64,000 bases of DNA from the NCBI GenBank assembly GCA_030647435.1, contig JAUSJX010000012.1, forward strand, positions 72,063 through 136,062, given 5' to 3'. The notes under the pieces are model-generated. The model had not been told where the DNA came from, made no database searches, and saw only the letters and a program-made list of their open reading frames with translations. The DNA is from Candidatus Rokuibacteriota bacterium. Lineage in GTDB: Bacteria > Methylomirabilota > Methylomirabilia > Rokubacteriales > CSP1-6. Positions 1 to 64,000 of the stretch are shown piece after piece. Position numbers and translations under genes: made by a program. Each line of letters opens with the position of its first letter. Position 1 is the first letter of the stretch.

Positions 1-19
1 CGAAGCCAGTCGAGAACGT

Positions 20-508
20 TCATCGGGCGTTCTCGTCGTCCGGGCCCGCGTCGCTGACGCGCGCGGGCTCCGCGCGCTCGAGCCAGATCTCGCCTTTGAC
101 GGAAGATCCCTCGGCGGCCGAGAAGCTGCCGGCCTTGAGGGTGCCGGTCAGGACGCCGGTGGGAAGGATGTCGAGGTGCGTGCTGGCCGAGAGGTTGCCG
201 CGCACCTTACCCGCGATGACGATCGAGGCCGCGTTGATATTGGCGTCGACCTGAGCCGTCTCCGACACCACCACGCGGCCCGACACGTCGATCTCGCCCT
301 CGAAGCGCCCGTAGATGTGGAAATCCCCTTCGCCTGTGATCTCGCCTCGGAGCGAAAGCCCGCTGCCGAGGACGCCACGGCCCGGATCGAGAGGGGCGCC
401 CACAGGTGAATATCCGATGGATGGCGGCGCGGCCTCTTCAGGCGAGCCCGCGAAACCCAAGAAGCGCCACACCCCGCCGATGCCGCCCGCACGCCCGGAA
501 GGAGCCAC
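20..508 (-). CDS. Bactofilin family protein (polymer-forming cytoskeletal)
   Basis: A 162-residue protein whose central part (about residues 45-140) is the repetitive beta-helix of bactofilins, with the GEITGEGDFHIYGRFEGEI type of rungs of alternating Gly and hydrophobic residues. Bactofilins self-assemble into nucleotide-independent filaments involved in cell shape or polar organisation. The N-terminal 40 residues are a Gly/Pro-rich tail and the C-terminal 20 are acidic and probably disordered, as usual for the family. The start used is a GTG without an obvious ribosome binding site, so the N-terminus is uncertain. It lies just downstream of the glycosylase gene on the same strand. Confidence 0.85.
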   Translation of the reverse strand: MAPSGRAGGIGGVWRFLGFAGSPEEAAPPSIGYSPVGAPLDPGRGVLGSGLSLRGEITGEGDFHIYGRFEGEIDVSGRVVVSETAQVDANINAASIVIAGKVRGNLSASTHLDILPTGVLTGTLKAGSFSAAEGSSVKGEIWLERAEPARVSDAGPDDENAR

Positions 509-517
509 GGGGCTAGT

Positions 518-1153
518 CTAAGTCGGGCGGCGGCCCAACCTCAAGGAGCTTCTTCGTTTGCTCCCTTGTCCCCTGCCCGGTTTCCGCCCGAGGCGCCGCA
601 CCTCCGCGTGGCGGAAGCACGAGATCAGGTGGTCGTTGACGAGCCCGGCCGCCTGCATGAAGGCGTAGCAGATCGTGGGGCCCACGAAAGTGAATCCGCG
701 ACACCGCAGATCGCGGCTCAGCTCGCGCGAGAGCGCCGTCTCGGCCGGGACTTGGCGCGGCGCGCGCCGGCGGTTCTGGATGGGGCTTCCGCCGACCGAG
801 CTCCAGAGATAGGCCGCAAAGCTGCCGTGCTCGCGCCGGACCGCGAGGAAGGCGCGGGCATTCCCGACGGCGCTCTCGATCTTTCCGCGATGACGGATGA
901 TGCCCGGATCGCGCAGGATGCGCTCGACCGCGGCAGGCGTGAAGCGCGCGACCCGCGTCGGATCGAATCCTGCGAACGCCCGGCGGTACCCGCTCCGCCG
1001 CCGGAGCACGGTCTGCCAGCTGAGCCCCGCCTGCGCCCCTTCGAGGATGAGGAGCTCGAACAGACGCCGGTCGGCGCGGAGCGGAACGCCCCACTCGCGG
1101 TCGTGATAGGCGATCTCGGGCTCGCCGCGGGCCCAGTGACAGCGGCGGCGCAC
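518..1153 (-). CDS. tag: DNA-3-methyladenine glycosylase I
   Basis: About 211 residues. It excises 3-methyladenine from alkylated DNA, starting base excision repair. The signature N-terminal block RRRCHWARG, the YHDREWGVP segment and LILEGAQAGLSWQTVL are those of the Tag family. The C-terminal region with GFTFVGPTICYAFMQAAGLV and NDHLISCFRH carries the conserved zinc-binding His/Cys residues. The proposed GTG start lies 5 bases after the stop of the upstream secreted-protein gene and puts the conserved Cys near residue 5, as expected for Tag. Longer in-frame extensions are low-complexity and overlap the neighbour. Confidence 0.88.
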   Translation of the reverse strand: MRRRCHWARGEPEIAYHDREWGVPLRADRRLFELLILEGAQAGLSWQTVLRRRSGYRRAFAGFDPTRVARFTPAAVERILRDPGIIRHRGKIESAVGNARAFLAVRREHGSFAAYLWSSVGGSPIQNRRRAPRQVPAETALSRELSRDLRCRGFTFVGPTICYAFMQAAGLVNDHLISCFRHAEVRRLGRKPGRGQGSKRRSSLRLGRRPT

Positions 1154-1158
1154 TGGAC

Positions 1159-1530
1159 TCAGCGGCAGTCGGTGTAGGGGGACGAGCCGATGTGGTACGT
1201 GTAACAGCGCAGGGCGGACGCGGACGGCGGCACCAGTCCCCCCTTCTTCTCGCGGGGCGCGCCCAGGCGAGGAGCGGGCACGGGAGCGCACTCGGTATGT
1301 GTGTCAGAGCCGACGGTGTAGTTGTGACAGGCGACCGTCGAGCCTTGGGGCGCCGAAGCGGGCGGGGCACAGGCGGTATGCGTGTCGGAGCCCGTCGAGT
1401 AGTTGGTGCAGTGCGCGGGTGAGTCCGCGCCTGTCGCGCCGGCCGGCTCCGCGCTCCCCGCCCCTGTCCTCGGCGCCGCGCACACGATGAGCAGGGCGGC
1501 CAAGGCCGAGGCCGGCAGGAGTCGGCTCAT
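1159..1530 (-). CDS. Secreted protein with three Cys-bracketed repeats
   Basis: A 123-residue protein of unknown function. A signal peptide is visible at residues 1-25 (hydrophobic ASALAALLIVCAAP). The mature part has three related units of the form C-x-x-Y-x-x-G-S-x-x-x-T-x-C: around CTNYSTGSDTHTAC, CHNYTVGSDTHTEC and CYTYHIGSSPYTDC at the extreme C-terminus. Each unit brackets a short turn with two cysteines, which suggests one disulfide per unit in the oxidising periplasm. The ATG overlaps the stop of the upstream membrane-protein gene (ATGA), so the two are co-translated. No family is recognised. Confidence 0.75.
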   Translation of the reverse strand: MSRLLPASALAALLIVCAAPRTGAGSAEPAGATGADSPAHCTNYSTGSDTHTACAPPASAPQGSTVACHNYTVGSDTHTECAPVPAPRLGAPREKKGGLVPPSASALRCYTYHIGSSPYTDCR

Positions 1531-1754
1531 GGGGCGGTCTCGTCGTGCACGCCGTGGCCCTTGGGCCGCTCCGCCTCGGCCCTGCTGGCGCGCTCTCGCC
1601 TCTCTCGCCTGGTAAGCTGCCAGGCCATGAGGCCAATGACGAGGCTGATGATGATCCAGCCCGCCGTGTCGAGGTTGACGATGAGCCAGCCCACCAGGCT
1701 CAGTGCGGCCAGGAGCCAGAGAAGGGAAGCGTAGCGCGACACGAACTTTTTCAC
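1527..1754 (-). CDS. Small membrane protein
   Basis: 75 residues with two closely spaced transmembrane segments (about residues 9-27 and 31-48, around WLLAALSLVGWLIV and GWIIISLVIGLMAW), followed by a highly charged Arg/Glu-rich cytoplasmic tail. The family is not recognised. It is the first gene of a short minus-strand run with the secreted Cys-repeat protein, overlapping it by 4 bases. It is the last clear host gene before the accreted region. Confidence 0.65.
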   Translation of the reverse strand: MKKFVSRYASLLWLLAALSLVGWLIVNLDTAGWIIISLVIGLMAWQLTRRERRERASRAEAERPKGHGVHDETAP

Positions 1755-1886
1755 CGCCCCGACTCCCCTTCCATCTTCCCCCCCGAAACTGGCCTCCCGA
1801 AACCGGCCTCCTGAAAATGGTGCCCCGGGCCGATCCGATGATCGTTACAACAGGCACATCGGCGGAATCATTCGTGCCGCGTAGCC

Positions 1887-1944
1887 TTCTCCGCGACAGA
1901 GAGGCCCGCAGCGTGACCCGGGGCCAGTGTACCATCGCCCATGC
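1887..1944 (+). repeat. Imperfect 58-bp direct repeat, copy 1
   Basis: Matches 4805-4862 with about seven substitutions and no gaps. It lies in the otherwise gene-free interval 1755-1947 between a host gene and the toxin gene. Both copies can be read as a short peptide frame, but the differences are mostly non-synonymous, so it is probably non-coding. It may mark the boundary of an inserted segment. Confidence 0.6.
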
Positions 1945-1947
1945 CGC

Positions 1948-2265
1948 CTAGCCTCTCGGGCGCGCGTCCAGATATTGCGTCAACTCGCGGTAGAAGTTTT
2001 CATGCGGGCCAACGTCGAGCATTTCCAGTGTCTGGGTCTTCGCTGTGAAGGTGTAGGCCACCAGGAGCTGCTGAGGCCCGACCTTGAGCTTCTCGACGCG
2101 CACACCCTTGAGGGCTCCCATCTTCGGCTCGCCGACGAGCGGATCCGCCATGATGGCCTTGACGACCTCGTCGATCTGCAGCTGCACCGGAGCCGGGAAC
2201 GCGCGCTTGGCCCGTGCGAAGCGAGGCGCTTGCACGACCGAGCGCGCGGGGGTGGCACTAGGCAT
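1948..2265 (-). CDS. RelE/ParE-family toxin
   Basis: 105 residues resembling the RelE/ParE superfamily. A helical N-terminal hairpin (LQIDEVVKAIMADPLVGEPK) is followed by the strand block GVRVEKLKVGPQQLLVAY and the final strand TLEMLDVGPHENFYREL. Family members are ribosome-dependent mRNA endonucleases or gyrase poisons; which applies here cannot be told. The gene overlaps the end of the upstream antitoxin gene by 8 bases, the usual antitoxin-first operon. It probably stabilises the accessory segment in which it lies. Confidence 0.8.
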   Translation of the reverse strand: MPSATPARSVVQAPRFARAKRAFPAPVQLQIDEVVKAIMADPLVGEPKMGALKGVRVEKLKVGPQQLLVAYTFTAKTQTLEMLDVGPHENFYRELTQYLDARPRG

Positions 2266-2575
2266 TCGGGACTACGCCCCACTGGTAGGGCTGCGCCAAC
2301 CCGGCCTTGAGCTCCGCCTGCGCCTCGAGGATCCCCTGGATCATCGACATGGGCAGGTCCGGGTTATCTTCGGCGATGGCGGCCAGTCGCACATAGTGCT
2401 TGATCTGGCCACCCAGCGAGCGGTCGCCCGAGGCAGCGCGCGCCCCGACGATCCGCAGCAGCGCCTCGTCGGCGCGCTCGAAACGCACCGACACCGGTCC
2501 CGCCTTCAACTTGTACCGTGCCGCCTTCATGATCATCTTCTTCTTCACCCCAGCCTTCTTGATCGTCACGGCCAT
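2258..2575 (-). CDS. ParD-like antitoxin
   Basis: 105 residues, first gene of the toxin-antitoxin operon. The segment SLGGQIKHYVRLAAIAEDNP resembles the ParD-like antitoxin family, which neutralises a RelE/ParE-type toxin and autoregulates its operon. The N-terminus is Lys-rich (AVTIKKAGVKKKMIMKA). The start has a strong AGGAGG ribosome binding site a few bases upstream. Pairing with the RelE-like gene supports the call more than the sequence alone does. Confidence 0.65.
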   Translation of the reverse strand: MAVTIKKAGVKKKMIMKAARYKLKAGPVSVRFERADEALLRIVGARAASGDRSLGGQIKHYVRLAAIAEDNPDLPMSMIQGILEAQAELKAGLAQPYQWGVVPNA

Positions 2576-2601
2576 GATGACCTCCTTTCCGAGATGACTA
2601 C

Positions 2602-2630
2602 TTTGTACTACAATTGGCAGCGCTGGTCAA
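2602..2630 (-). promoter_or_regulatory. Promoter of the toxin-antitoxin operon
   Basis: On the minus strand a TTGACC -35 box (2625-2630) and a TACAAA -10 box (2602-2607) are separated by exactly 17 bases. They lie just upstream of the strong ribosome binding site of the antitoxin gene. The interval also contains repeated GTAGT/AGTAC elements that could bind the antitoxin. Confidence 0.6.
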
Positions 2631-2868
2631 GGTTGCCCGACGACGCCCTGGACAGCCCCTTGAGCCAGGTAACCGGCATGTGATGCGGGTTTGAAGGGCC
2701 GAGCTCGTTCCCAGTGGTCGGGGGTGGCCCAGCCTCGTCAGATTGAGGGCCAGAATTCGGCGGGTAAGTCACGCTGGCTCGAGCCAGACGGTCGTAAAGC
2801 CTTGTCACATCACGCTGACCGGCGTGGCACGCCTCATGCGGTACTACGCCAGCAAGGGAGACTTCCCA

Positions 2869-3216
2869 ATGAAGATCCTCGCCGTACTCATGGTCGCGGC
2901 CGTCATGCTGTCCGGCTGCGCAATGGCGACATATGAGCAGCAAGCGCGATGCGCAAAGGTAGGCGGCGTACCCAACATGTTCAATGGTGATCTGTGTGTG
3001 CAGGCCACGCCGTCATACGGTCCTGGACTCGGTACCGTCATTCAGAACAGCACCGACTATGCAACGGGCGGCGCGAACCGAGGAGCGAATGGCGGTTTCT
3101 GCTACGGTTGCCAGGGCGGCTATGCCCCGCCCCCACCGCGTCCTCCGGTGACGTGCCAGACGATGCCTATTACTCCCGGGCACCCGGAGCGTGGGACAAC
3201 CACCCAATGTTTTTGA
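2869..3216 (+). CDS. Small lipoprotein
   Basis: 115 residues with a classical lipoprotein signal (MKILAVLMVAAVMLSGC), so it is probably anchored by an acylated Cys17. The mature part contains further cysteines and a Pro-rich stretch near the C-terminus. The ribosome binding site AAGGGAG lies 9 bases before the ATG. It is first of four consecutive small lipoprotein genes. Function unknown. Confidence 0.7.
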   Translation: MKILAVLMVAAVMLSGCAMATYEQQARCAKVGGVPNMFNGDLCVQATPSYGPGLGTVIQNSTDYATGGANRGANGGFCYGCQGGYAPPPPRPPVTCQTMPITPGHPERGTTTQCF

Positions 3217-3512
3217 AAATGGGAGCGGGTGTGGTGTTGGCGTTTCTCGTGGTCGGCTGCGCGACCGTGTATACGAATGGGAAAACCCGAGTGGACTATG
3301 ACAGAGACGAGAAGGCATGTCTCGCAGCCGTGGTCACGCGGCTCAAGGAGGTCAAGGCGTCGAAGCCCGAGGTATTTGAGCACCTCGAGGCAAATCCAGA
3401 ACTGGCAAAGGCCATCCTGGCTCACGCCTATAGTCAATGTATGGTCGCGGGAGGATGGAATACGGATGAAAACGGCATTACGTTGCCCCTTCCGTCGGTT
3501 GGGGCGCCCTAG
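3207..3512 (+). CDS. Small lipoprotein
   Basis: 101 residues with a lipobox (LAFLVVGC) after MFLKMGAG. The mature domain is helical and charged (RDEKACLAAVVTRLKEVKAS) and has a second and third Cys. It overlaps the preceding lipoprotein gene by 10 bases, which suggests coupling. A second in-frame ATG at 3219 would give a shorter signal peptide lacking the Lys. Function unknown. Confidence 0.65.
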   Translation: MFLKMGAGVVLAFLVVGCATVYTNGKTRVDYDRDEKACLAAVVTRLKEVKASKPEVFEHLEANPELAKAILAHAYSQCMVAGGWNTDENGITLPLPSVGAP

Positions 3513-3623
3513 GCGGCTACATGACGAACGATCCGAGTTTCATGGCTCCACCATGCGGTCAGACGTGTTACACCGCGCCCATGGCGACTTCCGCGAGTAG
3601 CTTCGCGATGGTGTGTCGCTGAG

Positions 3624-3851
3624 ATGAAGGCGTGCATCGGTCTCTTGGTGGCGCTGCTCTTGGCCGGCTGCGCAAGCACGCACGGCGAAACGGCGCAGTC
3701 TGCCGCTGACCGCGCGGCATATTGTGCGTCGGCTTCCGTGCCGGCGTTGGGGGTGTGCCAGACACCTGTTGGCGTGTACCCGGCCCCGCCGAGCTGGTGG
3801 GAGGGAATTCTGGACGTGCTGGCGAACCAGCCGCTGTGGTGGAAGCCATGA
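3624..3851 (+). CDS. Small lipoprotein
   Basis: 75 residues with lipobox LLVALLLAGC. The short mature part contains two further Cys and a Pro/Trp-rich C-terminus (YPAPPSWWEG). It overlaps the next gene by 4 bases (ATGA). The 110 bases before it contain no convincing gene. Function unknown. Confidence 0.6.
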   Translation: MKACIGLLVALLLAGCASTHGETAQSAADRAAYCASASVPALGVCQTPVGVYPAPPSWWEGILDVLANQPLWWKP

Positions 3852-4288
3852 TGCGGAGGATCATGGGCCTATTCGCCGCTCTCATCCTTGCCGGCTGCGC
3901 GAGCGTCGGCGGCCCGCCCGCTTCCCGATGGCAAGCCCTCGCGGACCAGGCGGCGACGGCGCTTCACGTCGGCCCCGTGTACGTTGACGAGCGGCCCTAC
4001 AGCACCAAAGGCGCGTACCGCTGCCGGGAAATGCGTCTGGAGCTGGGCACGAAGCGGGGGGATCCCCGCTACCTGTTGGCGCACGAGCTGGCACATCATG
4101 TCCGGCGTGATTGCGGCGAGAGCCTTGCAACCGAGATGGAGGCGAACGCGTTAGCCGTGACGATTCTCCAGGTGTGGGGCGCGACACCGGACCAAGCCGC
4201 GCGGACGGTCGCGGCGGCGTTGTACTGGAACCGACGCACGATCAACAGTGTTCACGATTACTGCGCCGAACTACGCGATTTGCTCTGA
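3848..4288 (+). CDS. Lipoprotein with HELAHH zinc-metalloprotease motif
   Basis: 146 residues: lipobox (LFAALILAGC) at the N-terminus, then a small domain with LLAHELAHHVRRDCGES. This is the HExxH zinc-binding motif, and the downstream helix TEMEANALAVTIL has Glu residues placed like the third ligand of gluzincin or ImmA/IrrE-like minimal peptidases. It would be a membrane-tethered peptidase facing the periplasm. Coupled by ATGA to the preceding lipoprotein gene. The substrate is unknown; the other three lipoproteins or an envelope target are possibilities. Confidence 0.7.
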   Translation: MMRRIMGLFAALILAGCASVGGPPASRWQALADQAATALHVGPVYVDERPYSTKGAYRCREMRLELGTKRGDPRYLLAHELAHHVRRDCGESLATEMEANALAVTILQVWGATPDQAARTVAAALYWNRRTINSVHDYCAELRDLL

Positions 4289-4762
4289 CGCTACCCGACG
4301 ACCGTGGACCCCCGCGCGCCCGCCGAGTGCGGGGCTTGAGAGGACGCTTCTAGCCGCGGAGGGAACGATTCAACGGGGTGTCTGCGCGGGGCTCGCTTCT
4401 GGTAGACTCCCCGCCGTGCCGGGTCTCCTCGATTCGCTCGAAGCCTTCTTGCAGGAGCACCGTCCCAGTAACCGCCCGCCTCGGGCCGCGCCGCGAAGTC
4501 CTGCGAGTGGCCGCACGAATTCACGATCTTGATGACCTGTCGTGGTTTGGCCCAGCCGATCATCACCAGGTGTTCGGAGTGGTGACTGTACGCCACGGGT
4601 AGCGGAAGGGAGGCTCTACTTCGACTTCGGCGGGAAGAGCAGCTATGCCGTGTTCGCCGGAGCCCCGGGCGCCGATCTCGCCATCGGGGCCCCGGCGATT
4701 CGCACGGTGTCTCAGGATCTTAGGGGTACTATGACCCGCAACAAGACTGCCGTGTCTAACGT
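4289..4762. other. Gene-poor interval before element A
   Basis: No convincing gene. A plus-strand frame from 4414 begins GLLDSLEAFLQEHR, which looks protein-like, then turns into low-complexity Arg/Pro sequence, as expected of a truncated or frameshifted gene. Another stretch near 4612 (EGRLYFDFGGKSSYAVF) also looks like a coding fragment. Both suggest decayed genes. Confidence 0.4.
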
Positions 4763-4779
4763 GTGGTGCCCCCGGGGTG
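4763..4779 (+). repeat. attL-like core of element A
   Basis: The 17-base sequence GTGGTGCCCCCGGGGTG is identical to 22112-22128, which is the 3' end of tRNA-Arg(CCT) (CCA, acceptor strand and part of the T arm). Direct orientation at both ends of the serine-recombinase element makes this the left attachment-site remnant. Confidence 0.75.
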
Positions 4780-4804
4780 GGCTGCCCGAAGCCGCCCCGT
4801 GGCG

Positions 4805-4862
4805 TTCTCCGCGACATGGAGGCCCGCGGCGTGACCCGGGCTCAGTGTAACATCGCCCGTGC
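4805..4862 (+). repeat. Imperfect 58-bp direct repeat, copy 2
   Basis: Second copy of 1887-1944, 25 bases inside the left end of element A. It could be a subterminal element of A-type insertions or a decayed gene end. Confidence 0.6.
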
Positions 4863-5024
4863 CATGACCGAAACCGGGCCGGGCATGAGGATCTGGAAGC
4901 AGGAGCAGGCGACGCAGTAGACTGATCGCGCGGGCTAGGCGCCGATTGATCGTCGGCGTTGAACGGGGCGGACCTCGCCGCCCTGCCCGCGATTCTTTCG
5001 AGGAGCTCCACGAGGAGGGGCGCG

Positions 5025-5498
5025 ATGGCGAAGAAGAAGGCGAAGGCCCGGCGGCGGCGGAAACTTTCCAGGCCGGGTTCCCGGATTGAAAAGCTCCTCC
5101 TGGCGCGCGAGAAAGAGCGCGCGGGCTGGGCGCCTTTCGGAAGGGCGATCTCAGAGGCGGCCAGTAAGGCCGACTTGCATCGCGCCGTGCTCGAGTCCGA
5201 TTTCGTTGCCGGAATGAACGCCCTTGCGACGAGACAGGCGGCTCGCGAGGCGCGAGGGCATCCACGGGCAAGTAGACGCCCGGGCACCTCGGGCCCACAG
5301 AAGGCAGGGCGCCGAGCTGAGATTACGCCGGAAGAATTTGGCCTCTATGCGAAAACGCACCCCATCACCTCCTACGGACAACCAGGAGGGATCGGCGACA
5401 AGGAACACGCCAAGCAATTGAGCGCCATCCTCCGCCGCCCCCTGACGAGACAGCAATTCAGGGGGGCTCGGCTGCGAAAAAAACACCCCACCGTATAG
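5025..5498 (+). CDS. Hypothetical basic protein
   Basis: 157 residues. It starts with a very basic segment (MAKKKAKARRRRK) that could bind nucleic acid and ends with another Arg/Lys-rich stretch. GAGGAGGGG lies 5 bases before the ATG, which decides the start over the longer reading frame from 4959. The C-terminal part (TPEEFGLYAKTHPITSYG) is not recognised. First gene inside element A. Confidence 0.55.
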   Translation: MAKKKAKARRRRKLSRPGSRIEKLLLAREKERAGWAPFGRAISEAASKADLHRAVLESDFVAGMNALATRQAAREARGHPRASRRPGTSGPQKAGRRAEITPEEFGLYAKTHPITSYGQPGGIGDKEHAKQLSAILRRPLTRQQFRGARLRKKHPTV

Positions 5499-5525
5499 GC
5501 GCTTCCCCCTAAGCGCTCTCCCCTC

Positions 5526-5606
5526 CTGTTCGGAATGCCTGTTCCGAAATCTGTTTGGAACAAGTGCGTTTACTCACGTTGACTCCTGCGAAGGACGCCG
5601 TATTTT
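5526..5606 (+). promoter_or_regulatory. Leftward end promoter of element A with triple operator-like repeats
   Basis: Three tandem imperfect copies of CTGTTYSGAA occur at 5526-5538, 5539-5550 and 5551-5562. They are followed by a TTGACT -35 box (5579-5584) and a TATTTT -10 box (5601-5606) with a 16-base spacer. The downstream gene is the small HTH protein, so this looks like the regulated promoter of the replication operon. The protein that binds the repeats is unknown. Confidence 0.55.
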
Positions 5607-5651
5607 GGACGCAACATGAAGGCCACCACATCGCGAACGCAGGAGGACGCC

Positions 5652-5846
5652 ATGCCGACCCCCGCTGACTTCCGCGCCGAAATGGCGCGGCGCAAGGTGC
5701 TTCGCTACGAGCTGGCCGCGGAGGTTGGTATCAATCCGGGGCGCCTCGGCGAAATGCTGAACGAGAGGGTCCCGATGCCGCCGGCGGTGACGCTGCGGAT
5801 CGTCGAAGTGCTCGAGCGGAACAAGGGACAGACGCCCAGGCAGTAA
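5652..5846 (+). CDS. Small HTH-like regulator
   Basis: 64 residues with an XRE/Cro-like layout: RKVLRYELAAEVGINPGRLG followed by EMLNERVPMPPAVTLRIVEV. Element B has a homologue in the same position (37607-37804, sharing GRL-x-x-MLNER-x-P), so this end-proximal regulator belongs to the shared backbone. The ATG at 5652 has AGGAGG seven bases upstream; the longer frame from 5616 lacks one. It could repress the promoter just upstream. Confidence 0.7.
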   Translation: MPTPADFRAEMARRKVLRYELAAEVGINPGRLGEMLNERVPMPPAVTLRIVEVLERNKGQTPRQ

Positions 5847-5915
5847 ACGTAGCCGCGCCCAGGGTGGCCGCCTCAGGGCGCGGGACAACCGAAAAGGACA
5901 TAGACCGAGGCGGTC

Positions 5916-6236
5916 ATGATTATGCCGTTCGGCATGCACAAGGGCGCGGCGCTCGGCGAGATCCCCACCGAGTATCTGCAATGGCTCACCGGCCGCGCCG
6001 ATCTCCGTGAGCCACTGAGATCCGCCGCGTTCAAGGAGCTACGCAAACGATATCAGGCCGCGGAGTTCCCGCAGCGGGCGTGTCCCGATTCGCAGCTCGC
6101 CGAGGAGCTTGTCGGCGCCGGCCGGCGCGTGCTCGCTAAGCGCTTACACCCGGATACCGGGGGCACGGCCCGCGATTTCGTGCGGCTCGGCGAGGTAAGC
6201 GAGTGGCTGGAGCGCGTGATCGGGAGCGCCTCGTGA
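5916..6236 (+). CDS. DUF3820-like protein
   Basis: 106 residues. The N-terminus MPFGMHKGAALGEIPTEYLQ is the DUF3820 signature of small phage and bacterial proteins of unknown function. The second half contains RRVLAKRLHPDTGG, resembling the HPD region of J-like domains but too short for a full one. The stop overlaps the GTG start of the primase gene, so the two are probably co-translated and functionally linked to replication. Confidence 0.65.
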   Translation: MIMPFGMHKGAALGEIPTEYLQWLTGRADLREPLRSAAFKELRKRYQAAEFPQRACPDSQLAEELVGAGRRVLAKRLHPDTGGTARDFVRLGEVSEWLERVIGSAS

Positions 6237-8557
6237 GCGCCGAGACGATGGTCACCGGGATGCTCGACGCCGCGATCGCCTATGCCGCGCGAGGATGGCC
6301 AGTCTTCCCGCTCTCCCCAGACGGAAAGATCCCGTTCTCGAAAGAGCACGCCTGCGCCGCGCCACTCCATCAACACGGCTTCAAGGACGCCAGCACCGAT
6401 CCCGAGACAATCCGCGCGTGGTGGACGGAGCATCCGCTCAGCAACATCGGCATCGCCACGGGCGCGCGTTCTCGCATCACCGTGCTCGACGTGGATGTGA
6501 AGCCGTGGGAAGACAAAGCGGGCGACACGACGCTCGCGGCGCTCCTCGAGCAGCACGGGACACTCCCGGCCACGCCGAGCCAGCGGACCTGGAGCGGCGG
6601 CCGTCAGTACGTATTCGCCTACGGGGTTGGCGTGCGGAACTCCGCGGGCAAGCTCGGAGACAATCTCGACACCCGCGGCGAGGGGGGCTATATCGTCGCC
6701 CCTCCCTCGCGCGTCAGCGAAAATGGGCGACGGGGCGAGTACGCTTGGGATCTCTTCGCCGGCCCCGACGATCTCCCGCTCGCGCCGCTGCCCCCATGGC
6801 TGCTCACGCTCCTCGCGCCCGAGACGACGAACGGCCATCCCGCGCCCGCGGCGCCCGTCGACGACGCGATCCCGGACGGACAGCGCAATCCCACGCTCAC
6901 CTCGCTGGCCGGCACGATGCGCCGGCGCGGGATGCAGCCGCCCGAGATCGCGGCGGCGCTCCTCGAGGTCAACCGCCGCCGCTGCCAGCCGCCGCTGCCC
7001 GATGCCGAGGTCCAGGCGATCGCGGCCAGCGTCGGCCGGTATACGCTCCCCTCGGTCGAGCTCAACGCTGGCAACCTCAATCTGGCCGAGATTACGGCCG
7101 AGGCCTGGCGCGCGTTCGCCGCCGCGAATGCGCCGCCTCTCACGTTCCTGATGGGTGGCCTCCTCGTGCGCCTCGAACCTGACGACGCGGGCCCCCCCGT
7201 CATACGGCCCGTGACGCCGGATCGCCTTCGGCATAGTCTGGCGCGCTGTGCGACTTGGTATATGCCGACGAAGAAGGCGCGCGTCGACGCCTTGCCCCCA
7301 CTGCATGTCGTGCACGACATGCTGGCGCAGCCGGCGCCGCCGGTGCCGGTGCTCGATCGCCTCGTCGAGGCCCCCGTGTTCACCCGCGGCGGCACACTCC
7401 ACCAGGTCCCCGGCTACCACGCGGACGGCCGGATTTTCTACGCCCCCGCCCCGGGCCTCACGGTCCCGCCCGTCCCGACTCCCGTGACGGCGGCGCACGT
7501 GGCCCAGGCCGTCGAGCTGCTCCTCTGGAACCTGCTGGGGGACTTCCCCTTCGTCGAGAACGCGGATGGCGTCCATGCGCTGGCCGGTCTGCTGCTCCTG
7601 TTCGGCCGCGAGTGCATCGACGGCCCGACGCCGCTGCACCTGGTGGAGAAACCGACCCCAGGGACCGGCGCGACGTTCCTCGCGGAGGCGATGACCCTCC
7701 CGGCGATCGGCCGCAGCCCCGGCGGCATGACCGAGGGCCGGGACGAGGACGAATGGCGCAAGCGACTGACCGCGAAGCTCCTGACGAGCCCCGCCGCCGT
7801 CAACATCGACAATCTCCGGCGCCGCCTGGACTCTGCGGCGCTCTCCTCGGCCATCACCGCGACGATCTGGGAGGATCGGCTCCTCGGGCAGAGCGAGCAG
7901 GCGCGCATCCCCGTCCGGTGCCTCTGGATCGCCACGGGCAATAACCCGGCGCTCTCGGATGAAATCACCCGCCGCACCATCCGGATCCGACTCGACTCGA
8001 AGACGGAGCGCCCGTGGCTCCGCACCACCTTCCAGCACCCGGACCTCCGGGCCTGGATGACGGCGCGGCGAGGGGACTTGATCCAGGCTGCCCTCATCCT
8101 CTGGCAAGCGTGGTTCGATGCGGGCCAGCCGCTGGCCAAGACACCGCTCGGCATGTTCGACCACTGGGCCAAGATCCTCGGCGGCGTGTTCGAGGTCGCC
8201 CGCGTCCCCGGGTTCCTCGGCAACCTCGACACCTTCTACGAGGACAGCGACGCAGACGGCGCCGCCTGGCGCCAGTTCGTCGACGCGTGGTGGACGTTGC
8301 TTGGGGAGAAGGACGTTAGCGCTACCGATCTCTGGGGGCTGTTCAAGCCGCCGATAACGTCCACCATGTCCCCCCTCGACGTGGATCTCGGACTTGGTGA
8401 CGGGTCCGAGCGGAGTCAGACGACCCGCCTCGGGAAGCAGCTTTCCGCCATGCGGGACAGGCAGTTCGGCGCGTACAGAATCGACAAGGGCCCGGTCAGT
8501 AGGGGCATCCAGAAGTGGCGGCTCATCACGGCCAAGACGGACGGGCCACGCCAATGA
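6233..8557 (+). CDS. Prim-Pol primase with C-terminal helicase-like ATPase
   Basis: About 774 residues. The N-terminal 200 residues form a bifunctional primase/polymerase (archaeo-eukaryotic primase) domain: AIAYAARGWPVFPLSPDGK, DxD-type VLDVDVK and GIATGARSRI. A primase C-terminal-like module (DGQRNPTLTSLAGTMRRRGM) follows. The C-terminal half looks like a helicase ATPase, with sensor-like LWIATGNNPALSDEITRR. The expected P-loop reads PTPGTGATFLAEAM, with Ala where Lys is normal. The GTG start at 6233 overlaps the previous stop by GTGA. It presumably initiates element replication at the repeat array directly downstream. Confidence 0.85.
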   Translation: MSAETMVTGMLDAAIAYAARGWPVFPLSPDGKIPFSKEHACAAPLHQHGFKDASTDPETIRAWWTEHPLSNIGIATGARSRITVLDVDVKPWEDKAGDTTLAALLEQHGTLPATPSQRTWSGGRQYVFAYGVGVRNSAGKLGDNLDTRGEGGYIVAPPSRVSENGRRGEYAWDLFAGPDDLPLAPLPPWLLTLLAPETTNGHPAPAAPVDDAIPDGQRNPTLTSLAGTMRRRGMQPPEIAAALLEVNRRRCQPPLPDAEVQAIAASVGRYTLPSVELNAGNLNLAEITAEAWRAFAAANAPPLTFLMGGLLVRLEPDDAGPPVIRPVTPDRLRHSLARCATWYMPTKKARVDALPPLHVVHDMLAQPAPPVPVLDRLVEAPVFTRGGTLHQVPGYHADGRIFYAPAPGLTVPPVPTPVTAAHVAQAVELLLWNLLGDFPFVENADGVHALAGLLLLFGRECIDGPTPLHLVEKPTPGTGATFLAEAMTLPAIGRSPGGMTEGRDEDEWRKRLTAKLLTSPAAVNIDNLRRRLDSAALSSAITATIWEDRLLGQSEQARIPVRCLWIATGNNPALSDEITRRTIRIRLDSKTERPWLRTTFQHPDLRAWMTARRGDLIQAALILWQAWFDAGQPLAKTPLGMFDHWAKILGGVFEVARVPGFLGNLDTFYEDSDADGAAWRQFVDAWWTLLGEKDVSATDLWGLFKPPITSTMSPLDVDLGLGDGSERSQTTRLGKQLSAMRDRQFGAYRIDKGPVSRGIQKWRLITAKTDGPRQ

Positions 8558-8563
8558 TGATGG

Positions 8564-8674
8564 TGGACGTCATGGACGTTGTGGACGTTTTCCCGCCCTC
8601 CTACGTTATAGGATTTTCGATTTTCTCACGCGTAGACGGGGGGAGAAATGTCCTTCATGTCCTCCACGTCCCCT
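8564..8674 (+). repeat. 9-bp iteron arrays around an AT-rich core (putative origin of A)
   Basis: Three tandem 9-mers TGGACGTCA, TGGACGTTG and TGGACGTTT fill 8564-8590. Three more 9-base units of the opposite orientation fill 8648-8674 (ATGTCCTTC, ATGTCCTCC, ACGTCCCCT), sharing a GGACRT core. Between them is an unusually AT-rich stretch (8601-8627). Placement immediately after the replication gene suggests a replication origin or operator. Element B has an unrelated 9-bp array in the same place. Confidence 0.65.
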
Positions 8675-8744
8675 ATCTGAGACTGCCTTCCCGGCCTTCT
8701 GCCCCTGTCTCACGGGCCCCGGCGTGGTGACCCCGGCCTCTCCC

Positions 8745-8969
8745 ATGCCGGCCCATCTCGCGGCCGAGGTCCGTCGCCTTCTGGTCGAAGCGCTGGTCGC
8801 GGATCTCAAGGCCCATCCGACTCGGCCGTCTTCCCGCACGGTTGCCTCGGCCACGGTCGTTCCACCGTCGGGGCGCGCCCGTGGCCGACTCGCGCTGATC
8901 CAGCGCGTCACGCCAGCCCGCGCCGTTATATGTGGCAAGCCGTACCAAAGGCGCGCCGATGCCCCGTAA
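8745..8969 (+). CDS. Hypothetical protein
   Basis: 74 residues: a helical N-terminus (MPAHLAAEVRRLLVEALVAD) then Arg/Pro-rich sequence. Not recognised. Its 3' end overlaps the next gene by 11 bases, which favours a real coding gene, but there is no strong ribosome binding site. Confidence 0.4.
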   Translation: MPAHLAAEVRRLLVEALVADLKAHPTRPSSRTVASATVVPPSGRARGRLALIQRVTPARAVICGKPYQRRADAP

Positions 8970-9351
8970 GCGCTCAGGTCGGCGCGGGCTACGCGGCGGA
9001 GCGCCGCGGCTGCTCGGCTTACACAACGGCGTCCATGGGCGCTGGTACCGCGAGGCCTGGGCGGCACTGAGTGCTGAGTATGGGCAGTTCGCTGGGCTCG
9101 GGCGCCTCGAAGCCGGCCGCGTGTGCCTGGCCTGGTGCCAACTCAGGGCCACGACGACGGCGCTTGTCGATGGGCAGCGCGCCAGGCAGAAGCGGACCGG
9201 CAAGCCGCCTAGCGTCCGCCAGCTCGAGCGCCTCGCCAAGCGGGCAGGGCTCGCGGACTCCACCTACAGCCAGGCCCTCGACAAGCTCCGCGCACTCATG
9301 GGCGGCGCCAGCTCGAGCGTCGCGGCAGCGTTGCGCCGGGTGCGGGCATGA
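8959..9351 (+). CDS. Hypothetical protein in small-terminase position
   Basis: 130 residues, basic N-terminus (MPRKRSGRRGLRGG), helical body (EAGRVCLAWCQLRATTTALV) and a segment PSVRQLERLAKRAGLADSTY that could form a helix-turn-helix. It directly precedes and overlaps (ATGA) the terminase ATPase gene, where a DNA-binding small terminase subunit would normally be. The assignment as TerS is by position only. It shows no obvious similarity to the P27-type TerS of element B. Confidence 0.5.
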   Translation: MPRKRSGRRGLRGGAPRLLGLHNGVHGRWYREAWAALSAEYGQFAGLGRLEAGRVCLAWCQLRATTTALVDGQRARQKRTGKPPSVRQLERLAKRAGLADSTYSQALDKLRALMGGASSSVAAALRRVRA

Positions 9352-10208
9352 CGAGGCCACCCTCCACCCGCCGGTTGATTGTCGCGGCTTCGGCTCAGAG
9401 CAACACGGTTGAGGTACACCTGCTCGAAAAAAAGATGACCCGCGCCGAGTTGGATGCGTTGTTGACGAACGAGACGGGCCAGCCGCTCGTCCGGCTGCCC
9501 TGGTACGTCGAAGCGGACGCGGCGATGGACGATCCGGCGGCCAAGCTGGTGGCGCTCTCCGCGCGGCGGCAGGAAGGGAAGACGACATATCAGACGCGGA
9601 CGGCGATGGGCGAGCTGATGTTGAAGCCGGCGAGCTACACGTTGATGGTCGCGGCCTCCGAGGGGCAGCAGCAGGCGATCTTCCTCCGCAAGCTGCGCCG
9701 ACCGTTCGAAGCGCTGCTCACACGGCTCGGCGTCAAACGAAACGCGGCGATCATCACGAAGAAGTCGATCGAGTTGTTGGAGCTCGGCAGCAAGGTCGAG
9801 GTGGTGGCGACCAGCGAAGTGACGAGTCCGGGTCGGAGCGTGTCGCTCCTGATCTTCGACGAGGCGCGCGATATTTCCGACGCGGTTTTTACGAGCTTGG
9901 CCCCGTCCGTGCTCGCGATGCCGGGCAGCAAGATCCTGGTGGCCTCGACGGCGGGGCCCCCGCGCGGCTGGTTTTATGAGCTGATCCGCAATCCCCTGCC
10001 GGAGACGCGCGTCGTGACGTCGACGGGGAACTGCAACCCCTTCGCGGACCAGGGCATGCTGAGCTTCCTTGAGCGGCAGCTCGCGCGGATCTCGCCTGCG
10101 GCGGCGCGGCGCGAATTGCAAAATGAATTCGTCGAAGATAGCGAGAGCTTCTTGCCCGAAGCGCTGATCGAAGCCGCGATCGATGACGACCTGGTGGTGC
10201 TCGCATGA
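9348..10208 (+). CDS. Terminase large subunit, ATPase part
   Basis: 286 residues. A Walker A-like SARRQEGKTT (Lys78), a Walker B LLIFDEA (Asp171-Glu172) and the coupling motif VASTAG (near 200) are in the order and spacing of phage large terminases, which power DNA packaging into proheads. The reading frame stops where the nuclease domain should begin. The nuclease follows as a separate, ATGA-overlapping gene. It starts with ATG at the stop of the preceding gene. Confidence 0.8.
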   Translation: MTRPPSTRRLIVAASAQSNTVEVHLLEKKMTRAELDALLTNETGQPLVRLPWYVEADAAMDDPAAKLVALSARRQEGKTTYQTRTAMGELMLKPASYTLMVAASEGQQQAIFLRKLRRPFEALLTRLGVKRNAAIITKKSIELLELGSKVEVVATSEVTSPGRSVSLLIFDEARDISDAVFTSLAPSVLAMPGSKILVASTAGPPRGWFYELIRNPLPETRVVTSTGNCNPFADQGMLSFLERQLARISPAAARRELQNEFVEDSESFLPEALIEAAIDDDLVVLA

Positions 10209-10972
10209 TCGTGGACCAGGAATACGCAGGCTGGGATTTGGGGCGCAAGCGTGACCTGACGAGCGAGGTGCGCGTCAAGCGCGTGGCGCCCCGGCGCCCC
10301 GAGGCGATGGATCATCTCATCGTGAGCAGCCTGCGGGTCTGGGATCCGAAGGCGGCGCCAGGCGGGGAAGTGGATTTTGCCGAGGTGCGCGCGGCCTTGG
10401 CCGCGACGGCGGCCGAGTGTCCACAGCTCGAGGCGGTGTGGATTGACGAAGGCGCGGAGGCCGCCGCGGTGCTGCCGTTCTGTCGGGCGCACCCCGTGCT
10501 GAGTCTCAAGACGCATGGCTTCAAGGCGAGCGTGGAGGCCAACATACAGATCTGGAGCGCGCTGGCGGCGCGCCTGCATGCGCGCACGTTGAGCATTCCC
10601 CGCCACGATCGCCTCGTGGCCGAGCTGCGCAATCTCCGGCTCGAGGCCTTCGCGCTCGGGAGTCGCTGGCGCGTGGTCGACAGCTCGCGGCAATTCCATC
10701 GGGACGTGAGCTTCAGCCTGGCCCTCGCGGTCTGGGCGGCCGGCGAAACGTCGGCCTATGCCGCGTGCGACATCGGCGCGGACGTCCTCGGCCCACCGAC
10801 CCTGCGTCCGCAGCGCGAGCCCGCGGCCCCAGCCGGACCCAAGCAGCCGCTCTTCGCGCAATTGGCGCCGCTCGGGCCCGACGATGACCGCGGCGCGCCG
10901 CTGGACCCGGAATGGGTTGAGAACGCGCGACGATTCCACCCTCGGCGCGGCGCCCCAGGCTTTTGGCGGTAG
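10205..10972 (+). CDS. Terminase large subunit, nuclease-like part
   Basis: 255 residues. The start AGWDLGRKRDLT places an Asp (residue 11) as in RNase H-fold terminase nucleases. A second acidic cluster VWIDEGAEA (Asp81-Glu82) and RDVSFSLALAVWAA (Asp167) complete a plausible metal-binding triad. It would cut concatemeric DNA together with the ATPase half encoded just upstream. The last 70 residues are Pro-rich and probably flexible. The split into two overlapping genes is unusual. Confidence 0.7.
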   Translation: MIVDQEYAGWDLGRKRDLTSEVRVKRVAPRRPEAMDHLIVSSLRVWDPKAAPGGEVDFAEVRAALAATAAECPQLEAVWIDEGAEAAAVLPFCRAHPVLSLKTHGFKASVEANIQIWSALAARLHARTLSIPRHDRLVAELRNLRLEAFALGSRWRVVDSSRQFHRDVSFSLALAVWAAGETSAYAACDIGADVLGPPTLRPQREPAAPAGPKQPLFAQLAPLGPDDDRGAPLDPEWVENARRFHPRRGAPGFWR

Positions 10973-11000
10973 GCCGTTTCACCACGAAAGGAGCACGCGA

Positions 11001-11387
11001 ATGGACACCGTGACCGCAACACAGACGGACGAACAGCTGCTAGCCGAGGGCCTGGGGCATCTCGGCCTCACGCTCAAGGATGTTTCCCGCCACGTGCCCC
11101 AGGTCTGGAGCGCGGCCGGTGGTCTGCTCACGATTCGCACGGCCCGCGGCCGGCTGGAGTATCGCGCGGGCGACTACGACCGGCTGACGTGCGCGAAGGG
11201 GCATACCTATCCGCGCTGGTACCGGGGGTGCAAGCAGTGCTATGAGGTGGCGAAGCACTCCCTCGATCCCGACACGAGCTACGCCGCGCGGGAGTGGCTC
11301 TCGGAACTCAAGATTTCGGAGCGGAAGCTCCGCATTGCCTCCGCGCGCGAAGGCGGCAGCCCGTGGCCGGCGCGCTACACCACATGA
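11001..11387 (+). CDS. Hypothetical zinc-ribbon-like protein
   Basis: 128 residues. The middle holds CAKGHTYPRWYRGCKQC, a CxxxH...CxxC arrangement that could bind one zinc ion. AAAGGAG precedes the ATG by 7 bases. No family recognised. It is the first gene after the terminase pair, where portal and capsid genes would be expected in a phage, but it resembles neither. Confidence 0.6.
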   Translation: MDTVTATQTDEQLLAEGLGHLGLTLKDVSRHVPQVWSAAGGLLTIRTARGRLEYRAGDYDRLTCAKGHTYPRWYRGCKQCYEVAKHSLDPDTSYAAREWLSELKISERKLRIASAREGGSPWPARYTT

Positions 11388-11926
11388 GGGTCGGCCTGGC
11401 GATGTCCTGGCAGATCCGGCTGGGCGGCGTGGGTGCTCCCGCAGGGGCGGGCGAGGTCCTCGACCTGGCGGCGCTCCGCTCGCTCGCCGAGATCATGCGG
11501 CAGGGACACGTGCCGCTCCGCGCGCGCGGCGCCGTGGTCGGGGACGTGCGCGAGCCTTGCCTCATCGGCCGGGAACTCTTCGCCCTGGCCGAGGTCAGCG
11601 ATGAGGCCTTCGCGGCCCAGCTCGGCGAATGGGAGCGCCGCGGGTGTCTGTCGACGGTCGCCGGATTGTCCATCGTTGGTCGCCGCGTGCCGATGGCTGA
11701 GACAGAGTGCGAGCGCAGCTCCGTCTATACGGCGGTCAGGTCGGTCGACGTGATCGATCTGCCACGTGGCGCGGCCTGCTTCCTCTGGAATTCCGAGCCC
11801 GCGGCTGGGGCCGAGCTGCCCGGCCTGACGGCGCCCGGCCGCCGCGCCTGGCGGCCGCGGCCCGCCCGCGGCGCCGATCCGCTCGGCAATCTCAAGCGGC
11901 GGTTCGCGCGCGGGACCGCATCGTGA
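11384..11926 (+). CDS. Hypothetical protein
   Basis: 180 residues, ATGA-coupled to the previous gene. The first third contains LDLAALRSLAEIMRQGHVPLR and a conserved-looking AEVSDEAFAAQLGEWERRG, possibly helical DNA- or protein-binding. The C-terminus is Arg/Pro-rich. Not recognised. Confidence 0.5.
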   Translation: MRVGLAMSWQIRLGGVGAPAGAGEVLDLAALRSLAEIMRQGHVPLRARGAVVGDVREPCLIGRELFALAEVSDEAFAAQLGEWERRGCLSTVAGLSIVGRRVPMAETECERSSVYTAVRSVDVIDLPRGAACFLWNSEPAAGAELPGLTAPGRRAWRPRPARGADPLGNLKRRFARGTAS

Positions 11927-12570
11927 GCACGTGGACCGCGCGGTTCCTCGCGTTGGGCGCGCGCACGGCCGACGGCGTGTTAGTCGGACGGCCGACGCTC
12001 GCGGACCTGATACGTCAGCTCCCCGGCACACCCGTGTCTGTCCACTGGGTCGATGGGAAGCTCGAGCATCCCTACGTGGGCGCGAGGATGGCGGCCGACC
12101 GCGATCCGGCGGCCATCATCGGCTCCGTCCTCGGCGCGCGTCTCCTCTCGGATGGCGCCTATGGTCTCCTGTCGATCAATCAGCTGTCCTTCGATGAATT
12201 CTTCCTCGCCGCGGAGCGCGACGGCCGGCTCATGGAGACGTTCGGGCTCTCCCCGCGAGGACGCACCGCGATCGTCCCTCGTAACGGGGGCGAGCCGCTC
12301 CTCCTCTTCACGGACCTGATTTCGCTCGACGTCGTCCAGACGCCGATCGGCGGCGGCTGTTTGCTCCAGTCCGACGTCGCGGAGGCGGCCGGTCTCGCAT
12401 GCCCGGTGCCCCCGAAGCTCACGCCCCTGCCGCGCCCCGCGCCGCGGCTAGCACCCAGCCCCGCGCGCGAGAACCGCGGCACGGCGCGGGTCCGCTACGA
12501 GCGGACCGAGCCACGCCTCCGCCCGCTCGTCACGGAATTCCGCGTCATTCCCGAAGGCGGAGACTACTGA
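11923..12570 (+). CDS. Hypothetical protein
   Basis: 215 residues from a GTG that overlaps the previous stop (GTGA). A folded-looking N-terminal domain (residues 1-140, with SVHWVDGKLEHPYVGARMAA and LSDGAYGLLSINQLSFDEFF) is followed by a Pro/Arg-rich tail. No structural phage protein signature is evident. Confidence 0.55.
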   Translation: MSTWTARFLALGARTADGVLVGRPTLADLIRQLPGTPVSVHWVDGKLEHPYVGARMAADRDPAAIIGSVLGARLLSDGAYGLLSINQLSFDEFFLAAERDGRLMETFGLSPRGRTAIVPRNGGEPLLLFTDLISLDVVQTPIGGGCLLQSDVAEAAGLACPVPPKLTPLPRPAPRLAPSPARENRGTARVRYERTEPRLRPLVTEFRVIPEGGDY

Positions 12571-12759
12571 TGCGCGCGACGCGCGTGGCATCACTCACGC
12601 GCATCGCGCTCGGGAGATCGGCGTGACGTTCACCACGCCGTGTGGCCGGTCCGCGACGGCCAGGAACTGCGGCCTGTTCGCCCGGCGTGTCGTGACGAGC
12701 ATGCTGGGTGGGCGGGCCGCGGATCGCGACTGATGTTCCAAACAAGGAGAACCGACTGA
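12570..12759 (+). other. Chain of three stop-start coupled micro-ORFs
   Basis: Between the preceding gene and the tape-measure gene three very short frames follow one another with exact overlaps: 12570-12626 (18 codons, ATG in TGATG), 12623-12733 (36 codons, GTG in GTGA) and 12733-12759 (8 codons, MFQTRRTD). The last overlaps the ATG of the tape-measure gene at 12759. They may only pass ribosomes along, or be the decayed remains of tail-chaperone genes that usually precede tape-measure genes. Confidence 0.4.
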
Positions 12760-15629
12760 TGGCCGGAAACGAAATTTTGATCAACCTGACCGCGATCAAC
12801 ACGACCGGGCCCGAGTTCGAGAAGGTCCGGGCCGCCACGAAGACGATGCAGGACACGGTCGCCACGGCCTCGAAGAGCATGGGGGAGGGCTTCAACCAGG
12901 TCTCGCGGGTGACGCGTGCCCTCGCCGCGGACGTCGGCTCCTCGCTGAATCCGATGCTCGGGACCATGGTCGGCAATCTCGGGCTGGTCGCGCGTGGCGC
13001 GGGTTCGATGGGCGCGGCGCTCGCGGGGGTAACCGCGGTCGCCGTGGTGGGCGCGGTGGCGCTCAAGACGTACTTCGACTCGGTGACGAATGCCGCGGAG
13101 GCGCAGGCCAGGCTGAACATCGCGGTCAAGAGCTTTGACCTTGCGTCGACGCAGAGCGCGATGCTGGCCGCCTCGGTCGCGCTGGAAGCTAGGGCCGAAC
13201 GGGCGAAGACCTTCGTCGGGTCGCTCGGCAATGCCTTGGGCGACCTCTCGGACGCGCTGGGGATCACGCGCTCCGCGATGCAGGATCTCCAAGCGGCGGC
13301 CGCGGCGACGGAACAGAATCTCCCGCTCGCCCGGACGCAAAGTGTCACGGAGGCGTTGCTCCAGCAGGCGCAGGCCTGGGTCCAGCTCCGCGCGGTGCAA
13401 CTCGGCCGCGCCGAGTCCCTCGGCGCCGAGACGGACTACCTCCGCGTCATGAAGCTCATCAACGACGCGCTCGGAGAGCAGTTCGACCGCGAAGAGGATC
13501 TCTTGAATATCAAGGCCAAGACGGCGATCGGCGCGGCCGAAGCCCGCCACGCCTCCCCGGCGGAGATCGGGATGATCCGCCGGCGTTTGGCCAAGGACCT
13601 CGAGACGGTCAACATCCGAGGCGTGAGCGCCCTCGAGGCCACGAGCGAGCAGCAGCGCCGCTTCACGATGGGGCGCTTTGCCGCTGAGCTGCAGACGGCC
13701 GTCGCCGCCGGGGGCTCGATGGAGCAGGCCACGGCCGGCGTGAGCCCGGAAGACTCGGCGCTGGGGGCGAAGCGGCGCGCGGCCGAGGCCGAGCGGCTCT
13801 TCACGATCGAGCAGGCCCGCCTGAACGTCATGCGGGAGCAGGGGGATCTCAGCGATAAGCAGCGGCTATCGCTCGACCTGTCCGCGATCGCCGGCGAGGC
13901 CCGCCTCAAGCTGCAGCAGGCGGGCCTCGACGTCGACAAGCAGGAGCTCGCCACCCTCGAGGCGGCGGCCCGCACGACAGAACGCGTCCGGGTTGGCCTC
14001 GAGCAGAGCGATCCGCTGATGGGCCTGGCCGCCGGCTTCCGCACCGCGGCCGACGAGGCCGAGCGCTCGGGCGCGATCATGTCGAGCTTCGCGCAGCAGA
14101 CGGCTGGCAACATGTCGCGTGCGTTTTCCGATCAGTTCTTCAATGTCATGACCGGCCGGTTCAAGGATCTCAGCGCCGTCGCGAACAGCTTCTCCGCCGC
14201 GCTGCTCCGGAGCGTGACGGACGCCCTCGGGCAAATGATGACGGCGCCACTCCTCCGCGCGCTCGGCGGTGGACCTGGGGGCGGGCAGACCTTCATCCGT
14301 GGGCTCGGGGTCCTCGGCGGTGGCATGAGCGCGGGGGGCATCGTCCAGATCGAGGGCCAGCTCTTTCAGTCCGTCGCCGCGGGGGGCGGCCAGACCGTGC
14401 TGGTCCCGGTCTCGGCCGGGAGCGCGGGCGGGGCCAGTGTCGCGGGGAGCGTGGCGACCGGGGGTGCTGGGGGCGCGGGCGCGGGTGTCGGCGCGAGTGC
14501 CGGCGGCGCCCTCAGCCTCTTTGGCAGCACCAGTGATGCGATCCGGGCGTTTCTCAACACGCCGCTGTCCTCGATTGCGCCCTCGCTCTTCGGGGCCAGC
14601 ACGCTCGCCCCATCGTTCAGTGCGGGGGCCACGGCTGCAGAGCTGCAAGCGCTCGGGGCCTCGGGCGCGGAGATCTCAGCCGCCACCACGGGCGCGGGGG
14701 CCACGATCGGCACCGCGCTCGGGGCTGCCGCGGCGGTGGCCGCGCTCGCTTTCACGGTGTACAGCGGGCTGTCGAATCCCCCGACGGCGCAGAGCATTGC
14801 CTCGGGCTTCGTGTCGGGCGCGATCAGCGGGGCCATTATCGGCTCATATTTCCCACCTTACGGCACGGCGGTCGGGGCCGTCGCGGGCGGTCTCCTCGGC
14901 GGCGGCGCGGCGGCGCTCGGGAAAGAGGATCCGGCCGTCAATAAGGCGCGCAAGCAGGCCGAGATCGATCGGGCGGTCGGCGCGGCGTCGGGGCTCGGCG
15001 GCGCCGTCGGAGCGACCACGAGCATCCAGGAGCTCTTCGACCTGCTCACGACGCACAACTCAGGGGCGGTCGGCGGGACTTCGGGCGTCGCCATTGTCTC
15101 GCTGGTGTATGCCAGCGGGCAGCCGCGCGTGGGGGAGGCGCTGTTCGTCGGGCGTCCGAATGCGACCTATCCCGTGGCGACGGTCGAGGAGTTCGCGCGG
15201 TTCGGTCCGACCAGCTACGTGGCCGTCATCCAGGCCGGCGTCAATCCGGCGCATCTCAGCGGGCCGAATCAGAGCCTCGAGGCCGCCGTCCGGAGCAAGA
15301 TCACGCAGTTGAACCAGGCGGCCCAGCGGATCTCGCAAATCGAGATCTCGACCTCCGATGTGCTCGCCCAACCCCTGCCCTTCGGCGGCGGCGTGACCCG
15401 CGTAACGAAGTTCCGCGGCGATCGGGCGGCGGCCTTCGCCGGGCAGGAGTTCTCCATCGAAGGACCGTCGCTGGTGGGTCTCGCGGTGGCGGAGAAGATC
15501 GGGTTCCTGAAGGATCTGGCGAAGCTCGACCGGGACTTGAACCTCAACATCCTCTACCGCGATCCCGCGACGGACGAGATCGTCAGTCTCTCGATGACCG
15601 GGGCCACGGGCCTCGCGATGGCGGGCTGA
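12759..15629 (+). CDS. Tape-measure-like protein
   Basis: 956 residues. The N-terminus (MAGNEILINLTAINTTGPEF) has the usual short strand before long helices. A coiled-coil-rich stretch covers residues 80-480, a Gly/Ala-rich hydrophobic region residues 490-760, including glycine-zipper segments such as AVGAVAGGLLGGGAAALG. In siphophages such proteins set tail length and help DNA entry. The element B homologue shares the layout and a C-terminal domain around KLDRDLNLNIL. AAGGAGA lies 8 bases upstream, deciding the start. No other tail gene accompanies it, so a function outside a normal tail is possible. Confidence 0.75.
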   Translation: MAGNEILINLTAINTTGPEFEKVRAATKTMQDTVATASKSMGEGFNQVSRVTRALAADVGSSLNPMLGTMVGNLGLVARGAGSMGAALAGVTAVAVVGAVALKTYFDSVTNAAEAQARLNIAVKSFDLASTQSAMLAASVALEARAERAKTFVGSLGNALGDLSDALGITRSAMQDLQAAAAATEQNLPLARTQSVTEALLQQAQAWVQLRAVQLGRAESLGAETDYLRVMKLINDALGEQFDREEDLLNIKAKTAIGAAEARHASPAEIGMIRRRLAKDLETVNIRGVSALEATSEQQRRFTMGRFAAELQTAVAAGGSMEQATAGVSPEDSALGAKRRAAEAERLFTIEQARLNVMREQGDLSDKQRLSLDLSAIAGEARLKLQQAGLDVDKQELATLEAAARTTERVRVGLEQSDPLMGLAAGFRTAADEAERSGAIMSSFAQQTAGNMSRAFSDQFFNVMTGRFKDLSAVANSFSAALLRSVTDALGQMMTAPLLRALGGGPGGGQTFIRGLGVLGGGMSAGGIVQIEGQLFQSVAAGGGQTVLVPVSAGSAGGASVAGSVATGGAGGAGAGVGASAGGALSLFGSTSDAIRAFLNTPLSSIAPSLFGASTLAPSFSAGATAAELQALGASGAEISAATTGAGATIGTALGAAAAVAALAFTVYSGLSNPPTAQSIASGFVSGAISGAIIGSYFPPYGTAVGAVAGGLLGGGAAALGKEDPAVNKARKQAEIDRAVGAASGLGGAVGATTSIQELFDLLTTHNSGAVGGTSGVAIVSLVYASGQPRVGEALFVGRPNATYPVATVEEFARFGPTSYVAVIQAGVNPAHLSGPNQSLEAAVRSKITQLNQAAQRISQIEISTSDVLAQPLPFGGGVTRVTKFRGDRAAAFAGQEFSIEGPSLVGLAVAEKIGFLKDLAKLDRDLNLNILYRDPATDEIVSLSMTGATGLAMAG

Positions 15630-15630
15630 G

Positions 15631-15819
15631 ATGGCGATTGCCACGGCGTTCTATCCGAGCATCAGCTATGGCAGCGGGCCGACGCAGAGCGTTCCCCAGG
15701 AAGGAGGCAAAAGCTGCCCGTGGGCAGGATTTGAAAGCAGCCGATCCGCCAGGACCGCACCCTCAACATCCTCATCCGCCCGGAGCCGTTCGCGTTCTGC
15801 GGCGAGGAGAGACCCATGA
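15631..15819 (+). pseudogene. Probable frameshifted small gene
   Basis: An ATG directly after the tape-measure stop opens with a natural-looking sequence (MAIATAFYPSISYGSGPTQS), then continues as Ser/Arg low-complexity. In another frame, 15738-15815 reads KQPIRQDRTLNILIRPEPFA, again protein-like. One frameshift or small deletion near 15700 would explain both. The intact product is not identified. Confidence 0.4.
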
Positions 15820-16211
15820 TTGACCCTGTCCCGACGCCGGCCGAACTCCCGCGCGCGCTGCTGGTCGCGCTGATGGCCGAAGCCGCGCGCGCGGTCGCCA
15901 CGGTCAACGGCGCCATCGCGTTGCAGCTCGCCCAGCCCGCGCCGCTCCCGGCCGAATCCGAGGCCTGGCGGGCGACGCTCGTCCAGGTCGCGTTCGGGCC
16001 GCTGTACAACATCTGGACCGCGCTCGAGCCGGCACAACTGCCCGCGGCGGGCGCCCATGTGATCTTGGCGCTCCTTCGTGAAATGACCGCGACCGCCTCG
16101 GCGGGGATCGCCGTCTTGCGCCAGTTCGCCACGCCGCTCCCCGCGACGGAGCCGGCCAGCCCGCCCCTGCCCGCCGTGGGCGCCAGTCCCGGGCCCGGCT
16201 CCCCGATATGA
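15816..16211 (+). CDS. Hypothetical protein
   Basis: 131 residues, Ala/Pro-rich, mostly helical (LPRALLVALMAEAARAVATV), ending in a Pro-rich tail. Overlaps the next gene by ATGA. Function unknown. Confidence 0.5.
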   Translation: MIDPVPTPAELPRALLVALMAEAARAVATVNGAIALQLAQPAPLPAESEAWRATLVQVAFGPLYNIWTALEPAQLPAAGAHVILALLREMTATASAGIAVLRQFATPLPATEPASPPLPAVGASPGPGSPI

Positions 16212-16570
16212 CGCCATTCCGGTCGGTGCTGCACGGCGCCTGTCTCGTCGGCGGGCGGCATCCCGCGGGCTCCAGGCTCGCCGCCGAATGTCCCGTTTTG
16301 CGCCGTCAGGGGCGTCGCGGACAGGGGGGGCAAGGGGGTAGTAGCGGGTCGCTCGAAATGGCCTCGCCAAAACCCTTGCATCCCGAGGGGTTGGCGAGCG
16401 GATTCCGCAACGTTGAGGACCACCCCGAAGGCGCGCTCGCCCACCGGCGCCTGAAACCGGGGCGGCCGGCGACCCAGGAGCCGTCGCGCTACGCCCGCTT
16501 CCGCCGCCGGCATCCCGAATATCAGCAGCGTGAAGCGCAGCGCAAGCAGGCGCGACCGGCGACGGACTAG
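16208..16570 (+). CDS. MTPFRSV-type conserved element protein
   Basis: 120 residues. The first 30 residues (MTPFRSVLHGACLVGGRHPA) are closely matched by 27851-28045 in element B (MTPFRSVIHGTCLVGGRHPV), so it belongs to the shared backbone between the tape-measure gene and the XRE regulator. The rest is Gly/Arg-rich and ends in YARFRRRHPEYQQREAQRKQ, a basic helix. Function unknown. Confidence 0.6.
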   Translation: MTPFRSVLHGACLVGGRHPAGSRLAAECPVLRRQGRRGQGGQGGSSGSLEMASPKPLHPEGLASGFRNVEDHPEGALAHRRLKPGRPATQEPSRYARFRRRHPEYQQREAQRKQARPATD

Positions 16571-16643
16571 GCGCCCGGCTGTGCTATCGTCCGGCCCGTC
16601 GACGATCGAGGAGTCAATCGTCCGAACACGCCCGGAGGCCTGC

Positions 16644-17048
16644 ATGGCAACGCGACACCCGGTCCATCGAACCTGCCCAGCCCCAAAACCGTTCGGCTCC
16701 CCCTGCAACCACCGCCTCGAGGGCGCCGAGATCCGCTGCCACGCGCACCAGGACGCGGACCCAACGCGGCAGTGCGCCGCCGTGCTCGGTCGGAACGGTA
16801 CGTCCCGACGCTGCGCGGCGTGGCCGATGCCCGGCCTGCCTTTTTGCGCGGCGCATGATCCCGTGACCATCGCCCTCCGCCGCGAGGAGGCACAATCGGC
16901 GCGGGCCCGGATCGCCGCCGTCCGCCAGGCCGTTGCCGCGGCGCCCGTGCTCATCCAGGGCAAGATGCTCGATCTCCTGGTGGTGGAGCGCCAGGTCGAC
17001 GTCGGCGCCGTCGAGGCCGTGGCGCGGCGCTACCAGGTGCTCGGGTGA
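16644..17048 (+). CDS. Cys/His-rich putative zinc-binding protein
   Basis: 134 residues. The first 75 residues hold repeated Cys/His ligands (CPAPKPFGSPC, CHAHQ, CAAVLG, RRCAAW, FCAAHDP), two zinc knuckle-like units. The C-terminal half is helical (LIQGKMLDLLVVERQVDVGA). GGAGG lies 6 bases before the ATG. A DNA- or RNA-binding role is plausible. The element B counterpart position holds a different Cys4-type protein. Confidence 0.6.
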   Translation: MATRHPVHRTCPAPKPFGSPCNHRLEGAEIRCHAHQDADPTRQCAAVLGRNGTSRRCAAWPMPGLPFCAAHDPVTIALRREEAQSARARIAAVRQAVAAAPVLIQGKMLDLLVVERQVDVGAVEAVARRYQVLG

Positions 17049-17103
17049 GGGGCTGGGCGAGCTCAAAGAGAGCGCTTGACAACTCTGCTTACTGAGGGCT
17101 AGC

Positions 17104-17307
17104 ATGTCCCCTAAGAGACTGAGCCGCGTGATCCAGACACTCCGAGAGGCGAAGGGCCTGACGCAGCGCGACCTGGCCACGAAGGCCAAGGTCACGGCGG
17201 GCTATGTCGCGCAGCTCGAGATGGGGGTGCGGAAGAACCCCTCCCTCGACGTCCTTCGCCGCCTCGCCAAGGCGCTCGGCGTGCCGGTGACGGAGTTACT
17301 GGGCTAA
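17104..17307 (+). CDS. XRE-family regulator
   Basis: 67 residues, a complete Cro/CI-type helix-turn-helix domain (REAKGLTQRDLATKAKVTAG, then YVAQLEMGVRKNPSLDVLRR). Element B carries a close homologue (27342-27545), and the two share the ends MSPKRL and VPVTELLG. A TTGACA box lies at 17076-17081, the same 21-22 base distance from the start codon as in B. It probably controls the element's operons. Its stop overlaps the start of the Toprim gene (TAATG). Confidence 0.85.
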   Translation: MSPKRLSRVIQTLREAKGLTQRDLATKAKVTAGYVAQLEMGVRKNPSLDVLRRLAKALGVPVTELLG

Positions 17308-18245
17308 TGGGCCGCGGCCGGGCGGAGAAGAGCCTCGATCTGGTGCTGCTGGCCCACGAGATCCTGGAGCAGATCCAGCCGGCCAGTGTCCGCGCCGTCT
17401 GCTACCAGCTCTTTGTGCGCGGGGCCATCCCGGGGATGGACAAGGCCAGCACGAATCGGGTGGGCGCGCTCCTGACACGGGCGCGCGAGGAAGGCGAGAT
17501 CCCGTGGGAGTGGATCGTGCAGGAGGGACGCGCGATCGAGTCCGTCGCAGCCTGGCAGGATCCCGCGGCCTTCGCGCGGTCGGTCCAAGCGGCCTACCGG
17601 CGGAACAAATGGGACGGCCAGCCCACGCGCATCATGGTGGTGAGCGAGAAGGGGACCGTCCGCGGCACCCTCGCCCCGGTCCTCGAGGAGTTCGAGGTGG
17701 AGTTCCTGCCCGTCGGCGGCTACGCCAGCGCCACCCGGGTCAAAGAACTCGCGGATGCGCGCACCGCTGGGGACAAGCCCCTGCTCCTGCTCTATCTCGG
17801 GGATCACGATCCCTCGGGCCGGGGAATGTCGGACCAAGACCTCCCGCGGCGGCTGCTCCGCTACCTGAGCACCGATCGCGCCGACAAGGACGCCTGGGAC
17901 CAGGACGCCGTGGACTTCTACGCGGCCGAGTGGGGGGTGGACGTCAGACGCATCGCGCTCACCATCGAGGACACCGAGGCGCTCGGGGAGGACTTGGGGT
18001 TCCCGGCCGAGGACAAGGCGAACGACCCCCGCTATCCGTGGTTCGCGGAGACCTTCGGGTCCTGGTGTTGGGAGTTGGATGCGCTGAATCCGAACATCCT
18101 CCGCGGGCGGGTGCGCGACGCCCTGCGGGCGGAGCTGGACCCCGTGCAGTGGGCGCGCTATGTGGCGGCGGAGCAGGTCGAGCGGGCGTCGATCACCCAG
18201 ACGCTCGACGCCTGGAAGTCTATTTCCGGGCTCGCACGAGAATAG
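17307..18245 (+). CDS. Topo VI-A/Spo11-like Toprim protein
   Basis: 312 residues. The N-terminal winged-helix-like part (SVRAVCYQLFVRGAIPG, IPWEWIVQEGR) and the Toprim core (VVSEKGT with Glu, LYLGDHDPSGRG with the DxD pair, then ELDALNPNILRGRV) match a family of small topoisomerase VI A-related proteins seen in actinobacterial phages and mobile elements. The catalytic Tyr of true topoisomerases is not evident. Fused in operon with the XRE regulator by TAATG. In element B that partner slot holds a zincin. The role is unknown, perhaps DNA end processing or replication control. Confidence 0.65.
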   Translation: MGRGRAEKSLDLVLLAHEILEQIQPASVRAVCYQLFVRGAIPGMDKASTNRVGALLTRAREEGEIPWEWIVQEGRAIESVAAWQDPAAFARSVQAAYRRNKWDGQPTRIMVVSEKGTVRGTLAPVLEEFEVEFLPVGGYASATRVKELADARTAGDKPLLLLYLGDHDPSGRGMSDQDLPRRLLRYLSTDRADKDAWDQDAVDFYAAEWGVDVRRIALTIEDTEALGEDLGFPAEDKANDPRYPWFAETFGSWCWELDALNPNILRGRVRDALRAELDPVQWARYVAAEQVERASITQTLDAWKSISGLARE

Positions 18246-18254
18246 AAGTAGAAA

Positions 18255-18285
18255 CGCCCCGCGACGTCTAGCGACGTCCGGGGCG
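18255..18285 (+). ncRNA. Conserved bulged hairpin, copy in element A
   Basis: CGCCCCG (18255-18261) pairs with CGGGGCG (18279-18285). After a single bulged C the inner GACGTC pairs with GACGTC around a TAGC loop. Element B has the same structure at 26797-26825 with a different inner helix (GGCGG/CCGCC), so the pairing is kept while the bases change. The flanks (AAGTAGAAA before, GGCCCATCACCC after) are also conserved. It could be a terminator, an attenuator or a cis-acting RNA element. Confidence 0.6.
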
Positions 18286-18321
18286 ACGGCCCATCACCCA
18301 CACCCGACGAAGGAGGAGCGA

Positions 18322-18978
18322 ATGAGCACCCCGATCTTAGCAGCCCCGAAGCGACTCAGCGACGAAAAGTTCATGGATGCGATCGACAAGCTCAAGCCCA
18401 ACGTGTTTCCCGCCGTGGTCGCCGGAAAGGTTGACACCGGGACGATCACGGCTACGTGCTTCAACCTCATCAACGCCGACGGGCAGCGCCTCGCGGCACT
18501 GACGACCAACGACAACGGGTGCCCCGGTTTGGTCTTCTTTCATCCCGGAAGCGACGGCGCCCGCCTGGAGGTGATGCTCGAGGCGGCCGGGCCGGTGGTG
18601 AAATTCAACGACGCGAAGGGCAGGCAACGCCTGCGGGTCCACATCGGGCCCGGCGATACGCCGGCCGTGTTCCTCACGGGGGCGACTGGCCTCCCGCGGA
18701 TAAGCCTGATGGTCGATCGCGACCACCCACGGGTGATCCTCTTCCCTCGCGGTGCCCGCCATCGGTCCGTGGTTGCCGGGGTGCCCTTTCCCAAGATCCC
18801 GGAGCCCCGAGCTTGGGCGAGAGCCATGCGCGCCGCCAGGAGCAACAAACGGGCGGCATTCGAGACGGCGGCCCTGGACGCGGGCTTCCTGACGCCCGAG
18901 CTGCTGAAACTCTGGAACTTCGCCCGGCGGCGGCTCCGGCACCGGCCAGTCTCGCGTGCCCGGAAGGTGGTGGCGTGA
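18322..18978 (+). CDS. Hypothetical protein
   Basis: 218 residues. The middle is rich in beta-like segments (PGLVFFHPGSDGARLEVMLE, RLRVHIGPGDTPAVFL, LPRISLMVDRD), suggesting a sandwich-like fold, followed by a basic helical tail. AGGAGGAG precedes the ATG. Not recognised, and without a counterpart in element B. Confidence 0.55.
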   Translation: MSTPILAAPKRLSDEKFMDAIDKLKPNVFPAVVAGKVDTGTITATCFNLINADGQRLAALTTNDNGCPGLVFFHPGSDGARLEVMLEAAGPVVKFNDAKGRQRLRVHIGPGDTPAVFLTGATGLPRISLMVDRDHPRVILFPRGARHRSVVAGVPFPKIPEPRAWARAMRAARSNKRAAFETAALDAGFLTPELLKLWNFARRRLRHRPVSRARKVVA

Positions 18979-19283
18979 TGGCGGCGCGGGCGAAGACCGA
19001 AGCCCCGCCGGACCCGGGGGACCTCTCCTGCCTCGCCCAGCGACTCACGGCGGTACTTGTGACGCTCCAGGAGGCCACCGACGTCGAGGGCGACCTGCTC
19101 GATCGGCTCAAGGCCCATCATGAGGACCTCCCGTACGCGCTGCTCTGCGAGCTCTTCCCCGTGGCCATCCGCATGAGCAGAGAACTTGAAACGGGCCTCG
19201 ACCTGCAAACGCAGCAGCCGCCGATCGCTCCAACGCCGGCCCTCAAGCCGCATGCGCGGACCGACAGGCGGAGGGCCGCGTGA
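18978..19283 (+). CDS. Hypothetical protein
   Basis: 101 residues, TGATG-coupled to the previous gene. A single helical domain (LAQRLTAVLVTLQEATDVEG, DLPYALLCELFPVAIRMSRE) with a Pro-rich tail. Unknown function. Confidence 0.5.
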   Translation: MAARAKTEAPPDPGDLSCLAQRLTAVLVTLQEATDVEGDLLDRLKAHHEDLPYALLCELFPVAIRMSRELETGLDLQTQQPPIAPTPALKPHARTDRRRAA

Positions 19284-19693
19284 TGGGGGCGCGCGACGTG
19301 GGCGCGGTGATCGCGATCCCAAGCCTCGCGGAGGTCGTTGCAGACGCGAGCCGGGCCAAGGGGCTGACGCGGCCTGCGTTGGGCGCGCTCCTCATCGAGC
19401 TCGCAGCGGTCCAGACACAGCTCAGCGCCGAAGTCGCGACTGCGTCAGATGCCCCAGCCGTCGCCCCGCCCGATCGTTCCTTGACCATCGAGCAAGCGGC
19501 CGACCGGGTGCACGTGGCGCCGGCCACGATGAAGAGATGGCTTCGTCGAGAACCCTTCAACGCGGCCGTCGTCGTGCGGTCTCGGACCATGGTGCGGGTC
19601 AGCGCCGCCATGCTTGAGCAGGTGATTCAGGGAGGGGCCGCGGTCCGCCAGCGCCGTCGGCAGATCATGGCGCGGGCAGGAAGCGGCGCGTGA
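19283..19693 (+). CDS. HTH-domain protein (excisionase-like)
   Basis: 136 residues. The C-terminal part LTIEQAADRVHVAPATMKRW followed by RSRTMVRVSAAMLEQVI is a MerR/excisionase-type winged helix. It could be the directionality factor for the serine recombinase three genes downstream or a transcription factor. Start by TGATG overlap; a GTG three bases earlier is possible. Confidence 0.6.
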   Translation: MGARDVGAVIAIPSLAEVVADASRAKGLTRPALGALLIELAAVQTQLSAEVATASDAPAVAPPDRSLTIEQAADRVHVAPATMKRWLRREPFNAAVVVRSRTMVRVSAAMLEQVIQGGAAVRQRRRQIMARAGSGA

Positions 19694-19884
19694 TGGAAAC
19701 GCTCCTGCTCGCCCTCTGGATTGTCTCCCTGCTCCTCTCGCTCGGATCGCGTCGGGGCGCGTCGGTGCTGGTCGTGCCTGTGGTGGTGGTGCTCGTGCCG
19801 ACCCCCGAGGCGGCCACGCCGGCACTCCGGGGGGAGGATTGGTTGCGGCGCCAGCTCGAGGGGCTGGGGAAGGAGAAAGGATGA
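19693..19884 (+). CDS. Small membrane protein ending in LRRQLEGL
   Basis: 63-64 residues: two hydrophobic segments (TLLLALWIVSLLLSLG and ASVLVVPVVVVLVP) and the C-terminus GEDWLRRQLEGLGKEKG. The LRRQLEGL tail, with matching DNA, recurs at the ends of three unrelated element B genes (23722, 24072, 24452). The next gene starts by ATGATG overlap with AAGGAG inside this gene's end. Confidence 0.55.
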   Translation: METLLLALWIVSLLLSLGSRRGASVLVVPVVVVLVPTPEAATPALRGEDWLRRQLEGLGKEKG

Positions 19885-20465
19885 TGCCAACGGCGAGACG
19901 GATGATCCCCTGCACGGAGACAATCTCCGCGATGATGGCGGCGCAGGTGATGGAGGTCATGAACGAGTACGGGTTGATCGACGTTGGCGACGACCCGCAG
20001 GCCAATGCGGAAGCGAACGCGAATGCCGTCATGCGCGTCTTCAAGGCGCAAGGGCTGATGACAGCGAATGGTGACGTCCGCGCAGGGGCCTGCATCTTGC
20101 TGCCGGGCGCCTCCGCGGGCGCCGGGTTCAAGCTGCTGTTTACCCTTCCCGCGATCGCGGAGGAGCATGACGGGGCCACTTTGCAACGGAAGCGGTCGCC
20201 GGTCACGTTCGGCCGGACGCCGCAAGGGGAGATCATTGTCCCGGCCCGCTGGCTTCTGGCAAAACTTGAGGACCTCGCCAGCAACCCGAGTGCCCCCCGC
20301 GATGTGCGATCCCTCGCGCTGGCTCTCTCTCGCGCGAAGCGAGACGATATCGTGCTCCCAGCGGAAGCCGAGACAGTCGCGGTCGCCGTCGACTACGCGG
20401 ACGAGCGGGTGATCTTTGAAGCGCTGCCCGCCGGGCTCGTGGTCTCCGTGGAGGAAGTCCCATGA
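19881..20465 (+). CDS. Hypothetical protein
   Basis: 194 residues. N-terminal helices (SAMMAAQVMEVMNEYGLIDV) and a central beta-rich region. Not recognised. It is ATGA-coupled to the serine recombinase, so it may assist or regulate recombination. Confidence 0.5.
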   Translation: MMPTARRMIPCTETISAMMAAQVMEVMNEYGLIDVGDDPQANAEANANAVMRVFKAQGLMTANGDVRAGACILLPGASAGAGFKLLFTLPAIAEEHDGATLQRKRSPVTFGRTPQGEIIVPARWLLAKLEDLASNPSAPRDVRSLALALSRAKRDDIVLPAEAETVAVAVDYADERVIFEALPAGLVVSVEEVP

Positions 20466-22112
20466 TCGCCGCCATTTACGCTCGCAAGTCCACGGACCAG
20501 AACCTGCCCGACGAGGAGAAGTCCGTCACGCGGCAGATTGAGCGCGCCACGGCCTACGCGCAGGCGAAGGGCTGGACCGTCGCCGCGGAGCACGTCCACG
20601 CCGACGACGGGATCTCCGGGGCGGAGTTCGTCAAGCGCCCGGGCTTCCTGCGCCTCATGAACGCGCTCAAGCCGCGCCCGCCCTTCCAGGTGCTCATCAT
20701 GTCCGAGGAGTCGCGCCTCGGACGCGAGCAGATCGAGACGGCCTACGCGCTCAAGCAGATCACCGACGCCGGCGTGCGTGTGTTCTTCTACCTCGAGGAC
20801 CGCGAGCGGACGCTTGGCTCGGCCATGGACAAGGTCATGCTCTCCCTGACCAACTTCGCCGCCGAAATGGAGCGGGAGAAGGCCAGCCAGCGGACCCATG
20901 ACAAGCTGACGGGAGTATTCGAGCGCGGCCAGGTCCCCGGCGGGATGGTCTTCGGCTACGACAACGTCGAGGTCCTCTCCCCTACCCCGGGCCGGGATGG
21001 CAAGCCCCGCCGCGCCCACGTGATCCGGCAGATCAACGCACCCCAGGCCGAGGTCCTTCGCCGGATCTTCCAGCTCTGCGCGGATGGGTGGGGCCTCGTC
21101 CGCATCGCCAAGGCGCTGACTGGCGAGGGGATCGCCAAGCCCAAAGGCAAGGGCCGCGGGTGGGCACCCTCGGCGATCCGCGAGATGCTCCACCGCGAGC
21201 TCTACCACGGCCGCGTCGTGTGGAACAAGATGCAGCGGGTGCACCGGGGCGGGACGCGGGGGAAGCGCGCGCGCCCGGAGTCCGAGTGGCTGGTGCTCGA
21301 CGCGCCCGCGCTTCGCATCGTGCCCGAGCCCCTGTGGCAGGCCGCGCACGCCGCCCTCGAGCAGAAGCAGGCCGCGTATCTCCGCATGGCGGGCGGCAAG
21401 CTCATCGGCCGGCCCGAGGGCTCCCGCGAGTCGCCCTACCTGCTCACCGGGCTCTCTATCTGCCATGAGTGCGGCGGAAGCATCTGCGCGACCACGCGGA
21501 CGCACGGCCGCCACGTGCGCACCTACTACGGCTGCTTCCACCATCGGAGCCGCGGCGACGGGGGCTGCCCGAACAATCTCACGATGCCGATGGACGAGGC
21601 CAACCGGCTCCTGCTCGACGCGCTCAGCCGCGACGTGCTGACGCCCGCGATGGTCACGGGGACGCTTGAGGACACGCTCGCCGCCTGGCAGGCTGAGGGC
21701 GTGCCCGCGCTCGCGCGCCGCGAGGGCATGGAGGCTCGACTCCGGCAGCTCAACGCCGAGCTTGTCCACCTGACCAACGCCCTGGCCGGCGGGGCGCCCC
21801 CAGCCTCCGTCCATGAGGCCATCCGGGCCCGGGAGCGCGAACGGGCGGACGTGCAGGCGCAGCTCGAGCACCTGGACGGGCTGACGCGATTCACGGCAGG
21901 GGTAGATCCTCTCGCGCTCCAGGAGGACCTCGGCGCGCGGCTGGCGGACTGGCAGGGGCTCCTCGAGCGGCAGCCGATCCAGGCCCGGCAGATCCTCCGG
22001 AAGCTCCTGGTCGGCCGCCTGATCTTCGAGCCCTTTGAGGATGCGGACGGACGAGGCTACAAACTCAGAGGGCAGGCCACCTACGGGCGCCTGCTCTCCG
22101 GTGTTTATTCGG

Positions 22113-22129
<17 letters not shown>
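20462..22129 (+). CDS. Large serine recombinase (integrase of element A)
   Basis: 555 residues. The resolvase domain covers residues 1-150 with catalytic Ser10 in IYARKSTDQ and an Arg-rich active site (EESRLGREQIE). The Recombinase domain follows (about 160-270, QVPGGMVFGYDN). A zinc ribbon (CHECGG...C...C) covers about 335-375, and a coiled coil lies near 430-490. These are the parts of phage large serine integrases, which join attP and attB with a 2-bp crossover. The gene starts by ATGA overlap. Its last codons (VVPPG) and stop lie in the tRNA-Arg 3' end, so the coding region forms part of the right attachment site. Confidence 0.93.
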
Positions 22130-23298
<1,169 letters not shown>

Positions 23299-23299
<1 letters not shown>

Positions 23300-23349
23300 C
23301 AGGGCCTCCTTTCGGTCGTGGACTTGCGAGCGTAGAGGGCGGCGATCAT
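23299..23349 (-). pseudogene. Serine-recombinase N-terminal relic / integrase leader ORF
   Basis: A 16-codon frame MIAALYARKSTTERRP whose first 11 codons match the start of the serine recombinase of element A (20462-20494) at 31 of 33 bases, including the catalytic Ser codon. The stop overlaps the integrase ATG (TGATG). It reads as the scar of an exchange in which a tyrosine integrase replaced a serine recombinase, now serving as a coupled leader. Confidence 0.75.
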
Positions 23350-23371
23350 CGCGGCGCCCCTTTCCAAGGGA

Positions 23372-23725
23372 TCACGGCTTGAGAAACTCATCGATCACCG
23401 CCTGGAGGATCGGCTGAACGTGAACGCCTATGTCGACCGTGTACGCTGCCATCTTGCTCATGATCGAACGCCCTTCCGGGGATGACTGCCACCGCGTTTG
23501 GGCCTCAATCTCCGCAACGGTGTACTGTCGCACGAGGACCTCGATGATGCCCCGCTCGAGGTCCTCCCCGCGGCCCCGGAGGGTCAGGGCCAATTGAGAC
23601 TTCTTCGTGTCTGGGAGACCGGGCAGCTGCGCCACAATCCCCCGGATCATGTCCTCCAGCATGGGCACGATTGCCATGTAGTGCCGGGCTGCGATCCGTC
23701 GACGCTCCGTGGAGTCCTGATTCAC
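23372..23725 (-). CDS. DUF2059-like protein
   Basis: 117 residues. The segment AEIEAQTRWQSSPEGRSIMS with the following helix (YTVDIGVHVQPILQAVIDEF) resembles DUF2059, a helical domain found mostly in exported proteins; no signal peptide is seen here. GTG start overlapping the preceding stop. Its role in the element is unknown. Confidence 0.5.
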   Translation of the reverse strand: MNQDSTERRRIAARHYMAIVPMLEDMIRGIVAQLPGLPDTKKSQLALTLRGRGEDLERGIIEVLVRQYTVAEIEAQTRWQSSPEGRSIMSKMAAYTVDIGVHVQPILQAVIDEFLKP

Positions 23726-24075
23726 TGGCCCAGCCCCCCGCTCTGCCGGCGGAGCCAGGCTGGCCAATCGCCATCCTGAATCCGGGTCCGCGAGTGGCCC
23801 GAGATCACGTTGCACGTCAGCACCACAGGCTGCGGGCCCGCCTTGCGCAGCGCCCGGCCGACGCGCTCGGCCCGCAAGGAGAGCCTCGTCCGCTCGCGCA
23901 GCACGAGCAGCGACACGATCAGGCGATGCTTCTGCCCGGCGGCGGGGACCGTGAACAGCACGCCCTCGTCGTCCGCGAGGCGCGTGGACGTGATCGTGGC
24001 GGCCGCGGGGAACTCGTGGCGGAGATACTCGCCGACCTCCGAGACTCCGGCCGCAATGTCCGTGTGCGCGATCAT
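23722..24075 (-). CDS. Hypothetical protein ending in LRRQSGGL
   Basis: 117 residues with an alpha/beta-like body (DEGVLFTVPAAGQKHRLIVS) and the tail WPAWLRRQSGGLGQ, a variant of the LRRQLEGL end found in three other element genes. ATGA-coupled to the gene before it, GTGA-coupled to the gene after. Confidence 0.5.
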   Translation of the reverse strand: MIAHTDIAAGVSEVGEYLRHEFPAAATITSTRLADDEGVLFTVPAAGQKHRLIVSLLVLRERTRLSLRAERVGRALRKAGPQPVVLTCNVISGHSRTRIQDGDWPAWLRRQSGGLGQ

Positions 24076-24455
24076 CGCTTCCCCCCGTCCAGCCCCTCGA
24101 GCTGCCGGCCGATCCTCGGCCCCCGCACCGGGCGGCCGGCGATCGCCGACGCTGGGGGGAGCGCCGGCGGCGTGTCGCGTCGCCAGCGGTCAATCATCAG
24201 ACGCGGCCCGGGCTGCAGCGTCCGCGCCGTCTCGAGGAGGCGGCCAATCTCGACGGTGAGGGCCCAGCTCTCGTCGACGAGCGCGTGAGCCTCGGCGCGG
24301 AAGGCTTCACGACGGCGCGGGCTATGAGGATCGACGCGCGGCCCTTGCAAGCGCTGGACGCCGATCACCAACCCGGAGATCCGGCCGGGCAAGTCCTGCA
24401 GCCGCTCCGCGACGGCCGCGATCCCGTCCACCAGGTCCTCCGCCGTGGCGGTCAC
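24072..24455 (-). CDS. Hypothetical helical protein ending in GRQLEGL
   Basis: 127 residues, GTG start overlapping the preceding 23-codon frame. Helical body (DGIAAVAERLQDLPGRISGL, ALVDESWALTVEIGRLLETA) and tail GRQLEGLDGGKR. Function unknown. Confidence 0.5.
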   Translation of the reverse strand: MTATAEDLVDGIAAVAERLQDLPGRISGLVIGVQRLQGPRVDPHSPRRREAFRAEAHALVDESWALTVEIGRLLETARTLQPGPRLMIDRWRRDTPPALPPASAIAGRPVRGPRIGRQLEGLDGGKR

Positions 24456-24523
24456 CGCGGGGCCTGATCGTCCGGCGTCGGGGTGAGCCCCTCGAGCTGC
24501 CGGCGGAGCCAGGCGGTCTTCAT
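24452..24523 (-). CDS. 23-residue peptide MKTAWLRRQLEGL...
   Basis: A very short frame (MKTAWLRRQLEGLTPTPDDQ plus three residues) whose ATG overlaps the stop of the 689-residue protein gene and whose stop overlaps the next GTG. It consists almost wholly of the recurrent LRRQLEGL module. It may be a real micropeptide or a residue of a longer gene that keeps ribosomes moving. Confidence 0.4.
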   Translation of the reverse strand: MKTAWLRRQLEGLTPTPDDQAPR

Positions 24524-26589
24524 GCTCTCGCCTTTCGCCGAGCCGTCTTCCGCGCTCGCGCTCGCGCCTCTGCCTGGGCGAGCAGTCGGTTGGCCACAGC
24601 GACGACGCGGACGCTCGTCCCGTGTCCCCCGAGGACGCGGCAGACAGCTGAGACTCCGACTCCGGCGGCTTGGGCGATGCGTGTCTGGCTGATCCCGGCG
24701 GCTTTCAGCCTCGGAGGCAGCCAGACGGCCACACGACTCGACTCCTCGATCGCCGTGGCTCGGGTGCGCTGCGTGTGCTCGCTCTCCGCCCGTTGCCGGG
24801 CCTGCTCTAGTTCTCGACGCTCCTTTGTGATTTTCGCGCGATCCGCGGCGGCCGAGCGTGTCAACTCGTCGAGCTCGGCTCGTTCGCGGGCCAGCTCGTC
24901 GCGCGGCGAGGGAGCCGGCGCGGCCCCCGCGAGAGAAACCGCTTCGGCTGGCGGCGCAGGCGCGCTTCCCTTCGCGCGAGCCTCCGCGGCCCCAATCATG
25001 GCCCGCGCCGTTTCTAGAACCCGCTCGTTCTTCTGGCGTCCAGCGAGGACGTGACACACCGAGGCGCGACTGAAGCCGGCGAGCTGGGCGATTTGCGCCT
25101 GAGTAATGCCCAGCTCTCTGAGGCGGCTGGCAAGGGCTGGGTGCGCGGCGACCGCTCGGAGAGCCCGGCTCATGGGATCCGGGCGCGCCGGCGGGGGCCA
25201 GCCGCCGGGCAGCAGGGCGAGCGCCGCCCGTCGTCGCCGCTCCAGCTCGCCGACCTCTTCGAGCAGCTCCGCGCGGTCTCGCGCGACCCCAGCGATCACG
25301 TCCTCGCGCAGCGCCGCCCGCTCGGCCTCAAGTGTCGCGTGGCTCTCGTCGACAGCCTGCTTGGTTGCCGCACGCTCGGCCTCCAGGGCCCCCTGCGCGC
25401 TGGCTATCGTCTGCCGCGCGAGGCGCAGCAGACGCTCCTGTTCGGCCAGACGTGCCTCTCGGCGCATGGCGTGCTGATGCCAGAGACGCTGCTCCCCCAC
25501 CGACGGTCCCGGGACGGCCGGGCGCGCGATGATCCCCCGTGCGATCAGGCGCCACTCGCGGTAGGTCGGAATGGTGACACCCGCGAGGGCCTCAACGTGG
25601 GGGACGAACGCGAGGATCTCGGCATCGAGGCGCTCGAGCGCCTTGCGCTTGGCGTAGAGTGTCCCTGCCGCGTAGGGTCGACCCTTGTGTATGGGACCCG
25701 CGGAGACGCCTCGGGCCAGGTCCTCGAGGAGTACGTCTCGCCACTGGATCCCAGGCTGAATTTTCTTCCACAGCTGGTCCGCGTCCCACCGCTGCCCTTT
25801 GGCGAATCGGACCCATAGCGCTCGGCGGGCGGCGAGACTGTCGCCCCCGAGCGCCCGGGTCTCAGCGTGGGCCATGTAGGCGCTGAATCGCTCCTGCCGG
25901 CGGTCCGACGTCACGCCCCCAAGTGCCCGGCGCGCCGCCTCCCGTCGCGCTGCTGGCGGCTTCACCAAGTCTTGCCAGTCGTCTAGCGCCTCGCCCACCA
26001 AATCAACGAGCGCCTGCGGCGCCAGGCCGTGACGGAGGACGTCGAGCAGGACCTCTCGAAGCGCTGGCGCGGCCTCCTCTTCTTCTTCCTCCTCCTCGGT
26101 AGTGGCCGGGGGCAGGAGCCGCCGGAGCCGATTCGCCTCCTCGCCCCACTCGACCGGAATGCCATACCGCTCCCGGAGCGTCTCGGCGACCATCGGATCA
26201 TCCGTGAGCGCGTAGAGGTGGCGCGGGTAGGCCGCAGACGCGCGCCAGCCGCGCTCGTGCTCGACGATCTTCCCCCACAGCGCGACCTGGCCGACCACTA
26301 CGACGCCGGGGAGCCTGGGGGTTCCACTCGGAGGCGCGAAGGCCCAGGCGACCTCCTGTAACAGCATCGGATGGCAGACCGCCCAGATCCCGCACTTGCA
26401 GCCATCGGCGGGGACCTCGTGCGATTCCTCTGGACAGACGGCCTCGTGCGCCTGGCGCGGCTTCCAGGCGAGGCCACGCTTGTAGATCGGCCGGAGGAGC
26501 CCCTCGCCCGGCAGCACGTACCAGCACCGCCAGCCGACCAGGGGTTCGTCGCTGACCTCGAGCGGGAGTCTCGCGGCTTCGCCAGCCAT
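24520..26589 (-). CDS. Large protein with phage N-terminal domain, coiled coils and two HTH domains
   Basis: 689 residues. The N-terminal 150 residues (WRCWYVLPGEGLL, CKCGIWAVCHP, VVVVGQVALWGKIVEHERGW, YPRHLYALTDDP) resemble a domain common in phage hypothetical proteins. Then come an acidic stretch (eight Glu near 170), a long helical part and a coiled coil (380-470). Two LacI/XRE-like HTH motifs follow, LGITQAQIAQLAGFSRASVC and AGISQTRIAQAAGVGVSAVC, joined by a second coiled coil. It may bridge two DNA sites. TGATG overlap at the start, Arg/Lys-rich end. Confidence 0.6.
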   Translation of the reverse strand: MAGEAARLPLEVSDEPLVGWRCWYVLPGEGLLRPIYKRGLAWKPRQAHEAVCPEESHEVPADGCKCGIWAVCHPMLLQEVAWAFAPPSGTPRLPGVVVVGQVALWGKIVEHERGWRASAAYPRHLYALTDDPMVAETLRERYGIPVEWGEEANRLRRLLPPATTEEEEEEEEAAPALREVLLDVLRHGLAPQALVDLVGEALDDWQDLVKPPAARREAARRALGGVTSDRRQERFSAYMAHAETRALGGDSLAARRALWVRFAKGQRWDADQLWKKIQPGIQWRDVLLEDLARGVSAGPIHKGRPYAAGTLYAKRKALERLDAEILAFVPHVEALAGVTIPTYREWRLIARGIIARPAVPGPSVGEQRLWHQHAMRREARLAEQERLLRLARQTIASAQGALEAERAATKQAVDESHATLEAERAALREDVIAGVARDRAELLEEVGELERRRRAALALLPGGWPPPARPDPMSRALRAVAAHPALASRLRELGITQAQIAQLAGFSRASVCHVLAGRQKNERVLETARAMIGAAEARAKGSAPAPPAEAVSLAGAAPAPSPRDELARERAELDELTRSAAADRAKITKERRELEQARQRAESEHTQRTRATAIEESSRVAVWLPPRLKAAGISQTRIAQAAGVGVSAVCRVLGGHGTSVRVVAVANRLLAQAEARARARKTARRKARA

Positions 26590-26762
26590 CAGCCGACGTG
26601 CTCGGGCTCAGGCTCCAGGACGGGGCGCGGCGCCGGGTCTGGGATCTCTTCCTGGGGCAGCGGCGCCGGCACGGGCAGCTCGCGCGGGACGATGTACCAC
26701 TTCCGCTGCGGTTCGCCGACTTCCATCGCTCGGATGGCCGGTGATACACTGACCTCGCTCAT
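26589..26762 (-). CDS. Small Pro-rich protein
   Basis: 57 residues; the Trp/Tyr patch EPQRKWYIVPRELPVPAPL precedes a Pro/Glu-rich end. GGAGGGG before the ATG decides the start. The leader upstream is conserved with that of 18322 in element A and contains the bulged hairpin. Function unknown. Confidence 0.5.
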   Translation of the reverse strand: MSEVSVSPAIRAMEVGEPQRKWYIVPRELPVPAPLPQEEIPDPAPRPVLEPEPEHVG

Positions 26763-26796
26763 CGTCCCCTCCGTCACGTTCGGGTGATGGGCCATG

Positions 26797-26825
26797 GCCC
26801 CGGGCGGTTCGCGCCGCCGCGGGGC
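26797..26825 (-). ncRNA. Conserved bulged hairpin, copy in element B
   Basis: On the minus strand GCCCCG pairs with CGGGGC. After a bulged C the inner GGCGG pairs with CCGCC around a CGCGAA loop. The preceding AAGTAGAAACGCCCCGCG and following GGCCCATCACCC match the element A copy (18255-18285) while the inner helix has changed with pairing kept. Between the zincin gene and the next gene. Confidence 0.6.
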
Positions 26826-26829
26826 GTTT

Positions 26830-27345
26830 CTACTTCAGTCGTAGTGCCTCAGCCTCGAATGTCTCTTCCTCGAGCCAGAAGCCCCAAGCTCGAGCAATAG
26901 CGTCGGCCACCTTCTCTCCGCCCGAGATCTCCTCTGGAGTCTTTTCGCGGTAGTGGTCGTTCGTGCCGCTGACTCGCGTGTAGGGCTTGCCGCCGAGGGC
27001 CATGCTCCCACACGCCATCCCGGACGCCACGTGTCCCAGCTCGTGAGCGATCACCCACATGACGGAGAGATCAGAGAAGCCATCGAGCCACGGTTGGAAG
27101 AGCGTCACGGTCCACACCTGCTCGTTGTGCCCCTCGATCGGCGGATCGTCGGCGGCCGTCTCTAATTCTTCCTCGCGGAGAGAGCTCGCAATACCGCGCG
27201 CGGGTTTCTCGGGCGAAAGTTCAACGCTCAGCGTTCGGTAGTAGTCCCACCCTTCGGGAAGTCGGGTAAGCACATGCCTGAGCACTTCGCGGTAGCGGCC
27301 CGGAGGCAGCGCTGATGCGATCTCCTCGAAAGCGTGCTCGTTCAC
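26830..27345 (-). CDS. Zincin-type metallopeptidase next to XRE regulator
   Basis: 171 residues with VMWVIAHELGHVASGMACGS, the HExxH zinc site, and a later Glu (GGEKVADAIARAWGF) as possible third ligand. Coupled by ATGA to the upstream XRE gene. The pairing recalls ImmA/IrrE-type proteases that inactivate a neighbouring phage-like repressor on induction (ImmR/ImmA of ICEBs1), though overall similarity to ImmA is not obvious. If analogous, it would destroy the XRE repressor. Confidence 0.65.
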   Translation of the reverse strand: MNEHAFEEIASALPPGRYREVLRHVLTRLPEGWDYYRTLSVELSPEKPARGIASSLREEELETAADDPPIEGHNEQVWTVTLFQPWLDGFSDLSVMWVIAHELGHVASGMACGSMALGGKPYTRVSGTNDHYREKTPEEISGGEKVADAIARAWGFWLEEETFEAEALRLK

Positions 27346-27545
27346 CCCAGCAGCTCCGTCACCGGCACGCCGAGGGCCTTGGCGAGGCGACGGAGCACCG
27401 CGAGGGAGGGGTTCTTCCTGACGCCCGTTTCGAGCATCGTGATATACGCGTCCGTCACGCCGATGCGCTTTGCCAGCGCCTTCTGGCTGAGCCCCTTTTC
27501 CATCCGCAGCTTTTTGATCACCTGACGTAGCCTCTTGGGAGACAC
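27342..27545 (-). CDS. XRE-family regulator
   Basis: 67 residues; HTH at MEKGLSQKALAKRIGVTDAY, then ITMLETGVRKNPSLAVLRRL. Very similar to the regulator at 17104-17307 of element A. GTG start with AGGAG ten bases upstream, lying inside a perfect palindrome that is its likely own operator. It is followed by the zincin gene. Confidence 0.85.
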   Translation of the reverse strand: MSPKRLRQVIKKLRMEKGLSQKALAKRIGVTDAYITMLETGVRKNPSLAVLRRLAKALGVPVTELLG

Positions 27546-27572
27546 GATAGACTAACTCCTAGTTAGTGTCAA
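27544..27572 (-). promoter_or_regulatory. Palindromic operator overlapping promoter and RBS of XRE gene
   Basis: ACTAACT (27551-27557) and AGTTAGT (27561-27567) form a perfect 7-bp inverted repeat with a 3-base centre. It abuts a TTGACA -35 box (27567-27572) and is followed by TATCGT (27544-27549), which overlaps the GTG start. The AGGAG ribosome binding site lies within the palindrome, so a bound dimer would block both steps. Confidence 0.6.
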
Positions 27573-27858
27573 GTGGGTTCCGCAACCGTCCGATGATCCC
27601 CGCCAGCTCCTCGGCCACCCGCTCGAGGGCGGCGCGGAGCCCCTGATCCCCGGCCCGCCGCGCCTCGGCCTGCTTCTGGCGGGACCTGGCCACGCGGCAC
27701 TTGCCGCTGCAGACGGTCTGCCGCCCCTGGAGCTCACGCGTCCCGCAGATCGGGCATGGCCGGGAGCCTACCACGATGCCCGAGAGGGGCGTACGTACGC
27801 CTGGGGGGCAGGGCTGGGACGCGGAATCAGCCGAGGACATGGGGAGGGGGTTACCCAC
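27559..27858 (-). CDS. Small Cys4 zinc-finger-like protein
   Basis: 99 residues. CPICGTRELQGRQTVCSGKC is a typical CxxC...CxxxC unit followed by basic RVARSRQKQAEARR and a leucine-rich helix (LERVAEELAGIIGRL). Probably binds nucleic acid. GTG at 27858 overlaps the previous gene; an ATG at 27840 is an alternative. Confidence 0.55.
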   Translation of the reverse strand: MGNPLPMSSADSASQPCPPGVRTPLSGIVVGSRPCPICGTRELQGRQTVCSGKCRVARSRQKQAEARRAGDQGLRAALERVAEELAGIIGRLRNPLDTN

Positions 27859-28045
27859 CCTCAGGGGGAGGCGGCGCGGCGAGCCGGGGCGCCCGATTCA
27901 CGCGGGCCTGTCCATGGGCGCCGGCACTGCGGCCCGCACGCTCCTGGCGCCGTAAAGCCGGGCATTCCCGGGCGAGCTTGGAGCCCACGGGATGCCGGCC
28001 GCCCACGAGGCAGGTGCCGTGGATCACCGATCGGAACGGCGTCAT
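27851..28045 (-). CDS. MTPFRSV-type conserved element protein
   Basis: 64 residues, homologous at its N-terminus (MTPFRSVIHGTCLVGGRHPV) to 16208-16570 in element A but shorter, lacking the basic C-terminal helix. ATGA-coupled to the preceding gene. Function unknown. Confidence 0.55.
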   Translation of the reverse strand: MTPFRSVIHGTCLVGGRHPVGSKLARECPALRRQERAGRSAGAHGQARVNRAPRLAAPPPPEGG

Positions 28046-28227
28046 GTCGAGGGCCGGGCGCCGGGCGGGCCGATGCTGACACCCCACCGCCGCGCCTCGT
28101 CGGTCTGCCGGCGCACGGGTCGGAGTGCCGCCAGCTCCGCGACCCGCTCGCGGTCGGCCCGAGCGATCCCGCGACGGACGACGGCCTGAAAGCGCCGATG
28201 CACGTCGGGCCGGATGGGCGTGCTCAT
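28042..28227 (-). CDS. Small basic protein
   Basis: 61 residues, helical and Arg-rich (RRFQAVVRRGIARADRERVA). Overlaps the next gene by 4 bases. Unknown function. Confidence 0.45.
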   Translation of the reverse strand: MSTPIRPDVHRRFQAVVRRGIARADRERVAELAALRPVRRQTDEARRWGVSIGPPGARPST

Positions 28228-28231
28228 GCCT

Positions 28232-28507
28232 TCAGGACGGCCGCTCGGGCGCCGCGGACTCGCCGCGCGCCTCGAGGATCACCCGATCGGCCTCGGCGCG
28301 GAGGCGCCCGGCCACCTCCCGGGACTCGCCCGTAGCTCGATCGATGAGCTCCGAGAGCGTCGTCAGGCTCCTGGCCACCTCGCCGCCCAGGCGCAGGTTG
28401 AGGTCGAACTGCGCCGCGGCCGCGCGGTGCAGCCTCCAGAGCCGCGTGGCGCTCCAGGCGACGAAAAGGACGAGGAGCATCATCAGGATCATCACCATCG
28501 TCGTCAT
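28232..28507 (-). CDS. Small membrane-anchored coiled-coil protein
   Basis: 91 residues: an N-terminal transmembrane segment (VMILMMLLVLFVAWSATRLW) and a helical cytoplasmic part (SLTTLSELIDRATGESREVA). It directly follows the tape-measure gene, where small holin- or spanin-like proteins can occur, but one TM with a long coiled coil is not diagnostic. Confidence 0.55.
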   Translation of the reverse strand: MTTMVMILMMLLVLFVAWSATRLWRLHRAAAAQFDLNLRLGGEVARSLTTLSELIDRATGESREVAGRLRAEADRVILEARGESAAPERPS

Positions 28508-28521
28508 GGTCGTCTCCTCTG

Positions 28522-31500
28522 TCAGGCCGTCAGATGCCCGATCGTCACGGTGGCGCCGAAGTCCGACTCCACGCGGAGAATCTGGAGGTCCCGGTCGCGG
28601 TCGACCTTGACGAGCTTCTCCAGGATCCGCTGCGCCTGGTCGTCGGTCAGATTGTCGAGCGTGTTCCCGATGGCGAAGAGATCCTGACCGGCCGCCTCCC
28701 CCAGGCGAGACAGCGGCAGGATCGTCTGCCGCGTGATCCGCCCCGCCGCCCCGCGGAGCCCCGTCGAGAACTGCTCGTCGTAGCCGAAGAGAATGCCCTG
28801 CTCGCTCGCCGCCAGCTCCTGGACTTTGCTGGTGACGGCTTGTTCGATGGCCCGGTTGGCGTCGTCCTTGAAGTGCTGCGCGATCCCCTGCTGGATCGAG
28901 GAGAAGAACGTGCCGGCGAGCGTGCCCTGGACGAACTGCTCCAGCGTGGCGATCGCGTACACGGCGGCGCTCGTGCCGATCAACAGCTGCCGCCCGTCTA
29001 TCACCACCCCGGTGACGATGGCGACGCTGCTGCTGCCCCCGCTATTGCCCGACCCATTGGCGGCCAGCAGGGCGTAGAGCTGCTCCGTCGACGCGGTCGC
29101 GCGGATTTGCCCGATGATCGCCGAGGCCGCATCCGAGACGCGGGTGATCTCGGCCTGCTTGCGCTGCTTGGACTCCTGCTCCGCCTTGCCGAGCATGCCC
29201 GCACCCCCGCCGATCGCCGCGCCGGCGACCGCGCCGATCAAGGTCCCCCAACCGGGAGAAATGTAGCTTCCCAAAACCGCGCCGGAGAGCGCGCCGCTGA
29301 GGGCCCCGCCGTAGGGGTCGGCCGTCTGATAGGCGGAATACGCGCTGTAGGCGAGCGCGGCCACGGCCACCACGCCCCCAGCGATCGTGGCCGCGCTCGC
29401 GCCCGCACCGGCCAACGTCCCGGAGGCCCCAGCCACGCCCGCCGCGCTGGCCCCGGCCTCGCCCACCCCCGCCCCGAGCGCCGCCGCCAGGTCTCCGGCG
29501 TTCGTCACGAGGGCTGGACCGGCCGCCGTCGCCACGATCACGGCCTGCCCGGACTGCACGGCCGCCACCGCGTTGAAGCCGCCGAGTTGGAACGCCGTGG
29601 CGATGTTCCCAGCCGAGACCGACGGGCCGAAGAAGCCCTGCCCGAACTGGCGGGCCGCCCCCAGGAGATCCGTCATGTAGCCGGTCGCCGACGAGCCGGT
29701 CACGGCACTGACACCCGTGCTCACCCGTTGCCCGATGAACCCGCTGGCGCCGACTCCCGCGCCGAGCGTCCCGCCGGCTGTCGCGCTCGCGGCCCCGCTC
29801 GCCGTGATCGCCACGCCGCCCCCGCCGCCGCCGAGCGCGAAGGGGCTCGCCACCAGCGGGATCGCCGAGAAGACGCGCCCCGGGCCACCCAGCCCGAGCC
29901 CCTGGCCGAGGGCCGCGAAGACCCGCGAGGTCAGGCCTGTGCTGAGCTGCTCGATGAAGCTCGTCAGCAGGCGCTTGCCCAGCTGCTTGCCGATGTCCCC
30001 GATCTTGTCGATCTCCCCGGTAAGCCCGGCCACGACGATGTCCGAGAAGCCGCGGTTGATGTCGTGGAAGGCCCCGACCACGGACAACCGCATCCGGTCG
30101 CCGGCCGACGCCACCTGCTCCGCGATGTCCGTGAAGCCCGCCAGCATCCCGGCGGTCGGATCGGTGCGCTCACTCTCGCGCTGCGAGACGTTGCGCGACT
30201 GCACGCGCGCCGTCAGCTCGACCAATTCCCGCTCCGAATCGGACCGGGCCCGCGAGAGATCTAGCTGTCGCTGGGCCTCGATCGTGACCAGCTGGGCCTG
30301 CGCGCGCTCGTCGGCGGTGAGTCCGACCTGCTGGTGCAGGATCTCCGCCCGCCGCACGGCCACGTCGAGCTGGCTCGCTTGGGCGCGCGTCCGCTGCCCA
30401 TCCAGCTCCTTCTCCAGTGCCGTCTGCTGCTCCGCGGTCTCGCGCTCGAAGTCCGCGAACGTCTGGGCGCTGCGGAGCCTCGCGTCGGCCGCCTCTTGCG
30501 CCTGGTCCGCCTTCTGCGTCGCCTGCCGCTGCAGCTCGGCTGTGAGGGCGAACTCCTCCTCGAATGTCTTCTGCGCGGCCTCCTGTTCGGCGGCCAGCGG
30601 GGTAAAGCGCTGGTCGATCAGCTTCTCGGACAGCGCCTTGCCCTGTTCCTCACGGGCCAGCTTCTGCCGTTGCAGCGAGATGGCCAGCTCTCCGCTCCGC
30701 GCCTCCTGTTCCAGCCGGAACGTTTCCTCAAGAGGCCCGGTCGGCAGGCCTTCCTTGATCGCGGCCGCGCGTCGAATCCCCTGCTCCTGGCGGAGGGCCT
30801 GCATGGCCAGGTCCCGCTCCCGGCGGTCGGCGGCTTCGAGCGGCCCTTGGAGCGCGCGGAAGCCGGCGAGGTCCTCCTCGTTCGCACGCCGCTGCTGCTG
30901 GAAGAGGAGCGCACGCTGCTGGGTGCCCGCGATCCCAGCCATGAGCCCGGTCTGCCTCGCGCCTTCCTGGACGCCGAGGAGACCGCCGAGCATCGTCATC
31001 GCCTGCGCGCGCTGGGCCTCCGGTGTCGGAGCGCCGAAGAACGTCTCCTGGGCCGCCTGCGGGAGCGCCTGGAGCCGCGACAGGAAGCTCTGGACGGCGC
31101 CGGTCCAGGTCCCCGCCTGATTCCCGATCCGGTTCCCGATGTCCGACATCCGGTCCATCTCGTTGTTGACGCGCGCGAGTTCCCCGCGGAGGGTGCCCAC
31201 GTCGAGCGAATTCAACGCCCGTCCAAATCGCAATTGCTCGTCCGACACGCGGTTGAGCGCGATGCCGTAGGAGGCGAGGATCGAGACCAGCCCGGTCGCG
31301 GCGCCGCCGACCGACTGTGTCATCGTGCCCGCGAGGCCGCGGAACGATCCCGTCAGGCCGGGGATGACGGCGCCGAGCTTTTCGAAGGACTCGCGGACCG
31401 CGTTGATGCCCGTGGCGAAGTGGACGTTACCGCCCGCGGTCTTGTCGAACTCCCCGCGGACTTTGTTCAGGACCTCGGTGGCTTGATCACGCGCACTGAT

Positions 31501-31527
31501 AGTTATGATTAAATCTTGAGCAGCCAT
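28522..31527 (-). CDS. Tape-measure-like protein
   Basis: 1001 residues, homologous in plan to 12759-15629. N-terminal strand MAAQDLIITISARDQATEVL, a long helical region (100-480, with repeated Glu/Gln/Arg heptads), Gly/Ala-rich hydrophobic segments (560-800) including GTLIGAVAGAAIGGGAGMLG, and a shared C-terminal domain ending near KVDRDRDLQILRVE. The start is three bases after the preceding stop. As in A, no tail-tube, distal-tail or fibre genes are adjacent. Confidence 0.75.
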   Translation of the reverse strand: MAAQDLIITISARDQATEVLNKVRGEFDKTAGGNVHFATGINAVRESFEKLGAVIPGLTGSFRGLAGTMTQSVGGAATGLVSILASYGIALNRVSDEQLRFGRALNSLDVGTLRGELARVNNEMDRMSDIGNRIGNQAGTWTGAVQSFLSRLQALPQAAQETFFGAPTPEAQRAQAMTMLGGLLGVQEGARQTGLMAGIAGTQQRALLFQQQRRANEEDLAGFRALQGPLEAADRRERDLAMQALRQEQGIRRAAAIKEGLPTGPLEETFRLEQEARSGELAISLQRQKLAREEQGKALSEKLIDQRFTPLAAEQEAAQKTFEEEFALTAELQRQATQKADQAQEAADARLRSAQTFADFERETAEQQTALEKELDGQRTRAQASQLDVAVRRAEILHQQVGLTADERAQAQLVTIEAQRQLDLSRARSDSERELVELTARVQSRNVSQRESERTDPTAGMLAGFTDIAEQVASAGDRMRLSVVGAFHDINRGFSDIVVAGLTGEIDKIGDIGKQLGKRLLTSFIEQLSTGLTSRVFAALGQGLGLGGPGRVFSAIPLVASPFALGGGGGGVAITASGAASATAGGTLGAGVGASGFIGQRVSTGVSAVTGSSATGYMTDLLGAARQFGQGFFGPSVSAGNIATAFQLGGFNAVAAVQSGQAVIVATAAGPALVTNAGDLAAALGAGVGEAGASAAGVAGASGTLAGAGASAATIAGGVVAVAALAYSAYSAYQTADPYGGALSGALSGAVLGSYISPGWGTLIGAVAGAAIGGGAGMLGKAEQESKQRKQAEITRVSDAASAIIGQIRATASTEQLYALLAANGSGNSGGSSSVAIVTGVVIDGRQLLIGTSAAVYAIATLEQFVQGTLAGTFFSSIQQGIAQHFKDDANRAIEQAVTSKVQELAASEQGILFGYDEQFSTGLRGAAGRITRQTILPLSRLGEAAGQDLFAIGNTLDNLTDDQAQRILEKLVKVDRDRDLQILRVESDFGATVTIGHLTA

Positions 31528-31528
31528 G

Positions 31529-31768
31529 TCAGCTCGCCTCCTTGGACATCGCCTGCACAATGAGCGGCGCCGCCTCGCACGGGTGCACGTCGACGGCGCG
31601 CGGGCCGCGGACGGTGTCGAGCGGGGTAAACTCGACCCGCTGCCCGATCGTCAGCTCGAGCACGTCGAGGAGGTCGTCGCGGTGGGCGAAGTATTGCCGG
31701 CGATCGGCGCCGGTGACTTTTCCGAAGCCGCGCCGCGAGTCGAAGTGGTGGCAGATCCCCGTCATCAC
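31529..31768 (-). CDS. Cold-shock-domain-like protein
   Basis: 79 residues. DSRRGFGKVTGADRRQYFAH matches the RNP1 (RGFG) and RNP2 (YFAH) parts of a CspA-type OB fold, and the following GQRVEFTPLD and PRAVDVHP are its later strands. Such proteins bind single-stranded RNA or DNA. It lies just before the tape-measure gene. ATGATG gives two possible starts. Confidence 0.7.
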   Translation of the reverse strand: MMTGICHHFDSRRGFGKVTGADRRQYFAHRDDLLDVLELTIGQRVEFTPLDTVRGPRAVDVHPCEAAPLIVQAMSKEAS

Positions 31769-31798
31769 ACCACCGCGCCCGTATGTCGGAATCGCATG

Positions 31799-32212
31799 TT
31801 AGAGAACCACCGCCCCGCGCTGATCGAGCCACGCTCGGCAGCCCTGGCAGCGGTACCGCCCGGCCGACTCACGAAACCCGGCGCCGAGGCAGCGCAGGCA
31901 GGTCACGGTGCGCGGCAGCGGGGGCCGCGCGACGAGGGGCTGCTGCGGCGCACGACGACCGCGCGCAGCGGACGCCGCGAGCTGCTGACGAAATTCTTCC
32001 GGGGAACCCGGAACGGCCCGGCGCGCGGCCAGCGCGAGCTGCTGGCGGAACGCTGCGGGGCTGTCGGAAAGGGCGCGAGGCGCCGGCGGCAGGGCCGATG
32101 CGGGCCGACGGTCGGCGCTGATGCGGTAGACCTGGGCGGCGGTGCGCGGGCCGCACAGACCCAGCGGGCGGCGCGGGTCGTTCATCTCGGCGACGTATTC
32201 ATCGAACGTCAT
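31799..32212 (-). CDS. Hypothetical protein with C-terminal zinc ribbon
   Basis: 137 residues. A Pro/Arg-rich body with two similar units (SPAAFRQQLALAARR, SPEEFRQQLAASAAR) precedes CLRCLGAGF...YRCQGCRAWLD, a CxxC-CxxC zinc ribbon. ATGA-coupled to the gene before. Unknown function. Confidence 0.55.
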   Translation of the reverse strand: MTFDEYVAEMNDPRRPLGLCGPRTAAQVYRISADRRPASALPPAPRALSDSPAAFRQQLALAARRAVPGSPEEFRQQLAASAARGRRAPQQPLVARPPLPRTVTCLRCLGAGFRESAGRYRCQGCRAWLDQRGAVVL

Positions 32213-32895
32213 CGCCGAGCCTCCTGTTCCTTCTGCAGCCGCCAGCCGAGCTCACGTGCCTCGCCGGGCGTCAGATCGGGGCGCTGCGGCGTCGTCACGG
32301 CGTCCGTCGCGGTCGGGACGCTCGCGTCGATCGCCGCCAGCTGGCCGCGCAGCTCCGCATCGTCCAGCGCCTCAAGCTCAAGGGCGTCGAGGCGGAGGCA
32401 GGCCGCGCCGACGGCCTGCATGACGCGCGCATTTTCCGCGGCGTTGCTGCTCCAGAATTCGGGATATGTCCCGGTGGCGCGATCGAGCAACCCCGGGTGC
32501 GGCCCGGTCGCTCGGGTCGCCGCGCGCGCGGCCTCTCCGCGAACGAGCAACCGCGACCGGCACTCCCTGATCCGGAGATCCGCGGTCGCGCGCAGCTGGC
32601 GCACCAGCCCGCCGTCCTGCGCCTCGAAGGCGAGGCTGGCGCTCATCACCCGGCGCGCCGCCTCGAGCCGGGCGGCGTGCGCCAGGAGCAACTCGGCCTC
32701 GAGGGCCCGCTCACGCGCCTCCGCGGCCGTCAGCGCGTCGGCGACGAGGGGCCGCTGGCGCTCGACGTCGGCACGGAGCCGGACCCGTTGCGCCATCCAG
32801 TCGCGCCGCTGGGCCAAATCTTCCGCCTGCTGCTCGGATTCGAGCTTCCGCCCGAGCGGTGACCGCGCGAAGCGCTCCACGATCTTGTCGCTCAT
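32209..32895 (-). CDS. Hypothetical coiled-coil protein
   Basis: 228 residues, strongly helical and Arg/Glu/Ala-rich (LESEQQAEDLAQRRDWMAQR, EARERALEAELLLAHAARLE). Scaffold- or tail-associated proteins can look like this, but there is no specific match. ATGA-coupled on both sides. Confidence 0.5.
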   Translation of the reverse strand: MSDKIVERFARSPLGRKLESEQQAEDLAQRRDWMAQRVRLRADVERQRPLVADALTAAEARERALEAELLLAHAARLEAARRVMSASLAFEAQDGGLVRQLRATADLRIRECRSRLLVRGEAARAATRATGPHPGLLDRATGTYPEFWSSNAAENARVMQAVGAACLRLDALELEALDDAELRGQLAAIDASVPTATDAVTTPQRPDLTPGEARELGWRLQKEQEARR

Positions 32896-33431
32896 CGGTT
32901 CGTCTCCTCATTCGCTAAAGTGAGCTGCTGCAACCATGGCTTGAGCGCAGTGCGCACCAGGTCCTCGGGGCCGTGCAGCCCGTCCGTGGACACCACGGCA
33001 AGCGTGCCGTCGGGTGTGAGGACGAACTCGGAGAGCGGCCACGACTGCCGCCCGCCGGGGACGCCGGTGGCGACGGCGAGGGCGGGCGCTGGGTTCTCGA
33101 CGAGCGTAAAGATCACGAAGGCCGGACCGCCAGGCAACGTGGACCCGATCGACACGCGATCGGCGGTGACCACGACGCGGAGCATGGGCCCGCCGCCACG
33201 CTGGAAGGCGGTCGCCGCCCGCTGGATCTCCTCGGCGAGCAGATTCTGGAAGATCACGCGATCGCGCTCGAAGACACGGCGGACCGCGGCCGCGGTCTCC
33301 AGCTCGGCGGCCTGACGCTGCGCCTCGGCGGCCGCCGCTTCCCGCTGCGCCGTCGCGATGGTCTCGGCCCAGTGGGGAGCCGCGATTCCCGCGACGCGCG
33401 GCTCGTGAAGGGGCGTGGTCGTGCGTGTCAT
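32892..33431 (-). CDS. Hypothetical protein
   Basis: 179 residues: N-terminal coiled coil (TAQREAAAAEAQRQAAELET) then a beta-rich domain (PMLRVVVTADRVSIGSTLPG, WPLSEFVLTPDGTLAVVS). ATGA overlap with the gene before. Function unknown. Confidence 0.5.
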   Translation of the reverse strand: MTRTTTPLHEPRVAGIAAPHWAETIATAQREAAAAEAQRQAAELETAAAVRRVFERDRVIFQNLLAEEIQRAATAFQRGGGPMLRVVVTADRVSIGSTLPGGPAFVIFTLVENPAPALAVATGVPGGRQSWPLSEFVLTPDGTLAVVSTDGLHGPEDLVRTALKPWLQQLTLANEETNR

Positions 33432-33658
33432 CGCCTAGAGTCCTCCGGGGTGATGGCCATCGTGATCGGTTGAGCTCGCCTGAGTTCGCCGGCCAATTCG
33501 TCGACCGCAGCCAGGAGCCCGCGCAGGGCGTGCGACACGTGCGACGGAGCCAGCGGACGCAAGATCTTCAAGGCCACCACCATGTCGCCGACGACGGCGA
33601 GGGCCTGCAGGCCCGTCAAGCGCGCCTGCGCACAGCGCACCGTGGGATCGTCAGTCAT
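33428..33658 (-). CDS. Hypothetical small helical protein
   Basis: 76 residues, one helical domain (LQALAVVGDMVVALKILRPL, HALRGLLAAVDELAGEL). Starts by ATGA overlap. Unknown. Confidence 0.5.
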   Translation of the reverse strand: MTDDPTVRCAQARLTGLQALAVVGDMVVALKILRPLAPSHVSHALRGLLAAVDELAGELRRAQPITMAITPEDSRR

Positions 33659-34254
33659 CGCGGCGTCCGATGCGCGCCGTTGGTCGACGCCAGCGCGGGC
33701 GCCGGCAGCGGGCGCCGAGAGCCGAGATGGACCGGCGGGGCCAGCTCCGGGATCATGACGACCTCGGGCTTGAAGTCCGCCGCGCTGAGCCGCGCCAGCT
33801 CGCCCGGTACGAGCAGCGCGCACCGGCGCAAAAACTCGGCTTGGCTCTCGAAGACCATCCGCGCGGGCGCCCCACCTGGCGGACGTGATTGCGGGTGGGG
33901 CGGAAGACCGAACTCCTGTTTCCAAATCCAGCCGCCATCGCCGGGTCGCGCGCCGCGGTCCACGTAGCCCGCGGCATCGAGGCAGGCGCGAGGCGCCGGC
34001 GCGTCGTATCGCCACCAGGCCCACGGGCGCGAGCCGGGATGCTCGCGGGTCCAGTCCTCAAGCAGCGGCGCCGCGTGCTCGCGCCAGGCCGCGGGCAGCG
34101 CGGGTCGGCCGAAAAACACCGCGTCCGCGTAGCCGTCGAGGGGCGTGCGCTTGTGCGACGCCATCACGCCGCCTAGGCCGAGCTCCAGGAAGGCCCGCAT
34201 CGCCGCGCTCAGTGGCGCACGCCGCGCCCTCAGTCGCCGCTGCCGCCGAGGCAT
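33655..34254 (-). CDS. Terminase-neighbour hypothetical phage protein
   Basis: 199 residues. The pattern RPWAWWRYDAPAPR followed later by ESQAEFLRRCALLVPGEL is one I know from unassigned phage proteins encoded next to terminase or primase genes. Directly follows the TerS gene without a gap. Function unknown. Confidence 0.5.
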   Translation of the reverse strand: MPRRQRRLRARRAPLSAAMRAFLELGLGGVMASHKRTPLDGYADAVFFGRPALPAAWREHAAPLLEDWTREHPGSRPWAWWRYDAPAPRACLDAAGYVDRGARPGDGGWIWKQEFGLPPHPQSRPPGGAPARMVFESQAEFLRRCALLVPGELARLSAADFKPEVVMIPELAPPVHLGSRRPLPAPALASTNGAHRTPR

Positions 34255-34584
34255 CTAGCGCTTCCCCCCTTCTGGTGGCCGAGACTCCGGCGCGTCGATG
34301 TCCAGTCGCAATTCTCGCAAAAGTCTGGCGAAGAGGACCTTCGCATCACGCTCGACCGCCACCGCCGGATGCGCCTTCGGCGCGCCGAAGCGATCGTCAT
34401 AAAACGGGCCGCGCTTGGCGATCACCGCACGTGCCGACTGCGCGCGGTCCCACGTTTCGGCGGCGAGTGTCAAGAGCCGCGTATGGTGCGGCTCCATCTC
34501 GAAATTCTCCATCACCGAGGCCCACCACGCCTTGGTGGCAGCCAGGAGGTGCGTCGGCGGCGTCGGCGGACGCTTGCCCGTCAT
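34255..34584 (-). CDS. P27-family terminase small subunit
   Basis: 109 residues. The block HLLAATKAWWASVMENFEME, HHTRLLTLAAETWDRAQSAR and then DRFGAPKAHPAVAVERDAK with FARLLRELRLD is characteristic of P27-type small terminases, which recognise the packaging site. No large terminase is found in element B, so packaging would need one supplied in trans. Confidence 0.8.
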   Translation of the reverse strand: MTGKRPPTPPTHLLAATKAWWASVMENFEMEPHHTRLLTLAAETWDRAQSARAVIAKRGPFYDDRFGAPKAHPAVAVERDAKVLFARLLRELRLDIDAPESRPPEGGKR

Positions 34585-34789
34585 GTTGGGATTTCTCGTT
34601 GAACCGGGTACGCCGGCGCGTGCGCGAGGGAACACCGCGGTACTGCTGGGCGGGATCTGAAGTTTTGAACCCGGTTACCCTTTTCCCCGCGCACAGACAT
34701 GATGGCCCGACCGGCCACGGCATGTGGCGATCGCGCCGCGGCGGGCACAGCGAGCCTCGCCCGGTCCGCATCGGCGCGCGGTGAGGCGC

Positions 34790-35101
34790 TCACGAGGCAG
34801 CCTTACCGGCGGTCGCTGCCGTCTGCACTCGGCGGAGCCGCGGGGTCCCCTGTTCACGCTCGCGCAACCACCGCTCGAGGCGCTCCCGTGGGAAGCGCAC
34901 CGTGCCGCCGATCTTCAGCGCCGGCATCGTCGGGTCCGCCTTCATCCAGCGGTACACGCTCTTCTCGCTGACCTGGAGCAGCTCGGCGACCTGGTCTGCC
35001 CGGAGGTAGGTGGGCTGCGACGCCCCGAGGAACGGGGTGGGCATCTCCCCGCCCGTGACCTTGGTGGCGAGCTGAGGAGCGGCGAGGGGCCGATCAGTCA
35101 T
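34790..35101 (-). CDS. Excisionase-like HTH protein
   Basis: 103 residues. YLRADQVAELLQVSEKSVYR with WMKADPTMPALKIGGTVRFP and RERLERWL is the HTH_17/MerR-like winged helix of excisionases. Could direct excision with the tyrosine integrase, bind the 9-bp repeats just upstream, or regulate. The ATG at 35101 is preferred because upstream sequence is repeat DNA. Confidence 0.75.
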   Translation of the reverse strand: MTDRPLAAPQLATKVTGGEMPTPFLGASQPTYLRADQVAELLQVSEKSVYRWMKADPTMPALKIGGTVRFPRERLERWLREREQGTPRLRRVQTAATAGKAAS

Positions 35102-35163
35102 TGACTGGGGCCCCGAGTAGAGAGGCGCGAGGCCCGTGAGGCCTCCCCTCGCGCGCGCGTATA

Positions 35164-35399
35164 CACATGGCACACATGGCACAGATGGCACAGATGAGGC
35201 GGTTCAACTGTGCCATGGTCATGTGTGCCAACCATGTGTGCCACGTGGCAGAGATAGAAGACAGCGAGAGACTACATAGACTTACGGTAAGTGTGCCAAG
35301 TGTGCCAACGGTGCAATACGCGCGCGCGCGAGGCCGGGGGTCATCCATCTGTGCCACGGCGTGGCGACTCGATGGCAGAGATGGGGGCACGGTGGCACA
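35164..35399 (-). repeat. TGTGCCA/TGGCACA repeats, partly 9-bp iterons (putative origin of B)
   Basis: Four tandem 9-base units at 35164-35199 (ACACATGGC twice, ACAGATGGC, ACAGATGAG), opposite-strand heptamers TGTGCCA at 35210, 35225, 35238, 35292, 35301 and 35350, and TGGCACA at 35393. They fill the 320-base non-coding gap after the replication gene, as the 9-bp arrays of element A do, with a different sequence. Replication origin or operator. Confidence 0.65.
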
Positions 35400-35422
35400 C
35401 TTGGCCGGCGCGCGACGCGGTG

Positions 35423-37246
35423 TCATGGGGCGGGTTCCCGCTGGGGGAGCATCCAGTACCAGGCTCGGCCGTGGCGCTCGGTGACGACGCTCAGGTCGGT
35501 CTTGGCTCGCCAGAGCGTGCGGCGCGCGATGCCGTTGGCCTCGGCGTCCGCCTGCAGTTCCTTCGACGTCATCATACCGGCGGCGAGCGTGTCGCGCAGG
35601 AAAGTGACGGCGGCGTCCCGCTCCTTCCGATCGGTGCGCGAGCCAAGCTCATCCACGGCCAGCAGCTGCTCGGCGGATCCTTCTACGGCTCCTGGCTCCC
35701 AGCATAGCCCCTCGTCGCCGAGCCGGAAGCCCAGCGCCGGCGGGAACGGGCCGAGGTTGTTCTTGATGGGCACGAGGAGCCGCCGCCCCGGGATCTCGGG
35801 ATCACTGCCGACGGCGAGCACGGTGCGCGCCTGGGCGACGAAGGCGATGCTCCCCTGGGCGCGCATCAGGAGGCGCCGTTGGGCGTCCTTGGTCAAGTGC
35901 AAGATGCCGATGAGGGCGACACCGTATTGCTCGGCGAGTGCGGCCAGCGGTGTCAGGAGCCCCCGGATCTCGCTGTCCTTGTAGCTGTTGCGGGTGCCGA
36001 GGTAGGCCGAGATCGGATCAATCCCGACCGCCACCGCGTGGTTCTGCTGGATGGCGGCCTCGAGCGCTGGCAAGTCGCGCTCCAGGGTGAACGGGTACTC
36101 CTGTCCGTCGACGCGGACGGCCTTGAGCACCGAGACGCGCGCGGGGTCGCCGCCCTGCCGATCGAATCTCGGGCGCACGGTGTCGGCCAGGCCGTCCTCG
36201 GCCGCCAGCAGGACGACGTTCCCCATCGGCGCGATCCCGCCGTCCGGCCAGGGGAGACCGCGCGTGGTGCGGGCGAGCGCATCGATCACGACCTGGGACT
36301 TGCCTTCGCCGGGGTCGCCCACGACCAGGCCGAGCTTGCCCCGGGCGCTGCGGCCGGCCCACAGCCACTCCACCGGCTCGGGGGCGACCGTATCGAGGCG
36401 CACAAGCACTGGGCCATCGGGCACCCGCCCGCCGCGCGGCTCCTGTACCGGCTCCGTCACGTCCGCGGCTGTGACAGTGGGGGCGGCGTCCGCGAGCGTG
36501 ACCAGCTCGGTCGGTGTGTGCTGGGCCTCGGGCCATGCCGCCGCGAGCCAGTCGCTCACGTCGCCCTTGTCAGGCAGGCCCGGCAGCTCGAGCATCCGCA
36601 CGGCGAGCCCGGCCGAGAGGCAGGTCCGCGCCACCAGGCGCCCGTGCGCCGCGCCGACCGCATCGTGATCGGGCACCACCACCACCTCGCGCACGCCCGC
36701 CGCTACGAGCGCCGCGGTATGCTCGGGCCGCCACTTGTTCGCCCCGCCCTCATTGCAGGTCGCCGGGAGCCCCGCGGCGCGCAGGGTGTCCACGTCCTTC
36801 TCGCCCTCGGGCACGTACACACGGGCCTGGCCGGCGAGCTCAGGCAGCCGATACGGGAGCCGGCGCACCCCCTGCATGTTCCAGGTCCAGCCGTCCGCGC
36901 CATCGGGCCGGCGGCAGCGAAAATCCTTCGGGTCGAGGCGCACAACCTGATAGCGGAGCGTGCTGGCCGCGTCCTGGTAGTCGTAAGTCGTGAGGACCGT
37001 GAAGTCGTGGACAGCGGGGCCGTTCCCGTTGCGTGAAAAGAGATCCGCCACGGAGCAGCCCGCCGCCGCCGTCACTTGCTCGAGCGGGCAGCCGCGCTGG
37101 CACTTGACGATGAGGCCCTTGTCGCCGTCGGCAAAGCTCAGGCTCGCGTGGGTGTCCTCATGCGCGGGGCACTTCGCGTCCCACCATTCGCCATCGGAGC
37201 GCCGCCGGGCGCCCTTGACGAGCTGGGCGAAGTCGGCCGCCATCAT
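35423..37246 (-). CDS. CHC2/Toprim primase with RepA-type helicase domain
   Basis: 607 residues. CHC2-like zinc finger (C26-P-A-H29, C49-x3-C53), Toprim domain (ARVYVPEGEKDVDTL with Glu, VVVVPDHDAVG with the DxD pair), then a RecA-fold hexameric helicase (GLVVGDPGEGKS Walker A, NVVLLAAEDG, VGIDPISAYLG Walker B-like). A winged-helix-like end (GMMTSKELQADAEANGIARR) follows. It should unwind and prime element DNA. ATG by ATGA overlap. It is unrelated to the Prim-Pol enzyme of element A in the same position. Confidence 0.88.
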   Translation of the reverse strand: MMAADFAQLVKGARRRSDGEWWDAKCPAHEDTHASLSFADGDKGLIVKCQRGCPLEQVTAAAGCSVADLFSRNGNGPAVHDFTVLTTYDYQDAASTLRYQVVRLDPKDFRCRRPDGADGWTWNMQGVRRLPYRLPELAGQARVYVPEGEKDVDTLRAAGLPATCNEGGANKWRPEHTAALVAAGVREVVVVPDHDAVGAAHGRLVARTCLSAGLAVRMLELPGLPDKGDVSDWLAAAWPEAQHTPTELVTLADAAPTVTAADVTEPVQEPRGGRVPDGPVLVRLDTVAPEPVEWLWAGRSARGKLGLVVGDPGEGKSQVVIDALARTTRGLPWPDGGIAPMGNVVLLAAEDGLADTVRPRFDRQGGDPARVSVLKAVRVDGQEYPFTLERDLPALEAAIQQNHAVAVGIDPISAYLGTRNSYKDSEIRGLLTPLAALAEQYGVALIGILHLTKDAQRRLLMRAQGSIAFVAQARTVLAVGSDPEIPGRRLLVPIKNNLGPFPPALGFRLGDEGLCWEPGAVEGSAEQLLAVDELGSRTDRKERDAAVTFLRDTLAAGMMTSKELQADAEANGIARRTLWRAKTDLSVVTERHGRAWYWMLPQREPAP

Positions 37247-37476
37247 GAGACCTCCGTGCAGCACGCACACGGCGCGACAGGCCCGACCGGGACGCCCGTG
37301 CAGAACACTTCGACGATGCGCGTCACGCCGTGGGTGCGCGCGGGGTCGCGGCTTACCCGCTGTTCGCCGAGTCGACAGCCGGTTTCGTCGAGCACCCCGC
37401 GGCACACCGGGCAGCGCCCGCCGAGTGGCGCGGCGCTCGAGCGCAGAACCACGTATCGCTCGGGCGCCGCGATCAT
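37243..37476 (-). CDS. Cys-rich small protein
   Basis: 77 residues with CPVCRG, a Cys at 34 and a terminal CACC, probably zinc-binding. ATGA-coupled on both sides in the replication operon. Unknown function. Confidence 0.5.
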   Translation of the reverse strand: MIAAPERYVVLRSSAAPLGGRCPVCRGVLDETGCRLGEQRVSRDPARTHGVTRIVEVFCTGVPVGPVAPCACCTEVS

Positions 37477-37610
37477 TCGGCGGCGGCCCCTTCGAGGATC
37501 ACCAGCGCGTCGATCCAGAGGCTCAACCGCCTGGAGTAGGTCCAGCCGGTCGCCGAGAGAACGTCCTCGATCTGGCCGCGCGCTGCCCGGGCCCAGATCG
37601 CGTGGCTCAC
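37473..37610 (-). CDS. 45-residue operon protein
   Basis: A small frame (MSHAIWARAARGQIEDVLSA, ending LWIDALVILEGAAAE) with a GTG overlapping the HTH gene's stop and a stop overlapping the next ATG. The exact overlaps and normal amino acid composition support it. Unknown function. Confidence 0.5.
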   Translation of the reverse strand: MSHAIWARAARGQIEDVLSATGWTYSRRLSLWIDALVILEGAAAE

Positions 37611-37804
37611 CGCAGCCGCAGTCCTTTCGGCCCTTGCATGTTTTCCAGCGCGGCGGCCACACGCTTCGCCACTACCTCCGTGAGCGGGATCCGCTCGTTG
37701 AGCATCAGGGCGAGCCGGCCAGGATGTACGCTGACGATCGCCCCGAGCTTGTACATCGGGATTCGTTGACGCGCGCGCGCTGCCCTCAGGTCGCTTGCGG
37801 TCAT
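37607..37804 (-). CDS. Small HTH-like regulator
   Basis: 65 residues; homologous to 5652-5846 of element A (IPMYKLGAIVSVHPGRLALM, LNERIPL). GAAAGGAG before the ATG. First gene of the replication operon and divergent from the CGNR-like gene, so it may regulate both. Confidence 0.7.
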   Translation of the reverse strand: MTASDLRAARARQRIPMYKLGAIVSVHPGRLALMLNERIPLTEVVAKRVAAALENMQGPKGLRLR

Positions 37805-37829
37805 GGCTGTCTCCTTTCTCGCTCTTTGA

Positions 37830-37858
37830 TATATATGCTCTCGGGTACCGTATAGCAA
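37830..37858 (-). promoter_or_regulatory. Promoter of the element B replication operon
   Basis: TTGCTA (37853-37858) and TATATA (37830-37835) with a 17-base spacer on the minus strand, in the AT-rich gap between divergent genes. Confidence 0.6.
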
Positions 37859-37932
37859 TTGATTTCTGTGTAACGATTATGTGGCCGTGTTATGCTCCTG
37901 ACTGTGTACCAGCCCCAAAGGAGATCAACGCC

Positions 37933-38595
37933 ATGAGGAAACGTCGTCGAGCTAGCCCACCAGCCACCAAGCGGCCGGCGGCATCACCGAGGCGCGGCGG
38001 GGCGCGTGTGACCACCGGCCTTCAGCTCCTCAACACGCCTCGCGGGGCTCGGTTTCTAGTCGCCGCGGTGCAGCGCCGGGTCGGGGAGACACCGGAACAG
38101 CGCCTGCGTTGGATCATGGACTTCCTTCGCCTCGACCTCGATCTTCTGACCTCAGGCGAGGTCGAGGCGAAGGGTGACGACCTGCGCATGATCGCCGCGC
38201 ACTCACTGCCGCGCGGCGTCGGGTTGAAAACGACGGTCTCGCCGATGGCGGCCGGCGTCCTGCGGCGCTACCGGGACCAGATCCACGAGGGGCTGCGCTC
38301 GGTGCTCGGGAAGGATTGCCAATGGCCTCTATCTGGCCGGCCTGTCCTTGAGCGACGCGCAGGCGGCTTCCGGATCGTCGTTGATGGAGACGAGATGGTG
38401 GGGATCCTCAGCGGCATCGCCCAGCTCATCGTCGAGGCCGGCGATCGCCTCAGGGCCTGCCAGGATCCGGCGTGCGGTACGCCATTCGTGGCGACGAAGC
38501 GACAGGCCTACTGCACCACCAAGCATTCCCAGCGGGTGCGGAACCAGAAGCGCATCCAGAAGGAGAAGGCGACGATGGCCAGAGGGAAGCCGTGA
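37933..38595 (+). CDS. CGNR-like zinc-finger protein
   Basis: 220 residues. The C-terminus RACQDPACGTPFVATKRQAY with CTTKHSQRVRNQKR is the CGNR zinc-finger-like layout, and the N-terminus is very basic (MRKRRRASPPATKRPAASPR). A predicted DNA-binding regulator. It is the only plus-strand gene of element B and is divergent from the replication operon. AAAGGAG precedes the ATG. Confidence 0.6.
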   Translation: MRKRRRASPPATKRPAASPRRGGARVTTGLQLLNTPRGARFLVAAVQRRVGETPEQRLRWIMDFLRLDLDLLTSGEVEAKGDDLRMIAAHSLPRGVGLKTTVSPMAAGVLRRYRDQIHEGLRSVLGKDCQWPLSGRPVLERRAGGFRIVVDGDEMVGILSGIAQLIVEAGDRLRACQDPACGTPFVATKRQAYCTTKHSQRVRNQKRIQKEKATMARGKP

Positions 38596-38683
38596 TCTAC
38601 TAGGACTCGATGCGCAACCCCGGGATCTAGCCACGAGGTCAGACTACGGTTTCTCTCGCTCATGGGTGCTGGCTACAGCGAAG

Positions 38684-38716
38684 GTCGAGCCGCCTCTTCG
38701 CCAGAGGCGGCTCGAC
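38684..38716. terminator. Bidirectional hairpin between convergent genes
   Basis: A perfect 14-bp inverted repeat (GTCGAGCCGCCTCT / AGAGGCGGCTCGAC) with a 5-base loop, between the end of the CGNR-like gene and the end of the small minus-strand gene. No T run follows on either side, so efficiency is uncertain. Confidence 0.6.
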
Positions 38717-38723
38717 AGGAGAT

Positions 38724-38921
38724 TTAGCTGGTTGGCTTGGCAGCTGCGCGAACTGACAGGATCTCACCCTTTTCCGACACCACAACCGCAGGAGCTACCG
38801 AGGCCTGCTTCTGCTCTCCAAAAGCAGCCGGGTTGGTGACGATCATGCCCGAGGCCAAAGTGACCTGGTAGATCACACCCCCCGCCGCAAGCTGAGCAAT
38901 GGGACCACGGATTGTATCCAT
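38724..38921 (-). CDS. Small partner of proteasome-like protein
   Basis: 65 residues (MDTIRGPIAQLAAGGVIYQV, then a variable tail). It overlaps the stop of the proteasome-like gene (TAATG). The co-translation suggests a partner, substrate or inhibitor. Unknown family. Confidence 0.5.
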   Translation of the reverse strand: MDTIRGPIAQLAAGGVIYQVTLASGMIVTNPAAFGEQKQASVAPAVVVSEKGEILSVRAAAKPTS

Positions 38922-39655
38922 TACGCGGTGACCTCCCTCTGATAGAAGCTATCCCGAAGAGCCTTCGATCGCGACTCATTGGATGCCCGAGTTTTTACTA
39001 CCTCCTCGGGAGGCAGGCTTTGGCAACCCTCTTTGCCAGGCCTTATCACTATAACATTCACCGGCCCCCCGACCTTCCCATCCTGGGTGGCAGTCTCCGT
39101 GATGACGTAGATCGCCAACGCAGTCAGCTCTTGCATCGTGCGCCCAGGCTCGTACAGCCGATTCAGCAGATAGAGGCCATATTGGGCGATCCCCTGGAGC
39201 GCGAAGCCGTAGTCATGCAGCATTGGTGAAAAGTCGAAGAAGGACCCGAGCCCGAACAGGCGCGGCGTGCCATCGGGCTCGTAACCGCCGAGCAAAAAAG
39301 CCAGGTCAGGACGCACGGCTACCTGGCCGGTCTGTACCATCGCCATGGGCAATATCGGCGGGACGGACGGAAACCATTCCTGGTATCGCGCTCGAGCCAT
39401 GTCACGTAGCACGTTGAGAACGGCGGTGGCACCGTCTGTTCCCTGCGCGGTGACCTGCTGCCGCACTAGGTCGATGATCAAGGCCCCCACTTCGCCCGAC
39501 CCAGCGGCCAGCACGGCAACATGGGGCGCTAGGATGTGCGCCTTCTGCTGCGCATCGTTCTGGGCTGTCACGCCGCGAGGGTCCCCGAACGTGCCACGGC
39601 TGTCTGCCGCCAGCACCAGACCGTCACTACCCTTCAGCGCTACCAGGAGTGTCAT
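38921..39655 (-). CDS. Proteasome-subunit-like Ntn hydrolase
   Basis: 244 residues. Removal of Met1 would expose Thr as in proteasome beta subunits and HslV (TLLVALKGSDGLVLAADSRG). Asp17 of the active site falls in AADSR and a Lys near residue 37 could match Lys33. AAGSGEVGA is in place of the oxyanion-loop Gly region. Such enzymes form rings and cut peptides. No ATPase partner gene (ClpX-, HslU- or Mpa-like) lies near, so its regulation is open. The start at the ATG before the Thr is inferred from the family. It is cargo near the right end of element B. Confidence 0.7.
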   Translation of the reverse strand: MTLLVALKGSDGLVLAADSRGTFGDPRGVTAQNDAQQKAHILAPHVAVLAAGSGEVGALIIDLVRQQVTAQGTDGATAVLNVLRDMARARYQEWFPSVPPILPMAMVQTGQVAVRPDLAFLLGGYEPDGTPRLFGLGSFFDFSPMLHDYGFALQGIAQYGLYLLNRLYEPGRTMQELTALAIYVITETATQDGKVGGPVNVIVIRPGKEGCQSLPPEEVVKTRASNESRSKALRDSFYQREVTA

Positions 39656-39886
39656 CGGGAGGCGATTGTGGGTGCGGGGGATCGGCGTGTCAAGGCCCCC
39701 CTCCAGGGCGTCCTTGTGCTGAACCATGGGCTGAACCACCCCGAGGTTGGCGCGACTACCGCCCTTTGGCAAGAAGATTGTCCACGGTTGTCCTGCGAGG
39801 GTCAGCACACGAACGGACAAGAGCGAAGCGTGGTTGCGCGCAACATCGTGGAAGATCAGCGAAACGCGCAATCCCGAGGGAGGCCA

Positions 39887-39925
39887 TTAGGAAACTGTTG
39901 CTCTATCCACCTGAGCTACGGGGGC
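39887..39925 (-). repeat. att core of element B, right copy (truncated tRNA-Arg)
   Basis: Identical to 22151-22189, the first 39 bases of tRNA-Arg(CCT). The 3' half is missing here, so this copy is a displaced 5' half tRNA without function. Confidence 0.85.
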
Positions 39926-39951
39926 GTCAGTAACCCCATCGCAACAGCACT

Positions 39952-39960
39952 ATTCTAGCA
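39952..39960 (-). promoter_or_regulatory. Native tRNA-Arg promoter (separated)
   Basis: Extended -10 TGCTAGAAT on the minus strand, 26 bases before the orphan tRNA 5' half and just after the rpoS-like stop codon. It is now followed by element DNA instead of the rest of the tRNA. Confidence 0.5.
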
Positions 39961-39964
39961 CCGC

Positions 39965-40921
39965 TCAGAACAGGTCCCCCGCCTCGAGGCCCCGGGCGGC
40001 CATGAGGCGCCGCAGCCGGCCGAGGGCCGCCGCCTCGATCTGGCGGACCCGCTCCCGCGTGAGCCCAAGCTGGCGCCCTATGCTTTCGAGTGTCCTCGGC
40101 TCCTCGCCTTCGAGCCCGAAGCGCAGCTCCAGCACGTTGCGCTCGGTATCGGGCAGGTCCCGGAGCACGCCGGCCAGGTCTTCGCGCGCTTTCAGCGCTG
40201 CGGCGAGCCCGGCGCCGGGCAAGGGCTCCGCATCCTTGACGAGGTCCTCGAGCTTGCCGTCGCCCTCCTGCCCGATGGGCGCGTCGAGAGAGACCGGGCG
40301 CTGGCTCATCCGCTCGATGTGCTGGATCTCCTCGAGCGGCTGACCGAGAGCCTTGGCGATCTCTTCCGTGGTCGGCGCGCGGCCCAAGTCCTGAGTGAGC
40401 GCGGCCTTCTTCTTCATGTACTGGCCCAGGAGGAGCTCGATGTGGACGGGCAGCCTGATCATGCGCGCCTGATTTGCGAGGGCCCGAGCCACCGCCTGGC
40501 GTATCCACCAGACGGCATAGGTGGAAAAGCGCGTGCCGCGGCCGGGCTGGAACTTCGTGACGGCGTGCAGCAGGCCCAAGTTGCCTTCCTCGATGAGGTC
40601 CAGCAGCGACAGCCCCCGGTTCAGGTAACGGCGCGCCACCCGCACCACGAGCCGGAGGTTGGCCTCGATCAGCTGCCCCTCGGCATCGGCGTCGCCGGCC
40701 TGCACCCGTCGCGCGAGCTCCTGCTCCTGCTCGGGGGTGAGCAGCGGCACCTTGGCGATGTCGCGGAGATAGAGGCCCAGCAGTGGGAGGCCGCGGGCCG
40801 CGTCGCCCGGCTTGTCCCTGTCGCCCGCCAGGTCGGCAGGCGCGCGTGCTAGAAGCGTCTCGAGGGGCTCGTCGCTGCCGCCGAGGTCGACCGTCTCGGC
40901 ACGCAGCTCACTCATCGACAT
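39965..40921 (-). CDS. rpoS: RpoS-like sigma-70 family factor
   Basis: 318 residues. Regions 1.2-2 (LYLRDIAKVPLLTPEQEQEL, ANLRLVVRVARRYLNRGL, STYAVWWIRQAVARALANQA), region 3 and region 4 (DLPDTERNVLELRFGLEGEE, LGLTRERVRQIEAAAL) are complete; region 1.1 is short, as in RpoS rather than the primary sigma. The surE-pcm-acyP-nlpD neighbourhood supports rpoS. It overlaps the nlpD gene by 14 bases. The tRNA-Arg insertion site lies 40 bases after its stop. Confidence 0.82.
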   Translation of the reverse strand: MSMSELRAETVDLGGSDEPLETLLARAPADLAGDRDKPGDAARGLPLLGLYLRDIAKVPLLTPEQEQELARRVQAGDADAEGQLIEANLRLVVRVARRYLNRGLSLLDLIEEGNLGLLHAVTKFQPGRGTRFSTYAVWWIRQAVARALANQARMIRLPVHIELLLGQYMKKKAALTQDLGRAPTTEEIAKALGQPLEEIQHIERMSQRPVSLDAPIGQEGDGKLEDLVKDAEPLPGAGLAAALKAREDLAGVLRDLPDTERNVLELRFGLEGEEPRTLESIGRQLGLTRERVRQIEAAALGRLRRLMAARGLEAGDLF

Positions 40922-41864
40922 CGTCGTCCGCCCCGTGCGCGCGTGCCGACTCCATCGGCAGGTCCGGCGCCTCGTCCGCCCGGACCTCGATCACCTCGCG
41001 GGCGGGCAGCAGGTGGAGCGGGTTGTAGACCATGTCCTCGTGACGGACCTCGAAGTGCAGGTGCGGCGTTGTCGCCCGGCCGGTGCGGCCCACGGTGGCG
41101 ATGATCGTACCCCCGGAGACGCGGTCGCCGACCTCGACGAGGTTCTCCAGGTTGTGGGCGTAGACCGTGACGAAGCCGCTGTCGTGCTCGATGCGGATGA
41201 TGCGGCCGTAGGCGCGCTCCTGGCCGCTCGAGATCACAAGGCCCGGCGCGGCCGCGAGGATCGGCGTGCCGCTCTCGGCCTTGATGTCCATGCCCGCGTG
41301 CCAGCCGCCGTGCCGCTTCCCAAAGGGTGAGATGATCCGGCCGTCTACGGGCCAGGTGAAGTCGAGGGCGTGGCCGTCGACGTCGGGGGAGGCCATGTAG
41401 AACTGGGTCGGTACGCGGCGTGGGCCCGCGCGCACGAACAGGACGTCGCCATTGTCGAGCACTGCGTCGATGAGCTGGACGGGGCCCCTGCCCGCTGCAA
41501 CGCGGGCCCCCGGCACGACGATCCGCTGGCCGATGCGGAGCTGCTCGGGGCGCGCGAGCTTGTTGGCGTCGATCAGCGACTTGCGCGTGACGCTGTAGTG
41601 CGCGGCTATCCGGCTTATGGAGTTACCCGAGCGGACGACGTGGACGGTCCGGCCCCCGTTTTGACCCAAGACCCGGCGGCTCGGATCGGCATCCACCCGG
41701 CTCCGAGCCTTGCGCTCGACGGAGGCTTCAGTCTTGGATGTCGTCTTCTTGGCCGGGGATGTGGCGGTACGGCTGGCTGCATCGGCGGAGCCTGGGTGGG
41801 TCAGGAGAAGCCCTGGTAGGAGGAGCCCAAGGCCGATCGCGCGCCGCCCACGCGGACGCCTCAC
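40908..41864 (-). CDS. nlpD: NlpD-like LysM/M23 murein hydrolase activator
   Basis: 318 residues. Signal-peptide-like N-terminus (LLLPGLLLTHPGSADA), LysM at 75-120 (RTVHVVRSGNSISRIAAHYS), and a C-terminal M23 domain at 195-290 (SPFGKRHGGWHAGMDIKAES, TPHLHFEVRHEDM). The M23 zinc ligands H, D and HxH appear present, so it may cut peptidoglycan itself or act on amidases. Belongs to the surE-pcm-nlpD-rpoS cluster. Confidence 0.82.
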   Translation of the reverse strand: MRRPRGRRAIGLGLLLPGLLLTHPGSADAASRTATSPAKKTTSKTEASVERKARSRVDADPSRRVLGQNGGRTVHVVRSGNSISRIAAHYSVTRKSLIDANKLARPEQLRIGQRIVVPGARVAAGRGPVQLIDAVLDNGDVLFVRAGPRRVPTQFYMASPDVDGHALDFTWPVDGRIISPFGKRHGGWHAGMDIKAESGTPILAAAPGLVISSGQERAYGRIIRIEHDSGFVTVYAHNLENLVEVGDRVSGGTIIATVGRTGRATTPHLHFEVRHEDMVYNPLHLLPAREVIEVRADEAPDLPMESARAHGADDDVDE

Positions 41865-42166
41865 GGGTCGAACTCCGCGTAGCGGACATCGAACGACGTG
41901 AAGCGGCCCGTCGGCGGCCGCCAGCTGACGGACACCGTCTCGACGCGCGCCAGCGGCGGGCCCTTCTCGAGATCGCGGGCAAGCTCCTCGATGGCCTCGC
42001 GAGTGCCCTCGACGCGCACGCGAACCCTCCCGTCCTTGAGGTTCATGACATAGCCGCGCAGCGCAAGCTGGGCGGCTTTCCGCTGGGCGAACGTGCGGTA
42101 CCCGATGCCCTGCACACGCCCGTCGATGATGATCTCAGCAGCGCTGCGAAGTCTGGTCGCATTCAT
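41861..42166 (-). CDS. acyP: Acylphosphatase
   Basis: 101 residues. GRVQGIGYRTFAQRKAAQLA (catalytic Arg) and RGYVMNLKDGRV (catalytic Asn) are the active-site blocks; VEGTREAIEELARDLEKGP follows. Cleaves acyl-phosphates such as carbamoyl phosphate. It overlaps nlpD by ATGA. Confidence 0.92.
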   Translation of the reverse strand: MNATRLRSAAEIIIDGRVQGIGYRTFAQRKAAQLALRGYVMNLKDGRVRVRVEGTREAIEELARDLEKGPPLARVETVSVSWRPPTGRFTSFDVRYAEFDP

Positions 42167-42188
42167 GCGAGGGCGCAGAGGTGAAAAA

Positions 42189-42265
42189 TGGTCGGGGCGA
42201 CTGGATTTGAACCAGCGACCTCCTGCTCCCGAAGCAGGCGCGCTACCAAGCTGCGCTACGCCCCG
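42189..42265 (-). tRNA. tRNA-Pro (anticodon CGG)
   Basis: Full cloverleaf on the minus strand: acceptor CGGGGCG/CGCCCCG, anticodon loop TTCGGGA between CCTGC and GCAGG stems, T arm GTTCAAATC, encoded CCA. Lies between acyP and pcm. Confidence 0.95.
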
Positions 42266-42285
42266 TCCCTGTCGACCATTCTACT

Positions 42286-42968
42286 CTACGCTTCCCAGGC
42301 GTACTTCCCGATCAACTTCACGAACACGCACCCCGAGTCATCCGTCACCTTCGCTTCGCCGGCGATCTTGTCGACCATATGCAGCCGCTGAGAGTCTTCG
42401 GATCCGACCGGCATCACCATCCGCCCGCCCTCGGCCAGTTGGGCGAACAGCGGCGGCGGCACCGACGGTCCACCGGCCGTCACCACGATGCGATCGAACG
42501 GCGCCTCATCGGGCCAGCCGAAGGTGCCGTTGGCGGTCCGCACCCAGACATTGCTCGCGCCGATCGCTTCGAGCGTCTCCCGTGCGCGCGCGGCAAGCTT
42601 CGGGATCCGTTCCACGGTGCAGACGCGCGCCGCGAGACGGGCCAGTACGGCGGCCTGGTAACCGCAGCCGGTGCCGATCTCGAGCACTTTTTCCTTCCCC
42701 GTCAGCCGCAGCAGCTCGGTCATCCGGGCCACCATGAAGGGCTGCGAGATCGTTTGCCCCTCGCCGATCGGCAGGGGGTAATCCTCGTAGGCCTTGTCCC
42801 GCAGCGCCTCGTCCACGAACAGGTGGCGCGGGGTGCGCCGCATCGCCTCCAGCAGGCGCGGGTCGGCGATGCCCCGCTTGACCAGATGCTCCGCGACCAT
42901 CCGCTCCCGCTCGCGCGCGTAGCGCTCTCCGCCTCCCGTCGCGGCCCCGGGCTCCCGCCGTCTGCCGA

Positions 42969-42972
<4 letters not shown>
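42286..42972 (-). CDS. pcm: Protein-L-isoaspartate O-methyltransferase
   Basis: 228 residues, GTG start overlapping the surE stop. SAM-binding motif I LEIGTGCGYQAAVLA, the PIM signature GQTISQPFMVA and the later MVMPVG are all in place. Repairs isoaspartyl residues in aged proteins. Co-transcribed with surE. Confidence 0.93.
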
Positions 42973-43745
<773 letters not shown>

Positions 43746-43809
43746 TCACCGTTCCGCGAGCAAAAAAGAGGGCAGATCCAAGAATCCGCCGCCGTCGCTC
43801 TCGCTAAAT

Positions 43810-43886
<77 letters not shown>

Positions 43887-43935
43887 ACCCGAGGAATCAT
43901 TGTACGGAGTGCCGCGGGCAAAGACAAGGACGGCG

Positions 43936-44337
43936 TCAGCTCTTGGGAGGCGTCAGGCGTTCGCGGAGCGTGCGCAGTTGATCGCGCATACGCCGGAGCG
44001 CCGCTTCGAGCGCCGATCCGCGAACGCCCAAGTCGAGCTGCGCAGACCCGCGGCTCTCGGCCACCAGGCGCTTCTTCGCCCCTTCGAGCGTGAGCCGTTC
44101 GTCGTACAGCAGGGCCTTGATGCGGAGGACGAGATCGAGGTCGCGTCTGCGGTAGAGACGCTGGCCAGCGGGGTTCTTCTTCGGGCGCAGCAGGCGGAAC
44201 TCCGACTCCCAGTAGCGGAGGACGTAGGCCGGCACCTCCGTGATGGCGTCGACCTCGCCGATCCGGTAGTAGAGCTTGTCCGGGATGACCACCCGTCCTT
44301 GCTCCTCCCCGCCTTGGGCCGCCCCGCCGCCGCTCAC
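43936..44337 (-). CDS. MerR-family transcription factor
   Basis: 133 residues. [20 protein letters not shown] with [20 protein letters not shown] and [20 protein letters not shown] is the HTH region of the MerR family type found downstream of ihfA in many proteobacteria. The C-terminal helix is a dimerisation coiled coil. GTG start, 40 bases after ihfA. Confidence 0.88.
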
Positions 44338-44377
44338 GGCCGCCGCCTCACGCCTGGTGCCCTCACGCCTGATGCCC

Positions 44378-44665
44378 TCACGCCTGATGATTGATGCGCA
44401 GCTTGAGGCCCTTGCTCGGCTTGAACGTCAGCACCTTGCGTGCGGTGATCTCGATGCTGTCCCCCGTCTGTGGATTGCGCCCCCGCCGCGAGGCCTTGCG
44501 GCGGATGCGGAAGTGGCCGAAGCCCACGATCTTGACATCCTCGCTCTTCTCGAAGCAGCGGAAGATGATGTCGAACAGCGATTCCACCACCGAGGCGGAC
44601 TGCCGTTTCGACAGCCCGTGGGCCGCCACCGCGTTGATGAGATCGTTCTTCGTCAGTGCGGTCAC
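44378..44665 (-). CDS. ihfA: Integration host factor alpha-like protein
   Basis: 95 residues. Typical HU/IHF fold with [40 protein letters not shown] and [20 protein letters not shown]. Bends DNA at specific sites with IHF-beta. GTG start overlaps the preceding 31-codon frame. IHF is commonly needed by tyrosine integrases, such as that of element B. Confidence 0.85.
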
Positions 44666-44757
44666 CCCCCCTCGATCGGGATGGACTCACGGACCCACTG
44701 CACATAGGCTGGCGCGGCCTCGGCAACGGGCACAACGAGCGGCTGTTGGTCGCGCAT
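44662..44757 (-). CDS. 31-residue coupled ORF
   Basis: MRDQQPLVVPVAEAAPAYVQ then [11 protein letters not shown]. The ATG overlaps the stop of the SPOR gene (TGATG) and the stop overlaps the ihfA GTG. Possibly a real peptide or a coupling device only. Confidence 0.35.
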   Translation of the reverse strand: MRDQQPLVVPVAEAAPAYVQWVRESIPIEGG

Positions 44758-45788
44758 CAGCGCGCGGTTCCCTGTGTCAGGAAGCCCGGGTGCCCCTTGG
44801 CCTCGAGCTCGCCGCGAGCCTGCTGAGCCTTCGTCCGGTCCGGATAGCCGCCGACCCGCACGACGTGGTAGGTCGGCCCGCCTCCGGCGGCGGTTTTAGG
44901 TGCCGCCGCGCCCTTGGCGCGCCGGATCACGACCTTGAACCCCTCCTTCTTGAGGGACGAAGACAGGGACATGGCCGTCTCGAGATCGAACGGTGGATTG
45001 ACCTGCACCCCGCCCTTGACCGCCTGCGCCGTGCCCTTGCCCTTGAGCGCCGAGTTGACCGCGTCCGGGGTGGAGCCTGTGATGAAGAGCTGATTCTGCC
45101 CGCCTGAGGTCTTCGCGGGAGCGGGGACAGGCGCGCCGCCACGGGTGACCGCCGAGAGCTGGACCGGGAAGTTCTCGCCGCGGAGCTGCTTGGCCAGCGC
45201 TTCGGCGTTCTTCTCCTCGAGGAACGCCCCCACCTGGACCCAGTAGCCGCCCGGTGAGCCGCCCTCGGCCGCTCCGCTTCGCTTCGGTGCGGGTGCCGAC
45301 CTCGGGGCTTCCGCCTGGGCCGCGGGCGCTGGTCGGGCCGCAGGCGCTGGTTGGGCCGCGGGCGTCGGTTTAGCCGTTGGGGCCGGCTTGGCCCCAGGTC
45401 CGGGCTTGGCGGCGGGTGTGGCCGGCGCCGGAACCACCGGTAGCGGTGCGGTACCGATTGGACGTTCCGCCGGGCTCGGTGCCGCCGGCGCGGGTGGAGC
45501 CGATGCCGCAGGCGCGGGGATCAGGGTCGGGGTCGGAGAGCTCGTGGCCGGTGGGGCTCCCGCCGGACCAGGCGCGGGCGCGCTGCTCTTCGCCTGGGTT
45601 TTGGCCGGCGGAGGCGGCGTGGGCTCAAGCCAGTTCAGGAGATACGGCAACGATACGACGACGACGATGGCCAGCACCGTCAGGACGAGCAAAGCCCGGA
45701 ACCACCCAGCCGAGAAGATGCTCCGCCGAGCTATTTCATCCTGCTCGTCGTCCTCGAGAAACTCGTCCTGGTCCGGGTTCGTCGCCAT
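44757..45788 (-). CDS. SPOR-domain membrane protein
   Basis: 343 residues: cytoplasmic acidic N-terminus, one TM at about 30-50 (FRALLVLTVLAIVVVVSLPY), a long Pro/Ala-rich periplasmic linker (60-170), then two SPOR-like domains (YWVQVGAFLEEKNAEALAKQ and YHVVRVGGYPDRTKAQQARG). SPOR domains bind denuded glycan at the division septum. The A/P linker is built of repeats such as AAQPAPAARP. Confidence 0.82.
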   Translation of the reverse strand: MATNPDQDEFLEDDEQDEIARRSIFSAGWFRALLVLTVLAIVVVVSLPYLLNWLEPTPPPPAKTQAKSSAPAPGPAGAPPATSSPTPTLIPAPAASAPPAPAAPSPAERPIGTAPLPVVPAPATPAAKPGPGAKPAPTAKPTPAAQPAPAARPAPAAQAEAPRSAPAPKRSGAAEGGSPGGYWVQVGAFLEEKNAEALAKQLRGENFPVQLSAVTRGGAPVPAPAKTSGGQNQLFITGSTPDAVNSALKGKGTAQAVKGGVQVNPPFDLETAMSLSSSLKKEGFKVVIRRAKGAAAPKTAAGGGPTYHVVRVGGYPDRTKAQQARGELEAKGHPGFLTQGTAR

Positions 45789-45914
45789 GGGCCCTCGCTG
45801 TGCCGTGGGATCTAACGCCGCGTCATGTTAGCACAGACCCCGGGGTCAACCAACGGTTTTGCTAGGGGTTCTACCTACTTAGGAGGGGTTGCCTCAGGAG
45901 GGGTCGGGGTTGGC

Positions 45915-47282
45915 TCAGGAGCGGCGATGGCCGGACCCGCGGCTCGGCTGGGAACCCGATGTCCCCTTGCGCTTTGCAGCGCTCCGTCTCACGAGCAGAC
46001 GTATCGGCGAGCCGGTGAAGCTCGCCGCGTGACGAATCGAATTGATGAGGTAGCGCTCGTAGGAGAAGTGCAGCTTGCCCGCCGCGTTGACCTTGACTGC
46101 GAACGTCGGCGGGGACACCGCAACCTGCTGGACGCTGTGGACGCGGATCGGCACGCCGCCCGAGGAAGTCGGCCGTCGCTCGAGCGCCTGCCTGAAGATC
46201 GTGAGGAGCTCGCCCGGCTGGAGCCGCTTGCGCGCCTCGGCGGCGACCTGGTCCACGGTATCGAAGAGGTCGAGCAGGCCGAGCTTCGTCACCGCCGACG
46301 TGAAGCAGATGGGCGCGTAGTCGAGGAAGGGCAGCCGCTCGTGGATCTGCGCCGTGACCTCGGCCTTGCCGATGAGGCCGGAAGGCACCAGGTCCCACTT
46401 GTTGACCGCAAGCACGATGGCGCGCCCAGCGTCGTGGGCATAGCCCGCGATGTGGGCGTCCTGCGACGTCACCCCTTCCGATGCGTCCATCACGAGGACC
46501 GCGACGTCGCAGCGCTCGAGGCTCTTGAGCGCCATGACCACCGCGAGCTTTTCGAGAACCTCGGTCACGCGCCCCTTGCGCCGGATGCCCGCCGTGTCGA
46601 TGAGCAGGTACCGGCGGTCGCGGAACGTCAGCGGCGTGTCCACCGCGTCGCGCGTCGTCCCCGGCGCCTCGTGCACGAGCACCCGCTGCTCCCCCAGGAC
46701 CGCGTTGACCAGTGAGGACTTGCCCACATTCGGCCTGCCGATGATGGCTACGCGCGTGCCCTCGAGCAAGGTCTCTACCACGGGCTCGGGCGCCAGGCTG
46801 CGGGCGGTCTCGATGAGTTCCGCGACCCCGCGCCCGTGCTCGGCCGAGACCTGCTGGACCGCCGCAAAGCCGAGGCGGTAGAAATCTGCCGAGGCGGTCT
46901 CCTGGCCGGCGCCGTCGATCTTGTTCACGGCGAGCAGTACGGGATGCTGGCTGCGCCGCAGGATGCGGGCGATCTCGAGGTCGAGCGCGGTCATGCCCGC
47001 GCGACCGTCCACGACGAAGACGAGCAGGTCAGCCTCTTCGATGGCCATCATGACCTGGTCGCGCACGGCTGCGATCAGGTCGGACTGGGTGCTGGGGTCG
47101 AAGCCGCCCGTGTCCACCACGGTCGCCTGCCAGCGCTCGAAGACTGTGGTGCCGTAGAGCCGGTCTCGGGTCACGCCCGGCACGTCGTGGACGAGGGAGC
47201 GGCGGCGGCCGACCAGGCGGTTGAAGAGCGTGGACTTGCCCACGTTGGGCCGGCCGACGAGAGCGATGACCGGACGGATCAC
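45915..47282 (-). CDS. der: Ribosome assembly GTPase Der (EngA)
   Basis: 455 residues with two tandem GTPase domains: P-loops LVGRPNVGKSTLFN and IIGRPNVGKSSLVN, G3 DTGG and DTAG, G4 NKID and NKWD. A C-terminal KH-like domain (PPTFAVKVNAAGKLHFSYER) follows. Needed for 50S subunit maturation. Confidence 0.95.
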   Translation of the reverse strand: MIRPVIALVGRPNVGKSTLFNRLVGRRRSLVHDVPGVTRDRLYGTTVFERWQATVVDTGGFDPSTQSDLIAAVRDQVMMAIEEADLLVFVVDGRAGMTALDLEIARILRRSQHPVLLAVNKIDGAGQETASADFYRLGFAAVQQVSAEHGRGVAELIETARSLAPEPVVETLLEGTRVAIIGRPNVGKSSLVNAVLGEQRVLVHEAPGTTRDAVDTPLTFRDRRYLLIDTAGIRRKGRVTEVLEKLAVVMALKSLERCDVAVLVMDASEGVTSQDAHIAGYAHDAGRAIVLAVNKWDLVPSGLIGKAEVTAQIHERLPFLDYAPICFTSAVTKLGLLDLFDTVDQVAAEARKRLQPGELLTIFRQALERRPTSSGGVPIRVHSVQQVAVSPPTFAVKVNAAGKLHFSYERYLINSIRHAASFTGSPIRLLVRRSAAKRKGTSGSQPSRGSGHRRS

Positions 47283-47297
47283 GACGTGGCCGGCCGC

Positions 47298-48623
47298 TCA
47301 GCGGCCGAGGAGGGCGGCGGCGAGCGCGCTTGGTGTGGTTTCGACGGGCCGGACGGGCACGCCAAGCGACGCGCTGAGATCGGCGGGCGAGAGGTCGTCG
47401 AGGAAGACCCCTGCCCCGTCGCGAATGGCCACCGCGGGGACGAGGACCTCGTCTCCGAGCGGCAGCCCGGCGAGCTGCGCCGCGATGTCCTGTCCGGTCA
47501 GGAGCCCGGCGACGCCGATGCCGTGACCGAACCAGTCGTTGACCACCGCCGCCAGCTCGACGCGCAGGCCCCGAACGCTGATGCGATCCAGGAGACGCCG
47601 CATGCGCGGGGCGAACATCGAGCCGGTGACCACTGTCACTGAGCGCTCTCGACCCACGCGCGCGGGCAGCCGGCGCGCCGCGCTCGCGAAGCCATCGCTG
47701 AAGCGCCGAACGAGGCCGATTCCGTCCTCGATCACCGGGAAGCCTTCGTATGCGGCGGCCACAGGCAGCGGCCGCCCGGCCTCGAGGTACACCTCGTCCG
47801 ACGCCCAGACGAAGCGCGTGCCTAGGGCCTCCCGGAACTCGCGCTGCCAACCTTCGATCGTCTGCGCCAGCTCGCCCGCCTCGGCGCCCGTCAGGGTGCG
47901 GAGCTCCGGCAGTCTCTCGCGGTGCCGGGTCAACCCTACGGGGACGACGGCGGTGGTGGCGACGTGTGGGTGGAGGCGGGCCAGCTCGCGCACCGAGCGC
48001 TCGAGCTGGGCGCCGTCGTTCCAGTCGGGCACGAGGACGATCTGCGCGTGCATCACGATGCCCGCCTTGGCCAGGCGCTCCATGACGGGCAAGATCTCGC
48101 GGCGAACGCGCGGCTGGCCCAGGAGGCGGTGGCGAAGGTCCGGATCGGTCGCGTGGACGGAGACGTAGAGCGGCGAGAGGCGCTGCTCCTCGATGCGCCG
48201 AAGCTCGTCCTCGTCCAGATCGGTCAGGGTGATGTAGTTGCCGTGGAGGAACGAGAGCCTGAAGTCGTCATCCTTGACGTAGAGGCTCTTCCGCATGCCC
48301 CGCGGCAGCTGGTGGATGAAGCAGAACACACACTTGTTGCTGCACGTATCGATCTCGCCCGGGCGGGGCGCCTCGAGCTCGAGGCCGAGGTCGGGCCCCG
48401 TCCGGCGCAGGACGGCGCTTCGCGTTCGCCCCTCCCGCTCGACCGACAGGCGCAGCTCGGCCAGGCCGGCATGAAAGTGGAAGTCGATGACGTCCCTGAG
48501 CCGCTCGCCGTTGATGGCCACGATGCGGTCGCCCGAGCGGAGCCCCGCCCGCGCGGCAGGCGTCCGCTGCCGCACGGCCGCCACGACCACGCCGCCCTGG
48601 CCTGGCTCAGCGCAGCTGGTCAT
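47298..48623 (-). CDS. DUF512/PDZ radical-SAM-like protein
   Basis: 441 residues. N-terminal PDZ-like part (TPAARAGLRSGDRIVAINGE), then IDTCSNKCVFCFIHQLPRG with CxxxCxxC for an iron-sulfur cluster, and a C-terminal DUF512 domain (VTVVTGSMFAPRMRRLL). Widely found next to der and of unknown role. The first codons lie in a 23-bp tandem repeat that includes the end of pgsA. Confidence 0.85.
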   Translation of the reverse strand: MTSCAEPGQGGVVVAAVRQRTPAARAGLRSGDRIVAINGERLRDVIDFHFHAGLAELRLSVEREGRTRSAVLRRTGPDLGLELEAPRPGEIDTCSNKCVFCFIHQLPRGMRKSLYVKDDDFRLSFLHGNYITLTDLDEDELRRIEEQRLSPLYVSVHATDPDLRHRLLGQPRVRREILPVMERLAKAGIVMHAQIVLVPDWNDGAQLERSVRELARLHPHVATTAVVPVGLTRHRERLPELRTLTGAEAGELAQTIEGWQREFREALGTRFVWASDEVYLEAGRPLPVAAAYEGFPVIEDGIGLVRRFSDGFASAARRLPARVGRERSVTVVTGSMFAPRMRRLLDRISVRGLRVELAAVVNDWFGHGIGVAGLLTGQDIAAQLAGLPLGDEVLVPAVAIRDGAGVFLDDLSPADLSASLGVPVRPVETTPSALAAALLGR

Positions 48624-48649
48624 GCCGGCTCAGCGCAGCTGGTCATGCC
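48604..48649. repeat. 23-bp tandem duplication at the pgsA/DUF512 junction
   Basis: Two exact 23-base copies (48604-48626, 48627-48649) next to each other. One holds the end of pgsA, the other the ATG and first codons of the DUF512 gene, so the start of that protein was apparently created or moved by the duplication. Confidence 0.8.
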
Positions 48650-49214
48650 GGATGCGCGGCGGCGAAGCCACCAGGGGATCGTCCGCCGGCGGGTTCAGCT
48701 GTTTGAGCCCCTGCACGAGGTACTGGAGCCCTGAGGCGACAGTGAAGAACGCAGCCACCCAGGCCGCGCCCTTCGGCAGCGACAGCAGCATCTTGAAATA
48801 GAACGCGAGCATGGCGGAGAGGACCGTCGCCATCTGGAAGAGCGTCGAGGCCTTCCCGAGCCAGCTGGGCGTCGGATGCACGGTGCCCCCGGCGACGTGG
48901 ATGACGAGGACGCCGACGCTCAGCATGAGGTCACGGCTGACCACCACGGCTGCGATCCAGAATGGGATGACCTTGAGGTAGGTCAGGGTGATGAAGGCGG
49001 ACGTGAGGAGGAGCTTGTCGGCGACCGGATCGAGGAAGGCGCCCAGCCGCGTCTGCCGTCCCCGCGTCCGCGCGATGTAGCCGTCGAGCAGGTCAGTCAG
49101 GCTCGCCGCGCAGAAGACGAGGACAGCCCAACCCGCCTGCCGGTAGACCAGCAGCGTCACGAAGACCGGGATGAGCAGGATGCGGAGCGTCGTCAGCCAG
49201 TTTGCGAGTCCCAT
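48630..49214 (-). CDS. pgsA: Phosphatidylglycerophosphate synthase
   Basis: 194 residues with the CDP-alcohol phosphotransferase motif DLLDGYIARTRGRQT...GAFLDPVADK and several transmembrane helices. Makes phosphatidylglycerol phosphate from CDP-diacylglycerol. Upstream of DUF512. Confidence 0.9.
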   Translation of the reverse strand: MGLANWLTTLRILLIPVFVTLLVYRQAGWAVLVFCAASLTDLLDGYIARTRGRQTRLGAFLDPVADKLLLTSAFITLTYLKVIPFWIAAVVVSRDLMLSVGVLVIHVAGGTVHPTPSWLGKASTLFQMATVLSAMLAFYFKMLLSLPKGAAWVAAFFTVASGLQYLVQGLKQLNPPADDPLVASPPRIRHDQLR

Positions 49215-49315
49215 GGGATCATCCGCTGCGGACGAGGCCCAAGTCTACCATTCCGGGCGGCCCTGCCGGCGCGAAACTGGTTGGGCTCAAGCCATTTACC
49301 TAGCCCGTCTGGCAC

Positions 49316-50578
49316 CTAGCTCGTCTGGCGGTAGGGCTCGACGAAGGCCAGGAGGCGGGGCGGCAGCTCGACGTCGAGGTGGATCCCGTCTGCGTCGTCC
49401 GAGCGCGCCAGGACGCGGCCGCGCTCGTAGCAGCGGGCAAGCGCCGTGCCGTCCCGGTACGGAATGATCAGGGTGACGCGCTCCACCCCCGGGCGCAGCG
49501 CGAGCTCGATGCGGTTGAGGAGCGCCTCCACTCCCTCGCCCGTGCGGGCCGAGAGCGCGACGCCCTCGAACCGGTCCACGAGCGCGCTGAGCGCCGCGTC
49601 CCCATCCAGACGATCGACCTTGTTGAGCGCCACGATGGTCGGGCGGGGGCCGAGCTCGAGCTCGGACAGGAGCGAGTCCACCGCCAGCATCTGCTCGTCG
49701 AGGCCTGGGTGGCTGGCGTCCACCACGTGGACGAGGACGTCCGCCTCCTCCAGCTCCTCGAGGGTCGCCTTGAATGCCGCCACGAGCTGGTGGGGAAGCT
49801 TGCGAATGAAGCCGACCGTGTCTGTCAAAATGAACGGAGCGTGAGCGTTCCGGGAGCAGAGCCGCGCCGCCGGGTCGAGGGTCACGAAGAGCTGGTCCGC
49901 CGCCGCGTGCTCCGCGCCCGTGAGGCGGTTGAGGAGCGTGGTCTTGCCCGCGTTGGTGTAACCGACGAGGGCCACCACGGGCACGCCGGCGGCCTTCCGC
50001 CGGTGGCGCAGCAGCTTGCGGTGCACGCGCACGCGCCCCAGCTCCCTGCGGATCTTCTCGATCCGGTGGCGGATCATGCGGCGGTCGGACTCGAGCTGGG
50101 TCTCGCCGGGGCCCCGGGTGCCGATGCCGCCCCCGAGCCTCTCCAGGTGCTTCCACTGCCCCACGAGGCGAGGCAGGAGATAGGACAGCTGGGCGAGCTC
50201 GACCTGGAGCTTGCCCTCCATGGTCCGCGCCCGCTGGGCGAAGATATCGAGGATGAGCGCGGTGCGATCGATGACCTTGAGCCCGAGCGAGCCGACGAGG
50301 TTGCGCTCCTGCACGGGAGACAGTGCGTCGTCGGAGATCATGAGGTTGGCGCCCTCCCGCTCCGAAGAGGCCCTGAGCTCGTCCACCTTGCCCTTGCCGA
50401 AATAGAGCGTGGGCGTGGGCGCGAGCCGCTCCTGGGTGACGCGGCCGACGACTAGGGCGCCGGCCGACTCGGCGAGGCGGCCCAGCTCGTCCAGGGACTC
50501 TTCGACTTCGTACCGGCGCTGTTTCGGCAGCCGCAAGGCCGCCAGGAGCGCCCGTTCCCTCTTCCTCACGCGATCCAT
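49316..50578 (-). CDS. hflX: GTPase HflX
   Basis: 420 residues. N-terminal HflX domain (PTLYFGKGKVDELRA, GPGETQLESDRRMIRHRI), then a GTPase domain (VVALVGYTNAGKTTLLNRLT, DTVGFIRKLPHQ, NKVD) and a C-terminal ubiquitin-like part. Splits or rescues stalled ribosomes. ATG at 50578 overlaps miaA by 13 bases. Confidence 0.93.
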   Translation of the reverse strand: MDRVRKRERALLAALRLPKQRRYEVEESLDELGRLAESAGALVVGRVTQERLAPTPTLYFGKGKVDELRASSEREGANLMISDDALSPVQERNLVGSLGLKVIDRTALILDIFAQRARTMEGKLQVELAQLSYLLPRLVGQWKHLERLGGGIGTRGPGETQLESDRRMIRHRIEKIRRELGRVRVHRKLLRHRRKAAGVPVVALVGYTNAGKTTLLNRLTGAEHAAADQLFVTLDPAARLCSRNAHAPFILTDTVGFIRKLPHQLVAAFKATLEELEEADVLVHVVDASHPGLDEQMLAVDSLLSELELGPRPTIVALNKVDRLDGDAALSALVDRFEGVALSARTGEGVEALLNRIELALRPGVERVTLIIPYRDGTALARCYERGRVLARSDDADGIHLDVELPPRLLAFVEPYRQTS

Positions 50579-51501
50579 CCCTCCCGCAAGATGTGCTTGT
50601 GGATGCACTCGGCGGCGCCCTCGACGCCGCCCACCTCGTCCACGTCCAGCCACTGAATCTCCGGCTCCCGCGCGAACCATGTCATCTGGCGCTTCGCGTA
50701 GCGCTGGGTGTCGCGGACCATGAGCCTCTGCGCCTCGGCCGGAGACAAGCGGCCCCTCGCGACCTTGGCCCACTGGCGGTAGCCTATGCCCGCCATGCCG
50801 GGTGCGGTTTCGTCATGGCCGGCAGCCAAGAGGCGCCGCACCTCTTCCATCATCCCACCCGCCAGCATGCTTCGCGCGCGTTCCTCGAGTGCCCGGTTGA
50901 GGGCGACGCGCTCCCGGCGGAGCCCGAACATCACGACGCGCCAGGGCGGGACCGCCCGCGCCCAGCCTCCAGACGTCGCGGCCCCGCGACCGTGCTTCTC
51001 GATCGCCCGGATGAGCCGCACCCGGTCGTTGGGGTGGAGCCGGGCCGCGCGCTCGGGATCGAGCGCTCTGAGGCGCTCGTGGAGGGCCGCCGGCCCGTTC
51101 GTCCTTGCGGCCTCCTCCAGCTGAGCCCGCAGCGCCGCGTCGGCAGGCGGCGCTGCATCGAGCCCCCGCAGGAGCGCCCGCACGTAGAGGCCCGTGCCTC
51201 CCACGACGACTGGAAGGCGCCCGGCCGCGCGAATCGTCTCGATCGCCTGCGCCGCATCCAGCCGGAAGCGCGCCGCGTGGTAGCGCTCGCCGGGCTCGAT
51301 CAGATCGAGGAGATGATGCGTCGCGGCCTTGCGCTCATCGGAGGTCGGCTTGCCGGTCGCGGCGTCCATGCCCCGGTAGACCTGGCGCGAGTCAGCGCTT
51401 ACGACCTCCATCGGTACGCTGGCGGCGAGGCGCGCGGCGACGGCGGTCTTCCCCACCCCGGTGGGGCCGACTATTAGAAGAAGCGGAGGCGGGATCACCA
51501 T
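50566..51501 (-). CDS. miaA: tRNA dimethylallyltransferase
   Basis: 311 residues. P-loop LLIVGPTGVGKTAVAARLAA, DSRQVYRGMDAATGKPT and VGGTGLYVRALLRGL are the MiaA signature. Prenylates A37 of tRNAs reading UNN codons. Overlaps mutL by 7 bases and hflX by 13. Confidence 0.94.
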   Translation of the reverse strand: MVIPPPLLLIVGPTGVGKTAVAARLAASVPMEVVSADSRQVYRGMDAATGKPTSDERKAATHHLLDLIEPGERYHAARFRLDAAQAIETIRAAGRLPVVVGGTGLYVRALLRGLDAAPPADAALRAQLEEAARTNGPAALHERLRALDPERAARLHPNDRVRLIRAIEKHGRGAATSGGWARAVPPWRVVMFGLRRERVALNRALEERARSMLAGGMMEEVRRLLAAGHDETAPGMAGIGYRQWAKVARGRLSPAEAQRLMVRDTQRYAKRQMTWFAREPEIQWLDVDEVGGVEGAAECIHKHILREGWIA

Positions 51502-53222
51502 GTCCGCCTGAGCTCCCGCTTGATCTCCTTGAGCGACAGCCGCGAGACGATGGGCCGCCCGTGCGGACAGAAGTACGGGGTCTCGGTGGCCGAGAGGTCC
51601 GCGAGCAGGCGCACCATTTCTTCGCGCTGCAAGGGGGCGTGCGCCTTGATCGCGGCGCGGCAGGCGACGAAGGCCAGCGCCCGTTCCACGAGGGGTGCCT
51701 GCTGCGCCCCGGCCGGCGAGCCCACTTCGTCGAGCAGCCCTTCGATGAGCCGCCGGGGCTCCTCGGCCTTGAGGAGCGCGGGCACGGCGCGCAGGAGCGC
51801 GCTCTGGCCGCCGAAGCCTTCGAGGTCGAATCCCAGGACCTCGAGGTCACCCGACCACTCCTCGAGGAGCCCGGCCTTGCCGGGTCCGAGCTCGAGGGTC
51901 TGAGGGAAGAGCAGGACCTGCGAGGCCAAGGGGCCCGAGGCGAGGTTCCGCCGCAGCTCTTCGAAGAGCACGCGCTCGTGGGCGACGTGCTGGTCGATGA
52001 AGAAGACTTCCTCGTCGCTGGCCGCGACGACGAAGGTCTCCTGCAGCTGGCCGACGACCGCGCCGAACCGCCCTGTCCCGAAAGAAGCCGCTGTTTCCTG
52101 GAACAGGGCGCCTTGATTGTTTGGGAACGGCGGCCCAGACAGCGGGAGGGGCGACTGCGGACTGGGGGAGTACGGGGGCCATTTCTGGGCCCCCGTTGCT
52201 GAACGACCAAGGCCTTGCTGGGGCTGGACGACGCGCTGCGAGCGGAGGGCGTCCTGGACGGCGCGGAACACCGCCTCCTGCACCAGCCGCGGCGAGCGGA
52301 AGCGGACCCAGGCCTTGCTCGGGTGGACGTTGACGTCGACTTCGGGCAGGGGCAGGTCGATCAGGAGCGCCGCCACCGGGAATTGGTGGCGAGGGAGCAT
52401 GGGCCGGTAGGCTTCGATCAGGCCCTGGGCCAGCGCCGTATCCTTGACCGGACGGCCGTTGACGATCAGGGTGATCTCGTCGCGGTTGCCGCGCGCCCGC
52501 TGTGGCGGCGCCGCGAGCCCGGTGACGCGCACATTCCCCTGCGTGTGATCCACTTCCAGCATCGCCTCCGCCGTCTCGAAACCCAAGACGGCGCCGACGC
52601 GGTCCCGCAGGGTTGCCGCCGCCGGCGCCGTCAACACAGCCTTGCCGTGGTGGAGGGCGCGGAGCTGAAGGTCAGGCCGCGAGAGTGCGATGCCCTGGAG
52701 GAGCCGGAGGATGAAGGCCAGCTCGGCCGGCGCGCTCCGGAGAAACTTGAGCCGCGCCGGCGTGTTGAAGAAGAGATCCTGGGTCTCGACGGACGTGCCG
52801 GGCGCGGCCTCGACCTCGAGACGATCGACGACCGTGCCTCCCGCCCCGCGCACGAGAGTGCCCACGGCGCCGCCGCGGGGGCATGAGAGGATCTCGAAAC
52901 GGCTGACGGCGCAGATGGCCGGCAGGGCCTCGCCGCGAAAGCCCAGGGTCGCGATGGCGGCCAGGTCACCCTCGTCGGAGATCTTCGACGTCGCGTGGCG
53001 CCGGAGCGCCATGTCCACATCGGCTCCCGTCATGCCGGCGCCGTCGTCCGTGACGCGGATGAGCTGCCTTCCTGCGTCTTTCAGCTCCACCGTGATGACA
53101 CGCCCACCGGCGTCGATCGCGTTCTCAACGAGCTCCTTGACCACCGACGCCGGCCGCTCCACGACCTCACCCGCGGCGATCTTGTTGATGAGGTGATCGG
53201 GCAGCAGGCGGATGGGGTTCAC
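51495..53222 (-). CDS. mutL: DNA mismatch repair protein MutL
   Basis: 575 residues from a GTG overlapping the mutS stop (GTGA). GHKL ATPase motifs: INKIAAGEVVERPASVVKEL, VENAIDAGG, DDGAGM, GFRGEALPAI. The C-terminal dimerisation part follows a Pro-rich linker. It carries CRAAIKAHAPL and CPHGRP; no DQHAxxERxxxE endonuclease motif in full form is seen (IDQHVAHERVLFEEL is close to it, so weak endonuclease activity is possible). Confidence 0.93.
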   Translation of the reverse strand: MNPIRLLPDHLINKIAAGEVVERPASVVKELVENAIDAGGRVITVELKDAGRQLIRVTDDGAGMTGADVDMALRRHATSKISDEGDLAAIATLGFRGEALPAICAVSRFEILSCPRGGAVGTLVRGAGGTVVDRLEVEAAPGTSVETQDLFFNTPARLKFLRSAPAELAFILRLLQGIALSRPDLQLRALHHGKAVLTAPAAATLRDRVGAVLGFETAEAMLEVDHTQGNVRVTGLAAPPQRARGNRDEITLIVNGRPVKDTALAQGLIEAYRPMLPRHQFPVAALLIDLPLPEVDVNVHPSKAWVRFRSPRLVQEAVFRAVQDALRSQRVVQPQQGLGRSATGAQKWPPYSPSPQSPLPLSGPPFPNNQGALFQETAASFGTGRFGAVVGQLQETFVVAASDEEVFFIDQHVAHERVLFEELRRNLASGPLASQVLLFPQTLELGPGKAGLLEEWSGDLEVLGFDLEGFGGQSALLRAVPALLKAEEPRRLIEGLLDEVGSPAGAQQAPLVERALAFVACRAAIKAHAPLQREEMVRLLADLSATETPYFCPHGRPIVSRLSLKEIKRELRRTW

Positions 53223-55870
53223 GGCTGCGCCTTGAGGCGCCGCTGCCACTCGGCCAGGAGGTTGAGCGCCTCGAGCGGGGTGAGCGACGAGACGTCGAGC
53301 GCGCCCAGCTCCTTGAGCACGGGGTCAGCAGTATGCGGGAAGAGACCGAGCTGTGGAACCGGCTCGGGCTGACCCGGGACGAGCGCGCCCGGATTCTGGC
53401 TGAGGTCGGCGAGGATTTCCCGCGCGCGCGCGATGACGGCCTTCGGCAGCCCGGCCAGGCGGGCGACCTGGATGCCGTAGGACCGGTCTGTCCCGCCGGG
53501 CCCCACCTTGTGAAGGAAGATGATCTCGTCGTTCCATTCCTTGACGGCGACGTGGAAGTTGCGGACGCGCGCGAGCCGATCGGCGAGAGCGGTGAGCTCG
53601 TGGTAATGAGTGGCGAAGAGCACCTTCGCGCCGCGACCGCGGTCGTGAAGCTCCTCGGTCACGGCCCAGGCGATGGCGAGCCCGTCGAAGGTCGAGGTAC
53701 CGCGCCCCACTTCATCAAGTAAAACCAGAGTTCGTTCAGTGACGTTGTGCAGGATGCTCGCGGTCTCGACCATCTCGACGAGGAAGGTGCTCTGGCCCCG
53801 CGCGAGGTTGTCCTGGGCCCCGACGCGGGTCAGGATCCGGTCCACGACCCCGATCCGGGCCGACCGCGCCGGGATGAAGCCGCCCATCTGGGCCAGGATC
53901 ACCAGCAGCGCCGCTTGGCGCATGAACACGCTCTTGCCGCTCATGTTGGGGCCCGTCAGGATCATCACCTGTTCGCGGTCGGGGTCGAGGTGGAGGTCGT
54001 TGGGCGTGAAGGGGCGCTCGCCGCCTGACTCGAGCACCGGATGGCGGCCCTCCACGATGTCGAGCATTCGGCCGTCGTCGACCTGCGGCCTCACGTACCC
54101 ACGCTCGTGGGCGATCTCGCCGAGCGATGCGAGCGCGTCCAGGGTCCCGACCGCCCGTGCTGTTCGGAGCAGCGCCGACGCCTCGGCCGCGACGGCGGCA
54201 CGGACCTCCTGGAAGAGCTCCAGCTCGAGCTTCGCCATCCGCTCCTCGGCCCCGAGCACGCGGCCTTCGTACTCCTTGAGCTCGACGGTGACGTAGCGCT
54301 CGGCGCCCACCAGGGTCTGGCGCCTCATGTACTCGCCGGGCACCTTCGCCACGTGCGCGTTGCTCACCTCGATGCCGTAGCCGAAGACGCGGTTGAAGCG
54401 CACGCGGAGCGTGGGGATGCCCGTGCGCTCCCGCTCGCGTCCCTCCAGGGCGGCGATCCACTCTCGCGCCTCCCGAGCCCCGCGCTTGATCTCGCCGAGA
54501 TCGGCGCTCCAGCTCTCCCGGATCAGGCCGCCCTCCCGGAGCGTGAGCGGCGGCTCGTCCTCGAGCGCGTCCACGAGCAGCTTGTGCAGCGCCGGCAGGG
54601 CCGCGATCTCCTCCCCCACCTCAGCGAGGAGTGGCGCTCGGAGTCCGCCGAGCGCCTCGCGGACGGCCGGGAGGGAACCGAGAAAGGCACGGAGTCCCGT
54701 CAGGTCCCGCGCGTGCGCGACGCCGAGCGCGGCTCGGCTCGAGAGCCGCTCGAGGTCGCCGATGCCGTGGATCTGCCTCCGCACGGCGGCCCGGTGCTGC
54801 GGCTCCGCGCAGAGCGCCGCGACGGCATCCTGGCGTCGCGCGATGGCGCCCGTGTCCAGGAGCGGCCGCAGCAGCCACTGGCGGAGGGTTCGTGCACCCA
54901 TCGGCGTCCTAGTCCGGTCGAGGGTCGCAAGGAGAGAGCCGCGCAGGCTCCCCTCCTGGGCGTTCTCGAAGAGCTCGAGCGTCGCAACGGCGGTGGGATC
55001 GAGCACCATGGCGTCGCCCGGGAGCAGGCGCTGGAGACGGGCGAGGTGGCCGAGCGCCTCGCCCTGCGTCTCCCGCAGATACGCGAGAGCGGCGCCCGAG
55101 GCCTGAAGCCCGGCGCCCATGTCGCCTACGCCCAGGCTGTCGAGCGAGTGAACGCGGAACTGTGCCGCGAGCCTCTCGCGCGCCTGGCGCAGCGCGAACC
55201 ACGAGGGCTCCCCGCGGGTCACCATGATCCCCGCGGCGGCGAGCCGGTTGGCTAAGTCCTGGTCTCCCTCCCGAGCCACGAGGCACTCGGCGGGCCGCCG
55301 CAGGAGGGCCGTGTCGAGCAGCGTCGCTCCGTCACCCGCGGCTTCACCGACCCAGAACTCGCCCGTGGAAACGTCCACCAGGGCGGCGCCCAGCGTCCGG
55401 CCGGCCCCGGCACCGGTCCGGTGGACGGCCAGGAGGTAGTTGTTGGCGGCGCCGTCGAGATACTGGGTGTCGGTGAGCGTACCGGGCGTGATGACCCGGA
55501 CGACCTCTCGCCGGACGAGCTTCTTGCCTTTGGCCGGCGCTTCCATCTGCTCGCACACGGCCACCTTTCGCCCGGCCCGTATCAGCCGCGCGATGTAGCC
55601 GTCGGCGGCATGGTGCGGGATACCGGCCATCGGAATGGCGCCCTCACCCTTTTGCCGTGAGGTCAGCGTGATCTGGAGCAGGCGGGCGCCCTCGTGGGCG
55701 TCCTCGAAGAACATCTCGTAGAAATCACCGAGGCGGAAGAGCAGCACGTAATCCGGGTAGCGCCGCTTCAGCTCCCGGTACTGCAACATCATGGGTGACA
55801 ACGGGGGTGACAACGGGGGTGACAGCTGGGGTGACAACTCGGGGGAAAGCTCGGCCGAGGGGTCCCTCAC
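53219..55870 (-). CDS. mutS: DNA mismatch repair protein MutS
   Basis: 883 residues. Mismatch-binding domain with FRLGDFYEMFFEDA (Phe-x-Glu wedge), core and clamp, then ATPase with LTGPNMSGKSVFMRQAALL and EVGRGTSTFDGLAIAWAV. The first 26 residues are an unusual tandem repeat of L-S-P units from 12-base DNA repeats. The GTG start overlaps the HIT gene stop. ATG at residues 27-28 would omit the repeat. Confidence 0.94.
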   Translation of the reverse strand: MRDPSAELSPELSPQLSPPLSPPLSPMMLQYRELKRRYPDYVLLFRLGDFYEMFFEDAHEGARLLQITLTSRQKGEGAIPMAGIPHHAADGYIARLIRAGRKVAVCEQMEAPAKGKKLVRREVVRVITPGTLTDTQYLDGAANNYLLAVHRTGAGAGRTLGAALVDVSTGEFWVGEAAGDGATLLDTALLRRPAECLVAREGDQDLANRLAAAGIMVTRGEPSWFALRQARERLAAQFRVHSLDSLGVGDMGAGLQASGAALAYLRETQGEALGHLARLQRLLPGDAMVLDPTAVATLELFENAQEGSLRGSLLATLDRTRTPMGARTLRQWLLRPLLDTGAIARRQDAVAALCAEPQHRAAVRRQIHGIGDLERLSSRAALGVAHARDLTGLRAFLGSLPAVREALGGLRAPLLAEVGEEIAALPALHKLLVDALEDEPPLTLREGGLIRESWSADLGEIKRGAREAREWIAALEGRERERTGIPTLRVRFNRVFGYGIEVSNAHVAKVPGEYMRRQTLVGAERYVTVELKEYEGRVLGAEERMAKLELELFQEVRAAVAAEASALLRTARAVGTLDALASLGEIAHERGYVRPQVDDGRMLDIVEGRHPVLESGGERPFTPNDLHLDPDREQVMILTGPNMSGKSVFMRQAALLVILAQMGGFIPARSARIGVVDRILTRVGAQDNLARGQSTFLVEMVETASILHNVTERTLVLLDEVGRGTSTFDGLAIAWAVTEELHDRGRGAKVLFATHYHELTALADRLARVRNFHVAVKEWNDEIIFLHKVGPGGTDRSYGIQVARLAGLPKAVIARAREILADLSQNPGALVPGQPEPVPQLGLFPHTADPVLKELGALDVSSLTPLEALNLLAEWQRRLKAQP

Positions 55871-56361
55871 GAGCCGAGCGCCGCCAGCAGGCGGTCATAC
55901 GTCGTATCCAGGCTCTCGGGCAGGACGCGAGTGTCGCTCACGACGGGCATGAAGTTGATGTCGCCGCTCCAGCGCGGCACGACGTGGATGTGCAGGTGCT
56001 TGGGTACGCCGGCTCCCGCCGCGCGCCCCTGGTTGAGGCCGACGTTGAAGCCCTCGGGGGCGTAGGCGCGGTTGAGAGCCCGGATCGCCGCCTGCACGAG
56101 CTCCATGACATGGCCGATCTCCTCCGAAGCTGTCTCCTCGAGAGAGCCGACGTGCCGGTTGACTGCGGCCATGACATGGCCGGACGCGTACGGGTACTTG
56201 TTGAGGATCAGGAAGGCTTTCGAGCCCCGGCGGAGAATGCGGTTCCCCTTGTCATCGCCGGACGCGAGCGCGTCGCAGAAGATGCACCCGGCGGGCGTGG
56301 CGGGCGGCGCTCCGGCTGACGTCACGTACGCCATCCGCCACGGCGCCCAGAGTCGGTCCAC
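55867..56361 (-). CDS. HIT-family nucleotide hydrolase/phosphorylase
   Basis: 164 residues. GCIFCDALASG zinc-type site, YPYASGHVMAAVNRHV and the histidine triad HLHIHVVPRW. Similar to Ap4A phosphorylase-like HIT proteins. Substrate not determinable. Confidence 0.9.
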   Translation of the reverse strand: MDRLWAPWRMAYVTSAGAPPATPAGCIFCDALASGDDKGNRILRRGSKAFLILNKYPYASGHVMAAVNRHVGSLEETASEEIGHVMELVQAAIRALNRAYAPEGFNVGLNQGRAAGAGVPKHLHIHVVPRWSGDINFMPVVSDTRVLPESLDTTYDRLLAALGS

Positions 56362-56380
56362 GCGGCTACGGGGCGACCTC

Positions 56381-56656
56381 TTAAGTGTTGACCAACTCGC
56401 GGAGTCTCTTCCCCACCTTGAAGAACGGCACCCGCTTTTCGGGGACGCTGACGCTGTCTCCGGTCTTGGGGTTGCGGCCCTTTCGAGAGTTGCGGTGGCG
56501 GATGCGGAAGCTGCCGAACCCGCGCAACTCGACCTTATCTCCCTTGGCGAGAGCGTCGGTGATGTTGTCGAAGACGGTGTTGACGATCAACTCCGTCTCC
56601 TTCTTCGTCAGGCTCGACAGCTTGGAGACTTCCTCGATGAGATCCGCTTTGGTCAT
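56381..56656 (-). CDS. ihfB: HU/IHF beta-like DNA-binding protein
   Basis: 91 residues. MTKADLIEEVSKLSSLTKKE, VELRGFGSFRIRHRNSRKGR, NPKTGDSVSVPEKRVPFFKV. Position between the HIT gene and sppA-rpsA suggests IHF-beta (rpsA-ihfB order is common). ATG at 56656 gives the family length. Confidence 0.85.
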   Translation of the reverse strand: MTKADLIEEVSKLSSLTKKETELIVNTVFDNITDALAKGDKVELRGFGSFRIRHRNSRKGRNPKTGDSVSVPEKRVPFFKVGKRLRELVNT

Positions 56657-56779
56657 GAGCCTGCTCCCTCCACGGGAACCCCGCCATCTTCCGGTCTCGG
56701 ACGTGGCGACCGGGCTGACTCCACCTTCGGAACGTAGCACGTCGGTCGAAAGATTGTCAAGCAGAGCAAGGGTTTACGG

Positions 56780-57673
56780 CTACTGCATGAGGTAGAGAGG
56801 AGTACGGATGCCCGTAAGGGCCGGCAGGAGCGGACCGGCCCCCGGTAGTCCGAGACGGTTCTCCAGCAAATCCTTGAAGGAGAACTTCTTTCGCGGGTAG
56901 ACGAGCTTCGGCCGTCCCGGAATATTGGCCAGCTTGCCCGCGGCCTCGACGGCATCCTCGAAGCCGCCCATCTCGTCGACCATCTTGAGCGCCAGTGCCT
57001 GCTGGCCGGAGTAGATCCGGCCTTCGGCAAACGCCAGCACTTCCTTTCGCTCGAGGCCCCGCCCTTCGGCGACGGCGTCCACGAACTGCGAGTAGACGTC
57101 GTCGAGCAGCGCTTGCAGCATCTTCCGCTCCTCGGGGCTCATGGTGCGGGCGAAGTTGCCCACGTCCTTATACGCGCCCGCCTTGACGACGACGTACTCG
57201 ACGCCGACCTTCTTCAGCAGTCCCTCGATGTTGGCCATCTGCATGACCACGCCGATGGAGCCGGTCAGCGTGCCGGGATTCGCGTAGATCCTGTCGGCGG
57301 CCGCCGCGACGTAGTACCCGCCCGAGGCGGCCACCGCACCAAGGGTCGCGACCACAGGCTTGCCGGCCTTTCTCGCGCGCTGGATGGCGGCGAAAATCTC
57401 CTGCGTCGGAGCGACCACACCGCCCGGGCTGTTGACGCGGAGGACGACCGCCTTGATCGACGGATTCTCCGCGTGCTCGCGGAGCTCGCGAACGGCGGCC
57501 GTGCCGTCCACGATGATGCCCTCTATCTCCACCACGCCAACCTTCGCTCCGCCCGTGGGCAGCCCATCCTCGCTGACCGTCGCCATGAGAACCCAGATCG
57601 TGCCGAGGAACAGCACGAGGATCCCCACGCCTACTCCGATCGCGACCAGAGCGACGCGGCCGCGGGATGTCAC
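56780..57673 (-). CDS. sppA: Signal peptide peptidase SppA
   Basis: 297 residues, an N-terminal membrane anchor (VALVAIGVGVGILVLFLGTI), then a ClpP-like S49 domain with GAVAASGGYYVAAAADRIYA (Ser nucleophile) and GAYKDVGNFART (Lys). Cleaves leftover signal peptides in the membrane. Confidence 0.92.
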   Translation of the reverse strand: MTSRGRVALVAIGVGVGILVLFLGTIWVLMATVSEDGLPTGGAKVGVVEIEGIIVDGTAAVRELREHAENPSIKAVVLRVNSPGGVVAPTQEIFAAIQRARKAGKPVVATLGAVAASGGYYVAAAADRIYANPGTLTGSIGVVMQMANIEGLLKKVGVEYVVVKAGAYKDVGNFARTMSPEERKMLQALLDDVYSQFVDAVAEGRGLERKEVLAFAEGRIYSGQQALALKMVDEMGGFEDAVEAAGKLANIPGRPKLVYPRKKFSFKDLLENRLGLPGAGPLLPALTGIRTPLYLMQ

Positions 57674-57694
57674 CTGTCGCCCCCCACGAGCGGT

Positions 57695-59410
57695 CTACTC
57701 CTCATCCTCATCGAGGTCCTCGCCGCCACGCCGCTTCCGCCCCTTGCCGCGGCCGCGGGTATCCGCTTGCGACGGTTCCTCCAGGATGGCCGCCGCCAGG
57801 TCCTTGAGGCTGAGCCCTATGCGCCGCTCGTTGGGATCGACGCGTATCACCATCAGCGTGAGCTCGTCACCCACGTTGACGAGGTCGGAGGGCGAGGCAA
57901 TGGGACGGCTCGACATCTGGGAGATGTGGAGGAGCCCATCCACGCCGGGCTCGAGCTCGACGAATGCGCCGAAGTCGGTCAGCCGCACGATCTTGCCGGT
58001 GACGCGAGAGCCCATGGGATAGCGCTGGGAGACAGATTCCCACGGATCGGGCTGGATCTGCTTGAGGCCCAGGGAGATTCGCTTGTTGTCCCTGTCCACG
58101 TTGAGGACCTGCGTATCGACGGACTGCCCCTTCTTGAGGATCTCCGACGGGTGCCCGATATTGCGGGTCCAGGACATGTCGGAGATGTGCAGCAGGCCGT
58201 CCACGCCGGGCTCGAGCTCGACGAAGGCGCCGAAGTCGGTCAGGTTGCGCACCTTGCCCTCGACCCGCTCGCCCGGCTTGTAGCGCTCCTCGATGGTCGC
58301 CCACGGGTCGGCCTCGACCTGCTTCATGCCGAGCGAGATGCGCTTGGTGGCCTTGTTCACGTCGAGCACCATGACGTCCACCATGTCGCCGACGTTAACG
58401 AGTTTCGAGGGGTGTCGCACGCGGCGCGTCCACGACATCTCGGACACGTGCACGAGCCCTTCGACTCCGGGCTCGAGCTCGACGAAGGCGCCGTAATTGG
58501 TCAGGCTCACCACCCGCCCCTGCGCCTTGGCACCCACCGGGTAGCGCTCGTCCACGACGGCCCAGGGGTCGGACGACTTCTGCTTGTAACCGAGCGAGAC
58601 GCGCCCGGTCTCCCGATCGAAGTGCAGCACGACGACCTCGACCTGGTCGCCGATCTGGAAGATCTCCGACGGGTGTCCGACCCTGCCCCAGGACATGTCG
58701 GTCACGTGCAGGAGGCCGTCGATTCCGCCCAGGTCGATGAAGGCGCCGTAGTCGGTGATGTTCTTGACGGCGCCCGTGAGCACCATGCCCTCCGAGAGCA
58801 CCGAGAGCGTGTGCTTCCGCTTCTCCTCGCGCTCCTCCTCCAGTACGGCGCGCCTGGACAGGACGACGTTGCCGCGCCGCCGGTTGAGCTTGATGACCTT
58901 CGCGCGGATCATCTGCCCGAGCATCGAGGCGAGGTTCTTGACCGGCCTCAGGTCCACCTGCGACCCGGGGAGGAAGGCGCGGACGCCCACGTCGACCGAG
59001 AGCCCGCCCTTGACCACCTCGATCACCTTGCCCTCGACGGGGGTGCCGCTGTCGTGAGACTTGGAGATGGCGTCCCAGACCTTGATCTTGTCCGCCTTGT
59101 CCTTGCTGAGGACGATCAGCCCTTCGCTGTCCTCCTTGGATTCGAGGTAGACCTCGATCTCGTCGCCGACCTTTGGGAGAGTGCCGGCGTGCCGGAACTC
59201 CTCCATGGCGATGGTTCCCTCGCTCTTGTAGCCGATGTCCACGAGCACCTCGCTGTCGCGGACCTCGACGACCCTGCCGCGGACGACCTCCCCTTCCTCG
59301 ATGTCGCCCACGCCGCGGTTGAACCAGTCCTCCATACTCTCCTCGGGGGCCTCTGCCACCTCCTCCTGCGCCCCCTCGAGGACTTTCGCCTTCCGGTTCT
59401 CCGTCTCCAT
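57695..59410 (-). CDS. rpsA: 30S ribosomal protein S1
   Basis: 571 residues with six S1/OB repeats, for example VRGRVVEVRDSEVLVDIGYK (first), LTGAVKNITDYGAFIDLGGI (third) and VTGKIVRLTDFGAFVELEPG (sixth). Repeats 4-6 are very alike at DNA level. Acidic ends. Binds mRNA on the 30S subunit. Confidence 0.95.
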   Translation of the reverse strand: METENRKAKVLEGAQEEVAEAPEESMEDWFNRGVGDIEEGEVVRGRVVEVRDSEVLVDIGYKSEGTIAMEEFRHAGTLPKVGDEIEVYLESKEDSEGLIVLSKDKADKIKVWDAISKSHDSGTPVEGKVIEVVKGGLSVDVGVRAFLPGSQVDLRPVKNLASMLGQMIRAKVIKLNRRRGNVVLSRRAVLEEEREEKRKHTLSVLSEGMVLTGAVKNITDYGAFIDLGGIDGLLHVTDMSWGRVGHPSEIFQIGDQVEVVVLHFDRETGRVSLGYKQKSSDPWAVVDERYPVGAKAQGRVVSLTNYGAFVELEPGVEGLVHVSEMSWTRRVRHPSKLVNVGDMVDVMVLDVNKATKRISLGMKQVEADPWATIEERYKPGERVEGKVRNLTDFGAFVELEPGVDGLLHISDMSWTRNIGHPSEILKKGQSVDTQVLNVDRDNKRISLGLKQIQPDPWESVSQRYPMGSRVTGKIVRLTDFGAFVELEPGVDGLLHISQMSSRPIASPSDLVNVGDELTLMVIRVDPNERRIGLSLKDLAAAILEEPSQADTRGRGKGRKRRGGEDLDEDEE

Positions 59411-59479
59411 AATGCGGTGCTTCCTCCCTTGGTGGATATCGCCGGTGCGTCGCCTGAGCGGCCGCCCCTGACGTCGATG

Positions 59480-60094
59480 CTAGCGCTGCTGTTGGTCCCT
59501 CAACTGCGCGATCCCGCGCATCATCTCCTCGGCAGCCTCCCGGTAGCGCTCCTTGCGGCCGGCGCCGATCTGGGCCTTGAAGTGTATCGCGGGTCCGAAG
59601 CTCACGCTCACTTGGCTGCGCCGGGGCCAGGTCGCGCCCTTGGGCAGGGCCTCGAGGGTGCCCGAGACGTACGCGGGCACCACGGGCGCCCCGCTCGTGA
59701 CCGCGAGCATCCCGACGCCGGGCTTTCCTTCCCCGAGGCGGCCGTCCAGGCTACGCGTCCCCTCCGGAAACACCAAGAGCGCCTTTCCTTCTTCGAGCAA
59801 CAGCGCGGCTGTTCTGAGCGCGCGCGGGTCCGAGCCCTCGCGGCGCACGGGCCGTGCGTGGAGAGCCCGGAGGAGCCACCCGAAGACGGGGATCCGGAAC
59901 AGCTCCGCCTTCGCGAGGAAGTAGATCCGGCGCCGCGTCGCCCCGCCGATCAACGGCGGATCGAGGATGCTCTGGTGGTTCGAGACGATGAGCGCCGGCC
60001 CGGAGGACGGGACGTGCTCCGCCCCTCTCACGCGGAGGCCGAACCACGCCCGCATCACGAACACGACCAGCGGCTTCAGGATCCCGTACAGCAC
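59480..60094 (-). CDS. plsC: 1-acyl-glycerol-3-phosphate acyltransferase
   Basis: 204 residues. IVSNHQSILDPPLIG holds the HxxxxD catalytic motif and FPEGTRSLDG the substrate motif. An N-terminal hydrophobic helix anchors it. Makes phosphatidic acid. It overlaps cmk by 19 bases. Confidence 0.93.
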   Translation of the reverse strand: MLYGILKPLVVFVMRAWFGLRVRGAEHVPSSGPALIVSNHQSILDPPLIGGATRRRIYFLAKAELFRIPVFGWLLRALHARPVRREGSDPRALRTAALLLEEGKALLVFPEGTRSLDGRLGEGKPGVGMLAVTSGAPVVPAYVSGTLEALPKGATWPRRSQVSVSFGPAIHFKAQIGAGRKERYREAAEEMMRGIAQLRDQQQR

Positions 60095-60768
60095 CGCGCC
60101 TGCTCCACCGCCTCGAGGATCCGCTGCACCACCGCCTCCGGCGAGAGCGCCGTCGAGTCGACCGTCACCGCGCCCGCGGGCTTGCGGAGCGGCGCGAGCT
60201 CCCGCTCCATGTCCTGACGGTCGCGCAAGGCGACCTCGGCCTTCACGCTTTCGTAGTCGGCGGGCAGGCCGCGCGTGGCCAGCTCGTCGCGGCGGCGGCG
60301 GGCCCGCTCGGCAAGATCCGCGTCCAGGTAGACCTTGACCTCGGCGTCGGGGCAGACCACGCTACCCGTGTCCCGGCCCTCGAGGACGACCCCACCCGCC
60401 GCTGCTAAGCCCCGCTGGAGCGGCGTCATCTTGTCGCGCACCGCTCTGAGCACCGTCAGTCTCGACGTAGTCAAAGCGATCTCGGGCGTCCTGATCTCGG
60501 CTGTGACGTCGCGGCCGTTGACGAGCACGCGCCCGCCGGTGCTGGAGTCGGCCAGCTCGACGGTCGTCCGGGCCAGCAGCGCTCCGACGCCCTGCTCGTC
60601 CTCCGGCGCCACGCCCGCCTGCATGAGCGCCCACGCCAGCGCCCGGTACAGCGCGCCCGTGTCCACGAGCCTGAAGCCGAGCCGCCGGGCAACCTCGCGG
60701 GCGGTGGTGGACTTGCCCGCGCCGGCCGGGCCGTCGATAGTGATGACGGGATCGCGGCGGCAGGTCAC
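60076..60768 (-). CDS. cmk: Cytidylate kinase
   Basis: 230 residues from GTG overlapping the aroA stop. P-loop ITIDGPAGAGKSTTAREVAR, DTGALYRALAWAL and GRDTGSVVCPDAEVKVYLDA are diagnostic. Phosphorylates CMP/dCMP. Confidence 0.94.
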   Translation of the reverse strand: MTCRRDPVITIDGPAGAGKSTTAREVARRLGFRLVDTGALYRALAWALMQAGVAPEDEQGVGALLARTTVELADSSTGGRVLVNGRDVTAEIRTPEIALTTSRLTVLRAVRDKMTPLQRGLAAAGGVVLEGRDTGSVVCPDAEVKVYLDADLAERARRRRDELATRGLPADYESVKAEVALRDRQDMERELAPLRKPAGAVTVDSTALSPEAVVQRILEAVEQARCCTGS

Positions 60769-62078
60769 GGCAGCTCTTCCACGCAGGGTGCGCCGGCGAG
60801 CGCGTTGACCGTCTCGACAAAACCGGGGTATGAGGTCCCGATGCATCCGGTGTCTTCGACGATCGTCTCTCCCTCCGCGACGAGGCCGGCCACGACCAGC
60901 GCCATCGCCATGCGATGGTCGCCGCCGCTCTGGACGGTAGCGCCGCGAAGCCGCGCGCCGCCCTCGATCTCAAGCCCGTCGGGCGCTTCGGTGATGTGCG
61001 CACCCAGCGTGCCGAGCTCCGTGGCGATCGAGCGGATGCGGTCCGATTCCTTCACGCGCAGCTCCGCTGCGTCGGTGATCCGCGTGCGTCCCTCCGCCAT
61101 GCACGCCGCCACCGCGAGCACGGGCACCTCGTCGATGAGGCGCGGGATCATCGGGCCGCCCACGAGCGCGCCGCGGAGAGTCGCGCTGCGGGTCGTGAGG
61201 TCGGCGACGGGCTCGCCCGCCGCCAGGGCGGCGTGGCTCCGGCCTACCGGGGCGCCCATCGACTCGAGCGCGTCGAGGAGCCCCGCGCGCGTCGGGTTGA
61301 CACCCACGCCCGTGACCGTGATCTCCGCCCCCCGCGCGATCGTGCCGGCTACCAGCAGGAAGGCCGCGGAGGAGATGTCCCCCGGGACGGCGACACCCTG
61401 TCCGCGAAGCTCCGCCCCCGGCGTGAGCGTGACGGTCGTGCCGTCAACCGACAGCCTCGCCCCGAAGCCCGTCAGCATGCGCTCGGTGTGGTCCCGCGAG
61501 CGCACAGGCTCCGTGACGGTGACGGCCCCGTCCGCCCAGAGACCGGCCAGCAGCAGCGCCGTCTTGACCTGGGCTGAGGCGACGGGTGAGTCGAAGGCAA
61601 TCGCCTTGAGCGGCCTCGCCCCTCGCACTCCCAGCGGCAGGCGCGAGCCGTCCTCGCGGCCGACCACCGTGGCGCCCATGCGCGTCAGGGGTAGGCCGAC
61701 CCGCCTCATGGGCCGCCGCCGCAGCGAGTCGTCGCCCGTCAGAAAGGTCCAGAAGGGCTGTCCCGCGAGGACGCCCATGAGCAGGCGGACCGCTGTGCCC
61801 GAATTGCCGAGGTCGATGACCTGCTCGGGCTCGCGCAGGCCGAAGAGCCCGGCGCCGTCAACGAGGTAGTGCCCTGGGCCCTTTCGCGTCACGAGGACGC
61901 CGAGGGCGCGGACCGCCTTGAGCGTGTTCAGGCAGTCCTCGCCCTCGAGGTAGCCCGTGATCTCCGTGCGTCCCGAGGCGATCGCGCCGAAGAGGGCCGC
62001 CCGGTGAGAGATGGACTTGTCCCCCGGCACCTGGACCGTGCCGCTGAGCCGCTTTGGAGCCCGCACGCGGATCCGCAT
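60765..62078 (-). CDS. aroA: 3-phosphoshikimate 1-carboxyvinyltransferase
   Basis: 437 residues. VPGDKSISHRAALFGAIASG, LGNSGTAVRLLMGVLAGQPF, LRRRPMRRVGLPLTRMGATV and LRVKESDRIRSIATELGTLG are the EPSP synthase signatures. ATG overlaps tyrA stop (TGATG). Shikimate pathway. Confidence 0.95.
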   Translation of the reverse strand: MRIRVRAPKRLSGTVQVPGDKSISHRAALFGAIASGRTEITGYLEGEDCLNTLKAVRALGVLVTRKGPGHYLVDGAGLFGLREPEQVIDLGNSGTAVRLLMGVLAGQPFWTFLTGDDSLRRRPMRRVGLPLTRMGATVVGREDGSRLPLGVRGARPLKAIAFDSPVASAQVKTALLLAGLWADGAVTVTEPVRSRDHTERMLTGFGARLSVDGTTVTLTPGAELRGQGVAVPGDISSAAFLLVAGTIARGAEITVTGVGVNPTRAGLLDALESMGAPVGRSHAALAAGEPVADLTTRSATLRGALVGGPMIPRLIDEVPVLAVAACMAEGRTRITDAAELRVKESDRIRSIATELGTLGAHITEAPDGLEIEGGARLRGATVQSGGDHRMAMALVVAGLVAEGETIVEDTGCIGTSYPGFVETVNALAGAPCVEELP

Positions 62079-62926
62079 CACCCAAGCCTCGCCCGGACCA
62101 TGCGGATGCGCTCCAGCTCGGCCTCGATGCGCGGTGCGTCGCCTGAGCGCAGCACGCGCTCGAGATCGCCCAGCGCCGCCCGGAAGGCCGCGACGGCTTC
62201 GGCCAGCGCTTCGCGGTTCTCCTCGAAGATCTCCCTCCAGACAGTCGGGCTCGACGCCGCGATGCGTGTGGTGTCCTTGAAGCCCCGCGCGGCCACGTCG
62301 AAGAACTGCGAATCCATCCGGACCACGGCATCCACCAGCGCGGCGGCCACGAGGTGCGGTAGGTGGCTGATGGCGGCCACGGCCCGGTCGTGGGTGGCGG
62401 GATCCATGGTGACGACTCGCCCGCCGGCCGCTTCCCAGAATTCCGTGACGCGCTTGACGGCGTCCCGCGCGGTGCGGTCGGTGGGCGTGAGGATGATCGT
62501 GGCGCCCCGGAAGAGATCCGCGCGGGCGACCGCGAAGCCCGAGAGGTTCGATCCCGCCATGGGGTGGCTGCCCACGAAGTCGAGCGGCCTCCCAGCGCAG
62601 AGCGTCTCGGCGACGCGCACGATCGCGGCCTTCGTGCTGCCGACGTCGGTGATGAGGGCCTGCGGCTCGGCTGCCTGCCACACGGCGGGCAGCTGATGCT
62701 CGAGGGTGGCGACGGGGGTCGCCAGGACGACCATGTCGGCGCCCGTCAGGCCGTCTCGAAGATCGGTCGTGACGCGGTCGACGGCCCCCTCGCTGAGCGC
62801 CGGCGCCAGGCTCGCGGGATTGCGGCCGACCCCCACGATCTCCCGCGCCAGCGATTCGGCGCGAGCCGCCTTGGCCACGGAACCGCCGAGGAGCCCCAGC
62901 CCGACAATGGCGAGGCGGCGGATCAC
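62078..62926 (-). CDS. tyrA: Prephenate/arogenate dehydrogenase
   Basis: 282 residues. Rossmann motif LAIVGLGLLGGSVAKAARAE, TDVGSTKAAIV, GSHPMAGSNLSG and ILTPTDRT are typical of TyrA. Tyrosine branch of aromatic biosynthesis, in an operon with hisC-type aminotransferase, aroA and cmk. Confidence 0.94.
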   Translation of the reverse strand: MIRRLAIVGLGLLGGSVAKAARAESLAREIVGVGRNPASLAPALSEGAVDRVTTDLRDGLTGADMVVLATPVATLEHQLPAVWQAAEPQALITDVGSTKAAIVRVAETLCAGRPLDFVGSHPMAGSNLSGFAVARADLFRGATIILTPTDRTARDAVKRVTEFWEAAGGRVVTMDPATHDRAVAAISHLPHLVAAALVDAVVRMDSQFFDVAARGFKDTTRIAASSPTVWREIFEENREALAEAVAAFRAALGDLERVLRSGDAPRIEAELERIRMVRARLG

Positions 62927-64000
62927 CCGACCTTGCCCTCCGCCAGGACCTTCTTCAGCGCCTTGATCAGGCGCCGATTTTCCTCAGGCGTGCCGATGGT
63001 CACGCGGAGCGCAGTCTCCATGCCGAAGCTCGACATGGGGCGCACGATCACGCCCTCCTTCAAAAGGCGCTGGAAGACGTCGCTGCCGCTCCGGGCCACG
63101 TCGAGAAGGATGAAGTTGGCGCGCGAGGGCACGTACTTGAGCTCCATCGAGGTGAACTCGTCGCACAGGAAGTGCCGTCCGGCTTCGTTCATCCGCAGGC
63201 ACTCGAGGATGTGCGAGTCGTCCTCGAGGGCTGCCAACGCGGCCACCTGGGCGAGCGAGTTGACGTTGAAGGGCTGCCGGATCCGGTTGAGAAGGGCGAC
63301 GCAGTCGGGGTCCGCGATCGCGTAACCCACACGAAGCCCCGCGAGGCTCGCGGCCTTGGAGAAGGTCCGCAGCACGGCGACCTTGCGGCCCTGCTTCATG
63401 TACTGGACCGAGTCGGGGAAGTCCGGCCCCTGGGCGAACTCGAAGTAGGCCTCGTCGAAGACCACGATGACCTTGTCCGGCACGCGCGCCATGAAGGCCG
63501 CGACCTCCTCCGCCGTCACGAGGGTCGCCGTCGGATTGTTCGGGTTGGCGATGAACACGATCTTCGTCATCGGCGTGATCGCGCGCGCCATGGCCTCGAG
63601 GTCCAGCCGGTGGTCCTTCAGGGTGACAACTACCCGGATACCACCGGCGGCTTGGACGATCATGGGGTAGACGACGAAGGACGGATGCGGGATGATCGCC
63701 TCCTCGCCCGGCCGCAGGAAGCCCCGCACGAGCAGCTCGATCAGCTCGTTGGAGCCGTTGCCCATGATGATGTGCTCCGGCGTGAGCCCGTGACGCCGCG
63801 CCAGCGCGCTACGCAGGTAGTGGGCGCTGCCGTCGGGGTAGCGGTTCAGATGAGCCAGCGCCTCCGAGATGGCCTTGAGGACGCGCTCCGAGGGCGGCAG
63901 CGGGTTCTCGTTCGAGGCGAGCTTGATGACGTCGGTCAGGCCGAACTCGCGCTCGAGCTCCTCGATCGGCTTCCCCGGCTCGTAGGGGTCGATCCCGAGG
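62923..64000 (-). CDS. hisC: HisC-like aminotransferase (5' end outside window)
   Basis: Partial: 5' end lies beyond 64000. Visible part 359 codons: LASNENPLPPSERVLKAISE, MGNGSNELIELLVRGF, NPNNPTATLV, FDEAYFEF, RTFSKAASLAGLRVGYA (PLP Lys). Class I/II fold, histidinol-phosphate type; in this operon it may act on aromatic keto acids (phenylpyruvate/prephenate). Confidence 0.92.
   Translation of the reverse strand, partial: LGIDPYEPGKPIEELEREFGLTDVIKLASNENPLPPSERVLKAISEALAHLNRYPDGSAHYLRSALARRHGLTPEHIIMGNGSNELIELLVRGFLRPGEEAIIPHPSFVVYPMIVQAAGGIRVVVTLKDHRLDLEAMARAITPMTKIVFIANPNNPTATLVTAEEVAAFMARVPDKVIVVFDEAYFEFAQGPDFPDSVQYMKQGRKVAVLRTFSKAASLAGLRVGYAIADPDCVALLNRIRQPFNVNSLAQVAALAALEDDSHILECLRMNEAGRHFLCDEFTSMELKYVPSRANFILLDVARSGSDVFQRLLKEGVIVRPMSSFGMETALRVTIGTPEENRRLIKALKKVLAEGKVG

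What the first reader, a model, noticed from the sequence alone, without database searches (positions are those of the whole stretch)
18246..26830. Conserved bulged hairpin with covarying inner helix at the same position in both elements
AAGTAGAAACGCCCCG-C, an inner helix and CGGGGC, then GGCCCATCACCC and a ribosome binding site occur at 18247-18321 in A and 26830-26762 in B. The inner helix is GACGTC/GACGTC in A and GGCGG/CCGCC in B, keeping the pairing and the single bulged C. Conserved single-stranded flanks argue for more than a terminator. A candidate new cis-acting RNA.
Basis: seen in the sequence. Interest (0 to 1): 0.75.

Follow-up and report, generated by a model that had tools for sequence, protein, structure and literature searches.

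The report
Portable antisense RNA over gene starts
The conserved hairpin is real, but it most likely belongs to the opposite DNA strand, as the terminator of a small (~75-nt) antisense RNA gene that covers the translation start of the first gene of the prophage integrase operon; the same uncatalogued RNA is also found in many genomes of a second, distant group (probably Streptomyces).

Summary
Observation confirmed, interpretation re-read. The bulged hairpin and flanks are present in both prophages and in a third copy in the same genome. Covariance models found about 16 good members in Methylomirabilota-like prophages and hits in 120 of 293 genomes of an order that looks like Streptomyces. Both helices covary. 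The strand-specific signals all point to the strand opposite the downstream gene: a sigma70-type extended -10 (TGnTAnnnT) inside codons 5-7 of that gene, with a partial -35 at 17 bp; a predicted +1 opposite codon 2; a first stem-loop complementary to the ribosome-binding site and start codon; then the reported hairpin followed by a U-rich tail. G.U pairs are strongly biased to that strand (22 v 2 and 105 v 17). Best explanation: a ~75-nt cis-antisense RNA gene that represses translation of the operon's first gene; in the prophages that operon leads to an integrase in all 10 intact cases examined. The plan resembles P22 sar and IS10 RNA-OUT, but the family is not in Rfam, and it sits at starts of unrelated genes in two distant groups, like a portable start-plus-antisense cassette. 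No transcript data exist here: transcription and repression are inferred. Novelty: new variant of a known kind.

The parts
18334..18342 (-). Predicted extended -10 (TGC-TAAGAT) of the antisense RNA in element A, inside codons 5-7 of the downstream gene
   Evidence: TGnTAnnnT or nGnTAnnnT at the same distance from the start codon in 16 of 16 core members; -35 TT (11/16 at each base) at 17 bp; lies outside the search models
18246..18327 (-). Predicted antisense small RNA of element A (about 75-80 nt): +1 near 18327, SL1, SL2, U-rich end
   Evidence: promoter motif, two stem-loops and U-rich tail on this strand; no transcript data
18289..18327 (-). SL1 of A: GCUCAU...AUGGGC stem-loop, complementary to start codon and SD of the downstream gene
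   Evidence: -15.7 kcal/mol on this strand, -4.5 on the other; G.U bias
18256..18284 (-). SL2 of A: the reported bulged hairpin, read as terminator hairpin of the antisense RNA
   Evidence: covariation; U-rich tail on this strand only
18322..18978 (+). Target gene in A: 218-aa protein, first gene of the operon ending in a serine integrase (20462-22129)
   Evidence: ORF and Pfam/PHROG matches
26742..26750 (+). Predicted extended -10 (TGA-TACACT) of the antisense RNA in element B
26757..26838 (+). Predicted antisense small RNA of element B
26757..26792 (+). SL1 of B
   Evidence: -14.3 kcal/mol on this strand, -10.0 on the other
26797..26825 (+). SL2 of B: the reported bulged hairpin
26589..26762 (-). 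Target gene in B: 57-aa protein, first gene of the operon ending in a tyrosine integrase (22151-23299)
17104..17307 (+). XRE (HTH_3) regulator upstream of the element in A
   Evidence: HTH_3 E=6.8e-17
27342..27545 (-). XRE (HTH_3) regulator upstream of the element in B
   Evidence: HTH_3 E=6.2e-20

Best explanation
The hairpin is the 3' (terminator) stem-loop of a cis-encoded antisense RNA gene of about 75 nt. It is transcribed opposite to the downstream gene from a sigma70-type extended -10 promoter placed in that gene's first codons; the RNA starts opposite codon 2, carries the complement of start codon and Shine-Dalgarno in a first stem-loop (SL1), and ends in the bulged GC-rich hairpin (SL2) plus a U-rich tract. 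Pairing with the sense leader would block ribosome binding and so hold down the first gene of the operon. In these prophages that operon leads to the integrase, so the RNA would limit integrase-module expression until sense transcription outruns it. Supported here by sequence: anatomy, promoter-like motif, terminator features, two covarying stems, strand bias. Inferred: that it is transcribed, that it represses translation, and its role in integration and lysogeny.
For: Antisense [TC]GnTAnnnT in 16/16 core members at a fixed distance from the start codon, the other positions free; TT 11/16 at each base at 17 bp; +1 G 13/16. This region lies outside models R1/R2, which end at codon 2. Tail after SL2: 5.5 T per 12 nt on the antisense side, 1.5 on the sense side, 1.85 expected. 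SL1 mean energy -15.4 against -7.4 kcal/mol, Wilcoxon p=3.5e-4; mean z -2.4 against -0.8. G.U pairs in the SL1 stem: 22 antisense, 2 sense. Second group: antisense -10 (sense AnnnTA) 72/83 against 34/174 control windows; G.U 105 against 17; tail T 5.2/12; SL2 15 antisense G.U against 1; perfect SL1 stem 76/87 against 0.33 in shuffles, 24 distinct stems. Downstream integrase in 10 of 10 intact operons examined.
Against: No RNA-seq or northern data: transcription is unproven. The -35 is poor and the element is built into a coding region. A sense leader would carry the complementary stems, so a cis role is not excluded. Four further matches with the hairpin or tail lack the -10 (G019, G094b, G028, G031). 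Cells in all these counts are phylogenetically related, and the structural alignments were fitted to models. The first 8 columns of the model include part of the tail (GTAGAAAC), so its conservation is partly selected for in the Methylomirabilota set.
Confidence: 0.75

Rival explanations
1. A sense-strand 5' leader element: hairpin 1 plus an SD-sequestering hairpin 2 control translation of the downstream gene in cis, with or without a protein or other ligand.
For: Both stems could also form in the sense RNA; in the second group a sense TAnnnT lies about 20 nt upstream of the hairpin in 43/87 against 5/87 in a control window, so the hairpin can sit at the 5' end of the mRNA there.
Against: G.U pairs fall on the antisense strand, as A.C mismatches on the sense strand; sense SL1 is weak in the Methylomirabilota set; it does not explain the promoter-like motif in the codons or the U-rich tail.
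Confidence: 0.13
2. A small RNA gene on the antisense strand as described, but acting mainly in trans on other mRNAs or on co-resident elements; the overlap with the gene start is incidental.
For: Several copies per genome: three in G000, up to seven in single genomes of the second group; copies A and C1 share the first 42 nt of the predicted RNA.
Against: The position over SD and start codon is kept while target genes differ, and SL1 arms change together with SD and start region.
Confidence: 0.08
3. An ordinary terminator of the upstream gene, or a mosaic linker kept by recombination, without regulatory RNA function.
For: It lies between variable genes; in B and C1 the stop codon of the upstream gene lies in its flank.
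Against: No U tract on the sense side (1.5 T/12); compensatory changes in both stems; conservation continues into the downstream coding region as a -10.
Confidence: 0.04

Closest known systems
Phage P22 sar antisense RNA (68/69 nt; PMC12197685)
   Same: Small phage antisense RNA that pairs with an mRNA and interferes with initiation of translation; similar length.
   Different: Target is the antirepressor gene ant; sequence homology not examined; sar is one locus, this family sits at starts of unrelated genes. Its two stem-loops are known to me only from memory.
IS10/Tn10 RNA-OUT (69 nt, first 35 nt complementary to the transposase translation initiation region; PMC5006887)
   Same: Antisense RNA over the start of a recombinase gene; 5' part complementary to the initiation region.
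   Different: Transposase of an insertion sequence; here a two-stem RNA with bulged terminator hairpin in front of an operon whose last gene is an integrase.
Streptomyces scr4677 (70 nt, opposite strand, 5' end 14 nt upstream of SCO4676; found in about 60% of genomes surveyed; PMC3896431)
   Same: Expressed antisense RNA of the same size at a gene start; needs sequence inside the coding region for expression; widespread.
Lambda OOP RNA (77 nt; PMC12197685)
   Same: Small phage antisense RNA affecting the lysis-lysogeny decision.
   Different: Acts on cII through RNase III.

Membership tests
Cis-encoded antisense RNA over a translation initiation region (sar / RNA-OUT type) | Promoter on the strand opposite the target, close to or inside its coding start | tested here: met
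   TGnTAnnnT with partial -35 at 17 bp in 16/16 core members; 72/83 in the second group. A sequence motif, not a measured promoter.
Cis-encoded antisense RNA over a translation initiation region (sar / RNA-OUT type) | 5' part complementary to SD and start codon of the target | tested here: met
   Predicted +1 opposite codon 2, so SD and start codon lie inside the RNA in the core members
Cis-encoded antisense RNA over a translation initiation region (sar / RNA-OUT type) | Ends at an intrinsic terminator | tested here: met
   SL2 followed by a U-rich tail only on the antisense side
Cis-encoded antisense RNA over a translation initiation region (sar / RNA-OUT type) | Transcript exists and represses the target | not testable with these tools
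   no RNA data available
Sense-strand intrinsic terminator | GC-rich hairpin followed by a U tract on the sense strand | tested here: not met
   1.5 T in 12 nt after the hairpin, below background
Any Rfam 15 family | Match at gathering score or at E<=1 | tested here: not met
   only tRNAs in the window; none in member loci
scr4677 family of Streptomyces | Sequence similarity and position upstream of SCO4676 orthologues | not testable with these tools

The most novel reading that the evidence does not exclude
A portable expression cassette: one family of antisense RNA gene together with the SD and start codon it controls has been recombined in front of unrelated genes in prophages of Methylomirabilota and in many loci of a Streptomyces-like order, and copies with similar SL1 loops cross-regulate each other within a genome, with the bulged hairpin as a binding site for a shared protein.
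Probability: 0.2. Interest if true: 0.8.

Novelty: new variant of a known kind. Interest (0 to 1): 0.62.

Why it matters
Antisense RNAs are usually known as single cases tied to one gene. Here a two-stem antisense RNA that covaries over a wide set keeps its promoter, terminator and position at gene starts while the target gene changes, across two distant bacterial groups. In the prophages it would put integrase operons under antisense control, and its presence in a probably cultivable group makes a direct test easy.

Tried and rejected
(1) Rfam at gathering score and at E<=1: only tRNAs. (2) Pattern scans of viral contigs: the only 19 hits, from one loose pattern, scored as chance with the model. 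(3) Pattern scan of named genomes: none. (4) blastn of two second-group members against plasmids and phages: none. (5) A short pattern CGGGGCN{1,6}GGCCCATCACC in the family: besides the known members only matches that look like chance in coding DNA. (6) Loci around relatives of the B integrase in named genomes: no member among the 13 searched, so the RNA does not simply travel with that integrase family. (7) RNAalifold on an unfitted MAFFT alignment: a weak consensus on the antisense strand, almost none on the sense strand; MAFFT misaligns the SL2 arms, so I counted pairs on model-fitted alignments and by direct parsing instead. (8) An MS2-like coat operator: considered and dropped, since SD and start codon lie outside the reported hairpin. 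(9) A sense -10 upstream of the hairpin in the Methylomirabilota set: none conserved, by eye.

Full report
Setting. The window lies in a 5.8-Mb metagenome-type genome (176 contigs). The window holds two back-to-back prophage-like elements with the same gene order: primase-type and other phage genes, a long 973/1012-aa protein (tape-measure-like by size and glycine-zipper matches), an XRE regulator, one variable gene, the hairpin, more small genes and an integrase at the end. Element B runs from 22151 to 39932 by its 46-bp flanking repeat at a tRNA gene.

The observation. The hairpin and flanks are as described. A third copy sits in contig C1 of the same genome with B's hairpin and A's downstream half. 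A covariance model from these three (R1) searched 57 genomes of the family; nine good members gave a second model (R2) and, after phylum-wide search (95 genomes), 16 core members in two families. On nine members 97.9% of cells pair, 5 of 11 pairs change on both sides and none on one side only. Inner stems include GACGTC/GACGTC, GGCGG/CCGCC, GCGG/CCGC, GAGCG/CGCTC, GTGTG/CACAC and GTCGG/CCGAC; the outermost pair changes G-C to C-G; the single bulged C is kept in most.

Turning the strand. The sequence stays conserved past the start codon although the proteins differ. Codons 5-7 read A..-NTA-(G/C)CA, in genomes where third-position A is rare. On the opposite strand this is TGnTAnnnT, an extended -10, in the same place in 16/16 core members (T G. 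T A... T at 13, 16, 16, 16 and 16 of 16), with TT (11/16 at each base) at 17 bp for the -35 and a G (13/16) at the expected +1, which is the third base of codon 2. Models R1 and R2 end at codon 2, so this region was not used to find the members. From that +1 the RNA runs through the complements of start codon and SD, folds them into a stem-loop closed by the conserved GGCCCAtcACCC complement, then forms the reported hairpin and ends in GUUUCUAC or another U-rich tract. T content in the 12 nt after the hairpin is 5.5 on this side, 1.5 on the other, 1.85 expected. SL1 averages -15.4 kcal/mol on this strand and -7.4 on the sense strand (Wilcoxon p = 3.5e-4). In the closing stem, G.U pairs occur 22 times on the antisense strand and 2 times on the sense strand: A.C mismatches on one strand are wobble pairs on the other, so selection appears to act on the antisense RNA.

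A second group. A wider sample (388 genomes) found one unrelated genome, G338, and its order (293 genomes, many of 7-9 Mb, some in one contig; I take it to be Streptomyces, unnamed) gave matches in 120. These were found with a model that had never seen them. Of 91 loci 87 were parsed. They show the same bulged C (70 of 87 as parsed; by eye some of the rest look mis-parsed), a short covarying stem after GGCC (76/87 perfect stems of 4 bp or more, 24 distinct, 0.33 in shuffles), antisense -10 in 72/83 at a fixed distance against 34/174 control windows, G.U 105 antisense against 17 sense, tail T 5.2/12, and 15 antisense G.U against 1 in the inner SL2 pairs. SL2 covariation there is clear in cells (24, none of 500 shuffles as high) but the number of pairs changed on both sides is not above shuffles (3; 146/500). 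Neighbours in the 31 loci with longer flanks are mostly a GntR- or XRE-like gene on the opposite strand and small ORFs downstream (called by my own ORF script, regulators read by eye from sequence, not by a profile search). About half (43/87) also have a sense TAnnnT 20 nt upstream of the hairpin (5/87 control): two promoters facing each other.

Mechanism and target. In the prophages the first gene of the operon varies and the last is an integrase: tyrosine integrases in eight loci tested by Pfam, plus B's, and a serine integrase in A. In the other loci the operon is cut by a contig end or looks degraded. An antisense RNA over the start would hold this operon low, as sar does for ant (PMC12197685) and RNA-OUT for transposase (PMC5006887); this step is inference. 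In Streptomyces, scr4677 is an expressed 70-nt antisense RNA at a gene start with needed sequence inside the coding region (PMC3896431); whether it belongs here could not be tested.

Limits. No transcript data. Related sequences are counted as if separate. E-values from the short calibration are rough. The sense leader may also matter, above all in the second group. Literature search was limited to open papers; eight queries on antisense RNAs of phages, of insertion sequences and of Streptomyces, and on Rokubacteria prophages, showed no description of this family.

Noticed in passing
window 23311-23349 (-) and 20462-20502 (+): Directly upstream of B's tyrosine integrase is a short stretch (MIAALYARKST...) matching the first codons of A's serine integrase: it looks like the remnant of a serine integrase gene replaced by a tyrosine integrase.
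   Followed up: partly
window 22151-22196 and 39887-39932: 46-bp repeat, 96% identical, that overlaps the tRNA gene at 22116-22189 (-): likely attachment sites that bound element B.
   Followed up: partly
window 26830-27345: 171-aa gene between XRE and hairpin in B carries an HELGH motif (weak Peptidase_M48 match), possibly an ImmA-like partner of the XRE regulator.
   Followed up: no
window 17307-18245: 312-aa gene in the same slot of A matches a PHROG annotated as DNA topoisomerase (phrog_6247, E=8.6e-46).
   Followed up: no
window 38921-39871: 316-aa protein near the end of element B matches the proteasome-subunit family (PF00227, E=7e-10), unusual in a prophage.
   Followed up: no
L061 1501-1573 (G028): Leader with the conserved tail GTGGCCCATCACCC and RBS but a different hairpin and no antisense -10, before a short ORF with a resolvase-like start: degenerate or a different branch.
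   Followed up: no

Follow-up and report, generated by a model that had tools for sequence, protein, structure and literature searches.

Starts of a serine-recombinase gene recur as short leaders before unrelated genes in phage-like elements of Rokubacteria

The start of a serine recombinase gene was found as a short open reading frame directly ahead of a tyrosine integrase in a phage-like element of a Rokubacterium, and the same start recurs before other integrases, cargo genes and further unrelated genes in elements of the same order. This scatter is specific to the 5' end of the recombinase gene. The best explanation, which is assigned a probability of roughly 0.55, is a recurrent exchange of the right end of the element, or an insertion of cargo, just inside the recombinase start, whereby the start would be kept as a short leader.

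The leader of element B and its setting

The window, that is, the whole stretch of 64,000 nucleotides analysed, has a Rokubacterium as its host and contains two elements, A and B, each of about 17 kb, lying back to back at one tRNA-Arg gene (Table 1). Both are phage-like, with a Prim-Pol and a terminase-like ATPase in A, and a primase/helicase and a weak tape-measure match in B. The two are colinear relatives; upstream, they have in common an HTH regulator as well as an intergenic linker. A HELGH protein was also considered as the common upstream gene and was rejected, the conserved stretch being the HTH regulator just before it. Further copies of the linker were found at G000:C1:18028-18111 and G035:C149:35814-35889, where the neighbouring genes are unrelated and the elements related. 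The same genome contains a third related element (element C, on G000:C1), which has upstream modules in common with A and B, the recombinases of the three being different; its tyrosine integrase is not close to that of B, and directly ahead of this integrase no leader was seen. Element A is apparently a serine-recombinase element at the 3' end of the tRNA-Arg gene, with B on its 5' half. In addition, a second repeated boundary motif, WLRRQ(L/S)(E/G)GL, lies 11-19 codons ahead of stop codons overlapping the start that follows.

Table 1. Coordinates of the leader and of the features of elements A and B in the window
Feature	Position	Strand	Remarks
Leader ORF, 51 nt, 16 codons	23299..23349	(-)	MIAALYARKSTTERRP, then stop, which overlaps integrase start (TGATG)
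33-nt match to serine recombinase start	23317..23349	(-)	31/33
Shine-Dalgarno of tyrosine integrase, GAAAGGAGG	23305..23313	(-)	within last codons of leader; part of integrase cassette in relatives
Tyrosine integrase, element B, 382 residues	22151..23299	(-)	Phage_integrase PF00589
Gene upstream of leader in B	23375..23740	(-)	DUF2059-like, weak
Element A	about 4763-22129		serine recombinase at its end
Element B	22151-39925		tyrosine integrase at its beginning
Serine recombinase, element A	20462..22129	(+)	Resolvase, Recombinase, Zn_ribbon_recom; parent-type sequence in first 33 nt
Gene preceding A's recombinase	19839..20465	(+)	stop overlaps recombinase ATG (ATGA)
tRNA-Arg(CCT)	22113..22189	(-)	attachment site common to A (3' end) and B (5' half)
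B attachment repeat, 39-base	22151..22189	(-)	within tRNA and integrase 3' end; second copy 39887-39925
Probable A attachment core, 17 bp, GTGGTGCCCCCGGGGTG	22112..22128	(+)	tRNA 3' end; second copy 4763-4779
Intergenic linker, ~85 nt	18244..18328 in A; 26741-26836 in B	(+) in A; (-) in B
Boundary motif WLRRQLEGL	24486..24511	(-)	stand-alone 23-codon ORF, MKTAWLRRQLEGLTPTPDDQAPR, then stop
Further boundary-motif copies	24091-24116; 23732-23757; 19840-19865	(-); (-); (+)

Read from 23349 on the minus strand, the leader DNA is ATGATCGCCGCCCTCTACGCTCGCAAGTCCACGACCGAAAGGAGGCCCTGATGG, which translates to MIAALYARKSTTERRP. Its first 33 nt are identical to the start of A's recombinase (20462-20494, +) except for two bases, both mismatches falling in codon 5 and changing ATT (Ile) to CTC (Leu). 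The second-best 33-mer of the window reaches only 22/33, and 0.00 occurrences of the leader 36-mer with up to three mismatches are expected in shuffled sequence. The likeness begins exactly at the ATG and ends after codon 11, and the 180 nt flanking the match on each side show no similarity between A and B. The leader is therefore a homologue of the recombinase start at the DNA level, consisting of N-terminal Resolvase sequence that includes the codon of the catalytic, nucleophilic Ser (YARKS). No recombinase domain is left downstream of it in B, where an intact tyrosine integrase is found instead. These results bear out the preliminary description of this DNA, which had read the leader as the start of A's serine recombinase, Ser included, breaking off after codon 11.

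Furthermore, B's leader has a weak Shine-Dalgarno sequence of its own (AAGG) and ends in TGATG, a layout expected of a coupling leader. The TGATG indeed joins leader and integrase, as had been stated, but it was not made by the fusion: two leaderless relatives of B's integrase (L015, L016) show CTGATGGC as well, preceded by a GAAAGGAG-type Shine-Dalgarno sequence, so that this context is a property of the integrase cassette. From the same comparison, the integrase probably came with its own ribosome site and was joined behind the recombinase start.

Regarding the source of the leader, A's recombinase is the nearest of those compared, ahead of four others with 28, 26, 23 and 23 matching bases. 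Since the leader is nearer to A's recombinase than to these four, an A-type recombinase was likely present in B's ancestry, as had been proposed; the colinearity of A and B and a longer remnant in a related element (L066, below) agree with this. Gene conversion from the adjoining element A could also have given B its leader. The gene upstream of the leader in B was not found next to an intact recombinase elsewhere; a search for it gave only two homologues, neither of them seen beside a recombinase. One homologue, in G056:C162, has another YARKST-type leader after it. Because the upstream regions of the leaders are not homologous to one another, no orthologous 'before' state, in which the recombinase would still be intact, was found for B. 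A chimera of two element modules was seen at 5085 (+) in G056:C162 (L135), where the leader MTAAIYAR is fused with ALGVPVTELLE, the tail of an HTH regulator, downstream of the homologue of B's upstream gene.

Recurrence of the recombinase start

Further copies were searched for with a degenerate MIAAxYARKS pattern in 195 genomes and with the recombinase start, at up to three mismatches, in 60 genomes of the order. Most of them turned out to be short ORFs before something else rather than recombinases. Tyrosine integrases follow the start in B, L061, L062, L065 and L066: MIAAVYARKSTRERRS-TGATG leads into an integrase different from B's (L062), MIAAIYARKSTEGEP-TGATG into a third kind, which is frame-shifted (L061), and MIAAIYARKSTEQKRRR-TGATG into a B-like, truncated one (L065). 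At least three unrelated tyrosine integrases are found downstream of leader copies, together with genes for cargo, membrane and secreted proteins. In L060, MIAAIYARKSTDQAGEDGVR-ATGA precedes a gene Y and then a tyrosine integrase, while in L063 MIAAIYARKSTEQAEEAQRFLARQR-ATGA precedes a gene X and then a serine recombinase that is intact and opens with the same start. Gene Y, which also follows a leader in L066, gave no match, and for gene X there is only a weak one, to DUF5677. Elsewhere, the leader is found before a membrane protein (L139) and before an unknown gene (L140), and in-frame fusions of the start to secreted or lipoprotein-like proteins occur in L063 (at 10614) and L072. With such genes behind it, the leader is not restricted to replacements of a serine by a tyrosine integrase. 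The copies differ mostly by synonymous DNA changes, the peptide being kept, and number one to three per element. Within the window, one copy belongs to B and the other is the start of A's own gene.

Three recombinase-type starts were observed in series in L063 (G018:C188, 10614-13457, +), each stop overlapping the next start; the series comprises a secreted protein, a leader with the DUF5677-like gene, and the intact serine recombinase.

The INTERMEDIATE case, L066, reads MTATYVRKSTDQHVADEEKSVSRRNAGERRT-TGATG before an integrase 64-65% identical to B's. Its leader keeps about 24 recombinase codons (the longer remnant MTATYVRKSTDQHVADEEKSVSRR), and a second copy of the start occurs 650 bases upstream, before the Y homologue; in copy 1 the ATG is lost (ACG). 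L066 looks like an intermediate, with a longer recombinase remnant before a B-like integrase.

The specificity of this scatter was assessed with two models built from the same six recombinases. When 59 genomes of the order were scanned with the first, R3, comprising their first 39 bases, 19 places were detected at E <= 0.001, namely the 6 recombinase genes and 13 orphan starts. The second, R2, an internal 39-base motif, detected 7 places, all in recombinases and with 0 orphans (Fisher p = 0.003 for the orphan excess). In IMG/VR, 38 recombinase starts were recovered, of which 36 open long ORFs and 2 extend past the end of the stored DNA, with 0 short ones, leaving no orphan among the 36 evaluable starts. 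Altogether, these comparisons indicate that the scatter is specific to the 5' end and not a general habit of recombinase genes. Exact leader patterns were absent from IMG/VR, and a TGATG-restricted scan of 84,980 species gave two matches, both in Rokubacteria, the strict pattern occurring in no other lineage scanned. The same comparisons bear on ordinary decay, in which dead recombinase fragments would lie by chance before other genes. Clearly decayed recombinases do occur (L064, L138), as do internal fragments (G056:C20), but decay would show no preference for the first 24-45 nt, the internal R2 motif yields no orphans, and it is common for leaders to be open and to have overlapping stops. 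Given the R2/R3 comparison, decay is disfavoured and appears very improbable.

These findings also place the preliminary description in a wider frame. It had taken the leader for the scar of a recombinase swap and for rare evidence of exchange between integrase classes. In its narrow form, this reading is of a rare, one-off scar diagnostic of such a change, a single and non-functional relic of a serine recombinase swapped for a tyrosine integrase in B's ancestry. The closeness of the leader to A's recombinase, the colinear relationship of A and B and the resemblance of L066 to an intermediate are consistent with such an event; the 13 orphan starts in the order, many before non-integrase genes, and the leader ahead of an intact serine recombinase argue against it. 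As a unique event it is largely refuted, and it is judged unlikely. The term serine-recombinase relic stands, but to call it the scar of one rare swap is too restrictive. The proposed search for the leader before other tyrosine integrases, and for intermediates, was successful on both counts (L061, L062 and L065; L066). An occurrence of the same bases before many unrelated genes had been named as the refuting result, the sign of a general leader instead of a relic, and this is largely what was observed at the peptide level, with mostly synonymous DNA differences, since tyrosine integrases other than B's, cargo genes of no relation and even an intact serine recombinase lie behind the start.

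A probable right-end exchange and the fate of the leader

Under recurrent right-end exchange, the leader would go back to an ancestral serine recombinase of the A type, whose translation start was retained. The recombinase is the last gene of these Rokubacteria phage-like elements, its ATG often overlapping the preceding stop (ATGA), and everything downstream, recombinase and attachment site alike, would be exchangeable. Illegitimate recombination would repeatedly strike this gene a few codons in, between codon 8 and about codon 24. It would spare the upstream gene and its stop and remove the old recombinase body, of which only a short ORF made of the first codons would be left. Ribosomes would then reach the newly joined gene, which in B is a tyrosine integrase that has a Shine-Dalgarno sequence itself, by termination-reinitiation at a TGATG, ATGA or GTGA overlap. 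Exchange may be favoured where the overlapping stop of the upstream gene is kept and ribosomes can pass to the new gene. Recombination is presumably the route, and selection would keep the leader for coupling, not for its peptide.

Several features of the leaders are relevant to coupling. Most are preceded by a Shine-Dalgarno sequence (14 of 17, vs 22% of random ATGs, p = 2.5e-7), and their reading frames are mostly coupled or fused. Among the non-fused copies, 10/12 have a stop that overlaps the next start in frame +2 (p = 0.019 in a conservative test, which supersedes an optimistic phase test with p = 1.3e-4). When fusions and out-of-frame copies are included, 15/17 are in productive phase, a weak signal (p = 0.044). 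The overlap proportion (p = 0.02 when rounded) suggests active translational coupling through the leader. The Shine-Dalgarno sites of the leaders could simply be inherited from the recombinase, and B's integrase may not need the leader because it has a strong Shine-Dalgarno sequence of its own.

It was also considered whether the 5' segment is a functional module, kept or moved for its own sequence, which might, for example, regulate the expression of integrase and cargo as a control site or as a leader peptide, much like the start-associated sequences (SAS) of cluster K mycobacteriophages. This finds some encouragement in the pairing of leader and gene Y in L060 and L066, where the Y proteins are 39% identical and the leaders agree at about 30 of 33 bases, in the conserved peptide with its mostly synonymous changes, and in the second repeated boundary motif of the same elements. 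Recent descent from recombinase genes, however, would give the same peptide pattern, only about 13 copies occur in 59 genomes, with at most three per element, and other Y homologues and B-type integrases lack the leader. Five leaders gave no unusual fold when examined for RNA structure or attenuation (z -0.7 to +1.3), and no fold in common. A functional module is accordingly regarded as rather improbable.

Tentatively, the recombinase start may have served as a repeatedly used acceptor, with integron-like but site-unspecific loading of new integrases and of defence or cargo genes behind a translation start already in place, which would leave a chain of overlapping leaders. A stricter integron-like capture, in which the recombinase start would itself be a recombination site for cassettes and the leader would correspond to ORF-11 in attI1, can point to the order start-gene-start-gene-start-recombinase in L063, to the order start-gene-start-integrase in L066 and to the close analogy with ORF-11 (PMC8876359). 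Against this, the junctions lie at differing bases, with fragment lengths of 24 to about 72 nt as judged by eye, and this variation speaks against a single fixed crossover point; no attC-like element was seen by inspection, and A's attachment site apparently lies in the tRNA, at the far end of the gene. Strict capture is hence improbable. An attachment site within the recombinase 5' end was rejected as the main idea, because the probable 17 bp core of A lies in the tRNA at the 3' end of the gene and the junctions vary.

Comparison with known systems

No report of a recombinase-start leader was found in the openly accessible literature, which is weak evidence as subscription papers fall mostly outside it. 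Such leaders provide a sequence trail for changes of integrase class and gains of cargo at the attachment end of phages and satellites, events otherwise usually visible only through whole-genome comparison. They also lead to a testable claim, namely that the first codons of a discarded gene can stay as a coupling leader for its replacement. With the strict pattern in no other lineage of the species scanned, the elements of Rokubacteria would be the place to study it.

The closest parallel is ORF-11 in the attI1 site of class 1 integrons, which has about 11 codons and couples translation into inserted cassettes (PMC8876359). Like ORF-11, the leader is a short ORF with its own Shine-Dalgarno sequence, for which incoming genes provide the stop and from which translation would be coupled into the inserted gene (PMC8876359). 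Unlike for ORF-11, neither attI/attC sites nor a constant crossover point were seen for it, and it is the start of a serine recombinase gene instead of part of a recombination site recognised by IntI. Another repeated, start-linked motif, in related phages, is the SAS/ESAS of cluster K mycobacteriophages, which is tied to the translation starts of different genes; the SAS is a 13 bp sequence ahead of the start codon with many copies per genome (PMC3203893). In contrast, the leader begins at the ATG, is coding, has a known gene as its source and is far less frequent, with the single copy of B besides A's gene start in the window. Neither ORF-11 nor SAS derives from a recombinase gene.

In bicistronic design, a short first cistron contains the second Shine-Dalgarno sequence, and stop and start overlap. 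Unlike these leaders of synthetic biology, named in PMC5995908, the present leader is natural and comes from a recombinase gene, and its coupling is predicted from sequence. Finally, as in modular exchange and the acquisition of morons in phages, unrelated genes are swapped at the same place between conserved neighbours (e.g. PMC3029335); what distinguishes the Rokubacteria elements is the recognisable coding 5' stub that repeatedly stays behind when the gene itself is lost.
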